Part shown: positions 1 through 64,000 of the stretch, one piece after another
Layout of the letters: the number at the start of each line of letters is the position of its first letter
Position numbering within the stretch: the first letter of the stretch is position 1
Assembly (NCBI GenBank): GCA_019096195.1
Contig: JAGTXK010000196.1
Coordinates: 186,001-250,000 of the forward strand
Length of the DNA stretch: 64,000 nucleotides
Direction of reading: 5' to 3'
Source: Boletus sp. NGJ
Taxonomy: Eukaryota > Basidiomycota > Agaricomycetes > Boletales > Boletaceae
Made by a program: the position numbers and the translations under genes
Notes under the pieces: model-generated
The model's input: the letters and a program-made list of their open reading frames with translations, nothing else
What the model was told of the DNA's origin: nothing
Database searches by the model: none

Positions 1-41
1 GACAGGACATAAGTCTTTTTATTGAAGGTGAAGTACAGACC

Positions 42-143
42 TCAGAGTACGTTTGCAAAATCTTCTTGTGTGTTCCAGGTGTCGTCTTCCGTACAAAGAG
101 TCGTCCCGAACATCCCACAGGCCTGATATTCGTTCATGTACTC
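42..143 (-). CDS. possible last exon of an unidentified minus-strand gene
   Basis: Read on the minus strand, a short open frame ends in a stop at 42-44. It carries a protein-like composition (YMNEYQACGMFGTT, then TEDDTWNTQEDFANVL) and has a plausible AG acceptor just upstream of its tyrosine codon. A second protein-like stretch on the same strand (residues HLADLDWCEPREDHITWKG) lies at about 390-480 and could be another exon. No family is recognised. The track of frames is too broken to build a gene, and the window edge removes any 3' context. This is a guess from composition only. Confidence 0.22.
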   Translation of the reverse strand, partial: EYMNEYQACGMFGTTLCTEDDTWNTQEDFANVL

Positions 144-514
144 CGGCAAGTTCCATTATTATCCGCGGAACGCTCGTGAGCGACGTTTGATGACGAGAAT
201 ACAGGCTTAGCCAATTTACCCTTACCGCGACAAGGTCCGCTACAAAGAACGCGATCGCTGGTTGAAGAAAGAAAAACAGGTTGAAGCGATATCCTTATCC
301 GAACCTCCGGAACGCTAGTTGTATGCATGACGTGATGGGGAGATTCTCTGATGTTGGATCAACTCAGACTGCACTTTCCCTTCCACGTTATATGGTCTTC
401 TCGGGGCTCACACCAATCAAGGTCGGCCAGATGCCTGGGGTTTTCTTGGCAGTACTGCGGTTACCCTGCATGGTCGCTTCCGTTGCTTGGGCGTGCGGAA
501 ATCTGAACAACTAA

Positions 515-1032
515 ACATGACTCACTTGATCGACTGCAGCTTCCATTGGAAGATGGATGATTAGCTGTAAAGCAGAAACCAGCAGGTTAGAAGGATGCAT
601 AAGTGGAAAAGACTCGGGATGAGGTGTATGTAACCTATACGGGAGCAACCACCAAAAGTCGGATACCTATGTGTTGGAGACTCAGATGGGATTCGGGACC
701 CTAATCGAGCTGCTACTGATCGCGTGATGTGTGAAACAGGCAGACACAGTGACTCCAAGTGGGAGTTGCGAATGTGTCCGCGGCTCGCCTCGGATCCGGC
801 AACTGGACCTTGTTAGACGATCAAGCTTTCATTCGCACCTCAATCCATCGGACAGACTAGTAGACATTGTCGCAGTCAACATCGTCCCGGAAACGTCGCG
901 AACTCAAGGGACCTCATTAACGAAGCGTCCCACTGACAAAATTACAACTCTTGGTATGACAAGAATTTTGGTATGCTCACTGCACCAATGAATGCGGAAG
1001 AGGATCGCGACCTATATTACATACATTTTGCT
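515..1032. other. intergenic, downstream of acetyl-CoA synthetase
   Basis: No open frame with recognisable protein content on either strand. It should hold the 3' untranslated region and terminator of the acetyl-CoA synthetase gene, which ends at 1033 on the minus strand. No polyadenylation signal can be called with confidence. Confidence 0.4.
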
Positions 1033-3458
1033 TCAGTTCTTTGTGTTACTCTCGGCGACTTTCGTCTTGATAGCATCGACGACGCCAGGCTCTGCGAGCG
1101 TGCTGAGATCACCAAGCTGATCACCCTCGCCAGCAACGATCTTGCGCATGATACGGCGCATGATCTAAATAAACTGTTGAATGGGTGCTCGATGGCGAGA
1201 ATGAAATAGCTCGCCTTTCCAGAGCGTGTCTTGGGAAGATCGCCAACAATGAAGACTTTTTTCGGTGCGGCGAAGGGTCCGATCACTTTGCGAACTTGAA
1301 GGACAAGCTCTTTGGAGAGAGCGGCTTCATCATTTGTATCATATGCGAATTCCCTAGATCAGCCCCAAATGAGTGCATGCGGCCGTGGGTGCCAGCAATA
1401 TACTCACGGTTTGAGAGTGACGAACGCGTACACCGCCTGACCAGTCAACTCATCGGCAGTGCCAATGACTGCGGTCTCGGCAACACCCTTGTGTAGGATG
1501 AGTGCGGATTCGATCTCAGCAGTCGAAAGACGATGCCCAGAAACGTTGATGACATCTATAATGACATCAACTCTTGCCAGCGACCTGGAAATACAATCAT
1601 CTCACCATCGATGCGACCCTTGATCCAGATATAACCATGTTCGTCACGTGCAGCGCCATCACCAGTGTAGAAAAACCCAGGGTAGGGCTGATTGAAAAGC
1701 TCGTCAGCACCTACATGGGTTTCTAGCTAGTAAACATACCTTCATGTAGGTCTCGAGGTATCTGTTATGGTCGTTCCACACTGAACGAGCAACAGAAGGC
1801 CAAGGGCGTTTAAGAACAAGGAGGCCTTCAACATTATTCCCCATCAACTCCTGTTGATTGGTGATTGAGAAATAAATCGGTAAATGCAATTAGTTTGACT
1901 CGCCTGTCCCGACACAGGATCAAGTATAACAGGTTCAATTCCAAAGAATGGAACAGTTGCTGACCCAGGTTTGGTCTCGATAGCTCCGGGGAAAGGCGTG
2001 ATTACAATGGATCCGGTTTCTGTCTGCCAGAAAGTATCCACGATTGCACATTGCTTGCGACCGACGTGTTCATTGTACCAGTGCCAGGCCTCGGGGTTGA
2101 TTGGCTCCCCAACACTTCCCAGTACACGAAGGGAACTGAGATCGTAGCCCTCGACGTGGTGTGCGCCAAGTCGACGAAGAAGTCGGATAGCTGTGGGAGC
2201 GGAGTAGAATTGGGTAAGTTGGTGCTTCTGCACGGTCTCCCAGTAACGAGAGGGAGTGGGGTATACGGGAGTGGACTCGAACACAGTGGTCGTTACACCG
2301 TTGGCAAGTGGTCCGTAAACAATATAAGTGTGACCAGTGATCCAACCAACATCAGCCATGCAAGCAAACTTGTCATCTGGGTGAACATCAAAGACGTATT
2401 TGACGGTCAAAGCGGCACCAAGCAAGTACCCGCCCGTGGTGTGGAGGACTCCCTTGGGTTTTCCCGTTGAACCGGAGGTCTGTGACGAAAGGACTTAGTA
2501 CAGATAGTGTGAGGTTGTGCACTTGCGCTCACGTAAAGGATAAACAACGGGTCTTCCGCAGCCATGATCTCAGGTGTGCAATAATTGGGGACTTTGGCGG
2601 TTTCTTCGTGCCACCACAAATCACGACCTGGAGTCCAGGGGACTTGGCTTCCAGTACGTTTAAGTACCAAGACGTGCTCGACGCATGGGCTTTCGTTGAG
2701 TGCAGCGTCTACTATCGCTTTGGTGGCAATGGCTTTCCCACCTCGGCGGCCTTCGTCGCTCGTAAGGAGGACGCGGGACCTGCAGTCAAGAATGCGGTCA
2801 CGAAGAGATTCCGAACTAAATCCGGCGAAGACAACAGAGTGTATGGCGCCAATCCGAGCGCAAGCGAGGAAAGCAGCGACGGCCTGCCAAGTCATGGGCA
2901 AGTATATGGAGACGGTATCTCCCTTTTTGACGCCGAGACGCTTGAGAACGTTCGCGACCGAGCAAACTTCACGAAGAAGTTCGGCATACGTGATGAGGCG
3001 ACCCTCTCCGGGTTCATCAGCCTCATAAATGATGGCAGTCTGGAGGGATCAGTGGTGAATTTACGACATCTGGAAAGATCATGAGTGGTGACATACTCTG
3101 TCGGGGTACTTGAGCGCCCATCGATCAACACAGTTATAGGAGGCATTCAAGCCCCCCTCCGGAAACCAGACGATGTCTCCTGATTCGAAGCCTCCGGCTC
3201 TGACATTTTGAAAGGGACGATCCCAGTGCAAAGTTTCTCGTGCAACCTAAGAACAACGATATTGATTCCTGATGGAGACAGATAGATTATCAGTGGAACA
3301 CATACCTTTGCCCACCATTCGTCAGAGTCCTCAGCGATAGTCAGTGCATGGGCAGCTGTGTGGGCGTCGATGTCGGGACCTAGATGAGGTGTCCTTGGGC
3401 CGTTTTTGAGACGGGGAGCAACAGGATGAGTTGGGACTGATTCAGTAGACTCAGCCAT
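1033..3458 (-). CDS. facA: acetyl-CoA synthetase (AMP-forming)
   Basis: Ligates acetate to CoA through an acetyl-adenylate, feeding acetate or ethanol carbon into acetyl-CoA in the cytosol and nucleus. The start ATG is at 3456-3458 ([17 protein letters not shown]), the stop at 1033-1035, in about eight exons separated by 45-70 bp introns. The first intron donor follows WWAK at 3306 and exon 2 resumes with [11 protein letters not shown] at 3246 in phase. Family marks in order: PDR...[26 protein letters not shown], the AMP-binding loop [11 protein letters not shown] (about 2445-2480), the [17 protein letters not shown] block, DTFWQTETG, and the C-terminal lid ending in [15 protein letters not shown], whose final SGK lysine is the catalytic and acetylatable residue of the family. 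Length and order match the full ACS family. The frame looks intact throughout. Its upstream region is the 1.37 kb gap to the next gene. Confidence 0.96.
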
Positions 3459-4832
3459 GATGATGGGGAAACGAAGGAGCGATTGATGTGGGTTGGCATC
3501 TGCTCGGCTTATATCCTAAATCCCGCACGCCCCTTTTCGGAACATGGTACACAGCCACACGTCGTTGCGAGGGTTCACGAGCAAGTTCCCTGAGGATCCG
3601 TGCCAGTTCGACGAGATGTGAACTACTGACAGGAATAGGCCAGCTCTATGTAGCTATGAGACTATCAAAGTTACAATCGGGAGGAAGGCGGGCACAATGC
3701 GGTTTACAGGGAGAAAAAACGGGCGAGAGCGCATGCCACGTCAAGCAAGCGATCATTAATAAGGACTCGGTTATCTATATGGATCACACGGCGAGATCTC
3801 TGTATATAACCCAAGCTAGCATCGGATCAGAACAAAACAACCCTCAGACAAGACAGTGCGGCGGAAAAGTCAATAGAGGTCGATAAGCTGCAACGGGTCA
3901 AAACAGGCGCATTCAATTAAACATGCTTCTTCTCATCACGGATCATCTGATCTGAATCACTGGCGCGAAATCAAGCCTTTCTGGTCTGCCAAGCCCTCCA
4001 CTGGGGTATAAGACGGGGAAATTGGTTGCCGATCATCAAAATGAGCTTCTCAGTGGCCAAGCAACACAGAGGCTATCGCAAGACAAAATTGCTCTCTAGC
4101 TCAGTTGTCTGTCACTGATAATACTTGCTTTAATATTGTGGGGTGCGTCGTATGGATTCTCGGACTTTGAAGTTTGAACTGCGACCTCAGCACCTAGCTA
4201 CTCAAAGTCGTGCACCATTTTACTCAGTGAGGTGAGTGCGCTGATAGATCCAAAGTACGTTTACGTTCTTCGCGAGGCGAGTTTGATGGGGTTGTGGTAT
4301 GTATCTGGCTTCAAATTCGTCCACCCGAAGTGCCGAGAATAAAACGTTGAGCCAACGTCACATCTGATAGGCAGTATGTCAGTTCAACGTAGGTCGAATC
4401 ACCTAGTAAAGCGTGCCGTGGCGCGACACGCGTCTTCAATGTTCACATGCACAAGTGAGTCTCTGTTTATCTGGGGATCCGATGTTCTACAGCTACTGAT
4501 TCAAATATGCCGATCTAAGTATCGACATGGATAGGACTCGAATACTTTTAGGCTGCCATCTTCATCTCGCGACTCATTCGAGAAGTGTTTGGAACATGAG
4601 CACTTTTTTCCCCTTGACGTACTGTATGTCTAGCCGAGGATTTCCATTCCCGTTGAGCACTTCGGCCCCACAATTCAGTGATACCAAGTGAACGCACCAG
4701 GGACGATAAGCTCCACCATCACAGTCTCTATGCTTCATGGGAACATAGTCCCTATAATGCATGCCTCTGTTTGATCGCTGGTGTGCTCTTGATTCCTCTA
4801 TCTCATTCACACCTGGCTAAGGGCTGGACAGT
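3459..4832. promoter_or_regulatory. intergenic region, divergent upstream of facA and of the 4833 gene
   Basis: About 1.37 kb between two divergently transcribed genes, so it should carry both promoters. An open frame at 3488-3886 has no family resemblance and sits where the ACS 5' region should be. TATA-like stretches occur at 3797-3810. No specific operator can be supported from sequence alone. Confidence 0.45.
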
Positions 4833-6283
4833 ATGCAGTCCAGCTTCTTAAAGAGACTGCTAGCGTCTTTAGCTCTCGTATCTTTCACTAGGGCAGACTA
4901 CTATGTCGACGATCAAAACTATACCTCTCTACTTTATTCAGAAAGCGGGTGCAAAATGGGGACCCTTCCAGGAGGGTCACGAAACACTTTCTTTCACCTT
5001 TGCGAACGGTACGATAATGACCACCGTCAATGCATCTCAATGCTTCAATTACACATAGTGAGTTTCATGTTCACCGCCGATTCGATATTCGAACTAAGCG
5101 CCGCACAGCACTTGTGAGTACCGTGGACGTACGGGAAGATCACAAGCTTATCCTTCTGTACAGATGCGGCATGTACCATCGCCGATAACTGCCAGGTACA
5201 GATCCCATTCCTTTGTAGGTGTGCCAGTGCTTGCAGTATATGTCAACTCGGGGCCTCACGATATTCTTGCAGGGTCTGGTATCACCATATATGTTCTTCA
5301 GGCCGGCCCACAGGGTATGAACGCAAGTGTTACCATCGACGGAGGGTCCCCAACATATAACTCTCTGCCTGCCCCTCCTGGACCAAACTTCTACATTCCG
5401 AACGTCACTCTGTTCAGCATTCAGGGGATGACCACCGGAAATCATACTGCAACCATGACTGTACAAAATTGGGACAATATCTTTAGCGGGATGATGTTCG
5501 ATTACGCGGCAATCAACCAGACGATCGTTTCACCCACAACGACTGCTTCTGCGACATCGTCCACTGCAGCCTCAACCACGTCGAGTCACACAGCAGCGCC
5601 TTCTTCCAACTCGACGTAAGCAGTTTCCGGCTTGCCCCACTGATATTAATTCTTGTAACAGGACAAATATTGGCGCGATCGTCGGCGGCGTCCTTGGGGG
5701 GTCTGGTAGCTCTTTGTGCCGTCCTCGCAATCTTCTACCTCCGTCGGAGGCGCCGTCACAAACCTCAACGGTTGAGCATGGACCTGAACGCCGAGCCAAA
5801 GACAGAGCCCTTCTTCTCTGCAGATTCGCTCTACCAGCAGCCCTGCTACCACCACAGCAGGGCCGCACACAGGTGTCTCGGGACGTCTGACAACCGAGAA
5901 TCTGGTGACGGGCGCTGTCAGCACACTCGCACCGCCCCCAATCGACGAGCTCGGGTTCGTCTCGCCCCGAGAAATCCCAATTGGGGATCACGAACCCGAA
6001 CCAGAGCGCGAGTCATGTCGCCGCTGGCACAACTACTGGCACGTGGGCTGGTTCGTCGAGCACATACGCCCCTGGCTCGTCGGACACGTCTCGCGCTCGG
6101 ATACAGCAGACGAACGCAATGCTTTCGGATGACCAGGCTGATTTCGTGAATAACTTGTATGCCAATAACGTACCTGCCGGGGCGATCGCGCGGGTGATCG
6201 AGAGGATGATGGCTGGGGAGCGAGAACCTGCGGTGGACGGGTACGGGTCCCTTCCGCCACCTAGCTATAATCATGCTGGATGA
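4833..6283 (+). CDS. Ser/Thr-rich single-pass membrane protein with conserved basidiomycete tail, frameshifted as assembled
   Basis: Unnamed family. Starts MQSSFLKRLLASLALVSF, a signal peptide with likely cleavage after TRA. A secreted domain follows (KWGPFQEGHETLSFTF; TIADNCQVQIPF; ITIYVLQAGPQGMNASVTID; HTATMTVQNWDN), then a T/S-rich stalk (TTTASATSSTAASTTSS), a transmembrane helix (IGAIVGGVLGG then LVALCAVLAIFYL), a basic stop-transfer RRRRRH, and a cytosolic tail ending in LSDDQADFVNNLYANNVP and PPPSYNHAG. Introns lie at about 5059-5162 and 5618-5661. The frame changes five times, always as if one base were extra: GGG at 4947-4949, about 5207-5214, G6 at 5696-5701, about 5815-5830 and GGGG at 5983-5986. 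Dropping one base at each restores the family-like reading, so either the gene has decayed recently or the assembly has homopolymer errors. Function unknown; probably a cell-surface sensor or receptor-like protein. Confidence 0.7.
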
Positions 6284-6682
6284 GTAGGAGGGGGGTTATC
6301 TTTTTGGTATGGTGGGTATGCTCGCTTCCTCTGTTAGTATGGTATGTATTGTATCGTGATTCATTCATCCTTATATTATAACCGTTGGCACGATGAACTT
6401 GGAATGACATGACCAGTCAGTCTTATGAGTCTTGAACTTGCCATGATTCTTCCCGGGCATACTCACCCTTCAAGTACTCGAAAATCGGGAGATGAACGTG
6501 TGGGACATGACTACAGGTGAAGAATCAAGATCAAGCTTCCCTTGTTGATTGTCAGGGTGTGTACAGAGATGTAGAAAGTGCAACGACAACAAATGCAAGA
6601 AACAGAGGAAGAGATAGAAAGGGAAAAAATATTAGCATACAAACAAGAAGTAGAGATAAATAGATGGACGACGCATACCCCC
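6284..6682. other. short intergenic gap between convergent genes
   Basis: About 400 bp between the 3' ends of two convergent genes. It contains only untranslated-region-like AT-rich sequence and no supported feature. Confidence 0.4.
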
Positions 6683-8017
6683 TCACGACTCGTGCAACTC
6701 AATCTCTTCTCGCCTGTCCCTCGTCGCCACATCCGCATCCACGTCTACATTCACAACTACAGCCACCTGCCCGGATGAGTCCTGCTTCGATGCAAGCTCC
6801 AACGTATGTGTGCCGGCCGTCTGCGAATAAGACATGTCCGACGCGAACTGAATATCGGTGAACCGCGCGAAGCGAATATCCCGATCGTCATTAACGGTCG
6901 AGGAGGCCACCGACGATCCACTGCTGATCCACCCCTTTCCCTGGGCTTCTCTATAAACGATCAACAACGGTGCAATCAACTAGGCACCCGCAGCCGAAGC
7001 GAAATGAGCACAAAAATCATTGCCCCAATCCCACCATCAGATCGGGAGGCGATTGAGCGGCTTACCTGAGCTTCCCCGAGGACTTGTAGAAACGTGTAGG
7101 AAACGGGACGGTTCAACGCAAACGGGATCAGGAACAGGAGTGAAAAGGTGGCATAGATCGCTGCGGACTCGACGAGCACCGCGATGACCGACGTACGCTC
7201 GATCGCATGACCTGGCCCGAGTAGTTGGACCATGGTGCGTCGGTAGACCATCAATCGAATGACGATGAGAAGCGTTACGACAATATTGATAGCGAGGGAG
7301 ACACAAAAGTAAGGAAAGGTCCAATTGATGGTCCGACCGGCGTTGACATAAGGCGAGGAGGATGGCGAGGAGACTTGCAAGAGGAAAAACACGCCTAGGA
7401 CTGTGAGGGGCGTGAGGCCTTAGGTTAGAAGACCTCCAATGTGGGTATGGACGAGTCACGATACTTGCCATATGATGCAAGTTGCATGAGACCCGTGATG
7501 GCGAAAACGATGCGCCACGAGAGAACGCCGAAATCTCTATAGATGATGACACACCGCCAGACCTAATACAAACCCCGTCATCACGATGGGTGTGTCAGCA
7601 CGCCTGTGAAAATCCAACGCCGACCAAAGGCCGCACCAGCAACGAGTCGGCGAGCCAATTCGCAAGGACGTATGATACATTGCTGATCTCATCCACCCCG
7701 ATGGAAAACATCTTTTGCTCATACGCGCTCGGACCTCCGGGAAACCCACGAAAGTTGATGAACGCCAGTTGCGTGAACTTGGAGTTGGACGCAAGGAAAA
7801 GGGATCCGAACACGAACTGGACGCAGACATAGAGGAGAAAGAAGAGGTTTCGTCCACGACTCGGATCCTTGCGTTTGAGTTGATTCCAGAGGGCGCTAAA
7901 GCAGAGCCAGAAAAGGGACATGACGATCCCGTAGCCCGTTCCAGTGATGAGTGCACCAGCGAGCCATGCTTGTTCTGAGATGAGCTGGGCTGGAGACTCG
8001 TCTGGGGTGTAGGACAT
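6683..8017 (-). CDS. multi-pass membrane protein, basidiomycete family of unknown function
   Basis: Start at 8015-8017 (MSYTPDESPAQLISEQAW). The protein then runs through hydrophobic helices: LAGALITGTGYGIVMSLFWL, FFLLYVCVQFVFGSLFLAS, ISNVSYVLANWLADSLLV, FPYFCVSLAINIVVTLLIVI and ESAAIYATFSLLFLIPFAL, and ends in a polar tail (SSGSSVASSTVNDDRDIRF ... REEIELHES). At least three introns separate the exons (near 7600, 7400-7470 and 6980-7065). The layout of about seven helices with a cytosolic C-terminus is that of a widespread family of uncharacterised Agaricomycete integral membrane proteins. No catalytic motif or ligand signature is visible, so a receptor-like role is only a guess. An uninterrupted C16 tract lies six bases before the start on the coding strand. 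Confidence 0.72.
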
Positions 8018-8023
8018 GTGTGA

Positions 8024-8039
8024 GGGGGGGGGGGGGGGG
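8024..8039. repeat. G16 homopolymer tract
   Basis: Sixteen consecutive G on the plus strand, which is C16 in the 5' leader of the minus-strand membrane-protein gene, six bases before its ATG. Such tracts change length readily and are hard to sequence, so the true length is uncertain. Confidence 0.9.
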
Positions 8040-8919
8040 TAGGACAGCCCGCCCTTTGTGGAAGGCGTCAGGCTAAGGATGGAGGTATGCAATCCGTGAC
8101 TGCAAAACAATAGAATAGGACCAAGAAATTTGACGCGGGGTGTGCAAAGTCGTGCACCGAAAACGCTCTCGGCAGAATTCAATGATACTCCAAATCGGTA
8201 TTAACTACTCCCAGCGACTCATCACATGATCAGATGCGGCGATCCCATTCATCGCTCGGAAATGCGATTTTTATAACTCCTCCAACGCGGGCGCACATAC
8301 CTGGGGTGTGATCTTGATTCACATGCCTATCTTATCCTCCAATTTTGAGGTATCGTAGTTCCTGGAGATGACCAAAAACGTTGGTGGAAATCGAATTGTC
8401 TAGAGGCAAAGCGAGTAGTTCGAACAGCCATCGCCGTTGGTCACATCGACCACTGGGGAAAATATTAATCGAGGGCGCGTGGTCGCCGGTCGTGCAGGAC
8501 GTTTTCGGCCGCTTCATGAGAGTCTGTGGTGCGAACATGAGGACGTGCACCAGTGACTGCAAGGAGTAGCCGTATCTGGCCGGCTCGCCCGTGTCGATCG
8601 CCATGAGGGATGGAAGCGTACTGGTTACACGTCGCGTAAATGTTTGCCAGATCGAGCCAGCCACTTCGGGGGCGGTCGAAGTAGTACGAGAGTTTGTGAC
8701 TTGTATGAGAATACGTGTACTCAATCACACTGGCCTGCATACCGCGTTGGTAGCACCCGTCTCCAAAGCTCAGTACGATGTTTGAGAGCAATAAGATCTG
8801 GCGTTTCTGTGACTTCTATGTGGATGTCAGTGACAGTCTACGTATGGTGAACCAAGAACTTGTCGTTGGGCCTCCGAAGGTCATGCTGGGGTTAACGAGG
8901 CATTTGTGAGAGCAAAACC
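8040..8919. other. no recognisable gene
   Basis: Overlapping open frames occur on both strands at about 8330-8850 (for example a minus frame with LDLANIYATCNQYASIPHGD). None matches a family I recognise and none shows clear exon signals. It could hold remnants of an old gene. The promoter of the 8017 gene should lie in its first few hundred bases. Confidence 0.35.
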
Positions 8920-11880
8920 GTTCGAGCCCCGGAGAGACGCGTACATATGTCTGCGACATCCACTGGTCCGACGTCTATTGCAGCAAGCACGAGAACGCCA
9001 AGGCAATGTGAACGTGATGTGGCCCGAGCTCGGGTGGCGAACTGACATACATTCATCTCCCATCCTGTGAAAAAACGTTCATCTTGGGTATGAACGCCAC
9101 CTAGTCGAGAGCGTCCTGGAATGCATATATGTTTTGTGCGCGATATGTCACGAGTGGGTCAAATGCGCATCGTACACTGGAAAATTGTGGAAATGAATCC
9201 TGCAAGCAAAATATAACGAACACTCGTAAGTCCCCAGGTAAGACTGCCCTTGGCAACAACGCAAGGTTTTGCCGATGTTGACCTCGGATTGCCTGGCCGT
9301 TGAAACGAGGTCACTTGGCTAGATCCGTGTAAGGATAAGCGCCAAAGACACAAGGCACCTGCAACCCATATTGAGAATGAGGAAGTGTGTCTATACAGCA
9401 TCCTCGCACACCACGAGCAAACCAAAACACTTTGTTCTTTCACTCTTCAAACTACGAACTGTGCACCATCAGTGAGGATGTCATCGACAAAAACCAGTGC
9501 GGTACTGACAATTCAGCAAGACCCAACAATGATACTGGACACCGGTCGCTCTAGTGCGGTTTTGGCAGTCGCATTCCACCCTGACGGAAAGCATGTTTTG
9601 GGTGGGGGAAATGGTACAATTCGACTGTGGCGACTTGAAGACGGTCAAGCGGTAGGAGAGCAAACGGGAATGGACTTCAATGCAATATCTGTGTCGAAGG
9701 ATGACGCGGACGAGTGGATAGTGCTTGGGACTCGCGGAGGGGCAAGTGTGTGGGACACGAAGATGAATGAAAAGGTCATCGACATACAGGATATAACCTT
9801 GGTGTTTGCGGTCGACGTTTCTCCAGATTCGACCAGGTTTGCCGCTGGGACTTTACACAACGAAGCGATCATCTGGAGCATTAGGGCTGGGGAGCGACTC
9901 GTTGGGCCGCTGCTACATGACAATGATGTTAATGGAATCAAATTCTCGCCGAATGGCGAGCGCATCGCTACTGCCTGTGATGGTGGTTCCATCCGCATCT
10001 TTGACAGTCACAACGGTGACGAGCTCATCACCATCAAGACAATCTCACCTTCAACCGGCTCGACGAGCACTCCGCTTGCGTGGTCAAACGATGGGAAGCA
10101 AATCTTCGCTGCGTCTAAGGACAAGAAAGTCAAGTCATTCAATGTCTCTACGGGGTTCCAGCTCGCCGAATCGCAAATTCTCAGTGATGATGGTGTCCTC
10201 TCTGTCGCTCTAGCCGGCAACGGCAAATTCATTGCTACCTATGCATTGCCACGTTCCATTATGTTCCTGGACCCATCGACTCTCTCTCGCATTGGCCCTG
10301 TCATCGAGGACAGCGAAGACATAAAGTCAATCGCTCTCTCTCTGGATGGTAGCTACCTAGCGACTGGACGAAGCGATGGGAAAATCACTGTGCGTAACCT
10401 TGGGAGTATTCTCCCGGACACGTATGGCCCTTTCCATGTAAGCATTTATCCATTCATGATGTTGGCATCTTGGATAAGCCCCATCCCGTCTCCCACATTG
10501 ACACATTGCGTTAGACACCTACGGAGCAACCTTCGATCTCGGGTGGACGTGACAACAAACCACTCGAGTCTACCTCGGTAGAATGTTTTCCGTTCCGTCG
10601 CCAAAACGAGTTGTGCTGACTTCCTTATTGTGCATTAGGAAGAACCTGGAAAATCCAGTTCAGTCAAGTCCGAGATCCACACCAATGACGGTGGCGGTGA
10701 CCTCCTCGAGGTATCACTTTGTTCATTCCTCCCTCAATTCGAGTTCTCACAATGGCATAGGTCGAGGAGCCATCGAATGTGCCCGTTCCTCAGTTCGATT
10801 ACGACGATGTTGGTGATCATTACGCTTTTCTCTTTTCCCGTGTTGACCCTGTTGGAGGCACCGTCACTGGTATCCTCTGTCAATTCTCGTGAGGACGAGG
10901 TACCGCCACTTGGCCCATCCCACGTTGTACCACAATCGTCAGAAATCCCACCGGTGACCTCCCCTACAGAGGTACATCCACAGGGACATCATAACGTTGT
11001 CGAGTCCGAGTCATCTCAGGGCCACCGATCATTTAAAAGATGGCTCCAGACAACCATCAGGAGGAGCAAGAAGGACCCGGGTTTACATGAGCCCGGTCGA
11101 CGTTCTGGAAAATCGCGTCGGCCTGCTGCTACTGATCGTCGATCTCCTTCCCAGTCACCAGAAAGAGTGGATGACACCAATGAGGGGATTTCGCACATGG
11201 CTGCAACTCGACGTGTCCCAGTGAGTCCTTTATAAACGATCCAATGCAGTGTGTCCAACAGATTATCTTAGCGAGCGGTCGCGAAACCTGTTGTAAAACG
11301 ACAGGTTGGTTGTTCCTCGACTTTATATGCCGGGACTCATCATCAGGCATTGCAGCCCAAATCGAATGCCAAAGCTATGAGTCCCAGACATCGGAATAAA
11401 AATGCTTCTCACAGTGGAAAGCGTCCCGCAGGTGCAACGGAAGCAAGCGCAGTGGGTCCTTTTCTATTATCATGCCAGTGGACCATATCATGTTACCTTA
11501 TTTTCCTATCAGGCCCAACAGGTGAACGATTCATCTGCACCCACCACCGGCACGGTCCGTGTATCGGTGCGTGTCGTTCCTCCCAGTTACATATTGGACT
11601 CACATTGGATGACATTAGCGAGAGTCAGACAAGGCTATCCTTTCGATCGCATTACCCGGGTGGATGTGTTTTGGCTCAAGTGGTACCGGAGATGGAACGC
11701 ATTGACCCAGGTGATTCGATGCAATACCATTCCAAATCTTGTGTATCTGGACGCATTCGTGTCGCCGCGCCGCACTGTTGGTAGCATAGCCCATTCATGA
11801 TCGAGCTCGCTGGGATATTCACTTCACGGTCACTGCTCATGAGAAAGTCTAAACGTACGCGAAGGTTGGGATTGGAGGAC
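8920..11880 (+). repeat. tandem duplication, unit 1 (WD40 gene plus about 550 bp upstream)
   Basis: This stretch aligns by eye with 12150-15030 over its whole length. Shared landmarks include 'gtcacgagtg' upstream (9149 / 12366), the leader before the ATG (cttgttctctcactt-like), the WD40 exons, the intron-rich 3' part and the end block 'atgatcgagctcgctggga' at about 11797 and 14952. The copies differ by many substitutions and small indels, so the duplication is not recent. Confidence 0.8.
9478..11784 (+). CDS. WD40-repeat protein, copy 1 (intact-looking)
   Basis: Start at 9478 (MSSTKTSAVLTIQQDPTMIL). The first long exon encodes seven WD40-type blades without interruption: HPDGKHVLGGGNGTIRLWRL, RGGASVWDTKMNEKV, VSPDSTRFAAGTLHNEAIIW, FSPNGERIATACDGGSIRIF, WSNDGKQIFAASKDKKVKSF, NGKFIATYALPRSIMFL and LDGSYLATGRSDGKITVRNL. 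An intron begins after YGPFH (donor about 10440). Several small exons follow: TPTEQPSISGGRDNKPL, EEPGKSSSVKSEIHTNDG and VEEPSNVPVPQFDYDD. Then comes a Ser/Pro-rich linker and a basic stretch (FKRWLQTTIRRSKKDPG). The last exons are hard to place; the frame I follow ends at 11784 and another at 11800. A propeller like this is a protein-binding scaffold; partner and location cannot be read from it. Paralogues: 12676 copy and inverted 3' half at 15478-16600. Confidence 0.78.
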
Positions 11881-12149
11881 AAGCTCTACTTGGTTTTAGG
11901 ACATCAAATTCCACGTACTACTTAGTGTGAGCATGCAAGACCATGCATGGGTGATTGCCCCTTGTGATCAGCAACTCGCTCTGATGCGGCCACTGGTTCC
12001 AGGGCCACCTTCCACACCGAGATTCGATCCTCTCTGGCGACAACACCGACAAAAAGGTCCTAGGGAACATTGACCATTTATTCAACCGTCTCTGATCATC
12101 GCAAACAACCTTTCGGGATCAACACGTTCAGATGACTTGAGCTCCTCGC

Positions 12150-15030
12150 TTCATCTCCAAGTTGGAGCGTATGCAACACACGGAGACACTTGCCAATACA
12201 CGTCATGCTGCATACTATAGCAGCGAGCGCGAGGTATTCCGGAAGTGACGCGGTTTAAGTTCGGGTGGTTCATGCATTCATCCCCCATCCTGGACATTTA
12301 TCTTGAGCATGAACGAAAGCCTGTTCAAGAGCATCCTGGAATCACAGGTGGTTGTGTGCGGCACGTCACGAGTGACTGGGTCTGATACAGATTGTACGCT
12401 CGTCGTGAACGGAGTCTTGCAGCCGAGATAGATATGACGAGCACTCGCATGTCCGTTTTGCTAATGGAGACGGTTCACCTGGTCATCGCAAGACTCGCAA
12501 CAAGGTCCGAGGATTCAGGAAGAATAAGCGCCAAAGACACGAGACGCCTGCAACCCATATTGAGAATCAGGAAACGTGTTGAATCTTTGATACAGCAACT
12601 TTGCGCACCACGAGCAAATCGAGACGCCTTGTTCTCTCACTTTTTGAACCTCACGACTGTGTACCATCGGTGAGGATGTCGTCGACAAACACCAGTGCGT
12701 AGCAGGTTCGAGGACTGATTGCATTGTTTGTTGACAATTCAGTCAGACCCAACCATTGAGCTTGAAACGGGTCGCTCTAGTAATATATGGGCAGTCACGT
12801 TCCACCCTGACGGAAAGCATCTTTTCGGCGGGAATAGCTATGGGATCCAGCGATGGCGACTTGAAGGCGGTCAAGAGACGGGGGAGCAAACCGGAAATGA
12901 ACTTCAATGCCATTTCCGTGTCGCGGGATCACAAGTGGGTGGTGTGTGGGACTGAGGCGGGTGCAAGCGTCTGGGACGCGGAGATCCAGGAGAAGGTCAC
13001 TGAAGTGGAGGGTGGAAACTGGGTGTATGCAGTTGATGTCTCCCCAGACTCCACCAGGTTTGCCACTGGAACTCACAAAGAAGTGAACATCTGGAACATT
13101 ACAAGCAGGGAGAGACTCGTTGGCCCACTACGACATGACAATTGGATCAGGGGGATGAAGTTCTCCCCGAGTCACGGCGAGCAGATCGCCACTTCCTGCA
13201 GCAGAGGTTCTATCCGTATCTTTGACAGCCACAACGGTGACGAGCTCATCACCATCACGACTATCACAGCTTCAGTGTACCCAAGCACTCCCCTGGCGTG
13301 GTCAAACGATGGGAAACAAATCTTCACCGTGTCTGAGAACGAAGAATCAACTCATTCGATGTCTCCACAGGGTTGCAGCTCGCTGAATCACCTGTCGATG
13401 TCGAATCTATTGCTCTAGCTGCCAACGGAACATTCATTGCTACCTACAGATCACGTTCAATCATCGTTCATAGATTCAACAACACTCTCTCGCATTGACC
13501 CCATCATCGAGGACGAGCAGAAGACATACGCTCGATTGCCCTTTCCCCAGATAGTCGCTCTCTCGCATCTGGACGACGGGAAGAGAAATCATTGTGCGTA
13601 ACCTTGGCGGTATTCTCCCGGATGTACTATGGTCCTTTCCATGTAAGCATTTGTTCATTGGCATCTCGGATCAGCCACATTCCGTCTCCACTTTGACACA
13701 TTGCGTCAGGCATCTACGGGGCAACCTTCGACCTCGGGTGGACAAGACAACAAGCCACTCGACTCTACCACGGTAGAATTTTCCCGTTCCATGCCAAAAC
13801 GAGTTGCGCTGACTTCCTCATCATGCACGCAAATCAGGAGGAACCTGGAAAACCCAGTTCAGTCTCTGAGACCCGCAGCAACGACGGTGATGGTGGTCTC
13901 CTCGAGGTACCACTTGTTCATTTTTCCCTCGAAGCGAATCCTCACAATGGCATAGGTCGTGGAGCCATCGAATGTGCCCGCTCCTCAGTTCGACTATGAC
14001 GATGTTGATGTTGGTGATCATTACATTTTTTTCTTTTCCCTGTGTTGACCCTGTTGGAGTCACTCTCACTAGCATCCTCTATCAATTCTCGTGAGGACGA
14101 GGTACCGCCACTTGGCCCATCCCACACTGTACCACAATCATCAGATACCCCACCGGTGACCTCCCCCACAGAGGTACATCCAGAGGGACACCATAACACT
14201 GTCAAGTCATCTCAAGGCCTCCGAATGTTTAAAAGATGGTTCCAGACAAACATCAGGAGGAGTAAGAAGGACCCGGGTTTGCATACGCCCCATGGACGTT
14301 CTGGAAAATCGCGTCGGCCTGCTGCTGCTGATCGTCGATCTTCTTCCCAGTCAGCAGAAAGGGTGGATGTGGATGTCACCAATGAGGGGATTTCGCACAT
14401 GGCTGCAACTCGACGTGTACCAGTGAGTCCTTTATAAACGATCCGATGCAGTGTGTCTAACATATCATCTTAGCGAGCGGTTGCGAAGCCCGTTGTAAAA
14501 CGACAAGTTGGTTGTTTCTCGAGACTATGTGCAGGAACTCATCAAACATTCCAGCCTAAATCGGCTGCCAAGGCTGCTGGTCCCAAACATCGGAATAAAA
14601 ATACATCTAATAGTGGAAAACTTCCCGCAGGTGCGACGGAAGCAGGCGCAGTGCGTCGTTTGCTGGTTATTAGGAACCACACTCATACATACCATATTTT
14701 CTATTAGGCCCTACAGGTAAACGATCTACCCCCACCCACTACCGGGACGGTGCGTGTAACGGTGCGTGTCGTTCCTTCCAGTTACTTATTGGACTGATAC
14801 TGGATGACATCAGCGAGAGTCAGACAAGGCTATCCTTTCGATCGCGTTACCCGGGTGGATGTGTTTTGGTTCAAGTAGTACCGGAGATGGAACGCATTGA
14901 TCCAGGTGATTCGATGCAACACGTGTATGTACCGTTTCGAATCCTTCCATCCATGATCGAGCTCGCTGGGATATTCACTTCACGCTCATGAGAAAGTCTA
15001 AATGTACGCGAACTTCGCTAAGGTTTGGGG
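12150..15030 (+). repeat. tandem duplication, unit 2
   Basis: Second direct copy of the 8920-11880 unit, separated from it by about 270 bp. It starts with the block around 12160-12330 (upstream region) and ends with 'atgatcgagctcgctggga' at about 14952 and the adjoining 'gagaaagtctaaatgtacg'. The gene inside is decayed. Confidence 0.8.
12676..14950 (+). pseudogene. WD40-repeat gene, copy 2, decayed
   Basis: Begins MSSTNTSA at 12676 with an intron ending at about 12743, then parallels copy 1: VTFHPDGKHLFGGNSYGIQR, MNFNAISVSRDHKWVVCG, VSPDSTRFATGTHKEVNIW, GSIRIFDSHNGDELITI and STPLAWSNDGKQIF. Compared with copy 1 the frame is lost at 12895-12897 (one extra A in a run before the MNFNAIS block) and again at about 13340-13350, where one base appears missing. 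Blade six and seven sequence survives only in scattered frames up to about 13615. The 3' exons (TGQPSTSGGQDNKPLDSTT, then SREDEVPPLGPSHTVPQSS, then FKRWFQTNIRRSKKDPG) are still recognisable. Two or more independent breaks against an intact paralogue point to a pseudogene, though base-calling error cannot be excluded for the homopolymer one. Confidence 0.72.
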
Positions 15031-15272
15031 CTCAACCCTCTGCGGTGTGCATCATATCATTGCCACGACATGGAAATTGAACGTGCGCATCGACTAAATG
15101 GCATCCTCCTGTCCTCCTGCGCATGGACGACCTCATTGAAACTGCCAGGCATGTCTTACTCATATGTATGTAAATAAATGCCGTTGTCGGCATCATTGCC
15201 ACATCTCCTTCAAGCTTGCATTCCGAACTCTGATTTTATCTATTACCTCGAGCATTTGTTCTTTTTACAGCC

Positions 15273-15477
15273 ATGGCGTCTCCCCTCACCCCCCAGAGAA
15301 AGTCAACCTTCCGTTCGCGTGTCGGAGGGGCACTAAGGCGGTCGTCCGTTGCGTTCAGCCTCCCAGGTTTGCCAAACAGTGGGGGTTTGGCCACACCTCC
15401 GCCACCTCAGGATGGTGATACTACATCCATTGCTGGGTCAGTTTCTGGTAAACTCGAACGGAAAGGTTCTAGCACAT
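15273..15477 (+). CDS. orphan first exon of an unidentified gene, cut by the inverted WD40 fragment
   Basis: ATG at 15273 opens MASPLTPQRKSTFRSRVGGA, then LRRSSVAFSLPGLPNSGG and TPPPPQDGDTTSIAGSVSGK, ending in LERKGS. This is a basic, Ser/Pro-rich N-terminus, the kind seen on long disordered basidiomycete proteins. At about 15478 homology switches abruptly to the inverted WD40 3' copy (its 'gtattgcatc' block), so the rest of the gene is missing here. No domain is present to tell its function. It may be a truncated host gene or a captured fragment. The upstream 240 bases hold no obvious gene and could be its old promoter. Confidence 0.5.
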
Positions 15478-16600
15478 GTATTGCATCATATCACCTGAAT
15501 CAATGTGTTCCATCTTCTCTACCTGACCGAAGACAACACATCTAGGTAGGAAACGTGATCGAAAAGGTAGCCTTGCCTGACTCTCGGTTGTGCTGATCTA
15601 ATATGAGTGTAACAATAGAAGTCTGACGAAAGCGAAAGTACGCGCACCGTGAGATGGACTCCCTCGGCGGGAGGACGAGATGCATCGTCCATTTGTTGCC
15701 CCTGATAGAAAATGAGCTGTGATGATATAATCCATAATAAGCATAATCCGACGCAGTGCGGGACGTTTTCCGCTATGAGAAGCATTTTTATTCCGATGTC
15801 TGAGACCAGTAGCTTTGGCAGTCGATTTAGGCTGTACTGTCTGATGAGTCCCTGTATATAAGCTCGAGGAACAATTAACCTGTCGTTTTACAACGGGCTT
15901 CGCAACCGCTCGGTAAGATGATGTATCAGAGAAACTGTATTGGATCATCAATCAAGGAGCACTCACTGGCTCACGCCGATTCGCAGCCATCTGCGAAGGT
16001 CCCTCATTCGTGGCATCCACTCCCGGTGACCGTGAACGAGATTGACGATCGGCAAGCTGACGGGACTTTCTGGAAAGTCGATCAGGCTCGTTTAAAGCCA
16101 GGTCCTTATTACCCTTCTCGACCTACGTCTGCAGCCACTTTCTAAACGTCGTAAGGCTCTGAGAGGACTTGACAGTGTCGTGATGTCCCTCTAGACGTGC
16201 CTCTGGAAGGGATGTGACCGGTAGGGAATCTGATGATTGTGCTGCGGCATGGGATGGGCCAAGTGACGGTACCTCGTCCTCACGAGAATTGACAGAGGAT
16301 GCTGGTGACGGTGTCTCCAACAGGGTCAACACGGAGAGAGAGAAAAATGTAATGATCACCAACCTCATCATAGTCGAACTGAGGAGTGGGCACACTCGAT
16401 GGTGCCTTGACCTATGCCATTGTGAAAACTCGCTTCGAGGGAGAAATGAACCAAGTGATACCTCGAGGAGATCACCATCGCCGTCGTTGCTGTGGGTCTC
16501 GGGGACCGAACTGGATTTCTCAGATTCTTCCGGTGTTGTGTCAGCTTTGTTGAGAGATGTAGATACGGTGCACCATCATGACTATGTGGACTCATATCAA
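15478..16600 (-). pseudogene. inverted part-copy of the WD40 gene (3' half only)
   Basis: On the minus strand this segment repeats the 3' exons of the WD40 gene in order. It begins with KNLRNPVRSPRPTATTAM at about 16560, followed by PASSVNSREDEVPSLGPSH, TTFRKWLQT, YRAVAKPVVKRQVNCSSSLY, KATGLRHRNKNASHSGKRP and GYLFDHVSYLDV at about 15545. It stops at the block corresponding to about 11720 of copy 1. None of the seven propeller blades is present. It lies head-to-tail inverted against copies 1 and 2, about 450 bp beyond the end of unit 2. With no start and no propeller it should be non-functional. Confidence 0.75.
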
Positions 16601-16707
16601 CCATCCACTCACAGCACTACTAGCAGTCCTAATTGAGCTTGTTAACTGTTAAGGAGGATTATGTGATCTCTTACGTAAGCACGCCGCACGACACGCGTGC
16701 AGGAGAA

Positions 16708-19082
16708 ATGAGTCTGTCAGAGCTCAACTCAATGTTGGACGCGGTACAGCGATATGTGCATGGACGGCGTCGGGGCCTCATCCAGTCCGCCGCATTTTTA
16801 TGTGGCTCCTACGCCCTCAGTGCCTATGTCAGCGAAAGACTGGAGGAAATAAATGACAAGATGCTCAGAACCAAGCTCGCCAGAGACAAGTGTGTCTTGT
16901 TCGTTCCTTAGCGTGTTCATCACCTCACGTTTGTTCGGGCGACAGTCTTCGACGCCGCTTCCAATCAACTCACGATGATGCCTGCTTCACAATAATAGCT
17001 CTCATACCCACCCTTGCTTCCCAGGTCCTTGAAGACATGGACGTCGAGGCTCTCACGAATGAACTGCAGTCCATTTCGCGTGCCTCCCGCTCTCGTACGC
17101 TTCACCCCTCGCAGAGTCAACAGCGCTCACAATCTGTGTCCGGATTAAGCTCGGTCTCCGATGTACATTCGGATGCCGGCTCTGTTTCCTGTTCCTCTTA
17201 TTCGGGATCCGGTTTTGACGGCGATCGCGCCTCAGCAACTTCTGGTAGTTGGATTGAACATATGTCAGCCTCTGAAGGCTCCATCGCTCGACCAGACGTC
17301 CATGCGCAGCTCTCAGACTCTATCACATCGACAAGCTCCTCACTCAGCCATAATGGACACAATATGGAAAATTCAGTGACTTCAACGAGCTTACGAACGA
17401 GGGGTCAACTATGGAATGAAGTCAAAATTCTCGGTGCGGCTGTCTTTGCTGATATATGCGTCCGGCTAACCCTTTTCAAGCACTGACGCGCACGCTGACT
17501 ACGTTGTATACGATCACGCTACTCTCTCTCCTCACAGCGGTTCAACTTAATCTCCTTGGTCGCAGCCGTTACATTGATTCCATCCGGGCTTCTGACCGTG
17601 CTGAGCGCTCACGTGATACAGTACCCGAGTTCTCGTTAACTGGAATCCTCGCTAGGGAGGCTGTAGCTAAGATCGTGGATGTAGAAGCAATCTGGCCCGC
17701 GTGGATTCTCGGCGAAAGTGAAGACGGTGATGAAGACGACCGGAAACCCAACACGATCCCTGAAGAAACGGAAATGCGCTTCCTCACGCTTTCCTGGTGG
17801 GTGTTACATGTAGGCTGGAAAGACGTTGCATCCAGGGTAAGGGGAAGTGTTGAGAGTGTGTTCAACGAGTAAGTAAATCATATTCTTTCGCAAGTGTACG
17901 TTTTGCGTATAGGGTATGCTTACTCATGGGATGCGAGTATATGCGTTGTATCTGGTGTTCTCTTTCCTTGGTGTCACACCTAACTGTCGCTTCCCACCCA
18001 CTAACCTTGTTGTACATGCTGACACCTTTTTATGACGGTTAGTGTGTCACTCAAAGCTAAACTCTCGCCCTCTGAACTACTTACGCTCATCATGGATGTA
18101 CGACGACGTGTGGAAATGGATGATACAGGAAACAAACTGGGTGCAAGGTAAGTGATTTAGCACCCCATCCAGAAACACTTTTGATGAATCGTTCCCCTAG
18201 GTTCCTATCATCCATCCTCCCACCGACACCTGAGACAACTGCCCATGTGCTCGCACACGGCGGTGCTTTCCCAATACTGAGAGAGAGCGAAATCCATGAT
18301 AGTATTGACAATCGTCTTGTGAAAAGTTCGTTCTGTCATCCAACTCGTTCCCTCTCAACACACGGCGACATCGAGCCAGCCATCCCTCCTTCAGAAACTC
18401 ACCTGGATGGGCTGACTCGCGCAACCGCAATCCCGATCGAGAGCCCAAAGCCCCGCCCTGACGCCTTCCCTACATCCCCATCTTCTCATACCCACGAATC
18501 GGATCTCAGCTCCCGTGCTTCGCAGTCGCCATCGAACTCCTCCGTGCCCCGTATCCACCCCGCACCATCCGTAGGCATATCCAACTCGCTCGCCACGTCA
18601 CGCGGTACGTTGGACGCAGACCCTGAGTTCGACGCGCTGCTCGCACAGACCCGTCGTTATTTATCAGGACCGGATTTCGCCCACGCGCTTGGTTGCGCGC
18701 TCGATCGCGCGACCGAGGTATTGATGGACGGCCTTCGTGCGCGCGTCTTTGTTGACAGCGCCAGCGCTGTGAATGTGCCAACTGCAGAAGAAGCGCAAGC
18801 ACAAGCGAGGACCACAGAGCTCGACGTGGGTGCTAATTCTGAGAAGGACGAAATAAAGATCCGCCTGGCTGGATTACTCCCCGGTCTCGCGAGGTGGTGT
18901 CAATTGGCGCTGAATGCGACGCCGAACGAGTTGGTCGATGTAAGGCAGATATCGATCTTATCTTGCGTTTATATGCTTACTATTTGAAATTTTTCTAGAA
19001 TATTATGGCAGTGAGGGAGGTCAACGCCTTGGAGGCCATTATCATATCAGACTACGAGGACCGTTTTCCTGCCGTTTCGTGA
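16708..19082 (+). CDS. PEX3: peroxin-3 (peroxisomal membrane biogenesis)
   Basis: Pex3 anchors in the peroxisomal and ER membrane and docks the Pex19 chaperone to insert peroxisomal membrane proteins. ATG at 16708 gives MSLSELNSMLDAVQRYV; the ATG at 16732 (MLDAVQRYVHGRRRGLI) may be the true start because the family begins with this arginine-rich stretch and the helix AAFLCGSYALSAYV. After a short intron ending at about 16951 comes the hallmark LRRRFQSTHDDACFTIIALI followed by PTLASQVLEDMDVE. A Ser-rich insert follows, then QLWNEVKIL, an intron, and TRTLTTLYTITLLSLLTAVQ, the second hallmark. Later exons: VSLKAKLSPSELLTLIMDVR, FLSSILPPTPETTAHVL, PEFDALLAQTRRYLSG, and the last exon NIMAVREVNALEAIIISDYE with stop at 19080-19082. 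All exon junctions tested are in phase; the gene looks intact. Confidence 0.92.
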
Positions 19083-19399
19083 CCATGGTATTGAGTTATA
19101 GCTGATGTGAAGCTTGAAACCAAAAATGCCATTTTCTGCTCAGCGATGATGCATGCTGAAATGAATGCGAGAGTTCGATTCGACGTTGATGGGCATTTAC
19201 AGCCTATGTGAACCCGATCCCGATATTCACCGATGCCGGTGGACATGTCCGCTAGCCTGGTTGGCAGATACGGAATGGCCAACTCACTCTTTCAAGTAGG
19301 TTAACTGACCGCATATAGTGTGCAACCATCGACTAGGATTTCATTAGCGCTTCCTTCAGAGGGCACAATCCGAGTTTATCTAGAAACACGGCGGCAACC

Positions 19400-21196
19400 T
19401 CACACCCGGGCATCTGTTAAGACGGAGTAGCGGTGGGGCACAGGGACCCCATTAGACTTAGACAGCGCTTCCTCCAACGCCATCGTCCCGATCGTCGTCG
19501 ACCCACCTACCCGTTCCACTTCCAACGATAAGCCAAACCCAGTGTCGATGTCACGATCGCAACGACCTTGCGTGTCGAGCGCGTACAGTTCCCGTACGTT
19601 CATGACGAACCGCGGGGTGAGGTGTATAGGGGAATGTTGATGGCAGCCTGAGCACTTGTGTGACCCATCCCAGGGGAATAACGCACAGCATACCGAGCAT
19701 GTTGACGAGAGTATAAAAGACGGTGCTGATCACGGGGAGTGTCGTTGAGTGAGTCGATCCATTTTCCTTCCTTTATTTTTGTTACGCCGACAGATGAGGG
19801 AAGGGGACGTACATGAGGAAGCATAGGAGACCGTCTCCGACGAGCAGACTCATGTATCTGTTCAACCGCCACTTCCGCGTTGACCGATACACCTGGAACG
19901 ACTGCCTCATAAGCTGGGCTATCACCATGATGCACATGACAGCAGCAAGGATGAATCGGACGATCGTGGACGCGTTGTACATTGTCTGTGCGCTGGCAAT
20001 GAGTCTACAAACCGTGATGTCGAGCAGTTGCATGACCGACACTTTGAGGGACAGAGAATTTTCGTGAAAGAACTGTGTAGATCGGTCGAACTTGTTCGAT
20101 ACGTACCTGTGGCATAGTTTGGATCGCTGTAGATGCTGCTGCTGACGAAGAGAATGACGAGCTCCGCGATGTACATCACAATAAGCACACCGAAGATGAT
20201 CCTTGATCAATTGTACATCGCATACACACGGAGGATCATCGCCACTCCAATTATAATGATCATCATACCTTCTCAAGGTGATCATGGATCACATGGAAAC
20301 GCTCATCCATCAAACTGCTCAAACGCTCAACAATCAGACTGTGTCAATACTTGGGGGTTCTCAACTTGTCAACCTGATCACTTACGTCTAGTGTTGTTTG
20401 CATTGTTAGTAGCGTTCGTGTGAGTGATCAGCGAGATACCGTGGAATAACACCGTACCTTTGCCAGGGCAGGTATGAAAGTACTGGAAACTTCGTATGCG
20501 CTTTGTCAGTTTAATCAACTACAATTCGAAATCGTCAACATACAGAGCGCCGCAGTGCTTGGGAACGATTTCAAAGTCAACACCTGACACGTGTTTCAGC
20601 ACGTATTAACTTGCATCATGGAAAGATAGCCCCTGGACCCATAACGGATCTACAGCGAAAGTAAACGTCAAATATACGCGGGCATCGCAGACGGGAGGAA
20701 TATACACATGTAGAGAGCACATGTCTAGCAAAGGGCGCAGCGCCCTATAGGACAATAAACACGAAAAAAAAAATACGCGGGCGAAACAAACGGTATGCAT
20801 GATACTCACGGGAAGAAATAGCGTGGACACCCAGGTCCAGGGTCTTCTCTGTGATAGGTATCATACATAACGCGCTCGCTTGTTAAAGACGTCCACTACT
20901 GACCCAGATGTAAGTTATCCACGAAACTTGTCAGCTGGGAGAAACCATTTTTAAAGACTAAGCGCTAGCACGCTACCTCTTTCGAAAACGTGAGGCCTAG
21001 AGAGGTGGAGGTGAGTTCCGTATAACGGAACGAAAATTGAAGTGGTTGGCTTACGGTAATCATAACTGCGATGACAATCGCGACTACAACGGTCAATGTT
21101 GATGAGATTCCAATCGATCGCAAGTGTAAACGACCAACAGGAGCCATAGTCATTCGTTTGTAGCTGTGCCAAGGTCGACTGCAAATCAGACGACAT
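19400..21196 (-). CDS. multi-pass membrane protein, basidiomycete DUF6533/6534-like, frame disturbed
   Basis: Pieces of a typical seven-helix Agaricomycete membrane protein appear in order on the minus strand: start MSSDLQSTLAQLQTNDYG at 21196, helix STLTVVVAIVIAVMIT, helix IIFGVLIVMYIAELVILFVS with SSSIYSDPNYATG, helix IVRFILAAVMCIMVIAQLM, VYRSTRKWRLNRYMSLLVGD, helix VISTVFYTLVNMLGMLCVI, INIPLYTSPR, and the tail MNVRELYALDTQGRCDRDID ending at 19400. The family name is from resemblance only. Some steps do not join in one frame without losing a base, for example between the SPR block and VMNVREL near 19610, where one extra C or G sits in 'ccccgcgg'. Exons between about 20280 and 20960 are hard to assign. 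It could be a decayed gene or an intact one with base-calling errors. Confidence 0.55.
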
Positions 21197-22587
21197 GATC
21201 TCGAGCCTGAGAGCTTGAACAGGATGGCAAACTACGATGGGGCGGTAACTGCGGCGTTAAAGAGCAAAAAAAGAAGGCAGGTGGAGTGCGAACGAAAGTT
21301 TGATTGACCCCGTGCGGTGCTGTGCGGATGCATGATCAATTCTATCCAAGTCATCGAAGACCAGATAGTTGAAACCTCTTACGGGAGCATTAGATAGCAG
21401 AAGAACCCACACGAACTTGGCATTTTTGGTGGCCGTCGTGGACCTGGTGCAACGCACACCTTTCGGCTTTCCTCTGAATCCAGTTTCGTGTGTACTTGAG
21501 TGGAAGTAAACTATATTAGCCATAAAAGCTCGCACCAGACCTGAATGTGTCAGTCATAAGGCGCTTTGCAACGCGCATCACCAAGTTACGATCTCCTGCT
21601 GAAATGATATGGAGTACGATACCCCAGCACTGAACTAGTGTGGATAGAATTGCTGATGATCAAAGTTGAGCCAGACACCAAGAGATACCGATTGCGTTAC
21701 CTGGGTTGGCACAGAGATCGAGGCGTCGTGCGACGCTATGATGATTGGTACTAAACACCGTGACACAGTAGGAGAAAAAACATTGGACTCACATCAAATG
21801 TCGTCGATAAAACGTCGACTACAGAGGACGACTTGAGATTGGTGTGGGAGTGGATTCTTCTGGCAATGGGAACGCTGGAGCATGATTATCCGATCCTGCC
21901 TTGACACGGTACCTTCAACCCTATACCAACAGGTAAAAGAGTGACGATTCATAGGCTGCGAAGTCAGGAACGCTCGTCCCTGAGTAGTCTATGTTTGGTG
22001 AACCACACGCGTACGTTCCTGGTCACACCCACGCAATTGTGCAGCACTGCGGCTACGGCTAAAGGGGGCCGATTCTAATGATCGAGTTCAGTCGTTCTCT
22101 GTTCGAACGTGCCTAGACCTTTTTGGTTGGAATCCCTTGCCAGTGGAATTGGCACCTAGTACGGATTCAATGTTAAGGCTGGGGTAGTGCCGTGGGAAAG
22201 CATGTCTCCTGGACAAGGAAATGATTATCACGTCCTGCTCGAGCGGTTTCCAAGTTTCCCTTCCATTAGCTTCTGTGTCCAATCTTGAGACAGGAACGAG
22301 TCGAACGGCGCACCAGCTTGATAATTATTGATCTAGTCAATTTCCTAATGAAGGACTTGTGAAACGATTGTTTGTCCATTGTTGTCCAAAAGCTTCGTAC
22401 CTGTTAGTACAGTATATTACATAATCGCATATCTTATTGTCTTTACACGTGGGGTGGACAATAACGCGGCTGTCAATTCGCAGAGAACAAAAGTGAGCAC
22501 TGTAATCATGCCACAGGATAATTTCTCTCTCCTCCTCTCTCCATCCACTGCAGCGTCAAGCGTTGCGCGTCGTCGTCCGCGACAGCG
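21197..22587. promoter_or_regulatory. intergenic, shared upstream region of two divergent genes
   Basis: About 1.4 kb between the minus-strand membrane-protein gene (start 21196) and the plus-strand ABC transporter (start 22588). No coding frame of recognisable content. It must hold both promoters; no individual site can be supported. Confidence 0.4.
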
Positions 22588-25500
22588 ATGAACAACCACG
22601 ACCCACCCAATCCAGAGCTAGAGCTGTCAGTGCGAACATCGACCCTCTCTTCCGTTGATATCAAGCAACATGACTCGGATGTTGCCCCCTCCTCCCCGAC
22701 TGCTTCTGTCCACGACTTTCCGCCTCCCCCGCCACCCGCACCAACGTTTGAGCTGCTCTTCTCGTTCCTCACCCCGAGACGAAAACTTGTGCTGCTCATA
22801 CCCGCCATCGCATCGTCCGTCGCAGCGGGTGGCATCGCTCCTTTCATGACATACGTCATCGGCCAGTCTTTCAACACATTTGCCGCCTTCCCCCTCACTC
22901 CGAATCCATCCCAAGCAGCAAAGGATGCCCTCCTCCGTGGCGTCGGGTTCGTTGCATTGGAGCTTGTCGCGCTCGGTGTTGGCGCCCTCGTCATGAGCAG
23001 CGTCACAAGTAGCCTATGGATATGGACCGGCGAATGGAATGTCATCGAGTTGAGAAGAAAAGTTTATGACGCAGTCGTGCACAAGCAAATGGAATGGTTC
23101 GATAGACAGATGGGAAGCGATAATCCCACCAACGTGCAAAACATGGGTGGCGAAAGTGCTCCCGTCGGCGCTGGCGGCCTCATGGCCAGGTTTGCTAGGT
23201 AAGCTCCTTTGTGTCTCGATGTTGCCCACTGTACTCAGTCACTTGACAGGGAAACCGACGATGTACGCGCCGCGTCATCCCTCGCAGCTGGCCAACTTAT
23301 TCAATATTTAACTACAACATTAACGGCTCTTGTACTCGCATTCATCTGGTCTCCTCTCTTGACCCTTGTCATCCTCTCCGCTGTACCCTTTCTTATCCTC
23401 ATTCAGGGTTTCTCTCAAGCTTCTGCATCACCTCGTATCGCACAAGAAAGAACGCTCGTCGCTCGTGCAGCTTCCCTTGTCTCCCGAGTCGTATCAAATA
23501 TTGGCGCGGTCAAAGCAGCGAATGCAGCTTCCTACGAACACACTCTTCTTACACGTGTGGCGGTCGCTGTTCAATCACTCGGCGTCATCTGGGGTGTCAC
23601 AGCTGGTACAAGTCAGTTTGTCACAATGGCCATGTTTGTCCAGGGGTTCTGGTATGGAGCGCACCTGGTGCTCCAGGACAAGATTCAACCCGGTTACGTC
23701 ATGAGTGTCTTCTGGGCGTGTTTGATCGCGACCAGTAACCTGCAGATGATGGTTCCACTTTTGGTCGTTTTGGCCAAGGGCAAGGCAGCAGCTGCGGAAC
23801 TTGCAGCAGTAATTTCGAACTCTGAACAAGTCCCGGCCGCACTCGTTGTCGCTAAACACCGCAAGGCGCAACGTCTTCGCCGGATTACGCCCCGTAGCTT
23901 CGCCGGTGATTTCATGCTTACCAACCTCACCTTTTCCTACCCTACTCGCCCAACCGTGCCTGTTCTACGCGATGTGGACATGTTCCTTCCTTCCCGTGAA
24001 ACGACATTTATCGTCGGTCCTTCTGGATGTGGTAAATCCACAATCGGATCCATTCTGCTCGGCCACTATACCCCAGCCCTCGACGGGGGTGAGGTGCTCC
24101 TCGATGAACAAGAATTGCGATATCTCGATTCAACTTGGGTCCGAAGACACGTCGCCGGCGTCACACAAGGTTCTGCTGGCGTTGGTGCACAAGTTTTTAG
24201 GGGTTCTATCCACTGGAACATTGCCCTCGGAGCTGTCGGAAGTGGAAGACCCGTCCAAGAAGTGACCCGTGCGGAGGTCGAAGAAGCGTGTCAACTTGCG
24301 ATGTTGGAGGCGTGGGTCTTGGGGCTTGAGGCAGGATACGAGACCATCCTAGCTGGGAGCGGGGAGAATAGCGATGCCGAAGGTGGTGTCGTGTTGAGCG
24401 GGGGTATGAGGCAACGATTGGCACTCGCGAGAGCGAGGATCCGGGATCCTGAAGTCCTGATTCTTGGTGGGTTTCCGTGTACCTCACGATGGGTGACCAC
24501 TTGCTCACGATATATGCGTATAGACGAGTCGACGTCGGCGTTGGACCCTCTCACCCGCCATCTGACGACCGCAGCCATCCGAGCGTGGCGTTCACGCGTG
24601 AAGAAGACAACGATTATTATTACACACGACCTCATGAGTATCAACCCGGGCGACTTTGTGTACGTTATGCGAGAGGGCTGCGTTGCCGAGCAAGGGTTCC
24701 GCGCGGATTTGGAGAAGATCGATGGGGAGTGGCACAACATGTTGCGTCAAGGTGGCTCTTCCGACAGCGATAACGAGTCAGTTGCACACCCGCCCGTATA
24801 TGAAGATGTCGCAGAGATCCTCGCTTCCCAAGAGGAAGAAGCGCGGGACACTCAACAGGCAAAGGACAAGCACTATAGCCTCGCCCCCACTCTCAGTGGT
24901 GTACGCCCTGTCACAACGGCAATCGGAGGTTGGATGTTCGATGTCGTCGCTGAGCTAACGAAGACGGCAAATGGCAACGTCCAGAATGAGGTTCCCCCAC
25001 TCCCTACTACTCTTCCTGTTGTCCTGAATCACGTGGCCGAGTTCGAAGGTGGTGCTTCTGGGAGACCCAGGAGACCTTCGAGCATGTCGATCGTAGTCTC
25101 CTCGCTCACCGTCCCATCACGTGTCTACAGTGGTCACCGGACAAGTTTGCAGTTCACACCTATCTCGCCTTCATCCACTTCCCCCTTCGATTCGGTTGCT
25201 CCACCTCAACCGATGGTGGAAGACGATGAAGAGTTTGAAAGCCAGAAAATCAGCTTAAAACGGAGCGCGGAACAGGCTGCTGGAAAACGTGAGAAGCGTA
25301 CGAGGAGGGCACCCGACGCCGTGCAAGTCGCCGAGATTTCTCAGGCATCCCAGTTTGACTCGACAACCTCGGCCTCCGAACCCCTTCCCGCACGCGGTCT
25401 AATCTCAACGCTGCGTCTCATATACCCAACGATACCCAACAAACATCTTCTCGTTATAGGTCTTGTCGCATGCCTACTGAGCGGTGCTATGACGCCCATC

Positions 25501-27218
25501 TTCTCCTTTCTGCTCTCCCGCCTGATGTTTCGAAGTCTCCGCGAGCCCCGGTGCCGCCAGTATCAACTTTTATGGTGTTCTTGTCCTCGGAATTGCGGTA
25601 GTGGACGGTCTAGTCATGGGTTTCAAATATTTCCTCATGGAAACATCGGCCATTCGCTGGGTCACCCGTTTGCGTAACACTGCCTACTCCCGCGTGCTCG
25701 CGCAGGATAAAGTATGGTTCGACTCTCCTGCACATTCCCCTGCCGCGGTTGCACAAGTTCTTATCAAAGATGCCGATGACGCGCGGACGCTTATGTCAGT
25801 CGTTATGGGCCAGTTCTTGGTCGTTGTAGCAATGATGGGTGTAGGAGTGGTTTGGGCTATGGTGTGGGGATGGCAGTTGACCCTCGTCGGGATCGCTATC
25901 GGTCCAGTTTTCGTTGGCGTCATGGCCGTCCAAGCGGGGTGGGTTGCGAAATGTGAGGTTAGGAACAAACGCGCTCGCGAGGAGGTTGCGAGGGTCTACT
26001 ATGAGGTATGTTCATGATGTAGTTCTCAATGTCGATGTCGATTGTTCCTGCAACTCACTCATTTTTTTTTCATTACGATAGACAATCCTCAATGTTCGTA
26101 GCATCCGTGCCATGTCCCTGGAGCCAGTTCTGCAATCCCAATTCGACAAAGCTACCTCCGTCTGTCTTTCCACTGGTATCCGTGGCGCGTTCGTCGAAGG
26201 ATGTACGTATGGCGTCGCTTCCGCTCTTATCTACCTCGCAGAAGCGCTCCTGTTCTACGTCGGCGCGGTTCTCGTCGCCAATGGCACCTACACCTATCTC
26301 CGGATGGTCCAAGTGCTCAATCTCGTCGTTTTCACGGTCACGATTGGCAGCCAGCTCATGGCGTTCACTCAAAAGATTGCCAAGAGTGTTCAAGCGACTA
26401 CGGATCTCTTCCAGTTCGTGAACCTGTCCACTGACGGGACGAGCGAATCCCAAGGTATACTCCGCCCACAGATTACCGGCGACCTCGTACTACAGAACGT
26501 GTCCTTCGCGTACCCAACAAATCCCGATACGGCTGTGTTGAAGAACCTCTCGATGAAGGTCACAGAGGGCGAGTGCGTCGCGCTTGTCGGTGCCTCTGGA
26601 TGCGGCAAATCGACGGTGTCGGCTCTGCTGCAAAGGCTGTATGAGCCTACCTCGGGAACGATCACTGTCGGTGCACACGAACTTCGATGGACGGACGTCC
26701 ACCATCTACGCAACCACGTCGCCGTCGTGAACCAAACTCCCAACCTCTTCGACGGTACGATTCGGGAGAACATCGCCTACGGCCACATCGGAGAACTCAC
26801 AGACGACGACGTCATGCGCGCTGCACGGGCTGCGAACGTACATGAATTCGTGGTGTCGCTCCCGCAGGGGTACGATACCCTCGTGGGCGAAAACGCCGCG
26901 CTCATTTCGGGCGGGCAAGCGCAGCGTCTCCAAATCGCTCGTGCCCTCGCACGTCCCTCAAAGATCCTCATTCTCGACGAATGCACCTCAGCGCTCGACG
27001 GTACGAATCAGGCGGCGGTGATCGAGACTCTTCGGGGTGCCAAGGTTGGACGGACGACGGTGATGGTGACGCACAAAGTAGAGGTGATGCGGATGTGTGA
27101 CCGGGTAGTGGTCATCGAGGATGGGAGGGTGGTGGAGGAGGGGCGGTATGAGGAACTCGTGGAGCGCAAGGGGCCGTTTGCCAAGCTCGCGAGTGGGGGT
27201 GAATGGCTTGGTGAATGA
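22588..27218 (+). CDS. full-size ABCB transporter, Ste6-like
   Basis: A TMD-NBD-TMD-NBD exporter of about 1,450 residues. In fungi this group exports the farnesylated mating pheromone; the a-factor exporter call rests on overall resemblance, other ABCB substrates remain possible. Start MNNHDPPNPELELSVRT. TMD1 begins at TPRRKLVLLIPAIASSV. NBD1 has Walker A GPSGCGKST, Q-loop VTQ, signature LSGGM, Walker B VLILDES split by an intron (about 24464-24522), and switch ITHD. A linker of about 220 residues rich in Ser/Pro and basic residues precedes TMD2 (HLLVIGLVACLLSGAMTPIF). NBD2 has GASGCGKST, ISGGQ, ILILDEC and VTHK. Introns lie near 23201-23250, 24464-24522 and 26006-26082. In TMD2 a TTT at 25528-25530 carries one extra base: dropping it gives FEVSASPGAASINFYGVLVL and restores the frame to the 25601 block. 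Confidence 0.85.
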
Positions 27219-28147
27219 GCATCCATGAACAAAGGTCTTCCCTGCTTTTTATTTTATCATGTTCGATGCATTTTTCCTTCCACTCTTTTTTCCCTTTTGA
27301 CTCTGGATTTTGGTTCTCTTCATCTCACGGAACGCTCACGCATCATGAATCTTTTTTGTCCCTCCATTTCATTTTCTTTGGATGAGATAAACGAGCGGGA
27401 CGCCAAAGAATGGGCTCGTTACAACTACTTTCGACCATTCACCCTATTCCTTTCTTTCTGCACCCCGACTTCGTTCTTGATTCCACCATCGACTCATCCA
27501 CTACGCATTTTCTGTAGTACTACTCACGCTCATTTCATTCTTTTTAGAATGTACACATTAAAACATGTAAAATCGTCACGAATTGGAAATTAACGGCGTC
27601 GTTCACCATTTTTTTGTTGGGTTTAAAGATTGTTTATACGAAGCTAATTGTGCGCAGTGTCAACGGGCAATTGTACCATTGCCACCACTCGAGCACTCAC
27701 CAGTGTCACCACATCTCGGGTACAACGAAGTTCTTACATACCCCTTACATACCCCTTACATACTGTGTAATTGGTGTATTTTGTATAAGAGAATATAAAC
27801 CCTTTCAAAGGGTAGGTGTCTGCTCTGTCACATAATGAGGCACGAGTGAAGCGACAGAGCCTGGTCTTTGGCCGAGCGGCGGGATGTGGTAGTCTGGTGA
27901 CCAGACCAGTCTATGAGGCAGGCCGTCGATAGACGGTCTGGTAAAATTCGTTGGGGCGTAAGGGGAACAGATTGTGGATGGATCAGGGGCACCTGAGTAT
28001 TGACCAATGCAAAAAACGCGAGATTATTGACCATGACAATGAAAATGATTTGAAATGAAAATGAAAATAATCTTATTGTGTATGATCATCGACGCGACTT
28101 TGACTTTGATCTCTCATGAACATCCACTCCTTTCATTGATCATGAAA
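27219..28147. other. intergenic, with small direct and inverted repeats
   Basis: No gene. The first 350 bases are T/C-rich, as expected for the ABC transporter 3' region. A short tandem of 'ccccttacata' stands at about 27738-27765. A hairpin GTCTGG-TGA-CCAGAC is at 27892-27906, next to a second stem cgtc-gata-gacg near 27926. These could mark the edge of an unidentified short repeat. Confidence 0.5.
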
Positions 28148-28440
28148 TGGATGCTACCTCTGTTATGCAGGCTGTCCTCAACTACACCTTAGATGAACTA
28201 CAGCAGCACGCACTCCAAGACATTGACAGCCAGCTTCCCAATGATTACATCACAACAATCTCAAATAAGATGCTCTCTGAGCATGCCTAATCATTCACCA
28301 TCTGACATCATGCACCATGTTTTTCAGCTCCAGGCCTCCCTTGCTATCCTCAATAGAATAGATACCATAGTCACTGCTGGCAGCAGCAGCAGAAAGACAC
28401 TGTATCAATTAATTCCCATGTTACTTTGACCAAATACTCT
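28148..28440 (+). pseudogene. fragment resembling the N-terminal part of a RecQ/DEAD-type helicase
   Basis: Starts MDATSVMQAVLNYTLDELQQ and continues QLPNDYITTISNKMLSEHA to an in-frame stop. A second block in a different frame reads FQLQASLAILNRIDTIVTAG, SSSRKTLYQLIPMLL. This matches the pattern (phenylalanine-glutamine Q-motif, then IVTAGTGSGKT Walker A, then LCQLIPMLL) of the multicopy RecQ-like helicases of basidiomycete genomes, which often lie in subtelomeres. Here the Walker A is AGSSSRKT, so the glycine-lysine pair is lost, and everything after about 90 residues is missing. It therefore cannot be a working helicase. It directly abuts the low-complexity palindrome to its right. Identification is from memory of the family motif, not a search. 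Confidence 0.5.
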
Positions 28441-28705
28441 TTCATCAGTAAAAACAGAACTAACTGTCCCAGTGCTGGACAGTACTGGACAGTAACATAG
28501 TGCTCATAGTGAGGGTCCAACTGGATAGTGGTTTGATAGTACTATGACAGTGTCTCATACTCTGTTCATAGTATGGCCATAGTCTGTCATAGTATTCTCA
28601 TAGTGTCTTATAGTATTCTCATAGTACTTTCATAGTGGTCATAGTATTCTCATAGTATCTCATAGTGTCTCATAGTATCTCATAGTACTTCCATAAGGGC
28701 TTAGC

Positions 28706-28743
28706 AATCCTAATCCTAATCCTAATCCTAATCCTAATCCAAT
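28706..28743 (-). repeat. telomere-like hexamer array (AATCCT)6
   Basis: Six perfect AATCCT units on the plus strand, i.e. AGGATT on the other. It differs from the canonical fungal telomere unit TTAGGG at one base. It is the left inner array of the palindrome. Confidence 0.9.
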
Positions 28744-29260
28744 TTCAAGCCAATTCTAATTTCAAATTCAATCAAATATTAGTTCTATTAATTCTAATTC
28801 TAATTCTAATTCTAATCCCAGTCCCAATCTCAATCTTAATCCTAATGATTTACAAAGTGAAGTGTTGACTTTATGTAATGAGTAGAGAAGAATAAAATTA
28901 AGAAACAAGAGGGTATGGGAATGTTTTTGAAGTCTGGCTTGTTTATATAAGAATGGTGGCACAAACATTGGCAAACAATGTCCGCTTTTTTAACACTAGT
29001 GTGGGAAAATGGACTTGGATATTTTTTTGAGTTTAGGTCTACACTTTTGGTACACATTGTGACTACACTTTTACTACACTTTGGTGCGCATTTTTGGTAC
29101 ACTTTTGGTACACTTTGTTTGCTACACTGTACTACACTCTGCTACACTTTTGTTTGCTTTTTTTTACTACACTCTGTTTGCTACACTGTACTACACTCTT
29201 TCCTATACTTTTGTTGCTACAAGCACTTTGCTCTGACTACACATTTTGTATGCTTTTGAT

Positions 29261-29288
29261 TTAGGATTAGGATTAGGATTAGGATTAG
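29261..29288 (+). repeat. telomere-like hexamer array (TTAGGA)n
   Basis: Nearly five TTAGGA units, the reverse complement of the 28706-28743 array, forming the right inner array of the palindrome. Confidence 0.9.
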
Positions 29289-29505
29289 CTTAAAATTACT
29301 ACTATGACTATGACTACTATGAATGTGCTATGAATGCTATGATACTATGATACTACTGTATGATACTATGATACTATGAACACTATGAATATACTATGGA
29401 TACTATGAATACACTTTCAATACTATGATACTATGAACACTATGAGTTATCTATGAAACAACTATGACTACTATGAAACTACTATGGCGCTATGAGCACT
29501 ATGAT

Positions 29506-30607
29506 GAAATCCTGTATTTACTGATGAGCTTCAACAAGGACATGGTTGTAGGTCTTCAAGTTGGATTTCTACTTTTGGTCTACTCAGGCTTTCAAGCCAG
29601 GGCTCATAACCTATTGAACACAGTAGGACTCAGTCACTGTAGTAGACAGTTACTGAGGTGTGTAGCATACGAAAAAAGAACAGTATGGTCCGATGTAATT
29701 ATGTAATCAGTGTACTACCGTTTGTATCGTATAGAAATCCTACAATGTTGATAATCATACCGGATACTACATAGTACTTCATTTAACTGGAGAGTTGACA
29801 CGATGGACTGCAAAGAGGAAGACATGGCATCGTTGTTGACCTTTGGAGGCGTTGAGTGCTCAAGTGCTTGACATCTCTTGATTCATTTGACCCTGAAGTG
29901 TACGAGACATTATATATCCCCAGTGGGTTGTGTGAGCTAGACCCGGTAAGGTGAACTGTGGCAGTAGGGCGTTGGAATGGAGCCGACTGCCCCAAAAGAC
30001 GATTGTTGAGTCACTCTATCACCGATTTAACTGAAAATCATCAGGGACGAATCTGTGCGTGTTGTCGCACAAAATTGATCAAGGTGTTGGTTCAAGAGGC
30101 AGAGGAAAACGAGCAAGTAGAATGCGAGCACAACTCCCACATCTTTCTGCGGATTCGTCTACTCGGAAATGCCGCCTGCCTGCAGCAAAAAAAACCTTGC
30201 TTGACAGCTTTGAGTACGTGAGGTATCTATGACAGTTGATACCTGATCATGACGAGTTTCGATGCGCGCGAATTCTACTTGGGATTTGGACGCTAGGTAA
30301 GCCTGATCGACTCATCGAGAGGAACTCACCATTATTTCCGCAGTTATGCACACTCATTGTCCAGGTGCTCTGTACATTTAGAGTTACCGTCGAACGCGCG
30401 AAGCACGTTGCAATGATAATGAGTGGCTACACCAACTATAGAATAACGCACTTTCGATCCATACTGGTCCTAGGCGATTCACGGCTCCGACGTTATTCGA
30501 TGGCTTGGTGAACAACCATGGTCGTCTGCCTACAGGAAGATAAACCAAGGTGCGTTCAATTCTGCTTCAGCACCCAACTCGGGTGGGCAGCAGGTAGGCA
30601 GGCATAG
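29506..30607. other. no recognisable gene
   Basis: Open frames at 29464-29706 and 29958-30221 exist (the latter with CACCRTKLIKVLVQEAEEN) but match no family that I know and show no clear exon structure. The first 200 bases may belong to the repeat element on its left. Confidence 0.35.
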
Positions 30608-30921
30608 TCACAACAGCAGTGTGATTTCCTCAAAGAACCTAGCACCACGTGCTCTCAAGCTTCCGATGTCCATGGGTGTCAGCACATTCACAAACATTGG
30701 AACTGCAGTCCACTCTGCAGATCCAGGGCTGGAGGGGAGAGTCAGATGAGATCGAAGAGAGAACAAAGAAATATATCGACAGGAATGGACATTGAGAGAG
30801 GTGTAGTAAATCACAATGTGATCAGAACTCACCCTGTGACGGCTACTTCTGGGGGATACAGTAAGCCTAAATGTCGCCAAATTTTCGGAACGCCGATCGT
30901 AGTTCCTGCAAGCCATGACAT
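30608..30921 (-). CDS. small 69-residue protein, two exons, unidentified
   Basis: Start at 30919-30921, first exon to 30833, intron with GT donor and CCAG acceptor, second exon 30728-30608. The exons join in phase (89 + 121 = 210 bases) to give MSWLAGTTIGVPKIWRHLGL, LYPPEVAVTG, then PGSAEWTAVPMFVNVLTPMD and ARGARFFEEITLLL with a stop. The N-terminal part is amphipathic with Arg/Lys and aromatic residues, like small mitochondrial inner-membrane subunits, but I do not recognise it. It begins 66 bases downstream of the METTL16-like stop on the same strand. Support is the clean splice and uninterrupted frame only; too short for the usual gene-finding criteria. Confidence 0.45.
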
Positions 30922-30987
30922 TTTTTTTTTCTTTTGGAAAAGTTGGTACGACAAGGTGCCATCGCTTACGAGCATGGGGAAAGTCCT

Positions 30988-32889
30988 TTATGATCCTGAT
31001 TCCACAGCGGTGACTTTGCGATTGACATGACTAACAAAACTCTCGAGAAACCCCTCGGTTGCTCCCATCAACCCACTGATACACGAGATGAAGACCCGTC
31101 ACTTGCTGCTTCTCACCAATGGGATATGAGCCGTCCGCACAAGTAATCCGACATTGCAAAATGATGGATCCCTGGGACGTCTCTTGTGATATCAGACACG
31201 ACATTTTCTTCCTCCGCGCGGAACGAGACCAAGTGATTTCCGTCGCCATTACGAGAACTGATGGAGCCTCGGTCGAGTCGGTGCGTTCCGAATTTACATG
31301 AACGCCCTGAATCGCTCCGAGCACTTGCAGCAGTTTATTATACAGGAGCTCCAGTGACCGGACATCCGTTGTTTGTTGGTAGAGAGTCGTGCGAGAAGGC
31401 ATGATACTTTGTAATGTTGGGTTGGCAATACGCGCCAGAGACTACCATGTAACATGCGTCAAACGTAGTTCGAGAAACTGATGTATCCACGCACGTCTGG
31501 AAGGCGAAGGGTTCCGAAACTCCAGGCGATGGCCCACCGCCGAGTTTGCCCTTGAATAAATTCTGTGATAGCGTAATTATCGACCTCGTTTTCATGCGAG
31601 GTTAGCCGCGCACTACGGACAAAGGTGCAAGCCATACCTGGTGCTCACGTAAATGGTCCACTATCAAGGAAAGAGACGACCTTTTGCCGAGCATCGATGT
31701 ATACCATCTTTATCGAACATGAGTTCAAAACCATGTTGAATGCCTCGACAACAGAAAGGGTTGACCTGCACCGCAGCCTATGATGTAGACTTTCTGCGAC
31801 CATACGCAAGACAAAGGAGACTTCGCCTCCGGGTGTCACCATCTCGTGTTCAGCACCTGTGCACACCTTGAACAAAGGGTTAGCACGGGTTCTCGGGATA
31901 CTGCCGTTAAAATTACCGCGCTCGGTCCATATTCCTTTGCTTCTGTCGATTGAGCGACTTCCTCCAAGCTGGCGTAAAATGGCGGATTGCACATTGTAAA
32001 GTGAAACCTGTTGTGCAATCAGTCACGTAGACATTCGTGACTTCCTGGATAGAAGATGTACGGTACTGCAAAGGCGCCTTCTAATGTTTGCAGGATCGAC
32101 TCGCCAGCAGACATGTCCACTATGGCAATTCTGTCAGAAAGGCCGTTTCGCTCGACATTTTGCCGAGCCGACACAAGGGACTCCTTGTCGATATCTCGAA
32201 AAAGGGTGAGCCTCAGCCAGGGAGTAAAGGGTCGAGAGATGCTTACCGGTAGCAGTAAAGGACCAGTTTGGTTCCAAGCGACATGCTAACAGAGGATATA
32301 TGGCGGAGGCTCCGGTTCCACTGCTTCGTGATGAGAAGGTCAAGTTTTACCGAGCTCGTTTAAGCGCACACGTCAATCCCCCGCACGACCTCATCACCGA
32401 GAACAAACGTCTTCACGATATCTTGGACCCAGAGTACATAGTTCAACCTTGGAGACTTTGGTCGGTATCTAATGCTCCATCAGTACGAAGCAGTCTGAAA
32501 GGCGCACCGGTTCGGTACCTACAAAAGGATGTACGATCACTAATGTGTACGAGCACCTCAAGAACGATGGCTTACAGGTGGACATAATCGATTGTCGGGA
32601 AGAGTGAGACTGATGTTAAAGTGTAGGTAAAGTAACGCCTCTGTCAGCCGTCTCTTTCTCACTCAGCACACGTTGTCCTCATATCAGGGATGCATTTTCT
32701 CTGACCTTTGTGCATGGGCACTCTTAAAGTCGATGGTAGCTCCTGTATGTGTCAAGAACACGCTCCAGTCATAGTTGTGGGGTTGTTCCTGGTTTCAAAA
32801 GCGAAAACATACTATGGTCGGAGAGGTGGGTAGCTCCTTGCGAGTCCTAGAAAATCCGGTGGGCTGGCATATGCATTGCGAGGGTGCAT
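30988..32889 (-). CDS. METTL16: METTL16-like RNA N6-adenosine methyltransferase
   Basis: Transfers methyl from SAM to an adenosine of U6 snRNA in the METTL16 / S. pombe Mtl16 family. The start is at 32887-32889 (MHPRNAYASPPDFLGLARSY), matching the family N-terminus. Exon 1 ends at 32813; exon 2 gives VFLTHTGATIDFKSAHAQR; later exons give LTEALLYLHFNISLTLPDNR, RLNYVLWVQDIV, the SAM-binding GIDVGTGASAIYPLLACRL, DIDKESLVSARQNVERNGLS, the catalytic MCNPPFYASLEEV, the family loop GAEHEMVTPGGEVSFVLRMV, MLGKRSSLSLIVDHLREHQ and EFIQGQTRRWAIAWSFGTLR. A C-terminal region follows (LVMATEITWSRSARRKKM ... GLHLVYQWVDGSNRG) and ends FLESFVSHVNRKVTAVESGS with stop at 30988-30990. The end needs one G fewer in the GGGG at 31051-31054 (CCCC on the plus strand); as assembled the frame runs to an early stop. 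Confidence 0.88.
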
Positions 32890-33895
32890 CACGACACCCT
32901 TTGACTTGGATGTTGACCGCGGCTGTCGACGAGAATTGAAACTCAGGCCCTGGATAGGTCGGGGGATAATTTCATTTCAAACTATATAACCAAACGTTGA
33001 TGTAGTGCGAAAGTGAAAATACAAAGTACAAAAGGGCAGGCAAGTTGTCATACAGATTTCTGAGGGGTGGATATACAGAAAGGCAGATCAAATACGGAGA
33101 GAGGATGGTGTACAAAGCTGGTTTCCCTGATACGGTATGATGACGAATGGACAACTGTGGAATGAAAGGGACTGGAATCGAGCTATAGCAGTTGGATGAG
33201 ACGCAAACCGAGCGTGTAGCGACTGAGTTCAACGTTCAACTCTCGACATGTTCATGCCCATCACCAACACGCACGTGTCAACAAGATGATGATGTGGATG
33301 ACTTCGTCGCACAAGGTAACCGGATTGGAGGCGCGCGGACTTTGGTCCGTTGGTTTTGTTTCAAAAATGTCTCGGAGAGGTCGGTATTTATAATTATGGG
33401 GGATATAACGGAGATGTCACTTCAGCGCGAATGACAGGCAACGATGAAAGTCGAGATGCAGAGCGGAGCTGAGGGTATTTTGAGGGATTGTTGTTGAGTA
33501 TGCATGGTGAGTGAGACTAAGGGGCGAATATGGGTGATGGTGAGAAACATTGCGCGAAAGTGAACTAGGTTTACTCTACTAACCACCTGAGCTCATGACC
33601 TTGCAGTAGAAGGTGAGATGGTTGGCGTGACAGGCAACGCGCCAATGTCTTGGGTCTTTGCGACAGGTAATCTACAGGGATTGGTGAGTGCTACGTTGAG
33701 AAATGCGTAATGACATGAAGTTGGCGCCATATATGCGTCGTCAATGGTGAAAACCAGCGTTCTCGAAGTGGCAGGTGCGCATATATGGTCCTTGTAGGTG
33801 TGGGGAGAGAAATACCACCACCACCACCACCAGCTGATCAAGTATTTGACGAGCGGGGTGACCCAGAGTGAAGGGAGAATAAAGGCTGAAAGATC
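32890..33895. other. intergenic, no recognised gene
   Basis: Lies upstream of the METTL16-like gene and downstream of the universal-stress-like gene. Frames at 32972-33232 and 33192-33434 look random. A (CCA)n tract stands at 33815-33833. A further exon of the 33896 gene in its right part is possible, because a GT donor overlaps its stop. Confidence 0.35.
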
Positions 33896-34889
33896 TTACT
33901 CATTGAAATGGGTCCCTCTCTTCGGGTCTTTGAGCCTCTTTTCTCGAACCTTCCTCACATTGCTTTCTGGCCGGACGACAATGATTGGGACGGGACTGTG
34001 AGAGAGAGCATACTTGGATACAGAGCCCACCCCTGTGGAAACGGCGATCCTTGTGAATACAACCATCGAGGGAAGAAAGTGCGACTTGCCACTGAACACG
34101 CCGCCGGGTCGCCCACTACCAAAACCGAGGACACCACGCCTCTGGCCACGCATACCGACAACGACCGAATCGGGGCGATAGAGTGCGATGAGCCTATCGA
34201 GAGTTGTGGTCACACGACCGGCGATAAATTCAAGAATGATCGAAATCTTGAGAGTAATTTAATGGGGAACCACTGGTGAGAGGTGAGGAGGCATACCTTG
34301 CGTTCCGGATCATACTCGACACATTTGTCCTGGATATGCCTCATTAATTCTCTTGCTTCTTCCCGTACGAGTTCGTGATCCTTTTCTACACACGAATCAG
34401 AGCCACGTGAGCTGGTGGTAGGAATACATGCCTACCTAGCTCTTCCTGATCAACACCTCTGAATACAACGAGTTCGTCGCCATCTTGAATAAGGCACTCG
34501 AGGACCCATTCCAGGGCTTCTTTGCCGCTTTCATCGGGACTAGAGGCGCACAGAAAGACACGGGTAGAACGATTGCGTGCATAGCCCTCTGACTGGACAT
34601 GAAGGGTGAAAGAAAACATGGATGCGGCGGGGTTTTCAAACGTGTCAAATGATACTTTGGGAGTATAACCCTGCGATACGACCAGAGCGGAGGTGGTAGA
34701 TTGGGCATTCGGAGACAGCATGGGTCCGAATTGTACCGGGTAAGGCGAGACAATGGGGGAGGTTGCCAAGGACGACGTGGACGTCGTCCGTGGTGGAGCG
34801 CCAGGACGAGATCCCAGCGTTGGGGAGGAGGGGGTTCCGAGCGCGGGCGAAGACGGGCGAGACGACTGCTTCAGCGCCGAGCGTAGCAT
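33896..34889 (-). CDS. universal stress protein (UspA-fold) family protein
   Basis: Start at 34887-34889 (MLRSALKQSSRPSSPALGTP). A Ser/Pro/Thr-rich N-terminus runs to about residue 75, then the UspA fold begins at VSFDTFENPAASMFSFTLHV. The strand-helix pattern follows: RSTRVFLCASSPDESGKEAL, EWVLECLIQDGDELVVFRGV. Introns lie near 34390-34440 and 34200-34300, and the exon ELVREEARELMRHIQDKCVE lies between them. The C-terminal half has LDRLIALYRPDSVVVGMRGQ and the nucleotide-binding-type tail YALSHSPVPIIVVRPESNVR. UspA folds bind ATP or AMP in many members; here the glycine-rich GMRGQ...GFGSG block is present. The stop at 33896 overlaps a GTAAG donor, so another exon downstream cannot be ruled out. 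Diverges from the WW-domain gene across 157 bp. Confidence 0.82.
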
Positions 34890-35046
34890 CGTCACTGGGA
34901 TGTGCGTGTGGCACGTATCAGAGCGCATTGTAATGCAGAAGCAAATGCAGCAGTGAAATTGTTTTACTTTTTTATTTTCCACTTCTCTCTAATTATTTAC
35001 ACAATAAATTGTAATTAATTTCGTTCCGAGTTCCTCTTCGGCAGCC
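34890..35046. promoter_or_regulatory. compact divergent promoter
   Basis: Only 157 bp separate the start codons of the minus-strand UspA-like gene and the plus-strand WW-domain gene. The middle is strongly A/T-rich (tttacttttttattttcc, taattatttacacaataaat). This arrangement implies a shared bidirectional promoter; no factor site is asserted. Confidence 0.6.
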
Positions 35047-35911
35047 ATGTCGAGTCCGTCCAGCGATCCCAAAGAGCTTGACACAGAACACACACAAGGC
35101 TTTGCAAAGGAAAAGGGTAAAGAAACCGCCGTCGACAACAACGATACCCTGTCCCCACCCCCCGACTCCCCGATACCAACCACGTCTGCCAGCCTCTCAG
35201 CCGGTGCATGGCAAGCCATCTTCTCAGCCCAGCACAACGCCTACTACTTTTACAACGCATCCACCAACGAAACGACCTGGGTTAATCCTCTCCAGCCGTC
35301 CCCTTTGGACCTTTCGTCTTCCTCCAATGAGGCCCAAGACACGGCCGTAAACGCGCAGGCGGACGGTTCAGATGGAACTGTCGACCCCAATCCCTACGAC
35401 CCCAACTCCCTCGAGGCGCGCGCCATCGCAGCGGGCATAGACCCGTCCCTCGCCCACCTTGACCCGTCCCTCGCCGGCCCGTCCTCTCTCGCACACACAG
35501 GAAGCTTTGCCGCAAAGTTCAACGCGCGCACCGGTGCATTCACAGCCGCTGATGCACGAGCGCCTGCCCATCTGTCTGAATATGAACGCATGAAGCGCAT
35601 GAGCGAGTTCTACTTTGATGTGGGTGCATGGGAAAAGGAAGTGGAAGAGCGGGACACAGAGGAGAAAGAGGGGGGAGGGAAGAAGAGGAAGAGGCCGACG
35701 AAGAAGGATTTGGTGAGTGCCTACATGTCCGGCTTCTCCTTTTCATCATCATCTCTTTTTGCGTGCATCGCGAGAGACGACGAATTCAAGATCGGAACAC
35801 GTCATCAACGAACGGACGTACTGACGCGAATTCCGGCTCTATCAACAGGAACGATTCAAGGAGCAAAAACGGCTGAAAAAGATCGCCAAAACCGCGTGGT
35901 TGAGGACGTGA
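35047..35911 (+). CDS. WW-domain protein
   Basis: Two exons, 35047-35712 and 35849-35911, in phase (222 + 21 codons including stop, 242 residues). The WW domain is at residues 53-82 (GAWQAIFSAQHNAYYFYNAS then NETTWVNPL), with both tryptophans, the YYF core and the closing proline; WW domains bind proline-rich peptides. An acidic Ser-rich stretch precedes FDVGAWEKEVEERDTEEK, then a basic KKRKRPTKKDL. The second exon adds ERFKEQKRLKKIAKTAWLRT. This layout (N-terminal WW, basic C-terminal coiled stretch) resembles small splicing-associated WW proteins conserved in fungi, but that assignment is an inference. Intact. Confidence 0.88.
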
Positions 35912-36379
35912 CACTGCCCTCGAGGAAACTCAGCGATATAACGATGGCTGTATTTACGTTTACTTCGCGAATTAAATATCTGACATTGTAACTTTTGTGC
36001 GAGGATCGACGAACCAATTTCAAGACAAGAGTCCACACAAGATTCTCAGATAGATGGAACAAATATTATTACTACAGACATACGCCATCATACGTGTCAT
36101 GGTTTTCGTACCAAGTCTCCCAGCGCGGCCCGTCACTCGTGAACTTGATTGCGGGCAAGCTACCCGCGCCATGTGTTGGAATGCGGAACTCTCCAGCTGA
36201 CCACCAAGCTCACGCACATACAGGTGTCGCACCCTGAGGAAAAGATGAACTGAAAAATGTAAGCATATTCAAAGCTCTCAAACAGATAAAATATGCCCTG
36301 CTCAGATCCATACGAGATCTGATTTCTTTTTCCGACATTCCAAAGGCTGGGATCTTAGCCTGATTCAACGTCATCGTGG

Positions 36380-36893
36380 GGAGTGGTAAGAGCCAAAGGG
36401 CAGTTTCACAAGTAGCCAATTTCTCGTGGCCCGGAAGCTGCGAGGAGGAGTGGACATTGATGCAGAAAGGACAGGAGATGTACGCGGCACAGAAGCCGCT
36501 GGAGGAGCATACACCATTGGCAGCAGGCCCCACGAACATGCCGGAGGGCCATAATTAGAACAAGGGATATCCAAAGTATCGCAGAGCTCGGTCGAAGCCA
36601 CGACTCGGAGTTCTACCCAGTGCGCTGAAAGAGAAACTCTCACCAAAATTGAGCCGTCCGAATCGTAATCGAGCTAGAGCTCGATCTAAAAAACGCTCAC
36701 CATATTGAAGAATCATTTTACGAACCAGCTTGAGCAATGGGATCGGCATGTCGACCTTTACGTCGTCATGGTCGAGGGTTATTGATAAAGTGACCAGTCG
36801 TGAACGCTGCTGCAGCATCCTCTGCTTCTCGACGCTCATAAGAACGTCCTCGAGGATTTCGAACTCATTTGAATCAACCATTCTATGCATGTG
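36380..36893 (-). pseudogene. decayed inverted part-copy of the LCB1 gene
   Basis: Read on the minus strand it repeats the middle and late parts of LCB1: FEILEDVLMSVEKQRM (gene: [17 protein letters not shown]), DHDDVKVDMPIPLLKLVRKM (gene: [14 protein letters not shown]), GESFSFSALGRTPSRGF (gene: [15 protein letters not shown]) and MFVGPAANGVCSSSGFCAAY (gene: [20 protein letters not shown]). The blocks lie in order but in several frames, with introns partly kept, and about 510 bp remain. It stands head-to-head with the functional gene, 310 bp before its start. Protein-level identity of the aligned blocks is roughly half to two thirds, so the copy is old. No complete frame survives. Confidence 0.8.
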
Positions 36894-37204
36894 GTAGAAT
36901 CCTCATGAGCGATGGTCATTTCGCTGAGGCACACTTGGTCGACGTAGAGCTGTCTCCTGACGTGATAAGTATGTCTCACCCAGCTCGATGCTGGCGTGAG
37001 TACTTCAACAAATGAAATTCATAGAACCGAATATTCCCTGCATCTGAGAATTAAGAAAAGACTCACCAATGGGTTCTGCTGAGGAGACATGGTCCAAGTT
37101 CAAACTGGATGAGTGTGAGCTAATTGGCTGATGTAATCTCCGAGTCCATTTTCCCAGCGTGCGCCAGTGTTGGACCGCTTTTTGCACCTTCACGACTCTC
37201 CACG

Positions 37205-39029
37205 ATGACGGACAGCCCCGCCTCAACTATGGGGCCTTTGCTCACCTTCCTGGCTTATTCTCTCTCCAGGCTTGAGTCGACGTTCTACCAAATTCCCGGT
37301 TCTGCTGTGGTCGCACGATACGTCAAGTCCTCGCACCAAAATGATCCTGGGCGAACCATCTTGGAATTAATCCTTGTCATTTTTGCCGTCCGCACGTTAC
37401 TGCAGTCACGAACACGAGGAGACAAACAGGGCAAACATTTCATTCAATTTTCTGAAAAGGTATCTTCCTCGAGTGCAGCTATTTGCATATTGTTGATCAC
37501 GCGTTCAGGAAATCAACGAACTCGTGGATGAGTGGACACCCGATGGCCTTGTCCAACCTCTGAGTGAGTGGGAGCAACAGGACCTGAGCTCTGTTCCCAT
37601 TATTACTGGCCCCATTGGCGCAAAACCCAGGCTGTCGTCCAATGGCAAGTCAGTCATCAATTTAGCAAGCTTCAACTTCTCCGGGCTCGCAGGAAATGAG
37701 CAGATCAAGGAAAAAGCTATAGAGACCCTGCGTAAATATGGTCTCGGAAGCTGCGGTCCCCCAGGTTTCTATGGAACTATTGGTGGGTTCGAGTCGTCTG
37801 CATTGATGGCGCGTGGTTCACACGCCAAGTAGACGTACACCTTGACCTGGAACGTGAAATCGCGGAATTCTTGGGAACGGAGGCATCTATCCTTTACTCT
37901 CAAGGATTTTCGACAATTTCCTCTGTTATTCCTGCTTTCTGCAAGCGAGGAGATATCATTGTTGCGGACCGTTCTGTTAACCTTGCCATCCAGAAGGGTA
38001 TCCAAATATCTCGTTCGACGATTCGGTGGTTTGACCACAATGACCTCAAGAGCCTCGAGGACGTTCTTATTAGCGTGGAGAAGGAGAGAAAGAAGCGCAA
38101 GGCTCCGTTGACACGTCGCTTCATTATCACAGAAGGTATCTTCGAACGTGATGGGGACATGGTCGATTTGCCCAGGCTGGTTCGTCAATTGTTGCATTTT
38201 ATCTGTTTCGTTTCGTTAAGCATGCAATTTTAAAAAATAGATTGAACTCAAACTCAAGCACAAGTATCGACTTATCCTTGATGAGAGCATCTCTTTTGGT
38301 GCAGTCGGCCGAACTGGGCGTGGTTTGACCGAACTTTACAATGTTCCTGTACGTTTCTGATTTATATTGTTGAACATGTAGTCTGATAAACCCCTTTAAT
38401 AAGGCTACACAGATTGACATGCTCGTGGGCTCTGTCGCTAACGGTTTATGCTCTGCCGGTGGCTTCTGCGCCGGTTCTTTTATCGTCACCGAACATCAGG
38501 TGGGTTACGTGACTGATGAAGTTAGTATTCCACTAAATTTTCTTCCATCTGATAGCGCATCAACGGTACTTCCTTCGTCTTCTCTGCATCAATGCCTGCC
38601 CTTCTTGCCACCTCCGGATCAGAGGCTATTAATTACTTGCGAGAAACCCCTTCGGTCCTCTCTGCTCTCCATGATAACATTGACACCATCCGCTCAGCGT
38701 TGGAAAAGACCGAGGGGATCACGGTACTCGGTCATCGTGCGAGCCCTATCATCCATTTTTGTCTCCGCCACAACCCACAGTATCTCACGGTCACCCCCCC
38801 TGCCCCCAACCACGAGGCAGAGGAACGTGTCTTGCAGGATATCGTTGACGAGGCCCTTGCGAATGGGGTGTTCATCACGCGTGGTAAGCATCTGAGAAGT
38901 CAAGAAATGGTCGATTCGCGCCCGACGATTCGCATTGCTGCCACAGCGGCACTGCCGAAGAAAGATGTAGAGAAAGCTATGGGCATCATCAAAGCGAGCA
39001 TTGCTAGAGTCTTTGCGAGGAGAAGATAA
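37205..39029 (+). CDS. LCB1: serine palmitoyltransferase subunit 1
   Basis: Pairs with Lcb2 in the ER membrane to condense serine with palmitoyl-CoA, the first step of sphingolipid synthesis. ATG at 37205 ([20 protein letters not shown]). An N-terminal membrane helix [15 protein letters not shown] precedes the PLP-fold. Marks in order: [33 protein letters not shown] (an intron splits GTI and DVH), [93 protein letters not shown], and [20 protein letters not shown]. As in the family, the catalytic PLP-lysine is absent; that residue belongs to Lcb2. The cysteine of [10 protein letters not shown] corresponds to human SPTLC1 Cys133. Stop at 39027-39029; about seven introns; frame intact. Preceded by its inverted pseudo-copy at 36380-36893. 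Confidence 0.95.
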
Positions 39030-39507
39030 AATAAATGCCTGATGATGATGCATCGGTGAATGATGAACCTCATTTCATACTTGCTAGGTGCTACCCCACA
39101 GAGATTTATACCATATCTATAGACTTGCCCTACTGTACGTACGTCAACATCGGATAATTAGTTGCATTTGTCCTAAAATGTGAGTTCTCCAAGTAGTCCC
39201 ACAACTTGATGAGTCTGTTGGTTTCATCAGTCTTGCAAGGCAAGGGACTAGCGAGTCAAGCCGAGGGGTTATGCTGATCCATGTATATAGCGTTATCTAG
39301 ACGGACTGGCGAGCAGACCTCCTCTAGTGGAACTTGCCAATCACGGGAGTGGGCGAATATGTCAGTCATACGATCCACAAGAATCAGGCATGTATACATT
39401 CCGAGCTTCCAACCCCCCCAAGCTACTGTACAGATACACAGACTATCGATCCACGATACGTTTTCGTTCAAAACACCCTACAAGAGAACGAGCACGCTTT
39501 CCTTTCA
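39030..39507. other. intergenic between convergent genes
   Basis: The LCB1 3' end and the lipase 3' end converge here. No recognisable frame or repeat. Confidence 0.4.
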
Positions 39508-40788
39508 TCACCCCGACTCGGCAAGGTAATCCTGCGCTTCCGGAGTATCCTCGGCCCCCTCTATGACCTTCTGAGCCTCCTTTGGGTGCTCACGTGCCCA
39601 CTCGAGCTCCGCAATGACAGGATAATTAAACCGTATCTCATCCTTTGACTTCTCGCTGAGCCCAGCACCGAGCACTTGGGACTCGTTCAGCGTTGGAACG
39701 GTAATTCCCACCTCATTAAAGTAAGCTAGTTGGTGCTGCGGGCCAAGCACCTGCAGGAACTCCTCCAAGCTCGTCGGCGGAACGGAAGGAGGGGAAGCAG
39801 TGAAGTACTGGCTTGGGAGGGGCTTGTACAGCGCACCCGAGCTGAGAGCGTGGACGGCGAACACGATGGTGGCGCCGCGTACGATGGGGAGTACGGGCGT
39901 GCCGTAGATGGGGGGGATGTTAGCCAAGTTCTGTGGTGGGGAAAGGGGCTTTAGGGGACACCATGCTTGGGGTACGATATCGAGCGTGTTGACCAGGTTG
40001 AGGTTCCACCCTTGGTAACTACTCGCGTCGGCTGACTTGCGAGGGGGGAATGTTTGGGAGAAGAGGTCGGTGAAACCTGAGTTTCCGGGGCTCGCCCCTG
40101 CGGAAGGGTACGTCAAGGTGGCATCCGCCGAAATGAGCCCGGCCGAGACCAGGGCGAGTGCGAGTGAGGGGGAAAGTGTACCACCGAGACTGTGGCCGGT
40201 AGTGATAAGCCTCGGCGAGGCAGACTGGTCCAGCTTGGTGATGAAGTCGAGGAGCGTCGTGCCTGCGGATGCAGCACCCGGTGGTGCTGGCCTTGTGAGC
40301 AGTAAATGCACCGTGTTCACCGTTCCCGTTGCGATGTATGGCACGCCTGGTACAATGCTCTTTGCAGGAACGATGACGGGCGGATTCTGGATTCCACCAG
40401 CCACCCAGGCGGTAAAATCAGAGACAGAGTTCACTGCAAAGTTCTCTTTGATCCACACATACTCGGCCTCGAGAGGAGTGCCGGCAATAGCGATGACGTA
40501 GGTCGGACGTACGGAGCCGTCCTCGAACTGGAGGCTCGGATGGTAGGCAACGTACCACGAGTTGTCGGGTCCTGTGGTAGCTTCGTCTGGCTGGTTCTTC
40601 CATACGACTGGCCCCCACACGACTTCCCACTGATCACCAATAACTGGAAGAGCGAAAGTCAAACCGAGCTGAAGTGCGATCTGAAGGTCCGTCTGGGTTC
40701 CCTTGAGACCATTGACGAGGTTGGAGACAAGAGATAGAGAGAAAACTTGTTGAAAGACGTCGAGCGGCATTTCGGAGGCTGGATGCAC
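39508..40788 (-). CDS. class-3 (triacylglycerol) lipase-like protein
   Basis: One uninterrupted frame of 426 residues with the alpha/beta-hydrolase lipase signature TGHSLGGTLSPSLALALV; the serine in GHSLGG is the nucleophile. The oxyanion strand YVIAIAGT and a downstream aspartate context NTLDIVPQAWCPLKPL fit the catalytic triad layout; the histidine in PQHQLAYFNEVG is a candidate third member. No signal peptide at the first Met shown, so probably cytosolic. The start is uncertain: an upstream Met at 40910-40912 (MDEIFKNPISVTPLQISCGI) begins a plausible first exon, but its junction with this frame is out by one base as assembled. Related proteins are common in Agaricomycete genomes. Substrate unknown. 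Confidence 0.8.
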   Translation of the reverse strand: MHPASEMPLDVFQQVFSLSLVSNLVNGLKGTQTDLQIALQLGLTFALPVIGDQWEVVWGPVVWKNQPDEATTGPDNSWYVAYHPSLQFEDGSVRPTYVIAIAGTPLEAEYVWIKENFAVNSVSDFTAWVAGGIQNPPVIVPAKSIVPGVPYIATGTVNTVHLLLTRPAPPGAASAGTTLLDFITKLDQSASPRLITTGHSLGGTLSPSLALALVSAGLISADATLTYPSAGASPGNSGFTDLFSQTFPPRKSADASSYQGWNLNLVNTLDIVPQAWCPLKPLSPPQNLANIPPIYGTPVLPIVRGATIVFAVHALSSGALYKPLPSQYFTASPPSVPPTSLEEFLQVLGPQHQLAYFNEVGITVPTLNESQVLGAGLSEKSKDEIRFNYPVIAELEWAREHPKEAQKVIEGAEDTPEAQDYLAESG

Positions 40789-40912
40789 ATCGTGGGTGCA
40801 ACGTCAGCACTTCAAACCTTGGACAGAGCGTAGTGAGGTGCGCGTACCGTTGAATTCCACAGGATATCTGCAATGGGGTGACAGAGATGGGATTCTTAAA
40901 TATCTCGTCCAT

Positions 40913-43271
40913 AGGGATACTCGCTTCCAGCTCTGTTCTTGTTCGCCTTAGCTTGCATTCAGTCGTAGGCGGAAATTAAGCTGTCAGGCAAACCATCAAA
41001 GATCATGGCATGACCGTCCGTGATGAAGGACGATACCTATTAAGTAATAACACCGCGACTAGCTCTGGCGGCTCAAAGCTGGAAACTGGGTCAAGCAAAA
41101 ACATTGAGTTCATTTCCAGACTCATCTGGAAAGAAATGTGATACCGATCGCAGAGGTAGTTCGGAGAGTCCTGCGATTCTCTTCGTTTTTTGCGACTCAC
41201 TAGACGACTTTGTCAAATGAAATCAATTGACAGCGTGAATGGAAGGACTTCTGAATGATGGTAACATGATTCCGGTCGTGGCCCATAATTTGGGTCCAGG
41301 CTCTCCAAGATAGTGAACCGAGGAAGTTGAGCGTGCACTTACGTGGTAAAGGAAACCGAAATCGATTCATCGATGTATTCTTGATGGACGTTATTGTGAT
41401 GGCTTCAACCAGAGCATATCGGACTAACCAGTTGTCTGAACATTCAAACTCAGGAGGGAATGAGGTCCTAATATGCTGTATGAAAAAAAAGGCCCGGGGT
41501 CTAAAGGGGACAGGACGAGCTATATGAATGACATTCGGAGTTCGACGGAACTTCCTATGGTGGAAATAGAGAGCACCTGCTAGTTAGCCAAGGTGATGAT
41601 TTCGTGAACGATTCAGTTTGGTTGGATATGGCAGATTTACACAACCAATTATCATGACCGTAATCATCTAGGATCACAGTGTGAGAGGCGTCTTCCACAT
41701 AGGCTCAGCGCAGCATCCGAATCTCGAATCACGGATCCGACTATGTTGGGCCAGAGCCACGGCGCGATCGAGTACCCACCAGGATGATTCAAGTATTTTT
41801 CTGACCCATGGGAACTCTGGTACAGAGCTTTGCGAGTATTGGGACCTTCGGGTACCTCGATCATAAGACTCCAGGAGAGGATATCTTTGCTATCACGATA
41901 CCGATTTTGACGTTCCTGATCTCACCTTCATTTCCTTCGAGTTCGCGCAACATCTCCACTCTGTATCCCAAACACTGTCCGGAACATCCTTCGCGATCAG
42001 CAGAAACTCGACAACCTCAAGCTGGACTATATTGTTGACAAAGGTCCATCGCGTTACCGAGCCATTCGTCATTGATCCATGGCGACAACCCATCGAGTAA
42101 CTTGAGGTAGAAGCTAGTGATGCTTCTCTCACCTTTTGTATACAAAATGCTGACGAACGACTGTGTACTTGCTCGAGCTGTACTATCTGACTTCAAGTTG
42201 TGAGAGGTTCGAGTGCGGTGGGAGCTTCAGTGAAATCCGACCAGTCACTTGCGAGACGTTCGTTGCTCTTCAATCGGTGGCTTGCCTCCGACGCTGGCCG
42301 TAATCCTCCCCGATAACGTCCCAAGCAAGAACGTGACCGACGGTCGGTTGCCGGTCGCAATGCGGCAGCAACATCTAGATACTAGAATAGGTCCCCCTCT
42401 TCCTCCTTGTCTCATCATGGTGACCAGTCATGAATGCAATGAACTGCACATTACCTGATGTAGCAGGCACTCATGAGTCATCTAATCAGCAGAAGTTTCT
42501 CTCGCGTTCCGACCGCAATAACAACCATTGACTCCCGAACGAAAGGGTGGCCGTTTCAACGACAGGGAATGGCAAGAACCTTGGTAAAAGCTTCGGCACG
42601 TCCGAACCACTAGTGAGATCTTTCTTTCCAATCTGTTACTTTGCTTACCTATTGTTGGCAATGAAAGATGTGCTGCTTTGTCGTATTTGAGGCAGGCAGT
42701 GACCCTTGATTGAACAACATGGACTCGATGGGCACAGCCATTCCAAAAATTTCTTCTCCTGGTGCTGGTTTTGACTGCAGCATGATGGGTGTTTGATAAC
42801 TTACATCTCATGTAGCAACGGGGAACTGACAGGACTAGTAGGCTTGAAGTTCTCGCATGCTTAAACTTGTAGTATCCTAGGTCTTCGAGAAAAAAGGTAG
42901 TGGCGAAAAGGAATTAAGGTCAAATACAACGTACTGGTACCCACCACTGATTCACTCCCGCCTCTCAGAACCAGCTCAGCGCGAAGGGGAGAAAACTGAA
43001 ACTCGTTTGAGTCGTGTGCGCTGGGAGTCGTGGGAAGTAGTACATAATTTAGTCAAGTCCAATTCCTGTGATTAATTTTAGGGAACAAAAAACACTTGGT
43101 TACTCCATGTTGATTAGAAAGCATCAATCATCTCCGTGGTTGGCAGGGATATTGTTCAGGAGTCGTTTGTCGATTGGAAGTGGCGGCCCTGACATGGTCA
43201 ATCCTGCTGGACGTTGAATGGACATAAAAGAATCTCACCTCACTGTACTCGACACTTACGGAAAGACTTAC
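40913..43271. other. gene-poor stretch with weak coding hints
   Basis: Between the lipase start and the flavoprotein 3' end. At 41880-42090 a plus frame reads VPDLTFISFEFAQHLHSVSQ, TLSGTSFAISRNSTTSSW, TKVHRVTEPFVIDPWRQPIE, protein-like but unidentified. A minus frame at 41893-42132 overlaps it. No conserved motif. It may be the remains of an old gene. Otherwise nothing recognisable. Confidence 0.35.
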
Positions 43272-45054
43272 TTACTTCTGATCCAACATGTTCACCGCAT
43301 CGTCTATTGCACCGTCTAGCTCGCTGAGCCAAAGCCACTCCCAATTCTTCGTCAATGTCTCGCCAAGCTTCGTGAGGGGGATGTCACCCGCTTGCCACGT
43401 ACATATCTGCCCGTTTATTTGCGCACGCAGGGCAGCCTTGCTCGAGAGTGGTCGTCTTAGCTTGTCGTACACAGCTAGGGCACGAGGTATCGTCTCTACT
43501 TTGGTCGATGGGTGTCCAAGCGCCGTGGCGAGAAGGTAGGCGTCCTGGATGTTTTCTCAGTCACCAGTAATCTCGAAGCCAATGCAAACGCATACCTCGA
43601 TACTTTCACCGGCACCAGACCCCTGGAAGGGCATCATAGCGTGGGCCGCATCGCCAATCAACGCGACTCGACCATGGTAATATGTTGGGAGGTGTTTTAC
43701 AGTATGAACGGCCCACAATGTTCCCTTGTCGATGCACTGTCGTAGACGGGGTATTAATACTCATGGGGTAATGGTCGATTCGTAATATAAGCCGAGTTTA
43801 CCTCGAGGATCGGCCATGTATCTTTCTCAAGCCCTTCAAATAGCTCGGAGATTTCCTCCTTGGACAACTCCCGGACCCATGGGCCTTCGAAACCTCTTCT
43901 CCCCGACGTGTCCGCTTGATAAGAAGTACGGATAAGGCCTTCGTCCAGAGTAAACCCGACGAAATTTATGAATTTCCCTTTTGAGATTGGGTACACAATG
44001 AGGAACTACGTGGGCTTCAGAGTGATGGATTTTCATTGATTAGTCCCATACTCACAACGTTCCTCCCTAAGTACTGCGTTGAGCTGGTCAGTCAACGCCT
44101 ATCAAAGTGAGGAGATTCAACTTACCAGTGTGGGTTCTCGGAGTGCTCGATGATGTGGTGCACAATCCCGCAGTTTCTCGGCGTTGATTAATGAACGGTA
44201 AGCAACTGCTCCGCTCCAGATTGGATCTATACAGGACAATGAAAATGTTTCTGCTTGTCCGCTGAGGGTCTGAGCGATTTCGCGCATCATGCATCCGCGA
44301 ACGGCTGACTTGATTCCGTCGGCACCCACTAGCAGGTCGCACGACGACGACGATCCGTCTGTAAAGATCAATGTTATTGGGGATTTCAACGAGGTTGCTG
44401 GTTGGGAATATGAGACTAGTCTCTTTGATGTGCGCGTCTTGCATGAAGGCGAAAGATACGAGAGTAGAATTCCGTGGAAGTCTGTTCGGTGGAATCTCAT
44501 CATGTCACCTGGGAGAAACCATCAATCAGGCCTGACAAAATTAGCATTGCATTGAGTTACCCTTGGTCATCAATGGGAACAGCTCGACGCCCTCAGGTTG
44601 GTCGCTCTTGCGAACGTGCCAGGCCGGAACTAGACGCCGGTGAGAAGATGATGGTTCCGAGACAGCATCCGATGTACATACCGAAATCTTCCGTCCACTC
44701 GAAGTCTGTCGCTGCGTTCACGAGCGCATGCTCGATACCCATGCCCAACTTCTGTAAGACCTTCAAGAATATGAAACCTTCAAAATGCGATCAACTAGTC
44801 AGCTTCGAGAGAGAATCCGCACCCTGAAGCCCCGTGGCCAAATCCCAACGCCAGCACCGATCTCGGTGAACTTTCTGGCAGCCTCGAATACCTCAACCTC
44901 GATATCTGGATATTTGGATAAAGCCACAGCGAGCGTCAATCCACCGACGCCACCTCCACTTCCGGTGTGCATGAAATTAATAGTCAGTCTGCGGTGGATC
45001 ATGCATGGCAGCGACTCCATACCATATCGCAACTTTGAATTTCGCGTTAGTCAT
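43272..45054 (-). CDS. FAD-dependent monooxygenase, salicylate-hydroxylase-like
   Basis: Adds one oxygen to an aromatic substrate using NAD(P)H and FAD; salicylate 1-monooxygenase is the nearest well-known model. Start at 45052-45054 (MTNAKFKVAI), a short intron, then the FAD Rossmann loop GSGGGVGGLTLAVALSKYPD with the acceptor VEVFEAA, EIGAGVGIWPR, KVLQKLGMGIEHALVNAATD, FRKSDQPEGVELFPLMTK, FHRTDFHGILLSYL, then LLVGADGIKSAVRGCM (DG motif), YPISKGKFINFVGFTLDEGL, GPWVRELSKEEISELFEGLE, and the second FAD motif RVALIGDAAHAMMPFQGSGA. It ends LSELDGAIDDAVNMLDQK with stop at 43272-43274. About eight introns. All family motifs are present, so it is probably active. Neighbours give no pathway clue; role is likely detoxification or aromatic catabolism. 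Confidence 0.88.
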
Positions 45055-46001
45055 GTTGTTATCGTTGTTGTACTGAGTGGGCAAAGTGAAGTCACTAACT
45101 GGAGTGCTTGATGGCGCCTCCTTTATACGATATTCCGGTTGCTATCGTTGGGAGGGCCGTTCAACGGATTCGTCAGGAAAGAATCGCTGGGATACCGTGA
45201 TATCATTTAATTTTAGGAAGGAAGTCATGAGCTGTTACATCCGATGGAACCGCGGGGCCCAAGAGGTCCCACCGTTGAGTATCCCGATGCAATCGTGTAA
45301 TTTTGACTGCGCGGATCCAGGAGTCCCGAAGGAGCCATGTGAGCGGTAAATGCAACGTATCCACCGTTATCTGACCCTAGCGTATGTTACGGTACGACCC
45401 AAACCTGCAAGCGCACTCGATTCAGTCCGGCAACTTGAAGGCGAGTTCGTTGCGGACTTTTGAAAATGACAAGTTTTCCTGAGCTGGAGAAGATACAAAC
45501 TAGCTGAGACCTAGTCTCGAGCACAACGTAATTTGTCATGCCAATGCATAAACTTGGGACCACCACTCGCAAAAGCCATGCACTATGAGATATGCATGGT
45601 CAGCGAGGATTTGGGCAAGAACTCTAGAGACCTGCAAGCACCCGAATTTGCTCTCAAAATCCTATGCGTTATGTGTCATCTCTTATGCGTTATGTATGAC
45701 CGATTATACTGTAAAAGACCTACCCAAGGCAATGTAGAATGAGCGTAGTGAATTGGTGGTGACGATATCTTTCCGGATCTGAAAAATGGCGAGGCACACG
45801 GATCAAGAAAAGGTCCAAAAAAGGATGTAATATGTAATCAGTACCGTACGTGACCGAAGTTCCTTGACGCGACAAACGTAGCACTGATAGCAGCGTCTGA
45901 CGACCAGCCATATCAAAGTAAGCAAGGGGCTCTTTGTTATCCCGGACCGTTTGCAAAGTGGACATCAGCCGCAGGCGGCTCAAAAAACGAAAACGTGAAG
46001 A
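45055..46001. promoter_or_regulatory. divergent intergenic region
   Basis: About 950 bp between divergent starts of the flavoprotein (minus) and SFM1 (plus). Frames at 45077-45349, 45533-45742 and 45720-46058 look random. Holds both promoters. Confidence 0.4.
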
Positions 46002-47086
46002 ATGGCGATATATGCCATAGGTCATTCCTAGACACGTGCATTTTTGCAAACGTGACAACTAAGGGAATCCCGCAGGGCACATGGAGGAGGACGAAGCCAC
46101 TCCCACTTCCCTTCCTCCATGGGTAGAACTCGAGTACATCGTAAGTTTCTCCATTCAACGAATTATTCCTATCGCAGTCTACATCAATCTTCGGTAGCAT
46201 ATGAAGATACTGGCTGGCACATCTGCACGTGTTCTCTTTACGCATCTTTCACAAAGATCCTGCGCTTCTCTACAAGAGAAATTAGCCTCCTTCAGAGGGC
46301 CGGGTGCATCTTCTCAAGTATACACGCACTCCATCTTGGAATTGCTAAAGAATCAAGACGTTCCCTTGTCTAAAGTATGTTTGCTCGATCCCAGGGCTGA
46401 GCGCAAACTTGTGCCTGAGGACGGCCTGGAATTCGAATGGTTCTTGTTCGGGGCAAGACAATTCATGAGTTTTCCATGCTGCTCCTTTCAACTAACCGTG
46501 TCTTAGGGCATTCTGGGTATTCCTCTTCCTCCTCTTCAGAACGGGAATCACTGAATCACGTCTCCGGGGGAATCATCAGGCGACGATCCGCCTCGAGATC
46601 GCACATCGCAGCTCCGTCAACTCGGATTTCCGACGCGTCACCTTGGATCCGTGCAGATGACGACAGACACGGCACTGGGCGTCACAAAACGAGTCGTAGA
46701 TGACAAAAGTAAGTACCGCGCATGGCCATGGATTCCTTCGTAACATGACGCACCTCATTCGAACCCCCCCCCCCCGTTTCTGAACCACAGTCCCGCTGGA
46801 CGACATCCCTTATGTAGTATGTCTCCCCCCACCGACACACTCTCCAAACCCGATCACAACCTATGATTTTCTTTTTCGCAGGCGTTTCCAACCATCAAGT
46901 TCAACGCCAAGGAGAGCGTCGAGATGCCGTTCAGTCAGTTCTGATTATTACTCGAAACGGCTTTTTGTTTGTGCTCAGAAACGCACTCTAGAGTACATCG
47001 CTGATCGACCTGGCGGGGAACCGCTCCTTCCACCCGGAATGAAAGCGTTGTTGTATGACGACTTGAATAAGGGCTTCGATATCTGA
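46002..47086 (+). CDS. SFM1: SPOUT-family protein arginine methyltransferase
   Basis: In yeast Sfm1 methylates ribosomal protein Rps3 on one arginine; the knotted SPOUT fold binds SAM. The first exon is only 19 bases (46002-46020), then an intron to 46075; exon 2 begins at 46076. The junction gives MAIYAIGHMEEDEATPTSLP, keeping the HMEE motif of the family. Later exons: PPWVELEYI, LAGTSARVLFTHLSQRSCAS, LKNQDVPLSKVCLLDPRAER, FEWFLFG, GILGDDPPRDRTSQLR, LGFPTRHLGSVQMTTDTALG (the conserved knot), PLDDIPYV, FPTIKFNAKESVEMPF and RYIADRPGGEPLLPPGMKAL ending KGFDI with stop at 47084-47086. About seven introns; one contains a C12 run at 46764-46775. All junctions tested are in phase, so the gene appears intact. 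Its tiny first exon would be missed by a naive start at 46081. Confidence 0.9.
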
Positions 47087-47593
47087 TGTGAGACCAGGGA
47101 CCAGGGTCGAACGCGTATTTACATGATGCGCGATCGTTGCAAAGATCATCGTATGTAACCATGTGCTAATATGATCAACTTACATATAGGTATCGGGAGT
47201 GTGACGTGCAAGTTGTAGCTGGCCGCCCATCTTCACGGCACACGACCCTGACGCGAATGCCAGCTCCTAGACGACGGTCGTGATTAGAATGGTACATTGG
47301 TGCCATCGATGAGTAAGATACAGCAACTGGATATTACAATGGTAAAATTTCCATACGTGTAAGTCTGATGGTATATAAACGACAAGTATCCCCTGAGATG
47401 TTAGAATAGAAAGACAGTACACTACATATACATATATACAATTTTGGAATGAAAAAGCCAATCATCATGAGCTCGTTGCATTCAAAAAAGCAAACGATGA
47501 TTGTGACTTGATTGCGCTGGTGATGCAAAGCGAGATGACGACGATGAAAGCCAATGTGAACTTGAAGATGGTGCATGGACGATTGGACGATTG
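47087..47593. other. short gap between convergent genes
   Basis: The 3' ends of SFM1 (plus) and ATG1 (minus) converge across about 500 bases. No recognisable frame or repeat. Confidence 0.4.
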
Positions 47594-50500
47594 TCAGGAG
47601 CGCTGCCCAGCCACAGCCTGCTGCTGCCGTTCAAGTTGCTCGAGCGCTTGTGGATCCCAAGGTGGTGGATATCTCGCATCGACTAGATTCTGGTCCAAGA
47701 GTGCATCTTTCATTCGATCCCTGTCGTTCATGCCCATCCGGGCTCGACACCGAACGAGGCGAAGCTTCGTCCTTGTTATCCCTACGATCAAAAGAAATAA
47801 AAAAAAGTGCAGTGAGTGACATGTACATACATCGAAGACAAACAAAAGGAAAGCTCACACGTCGCTATCGTATTTCGATCCTCATCCATGAATGGGTTAT
47901 CTTGTTGGAGATCGTCTTGGAGAGTGTAAAGACACCACAAAGACTCTTCGTACAACTTCTCACACTCGTCGGGACTTCTTGCCTGATCCAAGAGCTCTTT
48001 CCGAGCAGCTGTTCGACTCTGCAAAAACCACAGCGTTAACCACAACGTCAATAACAAGGCAAGTTGCTTACGAGCATCAGCGCCCGATCGTAAACCAATT
48101 GATCAAGATATATCTTGGGACCGTCATACTGCATTGGCAACCACGTCTTCACGAGCGCTGCGCGGTCATTACACTTGATGAACTGCTCTTTGAACCACGC
48201 AAGTGCTGGACAGAGGTGTCAGCATCGTATGCGATGGCACAAGTAGAAAGTACTCACCAGCATCAAAGCCCACGCTGACCACAAAGTCCCCGTCAGGATA
48301 TCGCATGCGCAGATGCTCTTGATAATTCCGTAGTTTATCGATCCCTCTTTGAGAGAATGACATCAAGAGCATGTATACTGCAACAGAGGTCACAGCAGTG
48401 AATTCTGCTTCTTGATCCGCGTTCCGCCGTCGTTCAGCATGCTTTTCAGCTTCGCCCTCTCGACGTGCAAACTTGGCGGGATCAGGAAGGGGCTCTGTGT
48501 AAGACCAAATACATCAGTTATGACAACAAAGGATGATGGAAACCAAAGAGAGCTGACTCTGTGGAACCGCCTTCACAGCCTCGTACATTTCATCCGCCCA
48601 GTGTGTCAACACGTCTGTCTTTTGTGCCAACTCCTCCAGTGTAGCGAGTAGTTCATCCTCCATTGGGTCACGGACCACGAGGACATCGTTCTTGTCCATA
48701 TCTCCTTCATTTGTGGGTGATCTTAGCAAGATTTGTGGTCGGCGTGGTGATGGTGGTGCACGGTAATGACCAGAGCCAGGGGAAATGGGTGACCTGGGAG
48801 TAGATACGCCGAATAGTTTACGAGATGCGAGGGACAACGCACGACTGAGCGCGTTGGAGGCTACGCGGGTAGGGGAGGAGGAAAGGGGGGGTGCAAGAGG
48901 GTGTGGAGGAGGAGGAAACGTGGTGTTGTAGGTCGTGGGGATCGGTGCAGTTAGAGGGGAATTCGAGCGAGGCGGTGATATATGATCCGGAGGATACGTT
49001 TCATCCGCAAGGGGAGATCCAGCCGTGCCATCACGAGGTGTTCTGCGGCGGGTTGTGTTGAGTTCTGTGGGAGAGGCTTTGGTAAGGGATGCGCATGAAC
49101 CGGGGAAAATGGGATGTAACTTACCATCAACTGCGCGATTAAACTCGAAGGCACGCACATCGCCGACAAGCACGTATTCTTTTCGGATTATTCCATCCTC
49201 TTCTGATTCACCAGGGATGATCGATCCCTCAGTGGATAAGGGCTTCGGTGGGAATCGACGTTTGTCGTTTTCAGCAATCGGGTCAGGTTCCGCATCAACT
49301 CGGATTTGCGTGGGTTTGGGCAGATTCGGGGATGCCTTACCAGGCGACGAGGTTGAGCTGTCCGTGGCAAATCAACGTTACTATATGAGCCACTGGACAC
49401 CTTTATATATTACCTTCGAGAAGATTGGCCAGGAACAGCCACTGCGGCTGTGTCCTCCGATATCGTATCCCTTCGCCGGAAATGAAACTTGCTAGGCGGG
49501 ATCATCGCCTTGGGGTCCAGAACCTCTGGGGGGATCACCTTGTGGTGTTCTGGAATCTTACCAATCGGCAGATCTTCTTCAGTTTGCATACTGGGAACAG
49601 AGGCGACGGTGGTCGTACGCAATGGAGGTTCAGGGGCTGGGCGAGGAAACTTGGATTTCGCAAGGGCTTCGCTTTTGAAGAATTCTTCGAAGCTGGCGCG
49701 TTCTACCGGCCGACGCCTCAGAAGGGCACGGATAAGCTCTTTGATGTCAGAAGGAACGGTCTGTGATTCGTCCGGTTTTGTCGAGGATGTAGAGTGGGGA
49801 GTGGGGTGATTCGAGGTTGCGCGTGAGGGATCTTCGTCGGGAAATTTAACACCTTTGGAGTGTTCAATCTTTTTCAGGAGCTCGACGTGATTTTGTGCGC
49901 GAAATGGTGGTTTCCCTACACACATCTCGTATAGTACAGCGCCAACACTCCAAAGATCAGCTTTTGCATCGTACTTCTCGTATCGCAAAATCTCGGGCGC
50001 CATGTACAATCTAGTTCGATGTTCAGCACTGCACTGGTTCCTGGCTCAAATACGAACTCACGGTGAGCCACAGAGAGTCTCTGCCAACATCGCGTTGGGA
50101 AGCGAGCGAGCGAACCCAAAATCAGCAATCTTCAGGATTGGCACACCGATAGGATGTCCTTTTGCCAGTTCCTCCGGGGAAGCTGGGTTGAGGAGCAAAT
50201 TCTATCTTCAATGAGTCAGGATGCTCAAGAAAGCAAAAGTGAATCTACCTGTGGTTTGATGTCACGATGGATGAGGTTTCTAGTTCGCAAGAATTTCAAG
50301 GCTCGCGCTATTCAAGGTGGTATCATTCGTGCGAACGGAGTGATGAGGGGGAAAAGCAACATACCTAGCTGACGCAAAAAGCTACGAACGACGATTTCGT
50401 TAAGGCCACCTGACCTTGGGTGGGGGTAGTACTGCAAGGCAGCTCCGGAAGTTGGGGCGTATTCAAGACCTTCGACGCGACCGCGCTTCTTGATATAGTT

Positions 50501-51046
50501 GGTGAGGTCGCCGCCTGCGCAATATTCCATGATGAGGAATATGTTCCGTTCTGCACGCTGAGAGACGTGTGAGTACGAGACAGGAAACCAGTCGTTTTGG
50601 GGAGACAAGAGGAGAAAACCTGTAACCCAATCACATGAGAGGGATAGCCACGCTCTTTCTGTCCGTACGATAGCGATTCGCACGTGTCCCGAAGCATGAT
50701 TTGGAACCAAAGTGAAATGCCACATACTACGATGTCGATCAGCTTTGTGATATGGCGGTGGGATAATGACTTCAAAATTTCGATTTCGCTTTGCAGGTTG
50801 TCGAGTAGCTTGGTTGTGAGGATATCTCTCCGGATGGATTTGATGGCGACTGTGTGATGAGTGTCCTTATGGGCGCCAACGAAAACTGAGTTAAAGAGCC
50901 AAAGGCAACGGTCGCGCAATACACACCTCGTGGTATCCCTTGTGTACAATTGCAAAGCTTCCCTTGCCAATGTCGCTCACGATCACATATGGACGAGCTT
51001 CGTCGTCCTCGGTCGCCCGTCTGGCGATAGACTTGTCGGGGAGCAT
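47594..51046 (-). CDS. ATG1: autophagy-initiating serine/threonine kinase
   Basis: Atg1 heads the starvation-responsive complex that starts autophagosome formation. Start at 51044-51046 ([20 protein letters not shown]). The kinase has glycine loop [19 protein letters not shown] with the ATP lysine, [20 protein letters not shown], catalytic loop [43 protein letters not shown] and the end near [18 protein letters not shown] linker carries [20 protein letters not shown], typical of fungal Atg1. The C-terminal domains have [16 protein letters not shown], a Ser/Pro-rich segment, [20 protein letters not shown], then [54 protein letters not shown] and the end [20 protein letters not shown]. About ten introns. 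The order and all kinase motifs match full-length Atg1 (near 950 residues). No break noticed, though not every junction was verified. Confidence 0.92.
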
Positions 51047-51529
51047 GCTTGGCGGACGCCCTGTCGGGAGGCTTGTATGCGATGGATAGATGTTGGTAGA
51101 AAAAAGAGAATAAATTTGAACCTCCTCACGGCTCGGCTTGCTGATTAGCCCTGCAGGGGTCTCTCCAAGTCGGAGGAGCCATCATACAGCTGCATTTCCC
51201 ATATTTGGAAACCTGTTCCTCCCAACCACGAATGCTGACTCATCAACAACCGTGACCCGTCCGAACTGCAAAAACTTTCCCCCTGGCAAGGTCGAGGTAC
51301 ATAGGAGCTGTGTTGAGCCATTGCCAGCCTATTCGGTTGGTATCACAAGCATTGGCGGTTCCAGAAGTTGTTCTTGAGCGTCATATCGGTGGCGGCAGCC
51401 TCAAAACTTAGGATGGGGCGTGCTAACGATCCAATTTTCGTGCAACAGCTCAGTTCTCAATCAATTACATTGTGGTAGTACAGCCACAGATTACATAATC
51501 ACGTGGTACCTTCGTACCATGGGTCTTCT
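51047..51529. promoter_or_regulatory. ATG1 upstream region
   Basis: No recognised gene. Should contain the ATG1 promoter in its first few hundred bases. A small palindrome ggtac-cttc-gtacc lies at about 51505-51518. Confidence 0.4.
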
Positions 51530-51550
51530 CTTCAGTGACTCCACTGAAGA
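51529..51550. repeat. perfect hairpin, 9-bp stem, 4-base loop
   Basis: TCTTCAGTG, loop ACTC, CACTGAAGA. It stands at the left edge of the transposon-rich tract, immediately before a copia-like scrap, and could be a footprint or a structural end. Confidence 0.7.
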
Positions 51551-51760
51551 CTACAGGTTATGAGCCCTGGCACTCAGTAGCCAAGTTCACTCACACAATG
51601 TCCTATTTCGACTCACTCCAAAAATTGGATGAGAAGAAATGTCGCGAGAATGACGATGTGCGCAAACACTTCAATGACATGTATCATATTCGAGATGAAC
51701 TCGAATCATTCGGCGGCCCATTCAGAATTAGGTCTTGTTCGAGTAATGAAAAGGTGAAAC
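51535..51760 (+). mobile_element. copia-like gag remnant
   Basis: A frame reading YEPWHSVAKFTHTMSYFDSL then RKHFNDMYHIRDELESFG resembles the gag polypeptide of Ty1/copia elements (UBN2-type). Only a scrap of about 75 residues is present with no protease, integrase or LTR. It is a fossil fragment. Confidence 0.4.
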
Positions 51761-51895
51761 GGAACTTTCGGCTTCGTGTCATGTGCTGTCACATGCAACT
51801 GCCAACGTGACTCACACTGCCACTCGGGATTGTCCGGATCACACCGACTGCATACCTGGTAACCCATCAAGCCCTTAGCCCTGTCCTCTATCTCC

Positions 51896-53175
51896 ATGTC
51901 AAGACGATTGAGCTCAACATCCAACCATTCATTGCGTTCGCAGGGGCCTGTCGTTATAAACCCTCTTGGCGGTGAGGGTAGTCAACAATCAAAGCCTCGC
52001 AAGCAAGCTGCCCACTGGACTGATGAGGAAACACTGGCGCTACTCGATTTTCTTACTGGACAGCCACAAGGCGATGGTGGCAACTACAAAAAAATGACAT
52101 GGGTGGCGGCTGAATCCCACATGGACACCAAATTTAAGACCGTGAAGGGGGGAGCCAAGAGCGCAGAAACATGTGAGAGGCGGTACCAGCTGGTGAGATT
52201 TCATCTGCTACTAACGAGTTCAAATTTGATACTAACAATTGGAGTAGATGAGGAATAGTTATTTTGCTGTTGTCGCTCTCAAGAATGCCTCCGGATTCAC
52301 ATATTCAGACAAAGATGGTGCTGGCATCACTCTGGTGCAAAACGACGTATGGAGTAGATATATCAAGGTGTGTATTGTATATACGATCAAGACGGTGTTG
52401 CTAATTTATCACACAGTCTCATAAATTTGCAAAACCCTTCAAAACGAAGGGTTTCATCCATTTTGATGCTGTTGAATGCCTCATGCCTGATGCAAGCCAA
52501 GGCAAATATATCTGTCGAGGACCGCAAGCTACTGATCATGGCCCTGCCACCAATATCAATGATTCCACTCCTCTCAATCTCCATCAATTGTCTACTGTGG
52601 CAGATGAAATCTCTATGGCTAATTCGCAGTTCCCAGCAGCCTCACAGATGCCTCCACCACCATCTAGTATTCCTGATGACCCGAATCTTGTTCCACCTTC
52701 TGCTCCATCCAGCTTTGTATCAATCTCGGCAATGTCCTTGGTGTCCTCTTTGCTCACCAGTGTTAGCTGTCCAAAAAGGAAATCAGACTCCATTTCTGCT
52801 GTTGAGTCAGAAACCAGTAGTCGCAAATGATCTCGACCATTATCGGTGACTGCTCTAGCACAGCAAGCAAGTGGTGCTGCTATAGCAGATATGGCAGCCA
52901 CGATGAAGGACATTTCCAAGAGTATTACAACACGTGCAAATGATCTCGAAATGGCGATGGAGATTCTCAACAAGCATGATGAACTGACAACCATTCAGAG
53001 ACTTGACATTAGTGACTATCTTGCAGATCCAAACCACCTGAATCATGCTGTTGTTTTCCGCAACCTTCGTGTGAGTGAGAGGAAGTACTGGTTGGCGCGC
53101 AGGTTAGCAGAGCTTGGACACCAACCTGTGACAGTGTCAGACCAAGTGGGTGAGATGGAGGTTGGTAACAATTGA
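51896..53175 (+). CDS. Myb/SANT-like DNA-binding protein, transposon-associated type, with an in-frame stop
   Basis: Start at 51896 (MSRRLSSTSNHSLRSQGPVV). Myb/SANT-like domain: HWTDEETLALLDFLTG, GGNYKKMTWVAAESHMDTKF, CERRYQL, then after a 50-base intron MRNSYFAVVALKNASGFTYS and VQNDVWSRYIK, then SHKFAKPFKTKGFIHFDAVE. This domain class accompanies PIF/Harbinger-like DNA transposons and their domesticated relatives in basidiomycetes; no transposase is present in the window, so host function is also possible. A Ser/Pro-rich middle leads to SSRK followed by TGA at 52828-52830, then SRPLSVTALAQQASGAAIAD in the same frame, and MAATMKDISKSITTRANDLE to the end at 53175. A CGA to TGA change would account for the stop, so the product as read is split or truncated. 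Confidence 0.68.
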
Positions 53176-53389
53176 TTCGTTTCTACTTCATGGTACTTTT
53201 TCAACCGCCACACTTTTTATTTTTGCGAATATACTGTTTGTATTGCAACGGACAATGTCATTTCTATTGCTATCACAATCCGCGCTTGTACAAGCTCCTC
53301 TTGATAATCAGCCCACATCTGTAATAATATGGGAAATTTTCAAACTTTTCAAACGATCACTTACTTTTCATTTTCTTCACCTCTTTTCT
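53176..53389. other. short gap before the gypsy element
   Basis: AT-rich, no recognised frame. The left limit of the gypsy element is not exactly known and may lie within or just after this stretch. Confidence 0.35.
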
Positions 53390-54417
53390 TCATAAGTCAC
53401 GTGACTGTGCACGTGACCGTGGAAACATATCACATGATAGGTCTAGAACCTATGACATCATATGACATCATACCTCATGTGATCCACGTCTCTTTAATTT
53501 CCGCTCTTCTCACACAGCCCATTAATCTCCGTCTTACCATACGTAGTAATTTATCACATGCACAGCCTGGTCCGTGCGCACTTCTCATCATGTATATAAA
53601 CTAGCACTTAGACGACTGGTATCCCCAGTCTAATCCACTTGTATCTTCCTCCAATAACCTATTAGCTTCGGCCATCGGTCGTCGTAGGGTTAGGAATATC
53701 CAGGACTAAGACTCTCCCACCTGATTCGTTCAGCCAGGACTCGTGTAGCCTGCAAAGTAGTTTCCGAGCCTTGTGGTTTGTTTTCCGAAAGGGATTCATA
53801 ACACTTGGATTAGACTGCTATACACAACGCTCGGACTCCAGAGCTAAGGAGATATACGCGGGCCCAGCGTTTTAAGGGACATCTGCATAGTATTCACCAC
53901 TTGACGGTGACGAGAAAAGAACTCGCCGAAACTCTTGCATATACGCTCGTCCGGCGTACTAAATAAGGATAACGTTGCTGCCGGGCATAGTGCACTAGCC
54001 CCACTTCTCAGGTGGTTGCCGACTTGAGCGTACGCTGGTTCTACGATAGTGAACCCAGGTTCTCGTGATTACCTGTGACGTCACGAAGTAGCGTTAAGGA
54101 GATTTATCTCGCCTTTCTCCCGTGCTACACCTGCTTGTAGTAAAAGCAGTCATCCTCCGGTCCCCCATCACCGTTGCCCATCATTTTCAACGACCTCTAC
54201 TTCGACTCCTACGAAGGCGTAGGAACCCCAGAACCGGATTGTAAGATATCTGGTAGTAAGGTTCTGAAAGAAGACCGACGCAGGAAAAGGAAAACTTATA
54301 TCAGAAACCCCGACAAAGTCAGACCTCTTCGCCCATCCTCCGCATTCGCACTCTACCGCATTCAATACTTCCGCTCCTACCTTCGCCCCACATCACTCTT
54401 AAGACCAAACCCTCAAT

Positions 54418-55582
54418 ATGTCTAGAGTCGACATTGACGAACTCGTCCAAAAACTCGCCGACCTTACTCAGGAACGCGACAAGGAAAATATCACAAAGAA
54501 AATCGCTGATCCTGGGAAATGGGACGGCACAAGGTCATCTTTCCGCCCCTGGTGGATAAAGCTCCGTCTCTGGGTTGACGCCCAGAAATGGAAAAATAAC
54601 AAGATCATGGACATCGCTGTCCTCTCCCGTCTCGAAGGAAAAGCGGAATCCTTCGCACAATTGATTATGGAACATTACCTCGATGAGGAAGCTACCATCG
54701 AGACGGACGCAAACGGGACTCTTGTTACCGGCAAAAGGAGCCAATGCTTGGCCCACTTGGAATAGGTTACAGGAGCAGATCAAAACCCACTTCTGTATCG
54801 ATACCTTGGCCCACGAGTCATTAAGGAAACTCGAGGCCTTGAAACAAAACGGTCACCCTATTGACCTATTCCTACAACAGATTTGAGATCTTGAGAAAAG
54901 AGTCGTATATCGACGATCACCACGCCGAAGTTCTACTGAAAAAGGCAGTAGACTTCAAAATCTACGAACGATCTCGTTTGAACAGCCCTGCCCGCAACTT
55001 TGACTACGAAGACCTAGTCATAAACTATAGAACAATAGGTCGGGCATTCGAACAGATTGCGAACGAGCGTGGCCCCCCTCATCAGATCTCAACCCCCACG
55101 TTCCTCATTTCCTCCTCCCCGTGGGCAACCCCCACACAATTCATATCGCCCAACCTACACGGCAGTAGGAACACAACCGGGTCGCGGTGCGCCCATGGAA
55201 ATAGGTGTCCAGCAGGCTGGACCTTCCAAGGAAACCAGAACCTGTTTCCACTGTGGCAAACCCGGCCACATTAAACCTAACTGCCCGACGAACCCTTTCA
55301 AACGGACTGGTCGTCCACCTATGCAACGCCAGATTTGGGACTGGAACCAAGGCTCGTACAGAGCAAAATCAGGGAGAAAACGAGTATCCCTCTTTTTTTA
55401 ACGAAACCCAATCTCGCGCATACGCACAACGACCACTCCCGCAACCTCCCGTCAGCTACAACGGCACCAAGTGTAGCAGCAAGACCTATGTTTCCGATGA
55501 GGCGGAAGCATACTATAGAGACAAATTCGAGGTGGAAGCAAAAGCCCGAGCTGCACAGGCTTTAAATGGACAGCGCCAATGA
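54418..55582 (+). pseudogene. gag region of gypsy element 1
   Basis: Begins MSRVDIDELVQKLADLTQER. The capsid-like part has WDGTRSSFRPWWIKLRLWVD, and the nucleocapsid has one CCHC zinc knuckle CFHCGKPGHIKPNCP. Fossil coding region, broken. Confidence 0.8.
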
Positions 55583-58500
55583 GTACAGAGGGAACTCAGC
55601 GGCAAGAACTTTCTTCTTCTTTTTCATCTTCTCTTACGACATGTACAAGTACCGATTTTCCTATCTCCGATCTCTCCGCTGTACTACGTAAACTATCAAT
55701 GAAATCTGCGAGGGCGTCTCAATTGAGCGCGGCACCAGAATTAAGTGTACTTAATTCCCTCGTAAAACAACAAAAAATATCGAATATCTATAAACCCACA
55801 AAGGTCACGTTAAACCAAGCATCTACACTTTCCTATGGTGGAGAATTTTCACTCGAAACCATAGTATCGTGCAACGTTAACGGCCAGTGGTCGCGTTACC
55901 GTTTCCAGTCCCTCCTGGATTCGGGAGCGTCGCATACTTTCATAGATCAGGACTATGTAAAACGTCACGGAATACCTTTTTATACCATCGACAACCCCAT
56001 TAAGATACATAATGCTGACGGTTCGGAAGGAGCAATCGGACCGATCCGTCACGCGGTAACACTGATGGTGGAAATAGAAGGACACTACGAAGTCATAGAC
56101 GCGTACATATCTAAATTAGGAACTCATCGAATGATCATCGGGTATGACTGGCTATATCGTCATAACCCTGACATCGATTGGGTAAAACAGACAATCACTT
56201 TTCCCTCGTTGTACCTCCTACTGTAAAATTATGGGCCTAGGACCCACTTCCTCTTACGAGCCGGCTCAACTACGTACAATAGAAGAAGGACTTAAAGAAA
56301 AGGTTCCATTAACTTATCACGAATTTCTAGATGTCTTTTCGGAGAAAGAATCTCAAAGGATGCCTTTACGAAAACACTGGGATCATGCAATCGATCTCAA
56401 AGAAGACTTCATCCCCAAGAAAGGACGTGTTATTCCCCTTTCGGACATCGAGATGGAAGAAGTCAGAACGTTCATCGAAAAGGAAGTCAAGAAGGGTTAT
56501 GTCAAACCCTCCAAATCTCCACAGACATCTCCCGTCTTCTTCATTCCCTAAAAAAGACGGCAAAAAACGAATGGTTATGGACTACCGCTATTTAAACGAA
56601 GGAACGATCAAGAATTCCTATCCACTCCCTCTTATCCCGCAGTTAATTGATCGACTCAAAAACGCGGATCTATTTACGGCTATGGATCTCCGATGGGGAT
56701 ATAACAATGTCCGCATCAAAGAAGGCGATGAATGGAAAGCGGCATTCGTTACCCCTATTGGAGCATACGAACCTACCGTTATGTATTTCGGTCTTACGAA
56801 CTCTCCCCCCACGTTTCAAACGATGATGAACGATATATTTAACGACATGTATGCGGTAGTCGTCATCTACATCGACGACGTTATGATATTCACATCAAAA
56901 AAGACAAAAGAGCAACACGAAGAAGTTGTAAAGGAAGTTTTACGCCGTCTCCGCGAAAACGACCTTTACGTAAAACCAGAAAAGTGTACCTTCTCGGCAG
57001 AAAAAGTAGATTTCTTAGGGATGGTGGTATCTAAAGAGGGGGTAGAAATGCAGTCGAAGAAAGTAGCTGGGGTCATGGATTGGCCAATTCCTACTCGCTT
57101 GAAGCAACTTCAAGGCTTTCTCGGACTCTGTAATTATTATAGACGATTCATAGAAGGCTTCGCACAAATCGCCCGACCCTTGAACGATCTTACCAAGAAA
57201 GACGTTCCATTCAAATGGGGTCCAGATCAACAAGAAGCATTCACAAACTTAAAAAGAAAATTTACGGAAGCGCCACTTCTCGCGTATCCTAATCGCGATC
57301 AAGAAATGCGCGTGGAAACCGATGCCTCAGACATCGCCACGGGAGCAGTGCTCTCCACCTTATGCAATGACGAGTAACTGGCGACCAGTCGCCTTTATCT
57401 CTCACTCTTTTGACAGCGCAGAGCGCAACTATCCGATTTACGATAAAGAATTACTTGCAGTAATTCGCGCCCTTAGAAGAATGGCGCCATTATTTAATTG
57501 GTCGCGAAAGGTTTGAAATCTGGACTGACCATAAAAATCTAGAATATTGGAAGAAGCCTCAAACGCTTAGCGGACGTCAAGCACGTTGGCATGCGCTTCT
57601 TCAAGAATTTAATTATTCTTTCGTATACAAACCTGGATCGTCCAATGGGAGAGCTGATGCTCTATCTCGACGACCAGATCACGGTGACGCAGTTGTAGAT
57701 CACAATCAAAACGTCACCGTTCTCCCTCCTTCTATATTTATAAATCACGTTTCTCTTTCTTCCGATCTCATGACAAAAATACAAAAAGAATCTAAAAAAC
57801 ATAACGTCGATGCTATAAACAATTTCCTTTTCTACTCAGAACTTAATCTATTCAAAAACGAAAAAGATCAAATCTACGTACCTGAATCTCTACGTACCGA
57901 AATCATTACGTTATGTCATGATTCGCCTATTGCAGGACACGGCGGTCATTCTAAAACTATACATACTCTTTCTCGATATTTCTCGTGGCCAGGAGTCACA
58001 AAGGACGTAAAAACTTACGTAGATCACTGCCAAGTGTGCGCCCTCACGAAGGGTAAGCAAAATGCACCGGCAGGAAAAGTCATCCCTCTTCCCGCAGCAA
58101 AAAGACCATGGGAAGATCTTATCAGTAGATTTCATTACAGGCTTACCGCCATCACAATCCTTTACCGCTATCTGTGTTGTTGTGGACAGATTCTCAAAAG
58201 AAGTTATTTTTATACCAACTTACGATACTGTTCCTTCGAAAGATCTTGCTATTTTATTTAGAGACCATGTCTGGTCAACACATGGACTCCCCTCTACCCT
58301 CGTATCAGATCGAGGACCACAATTCGTTTCCGCCTTCACCCAAGAGCTTTGTAAGCTCCTTGGCATAAAACAAAAAATCTCTACGGCATACCATCCGCAA
58401 ACGGACGGGCAAACCGAGCGCGTTAATCGAGGATCTCGAACAGTATCTCCGCGCACGTATGCCGGAAAGAAACAAAACGACTGGGTCGAATGGCTGAAGT

Positions 58501-58830
58501 TAGCCCAATTCTCTCACAACAACACCGTCACTACGGCTAGCCACTGGAGAAATCCCCTTCAAAGTCACACGAAACTACGTACCACGTATGGGTTTCGAAG
58601 GGAATCTCTTACGGGTTTTGCAGACGAAATTGGGCGTAACCATAAGGAGATTGAAGAAGCGCTGGAAGCTACACGAGAGAGGATGATCACCTCTTCCGAT
58701 AAAAAACGATCCTATCGGCACCAGAATATTCTATTGGCCAGCAAGTCTGGCTTTCAACAGATAAATTAAAACTTCCTTACACGGCGAAGAAACTCACACA
58801 AAAATGGATTGGTCCCTACGTTATCACTAG
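55579..58830 (+). pseudogene. pol region of gypsy element 1
   Basis: Protease with DSGASHTFID, reverse transcriptase with the catalytic YIDDVMIF, RNase H starting at TDASDIATGAVL, integrase zinc finger (H-H-C-C pattern around GHGGHSKTIHTLSRYF and CQVCALTKGK), integrase core around VVDRFSKEVIFIPTYD and YHPQTDGQTERVN, and the C-terminal KWIGPYVITRVL. The order protease, RT, RNase H, integrase is that of Ty3/gypsy. Fossil, broken, cut on its right by element 2. Confidence 0.85.
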
Positions 58831-58843
58831 GGTACTTCCTAAC

Positions 58844-59436
58844 TGTTACGTTTCCTACTTTTCCTCCTTTTTCTTCCCTTCAATCGTCCTCGTCCTTGCC
58901 TCGTCCTCTTGAATTCCCCTAGGACCATTTACTACACAGTGAGACTCCGTGTAGTCAAGGCCGACCTTCGCACCTTGTGCATCATTTGTACTTCTACGCT
59001 GACTCCACACGGGGGATTCCTTCTATTTCTCACTCCATAGGATCTTCCTGGTGCTGCGGCTTATTCATCCTTTTCCCACGCCTCAGTATGTATATAAACC
59101 CAGCCTCTGTAGTTGATCCCACAATTTACACCTACTTGGTGAACTTTCATCATCGCCTCTCCAGACCTCTAAAAGTCGTTGTTCCACTTCGAGTGAATGC
59201 TTCTTCTACGTCTCGTCTTCACTCTTTGAGTGAACCCTTGACTACGACTAGGAAGACCCTTTGTCGTCGAACCCTCGACCCCGCGACTAGGAAGACCCCC
59301 TGTCGTTGAACCCTTGACCCTACCAAGGGCCACCTTTGTCCCGTAGCTCTCTGAAGCTACCTCTCTCGACTCCGGTAGCTCATCGCTACTCAACCATCCA
59401 AGTTAACGCCTGTCCCTACCCGGGGTAGTCGTAACA
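58844..59436 (+). repeat. LTR of gypsy element 2
   Basis: 593 bp beginning TGTTACG and ending CGTAACA, a perfect 7-base terminal inversion as expected of an LTR. It contains a TATATAAAC box at about 59090 and repeated CTAGGAAGACCC / GTCGAACCC motifs near 59250-59310. The mirrored copy begins at 63576 and would end at 64168. Confidence 0.85.
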
Positions 59437-59766
59437 AAAGGTGTAAATTCTTATATTGAGGTTATTGTTGTCATAACCCTCCACCCACCATTGCTCACCA
59501 ATGTCCCACTCTGAACCCTGCGTGGTGGAACCCTCGTGCACGTGCCGAGACACCCTCCACCGATGACAATTCTTCTGACCAAGAAGGATCACCAGACACC
59601 AACCTCGACCTTGACCTCCCGTCCCAACAACAACAGGACGCGGCCCTTGATTTGTCACACCAACTCTCAGATCGTCTACGTCTATCAAGAACTCCCACAC
59701 CACCGTCTCCGACACCGTTGACGGCAGTACCCTTGTTCTCAGCACCACCCCCCTCCCCTGTCACCT

Positions 59767-60670
59767 ATGTCTTCAGCAACTCGACCAATTGAACTCCGCA
59801 TCAGTACCCCCGAAGCCTATGATGGCTCCTTTGACACCTCGGTATCATGGTTGAACACAGTCCAGTTCTACCTCTACGTCAACGCCAAGGTCTATGACAC
59901 CGACGCTAAGCAAATAGCCTTCGCCCTATTCTATATGACTAAAGGGCCAGCCCTCACCTGGGCTACCACTTATCAACAAAACGCCATCAATGGCATCACC
60001 ATCATCCTCGGGTCATTCGCCGACTTCGTCACCGCCTTTGAAAAGGCATTCAAACACCGAGACACCACTGGGAATGCCATTGCTTGGCTGTCCACCAAAC
60101 GAATGACCAAGAAGCGAGACAACTCGTATTCCCCTCCCCTCATGCAATACACATCCGAGTTCCAGAACAATGCCGCCCTTGCCAAGATCACCGACCCGAA
60201 CGTCCTCATTGGGTACTATTCCGCTGGAATCCCACCGGGGCTTATGCGACGGATCATGTCCATGGACACTGTACCCACCACCATCGAAGAATGGTACTCC
60301 CGTGCCATCCATTTCCAAACTCAATGGGAAAGAGCCGATGAAATCGCAAAAAGAAGTAGTAAACCATCCACGCACACCTACCACTCCTTCTCTTCGCCCA
60401 CCTTCTCCAAACCCTGAGACCCCAATGCCATGGACGTCGACGCCGTCTCCATCCCCAAACTGACCCCCAAAGAGTGAAAATGCTGCTTTGACCAAAAACT
60501 TTGCTTCTGTTGTCGCCAACCGGGTCACATCACCACGGCATGCACCACCTTCGCCTCCCCCATCAGGAAGGTGAAGAACCCCCCTGCCAAGAAAGTCAGG
60601 GTTGTCGAACAAGAAGAGGGAGACTCTGACAGAGAAACCGTCGGACAGGTCTCCTCGGGTTTTTAAAGAG
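59767..60670 (+). pseudogene. gag region of gypsy element 2, left arm
   Basis: Begins MSSATRPIELRISTPEAYDG. A capsid-like Ty3 gag pattern follows (FALFYMTKGPALTWATTYQQ, FEKAFKHRDTTGNAIAWL), then a CCHC-type zinc knuckle CFCCRQPGHITTACTTF near 60495-60545. Fossil; mirrored at 62342-63245. Confidence 0.75.
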
Positions 60671-60680
60671 GGGAACACCT

Positions 60681-61280
60681 TTGACGCATGTTTCCCCTTC
60701 TCTTAGTTGTGCCGCTATAACAGTAGAATCGAAATTGAAAGGCATTCGCATCCCTGTTCAACTTCTCATTCCTGCACATGCTAAGAAAGCTGTCAACACC
60801 AGAGCCCTCGTAGATAGCGGCACAGAGATCTCCTGCGTCGACTATCAGTTCGTGCGAAAGCATAAACTCCCCACCACACGACTTCACACCCCCATCCGCG
60901 TCCAAAACGCTGACACCTCGTTCAACAAGAACAGAGATATCAAGTTCACCTGTGACCTCTTCGTGGACATTAAAGGCATCCTCATAAGGACAACCCTCCA
61001 CGTTATCTCCTGTGGACAAGAAAACATCATCCTTGGCCAACCCTGGCTCCGCTCGTGCAACCCAACCATCGACTGGGCAGCTAATACCCTCACCCTCGAT
61101 GAAACCCTCGACCAATCCGCCGACCTCTACCACACAAGGACCAAACCCCTCCCCGCCGAAGAAGATGAATCCTCATCCAGGTCCGGTCATGTTGACATCA
61201 ACCTCCGAACCTGCCACCACCTCCGCGGCTTCCTCCAGAAGGAAACCGAAGAGCGAGAGTACCTACGGAATGCGAACTGA
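60681..61280 (+). pseudogene. aspartic protease region of gypsy element 2, left arm
   Basis: Retropepsin signature ALVDSGTEISCVDYQFVRKH, second strand DLFVDIKGILIRTTLHVISC, and IILGQPWL. Typical Ty3/gypsy protease. Mirrored at 61732-62331 on the minus strand. Fossil. Confidence 0.8.
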
Positions 61281-61506
61281 AATCGCGTCCTACACCGAAT
61301 CATCTGAGGGCAATACAAATATGTTGCCGCCTCCACCGTCGCCAAGATCACAGTCGCAACCGAACTCGCAGGAGCCGCTGAGAGGGCCAAGCCCAAACCA
61401 ACCCTCCCGGCAGCGTATGCTGATTACGCCTCTGTCTTCTCAAAAGAAGCCACCGACCATGTTCCCCCATCACGCCCCTATGACCACGAAATCAACGTCA
61501 AAGAGT

Positions 61507-64000
61507 CTCTTTGTCGTTGATTTCGTGGTCATAGGGGCGTGATGGGGGAACATGGTCGGTGGCTTCTTTTGAGAAGACAGAGGCGTAATCAGCATACGCT
61601 GCCGGGAGGGTTGGTTTGGGCTTGGCCCTCTCAGCGGCTCCTGCGAGTTCGGTTGCGACTGTGATCTTGGCGACGGTGGAGGCGGCAACATATTTGTATT
61701 GCCCTCAGATGATTCGGTGTAGGACGCGATTTCAGTTCGCATTCCGTAGGTACTCTCGCTCTTCGGTTTCCTTCTGGAGGAAGCCGCGGAGGTGGTGGCA
61801 GGTTCGGAGGTTGATGTCAACATGACCGGACCTGGATGAGGATTCATCTTCTTCGGCGGGGAGGGGTTTGGTCCTTGTGTGGTAGAGGTCGGCGGATTGG
61901 TCGAGGGTTTCATCGAGGGTGAGGGTATTAGCTGCCCAGTCGATGGTTGGGTTGCACGAGCGGAGCCAGGGTTGGCCAAGGATGATGTTTTCTTGTCCAC
62001 AGGAGATAACGTGGAGGGTTGTCCTTATGAGGATGCCTTTAATGTCCACGAAGAGGTCACAGGTGAACTTGATATCTCTGTTCTTGTTGAACGAGGTGTC
62101 AGCGTTTTGGACGCGGATGGGGGTGTGAAGTCGTGTGGTGGGGAGTTTATGCTTTCGCACGAACTGATAGTCGACGCAGGAGATCTCTGTGCCGCTATCT
62201 ACGAGGGCTCTGGTGTTGACAGCTTTCTTAGCATGTGCAGGAATGAGAAGTTGAACAGGGATGCGAATGCCTTTCAATTTCGATTCTACTGTTATAGCGG
62301 CACAACTAAGAGAAGGGGAAACATGCGTCAAAGGTGTTCCCCTCTTTAAAAACCCGAGGAGACCTGTCCGACGGTTTCTCTGTCAGAGTCTCCCTCTTCT
62401 TGTTCGACAACCCTGACTTTCTTGGCAGGGGGGTTCTTCACCTTCCTGATGGGGGAGGCGAAGGTGGTGCATGCCGTGGTGATGTGACCCGGTTGGCGAC
62501 AACAGAAGCAAAGTTTTTGGTCAAAGCAGCATTTTCACTCTTTGGGGGTCAGTTTGGGGATGGAGACGGCGTCGACGTCCATGGCATTGGGGTCTCAGGG
62601 TTTGGAGAAGGTGGGCGAAGAGAAGGAGTGGTAGGTGTGCGTGGATGGTTTACTACTTCTTTTTGCGATTTCATCGGCTCTTTCCCATTGAGTTTGGAAA
62701 TGGATGGCACGGGAGTACCATTCTTCGATGGTGGTGGGTACAGTGTCCATGGACATGATCCGTCGCATAAGCCCCGGTGGGATTCCAGCGGAATAGTACC
62801 CAATGAGGACGTTCGGGTCGGTGATCTTGGCAAGGGCGGCATTGTTCTGGAACTCGGATGTGTATTGCATGAGGGGAGGGGAATACGAGTTGTCTCGCTT
62901 CTTGGTCATTCGTTTGGTGGACAGCCAAGCAATGGCATTCCCAGTGGTGTCTCGGTGTTTGAATGCCTTTTCAAAGGCGGTGACGAAGTCGGCGAATGAC
63001 CCGAGGATGATGGTGATGCCATTGATGGCGTTTTGTTGATAAGTGGTAGCCCAGGTGAGGGCTGGCCCTTTAGTCATATAGAATAGGGCGAAGGCTATTT
63101 GCTTAGCGTCGGTGTCATAGACCTTGGCGTTGACGTAGAGGTAGAACTGGACTGTGTTCAACCATGATACCGAGGTGTCAAAGGAGCCATCATAGGCTTC
63201 GGGGGTACTGATGCGGAGTTCAATTGGTCGAGTTGCTGAAGACATAGGTGACAGGGGAGGGGGGTGGTGCTGAGAACAAGGGTACTGCCGTCAACGGTGT
63301 CGGAGACGGTGGTGTGGGAGTTCTTGATAGACGTAGACGATCTGAGAGTTGGTGTGACAAATCAAGGGCCGCGTCCTGTTGTTGTTGGGACGGGAGGTCA
63401 AGGTCGAGGTTGGTGTCTGGTGATCCTTCTTGGTCAGAAGAATTGTCATCGGTGGAGGGTGTCTCGGCACGTGCACGAGGGTTCCACCACGCAGGGTTCA
63501 GAGTGGGACATTGGTGAGCAATGGTGGGTGGAGGGTTATGACAACAATAACCTCAATATAAGAATTTACACCTTTTGTTACGACTACCCCGGGTAGGGAC
63601 AGGCGTTAACTTGGATGGTTGAGTAGCGATGAGCTACCGGAGTCGAGAGAGGTAGCTTCAGAGAGCTACGGGACAAAGGTGGCCCTTGGTAGGGTCAAGG
63701 GTTCAACGACAGGGGGTCTTCCTAGTCGCGGGGTCGAGGGTTCGACGACAAAGGGTCTTCCTAGTCGTAGTCAAGGGTTCACTCAAAGAGTGAAGACGAG
63801 ACGTAGAAGAAGCATTCACTCGAAGTGGAACAACGACTTTTAGAGGTCTGGAGAGGCGATGATGAAAGTTCACCAAGTAGGTGTAAATTGTGGGATCAAC
63901 TACAGAGGCTGGGTTTATATACATACTGAGGCGTGGGAAAAGGATGAATAAGCCGCAGCACCAGGAAGATCCTATGGAGTGAGAAATAGAAGGAATCCCC
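61507..64000 (-). mobile_element. mirror arm of gypsy element 2
   Basis: Reverse complement of 59012-61505: protease at 61732-62331, gag at 62342-63245 and the LTR from 63576 to beyond the window, all on the minus strand. The centre carries the inverted block atgaccacgaaatcaacg / cgttgatttcgtggtcat with almost no spacer. Confidence 0.9.

What the first reader, a model, noticed from the sequence alone, without database searches (positions are those of the whole stretch)
58844..64000. Near-perfect spacerless palindrome of a gypsy element
Every landmark in the left arm (LTR, gag, protease) recurs at 123012-p on the other strand, with no indel over about 2.49 kb and a centre with nearly no spacer. 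Head-to-head half-elements lacking RT and integrase are unusual. Explanations: LTR element auto-integration, inverted duplication after a break, or a long-read fold-back or assembly artefact.
Basis: partly seen in the sequence, partly recalled or inferred. Interest (0 to 1): 0.75.

Follow-up and report, generated by a model that had tools for sequence, protein, structure and literature searches.

The report
Fold-back assembly artefact in retrotransposons
The mirror-image stretch is present in the assembled sequence, but it is most likely a sequencing or assembly fold-back at the end of a contig, inside one retrotransposon nested in another, rather than a new kind of genetic element.

Summary
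The palindrome is in the sequence: 2,493 of 2,495 symmetric positions pair about T61506. The mirror does not stop at 64168; it runs to the last base of the contig, window 68056.

The core is the 5' part (LTR, gag-like, protease) of gypsy family F1, nested in the integrase region of a different gypsy family, F2. The right flank is the left flank mirrored, with no target-site duplication, so auto-integration is refuted. Within 64 bp of the LTR the right arm becomes another, older F2 copy (4.8% diverged).

A second contig, C35, ends the same way: arms of at least 6,811 bp, no mismatch in 5,091 off-centre pairs tested, stopping at the contig's last base, an apparent LTR end. An unfolded relative of its centre lies near the end of contig C2 (99%).

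Both fold points lie at short inverted repeats seen in unfolded relatives. Best reading: fold-back molecules or reads kept by the assembler at repeat-bound contig ends (0.8). Main rival: a real fold-back inverted duplication rescued by recombination between F2 copies (0.15). No reads were available to decide.

The parts
53320..58843 (+). F2 gypsy element, copy A (LTR about 53320-53803, then gag, protease, RT, RNase H, integrase), interrupted at 58843; frames broken
   Evidence: Pfam RVP_2, RVT_1, RNase H, Integrase_H2C2, rve in order on frames that stand open. LTR limits inferred: match to C7 starts at 53318; LTR end from identity with the last bases of C35.
58781..58843 (+). 63 bp of F2 next to the F1 LTR, identical in both arms; the right arm changes from copy A to copy B here or at the LTR boundary
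   Evidence: first arm difference outward from the LTR is 64 bases away, at 58780/64232
58844..59436 (+). F1 gypsy 5' LTR (593 bp, TG...CA), start of the nested insertion
   Evidence: homology to other F1 LTRs; left flank CTAAC; uninterrupted site in 13 of 13 other F2 copies aligned
59437..61505 (+). F1 internal region up to the fold: gag-like frame and aspartic protease
   Evidence: gag matches below Pfam cut-offs; RVP_2 above
61506..61506 (.). fold point (single T) of the palindrome
   Evidence: whole junction found only on C17
61507..63575 (-). mirror of the F1 internal region
   Evidence: 2,724 of 2,725 pairs match over 58781-61505; exception 61498/61514
63576..64000 (-). mirror of the F1 LTR; continues to window position 64168 outside the window, then F2 (copy B beyond about 64232) to the contig end at 68056

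Best explanation
A fold-back artefact at a contig end. In the genome an F1 Ty3/gypsy element is nested in an F2 Ty3/gypsy element (copy A). A strand that snapped back on a short inverted repeat inside F1, most likely during amplification or library preparation, gave a molecule or read that runs out to 61505 and back along its complement. Shown: the mirror, its extent, the nested anatomy, the change to copy B within 64 bp of the LTR, and a second contig-terminal palindrome on C35. Inferred: the in-vitro origin, the events at read level, and that copy B really lies elsewhere.
For: Mirror runs to the last base of the contig. Both arms carry the same 45 private substitutions and are identical but for one base beside the centre. 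Outer arms are different F2 copies, and the change falls within 64 bp of the LTR boundary out of 3,888 bp of F2 on that arm, 1.6% if uniform. A second contig, C35, ends in a fold-back with a 2-nt centre, 5,091 of 5,091 off-centre pairs tested matching, up to its last base, at an apparent LTR end. A 99% relative of the C35 centre runs on unfolded near the end of contig C2. Spacerless palindromes raise rearrangement more than 10,000-fold in yeast (PMC8053094, passages), so a perfect centre is unlikely to last. Fold-back reads are documented at 0.55-0.6% of ONT genomic reads and said to tangle assembly graphs (PMC12870357, passages).
Against: The fold points lie at inverted repeats of the unfolded sequence, which an in-vivo fold-back predicts too. 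Two faults are needed on C17 (fold, then change of copy), and an assembler should have recruited copy A reads, not B, on the mirrored arm. The unfolded continuation expected for an artefact (F1 3' LTR, CTAAC, rest of F2) was not found, and the seven F2 remainders at 96% or more all belong to other, continuous copies. If copy B reached right up to the LTR, 63 matching bases would be expected only 4.8% of the time at the mean divergence. C2 may be another copy or allele, not the same place. Sequencing platform unknown; PacBio HiFi showed virtually no fold-backs in PMC12870357. End slices of 13 other contig ends showed no spacerless palindrome, though most slices were too short to see one like that of C35.
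Confidence: 0.8

Rival explanations
1. A real fold-back inverted duplication. A double-strand break in F1 was resected, the 3' end annealed to itself at the short inverted repeat CAAAG-AGAC-CTTTG and primed synthesis, giving a hairpin-capped and then dicentric chromosome. This was stabilised by recombination between F2 copies, which joined copy B and its chromosome arm.
For: Short inverted repeat at the fold point in 5 of 11 unfolded F1 copies. In yeast, fold-back priming uses such repeats (a 5-bp one in two of three wild-type cases) and the duplication is stabilised by recombination at delta elements or PAU genes; a direct template switch at a repeat was not ruled out (PMC10622511, passages and section 11). 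The F1 3' half and A-type F2 remainder are missing from the assembly, as a terminal loss would predict.
Against: The change to copy B lies within 64 bp of the LTR out of 3,888 bp. No donor for copy B above 94% elsewhere, though break-induced copying leaves one. A second, C35, fold-back also stops at its contig's last base. In sae2-deficient yeast, mismatches in an imperfect repeat were corrected (PMC10622511); here the 61498/61514 mismatch remains. Spacerless palindromes are very unstable in yeast (PMC8053094).
Confidence: 0.15
2. Auto-integration of an F1 LTR element into its own copy before insertion, giving an inverted half-element.
Against: The right flank is the mirror of the F2 flank and not its continuation, which is GCCGTAACG in 13 of 13 other F2 copies aligned. 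No target-site duplication. The F2 flank lies outside the element and could not be mirrored by auto-integration.
Confidence: 0.01
3. Two F2 copies, A and B, lie tail to tail and each received F1 at the same site, or B received it from A by gene conversion.
For: A and B are distinct F2 copies on either side.
Against: None of nine other F1 copies lies in F2 at this site: their alignments to C17 stop at 58837 or later. Identical private substitutions in both arms and a 1-nt spacer would need several further events.
Confidence: 0.02

Closest known systems
Fold-back / palindromic long-read artefacts (PMC12870357, PMC13141652, PMC6218980)
   Same: Same locus joined to its own complement with no or almost no spacer; no extra sequence at the turn; known to disturb assembly.
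   Different: Here seen in an assembled contig, with a change to another repeat copy at the F1/F2 boundary; no reads were available, so the artefact itself was not observed.
Fold-back inverted duplications of yeast with repeat-mediated secondary rearrangement (PMC10622511)
   Same: Short inverted repeat at the centre, inverted duplication, end of the duplication in a dispersed retroelement joined to another copy of it.
   Different: Central mismatch kept, no donor copy found, change of copy next to the LTR boundary, arm stops at a contig end.
Nested Ty3/gypsy LTR retrotransposons
   Same: F1 LTR inserted in the integrase region of F2; domain order of F2 is that of Ty3/gypsy.
   Different: Only the first 2.66 kb of F1 is present before the mirror; the 3' LTR and target-site duplication are not in the contig.

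Membership tests
Fold-back read / assembly artefact | Same sequence joined to its own complement with little or no spacer | tested here: met
   C17; C35
Fold-back read / assembly artefact | Supporting reads few and symmetric about the fold, other reads pass it unfolded | not testable with these tools
   no reads held
Fold-back read / assembly artefact | Unfolded version of the locus exists | tested here: inconclusive
   C17: not found. C35: 99% relative near the end of C2, perhaps another copy or allele.
In-vivo fold-back inverted duplication with repeat-mediated rescue | Short inverted repeat of the parental sequence at the centre | tested here: met
   5 of 11 unfolded F1 copies have CAAAG-AGAC-CTTTG; C2 has an imperfect 11-bp repeat, which 13 of 200 shuffles match in energy
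In-vivo fold-back inverted duplication with repeat-mediated rescue | Donor repeat copy present elsewhere if rescue was by break-induced copying | tested here: not met
   no match to copy B above 94% elsewhere; a donor missing from the assembly is possible
LTR auto-integration product | Target-site duplication around the whole structure, host sequence continuing on the far side | tested here: not met
Ty3/gypsy element (F2) | Protease, RT, RNase H, integrase in that order | tested here: met
Ty3/gypsy element (F1) | Two LTRs around gag-pol | tested here: inconclusive
   on C17 one LTR, gag-like frame and protease before the fold; other copies have LTR pairs about 6.7 kb apart; their RT and integrase were not searched for

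The most novel reading that the evidence does not exclude
The C17 and C35 palindromes are real: this genome has undergone repeated in-vivo fold-back inverted duplications primed at short inverted repeats, and the broken chromosomes were rebuilt by recombination between dispersed gypsy copies, a natural counterpart of the rearrangements of Mre11/Sae2-deficient yeast, caught so early that the centres are still perfect.
Probability: 0.15. Interest if true: 0.6.

Novelty: not a real feature. Interest (0 to 1): 0.12.

Why it matters
It is a caution: apparent half-elements and perfect palindromes at contig ends can be fold-backs that an assembler joins to other copies of a repeat, and they would inflate counts of inverted retroelement pairs. 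If it were real instead, it would show in a natural genome the fold-back and repeat-mediated rescue pathway that was worked out in yeast mutants.

Tried and rejected
Auto-integration: rejected on the mirrored flank. Copy B as copy A with sequencing errors: rejected, since B lacks several indels that A shares with its close relatives and has its own substitutions. Insertion hot-spot for F1 in F2: not seen in nine of nine other F1 copies. Junction of F1 3' LTR, CTAAC and the rest of F2: pattern with up to 3 mismatches gave one hit with 3 mismatches, on C50; its locus has no F1 LTR or F2 match over 60 bases. The 20 stretches around other F1 LTRs fetched gave no match to the first 337 bases of the F2 remainder.

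Contig C85 (20,386 bases) ends inside F2 about 130 bases before the F1 site and was considered as the true continuation of copy B. By inspection of the alignment it differs from B at two positions in the part where B can be told from A, so this was not accepted.

The look at other contig ends covered 13 ends besides C35, mostly 3-kb slices, one of 1.5 kb, one of 10 kb. None had a spacerless palindrome; C116 has 186-base inverted arms 1,764 bases apart. A palindrome like that of C35, centred 6.8 kb from the end, would be missed in most of them: the C35 slice itself (L043) showed nothing. C35 was found because its F2 hits come in pairs of equal score, so this is no survey of all 282 ends. Telomere repeats (motif recalled) were not seen in bulk at the start of C17.

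Five paper searches were made; of the papers listed I opened five. I make no claim that a palindromic gypsy of this kind is not in print. The organism was not identified.
Full report
What is there. C17 has 254,056 bases, so the contig ends at window position 68056. Inside the window the finding is right: arms 59012-61505 and 61507-64000 are complementary with 1 nt between them, and 2,493 of 2,495 symmetric positions pair, against 31.8% at the next best offset.

Extent. The mirrored LTR ends at 64168 as predicted, but the mirror does not stop there. The self-comparison runs from 54942 to the last base of the contig. From 58781 to 61505, 2,724 of 2,725 pairs match; the exception is T61498/T61514 beside the centre. 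Outside that, over 54942-58843, 186 of 3,883 aligned positions differ (4.8%); 154 are transitions, 80 of them in CpG context, and there are 16 gaps.

Anatomy. Two gypsy families are involved. F1 has a 593-bp LTR at 58844-59436, then a gag-like frame (below Pfam cut-offs) and a protease, up to 61505. It sits in the integrase region of F2, whose protease, RT, RNase H and integrase lie at about 55.5-58.8 kb. In 13 of 13 other F2 copies aligned the site is uninterrupted and reads CTAAC GCCGTAACG. To the right of the mirrored LTR stands the reverse complement of the left F2 flank, not the rest of F2. That excludes auto-integration.

Two F2 copies. Left copy A is 97.8-98.9% identical over 57700-58843 to copies on C7, C124, C6 and C89 and shares several indels with them; right copy B has none of those. 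At the differences between A and B in two end segments, compared with 14 other copies each, B has 26 and 34 substitutions seen in no other copy aligned, A 3 and 0 (gap columns left out here because part of them are overhang of the alignment). B is therefore another F2 copy, not A with errors. It has no match above 94% elsewhere. The first difference between the arms, going outward from the LTR, is 64 bases away, so the right arm leaves locus A in the 63 bp next to the F1/F2 boundary or at the boundary. If the change could fall anywhere in the 3,888 bp of F2 on that arm, this would happen in about 1.6% of cases. Against an exact coincidence with the boundary, 63 matching bases would be expected with probability 0.048 at the mean divergence; these bases vary little among close copies. 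I read the position as the mark of an assembly graph that branches at a repeat boundary; that is inference.

Age. The F1 copy has 45 private substitutions and one insertion over 59437-61490, against nine other copies in the first half and eight in the second (one copy did not align over the second half). Both arms share them. LTR pairs of eight other F1 copies differ by 9 to 31 substitutions (the ninth pair was dropped because one LTR aligned in two pieces). The fold is far younger than the element, or not biological.

Centre. A 411-base query across the centre matches throughout only on C17; the other copies match one half at a time. Of 11 unfolded F1 copies, 5 have the perfect short inverted repeat CAAAG-AGAC-CTTTG at this point. 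In the one folded (C109) it forms a hairpin, though the low energy is shared with a second hairpin beside it. In window 100-58500, 246 of 58,400 positions have such a stem with a loop of 3-6. C17 differs from the unfolded copies by AC to TCT in the loop, and its odd base T61514 equals the base that unfolded copies carry there. That may be a snap-back 3' end, or unfolded reads leaking into the consensus; I cannot tell which.

A second case. F2 hits on C35 come as inverted pairs with equal bit scores in five searches. A 4,182-base piece matches both arms at 100% with the same score. Around the centre 349 of 350 pairs match, the exception being the central T/T; at the outer end 560 of 560 match, and that end is the last base of the contig, 533860. 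The arm has at least 6,811 bases, of which 5,091 off-centre pairs were tested; 1,719 were not read. The contig ends with the same bases that end the apparent F2 LTR in the window. The sequence at the C35 centre has a 99% match over 350 bases at C2:30127-30476, C2 being 30,514 long. There it runs on unfolded, with an imperfect 11-bp inverted repeat and a 12-base loop, whose energy 13 of 200 shuffles reach. C2 may be the same place, an allele, or another copy of that repeat (two further relatives at 90% and 88%). Two contigs are thus known to end in fold-backs with a 1- or 2-nt centre that run to the last base, both with an LTR boundary where the copy changes or the contig stops.

Verdict. The common cause I favour is fold-back molecules or reads kept at repeat-bound contig ends, probability 0.8. 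Such reads are common in some data: 0.55-0.6% of ONT genomic reads, and said to tangle assembly graphs (PMC12870357, passages); 0.18-7.33% inverted repeats in ligation libraries (PMC13141652, abstract and discussion); 43.6% and 47.8% of reads in two whole-genome-amplified Arabidopsis sets against 0.5% in the control (PMC6218980, passages). PacBio HiFi showed virtually none, and the platform is unknown here.

The rival. Yeast inverted duplications form by fold-back priming at short inverted repeats and are stabilised by recombination at delta elements or PAU genes (PMC10622511, passages and section 11). That resembles C17 closely, and the missing F1 3' half and missing A-type F2 remainder fit a terminal loss. 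Against it stand the change of copy next to the LTR boundary, the absent donor, the kept mismatch, the second contig-terminal case with an unfolded relative, and the instability of spacerless palindromes in yeast (PMC8053094, passages). I give it 0.15. The missing right-hand side of the F1 insertion is the point that the artefact reading explains least well.

Noticed in passing
G000:C35:520239-533860 (L043, L075, L076, L077): Second palindrome with a 2-nt centre, arms of at least 6,811 bp, running to the last base of the contig and holding F2 gypsy sequence.
   Followed up: yes
G000:C85:19900-20386 (L074): Contig C85 ends inside an F2 copy about 130 bases before the site where F1 is inserted in C17, close to where the two arms of the C17 palindrome begin to differ.
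   Followed up: partly
L029, about C7:8549: An F2 copy about 99% identical to copy A breaks off at the equivalent of window 58699 and other sequence follows.
   Followed up: no
window 10493-16502: A stretch of 95-226-nt blocks is repeated directly about 3.2 kb apart (82-90%), and parts of it also occur inverted (77-87%); the WD40 frame 9385-10581 overlaps its start.
   Followed up: no
window 59245-59320: The F1 LTR holds two 37-nt tandem copies, 89% identical, 39 nt apart.
   Followed up: no
L030:5709-7328 (C7): Inverted arms of about 225 nt (97-100%) some 1.2 kb apart, perhaps a DNA transposon with terminal inverted repeats.
   Followed up: no
window 23209-27218: Two neighbouring frames with ABC-transporter membrane and ATPase domains, probably exons of one transporter gene.
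   Followed up: no
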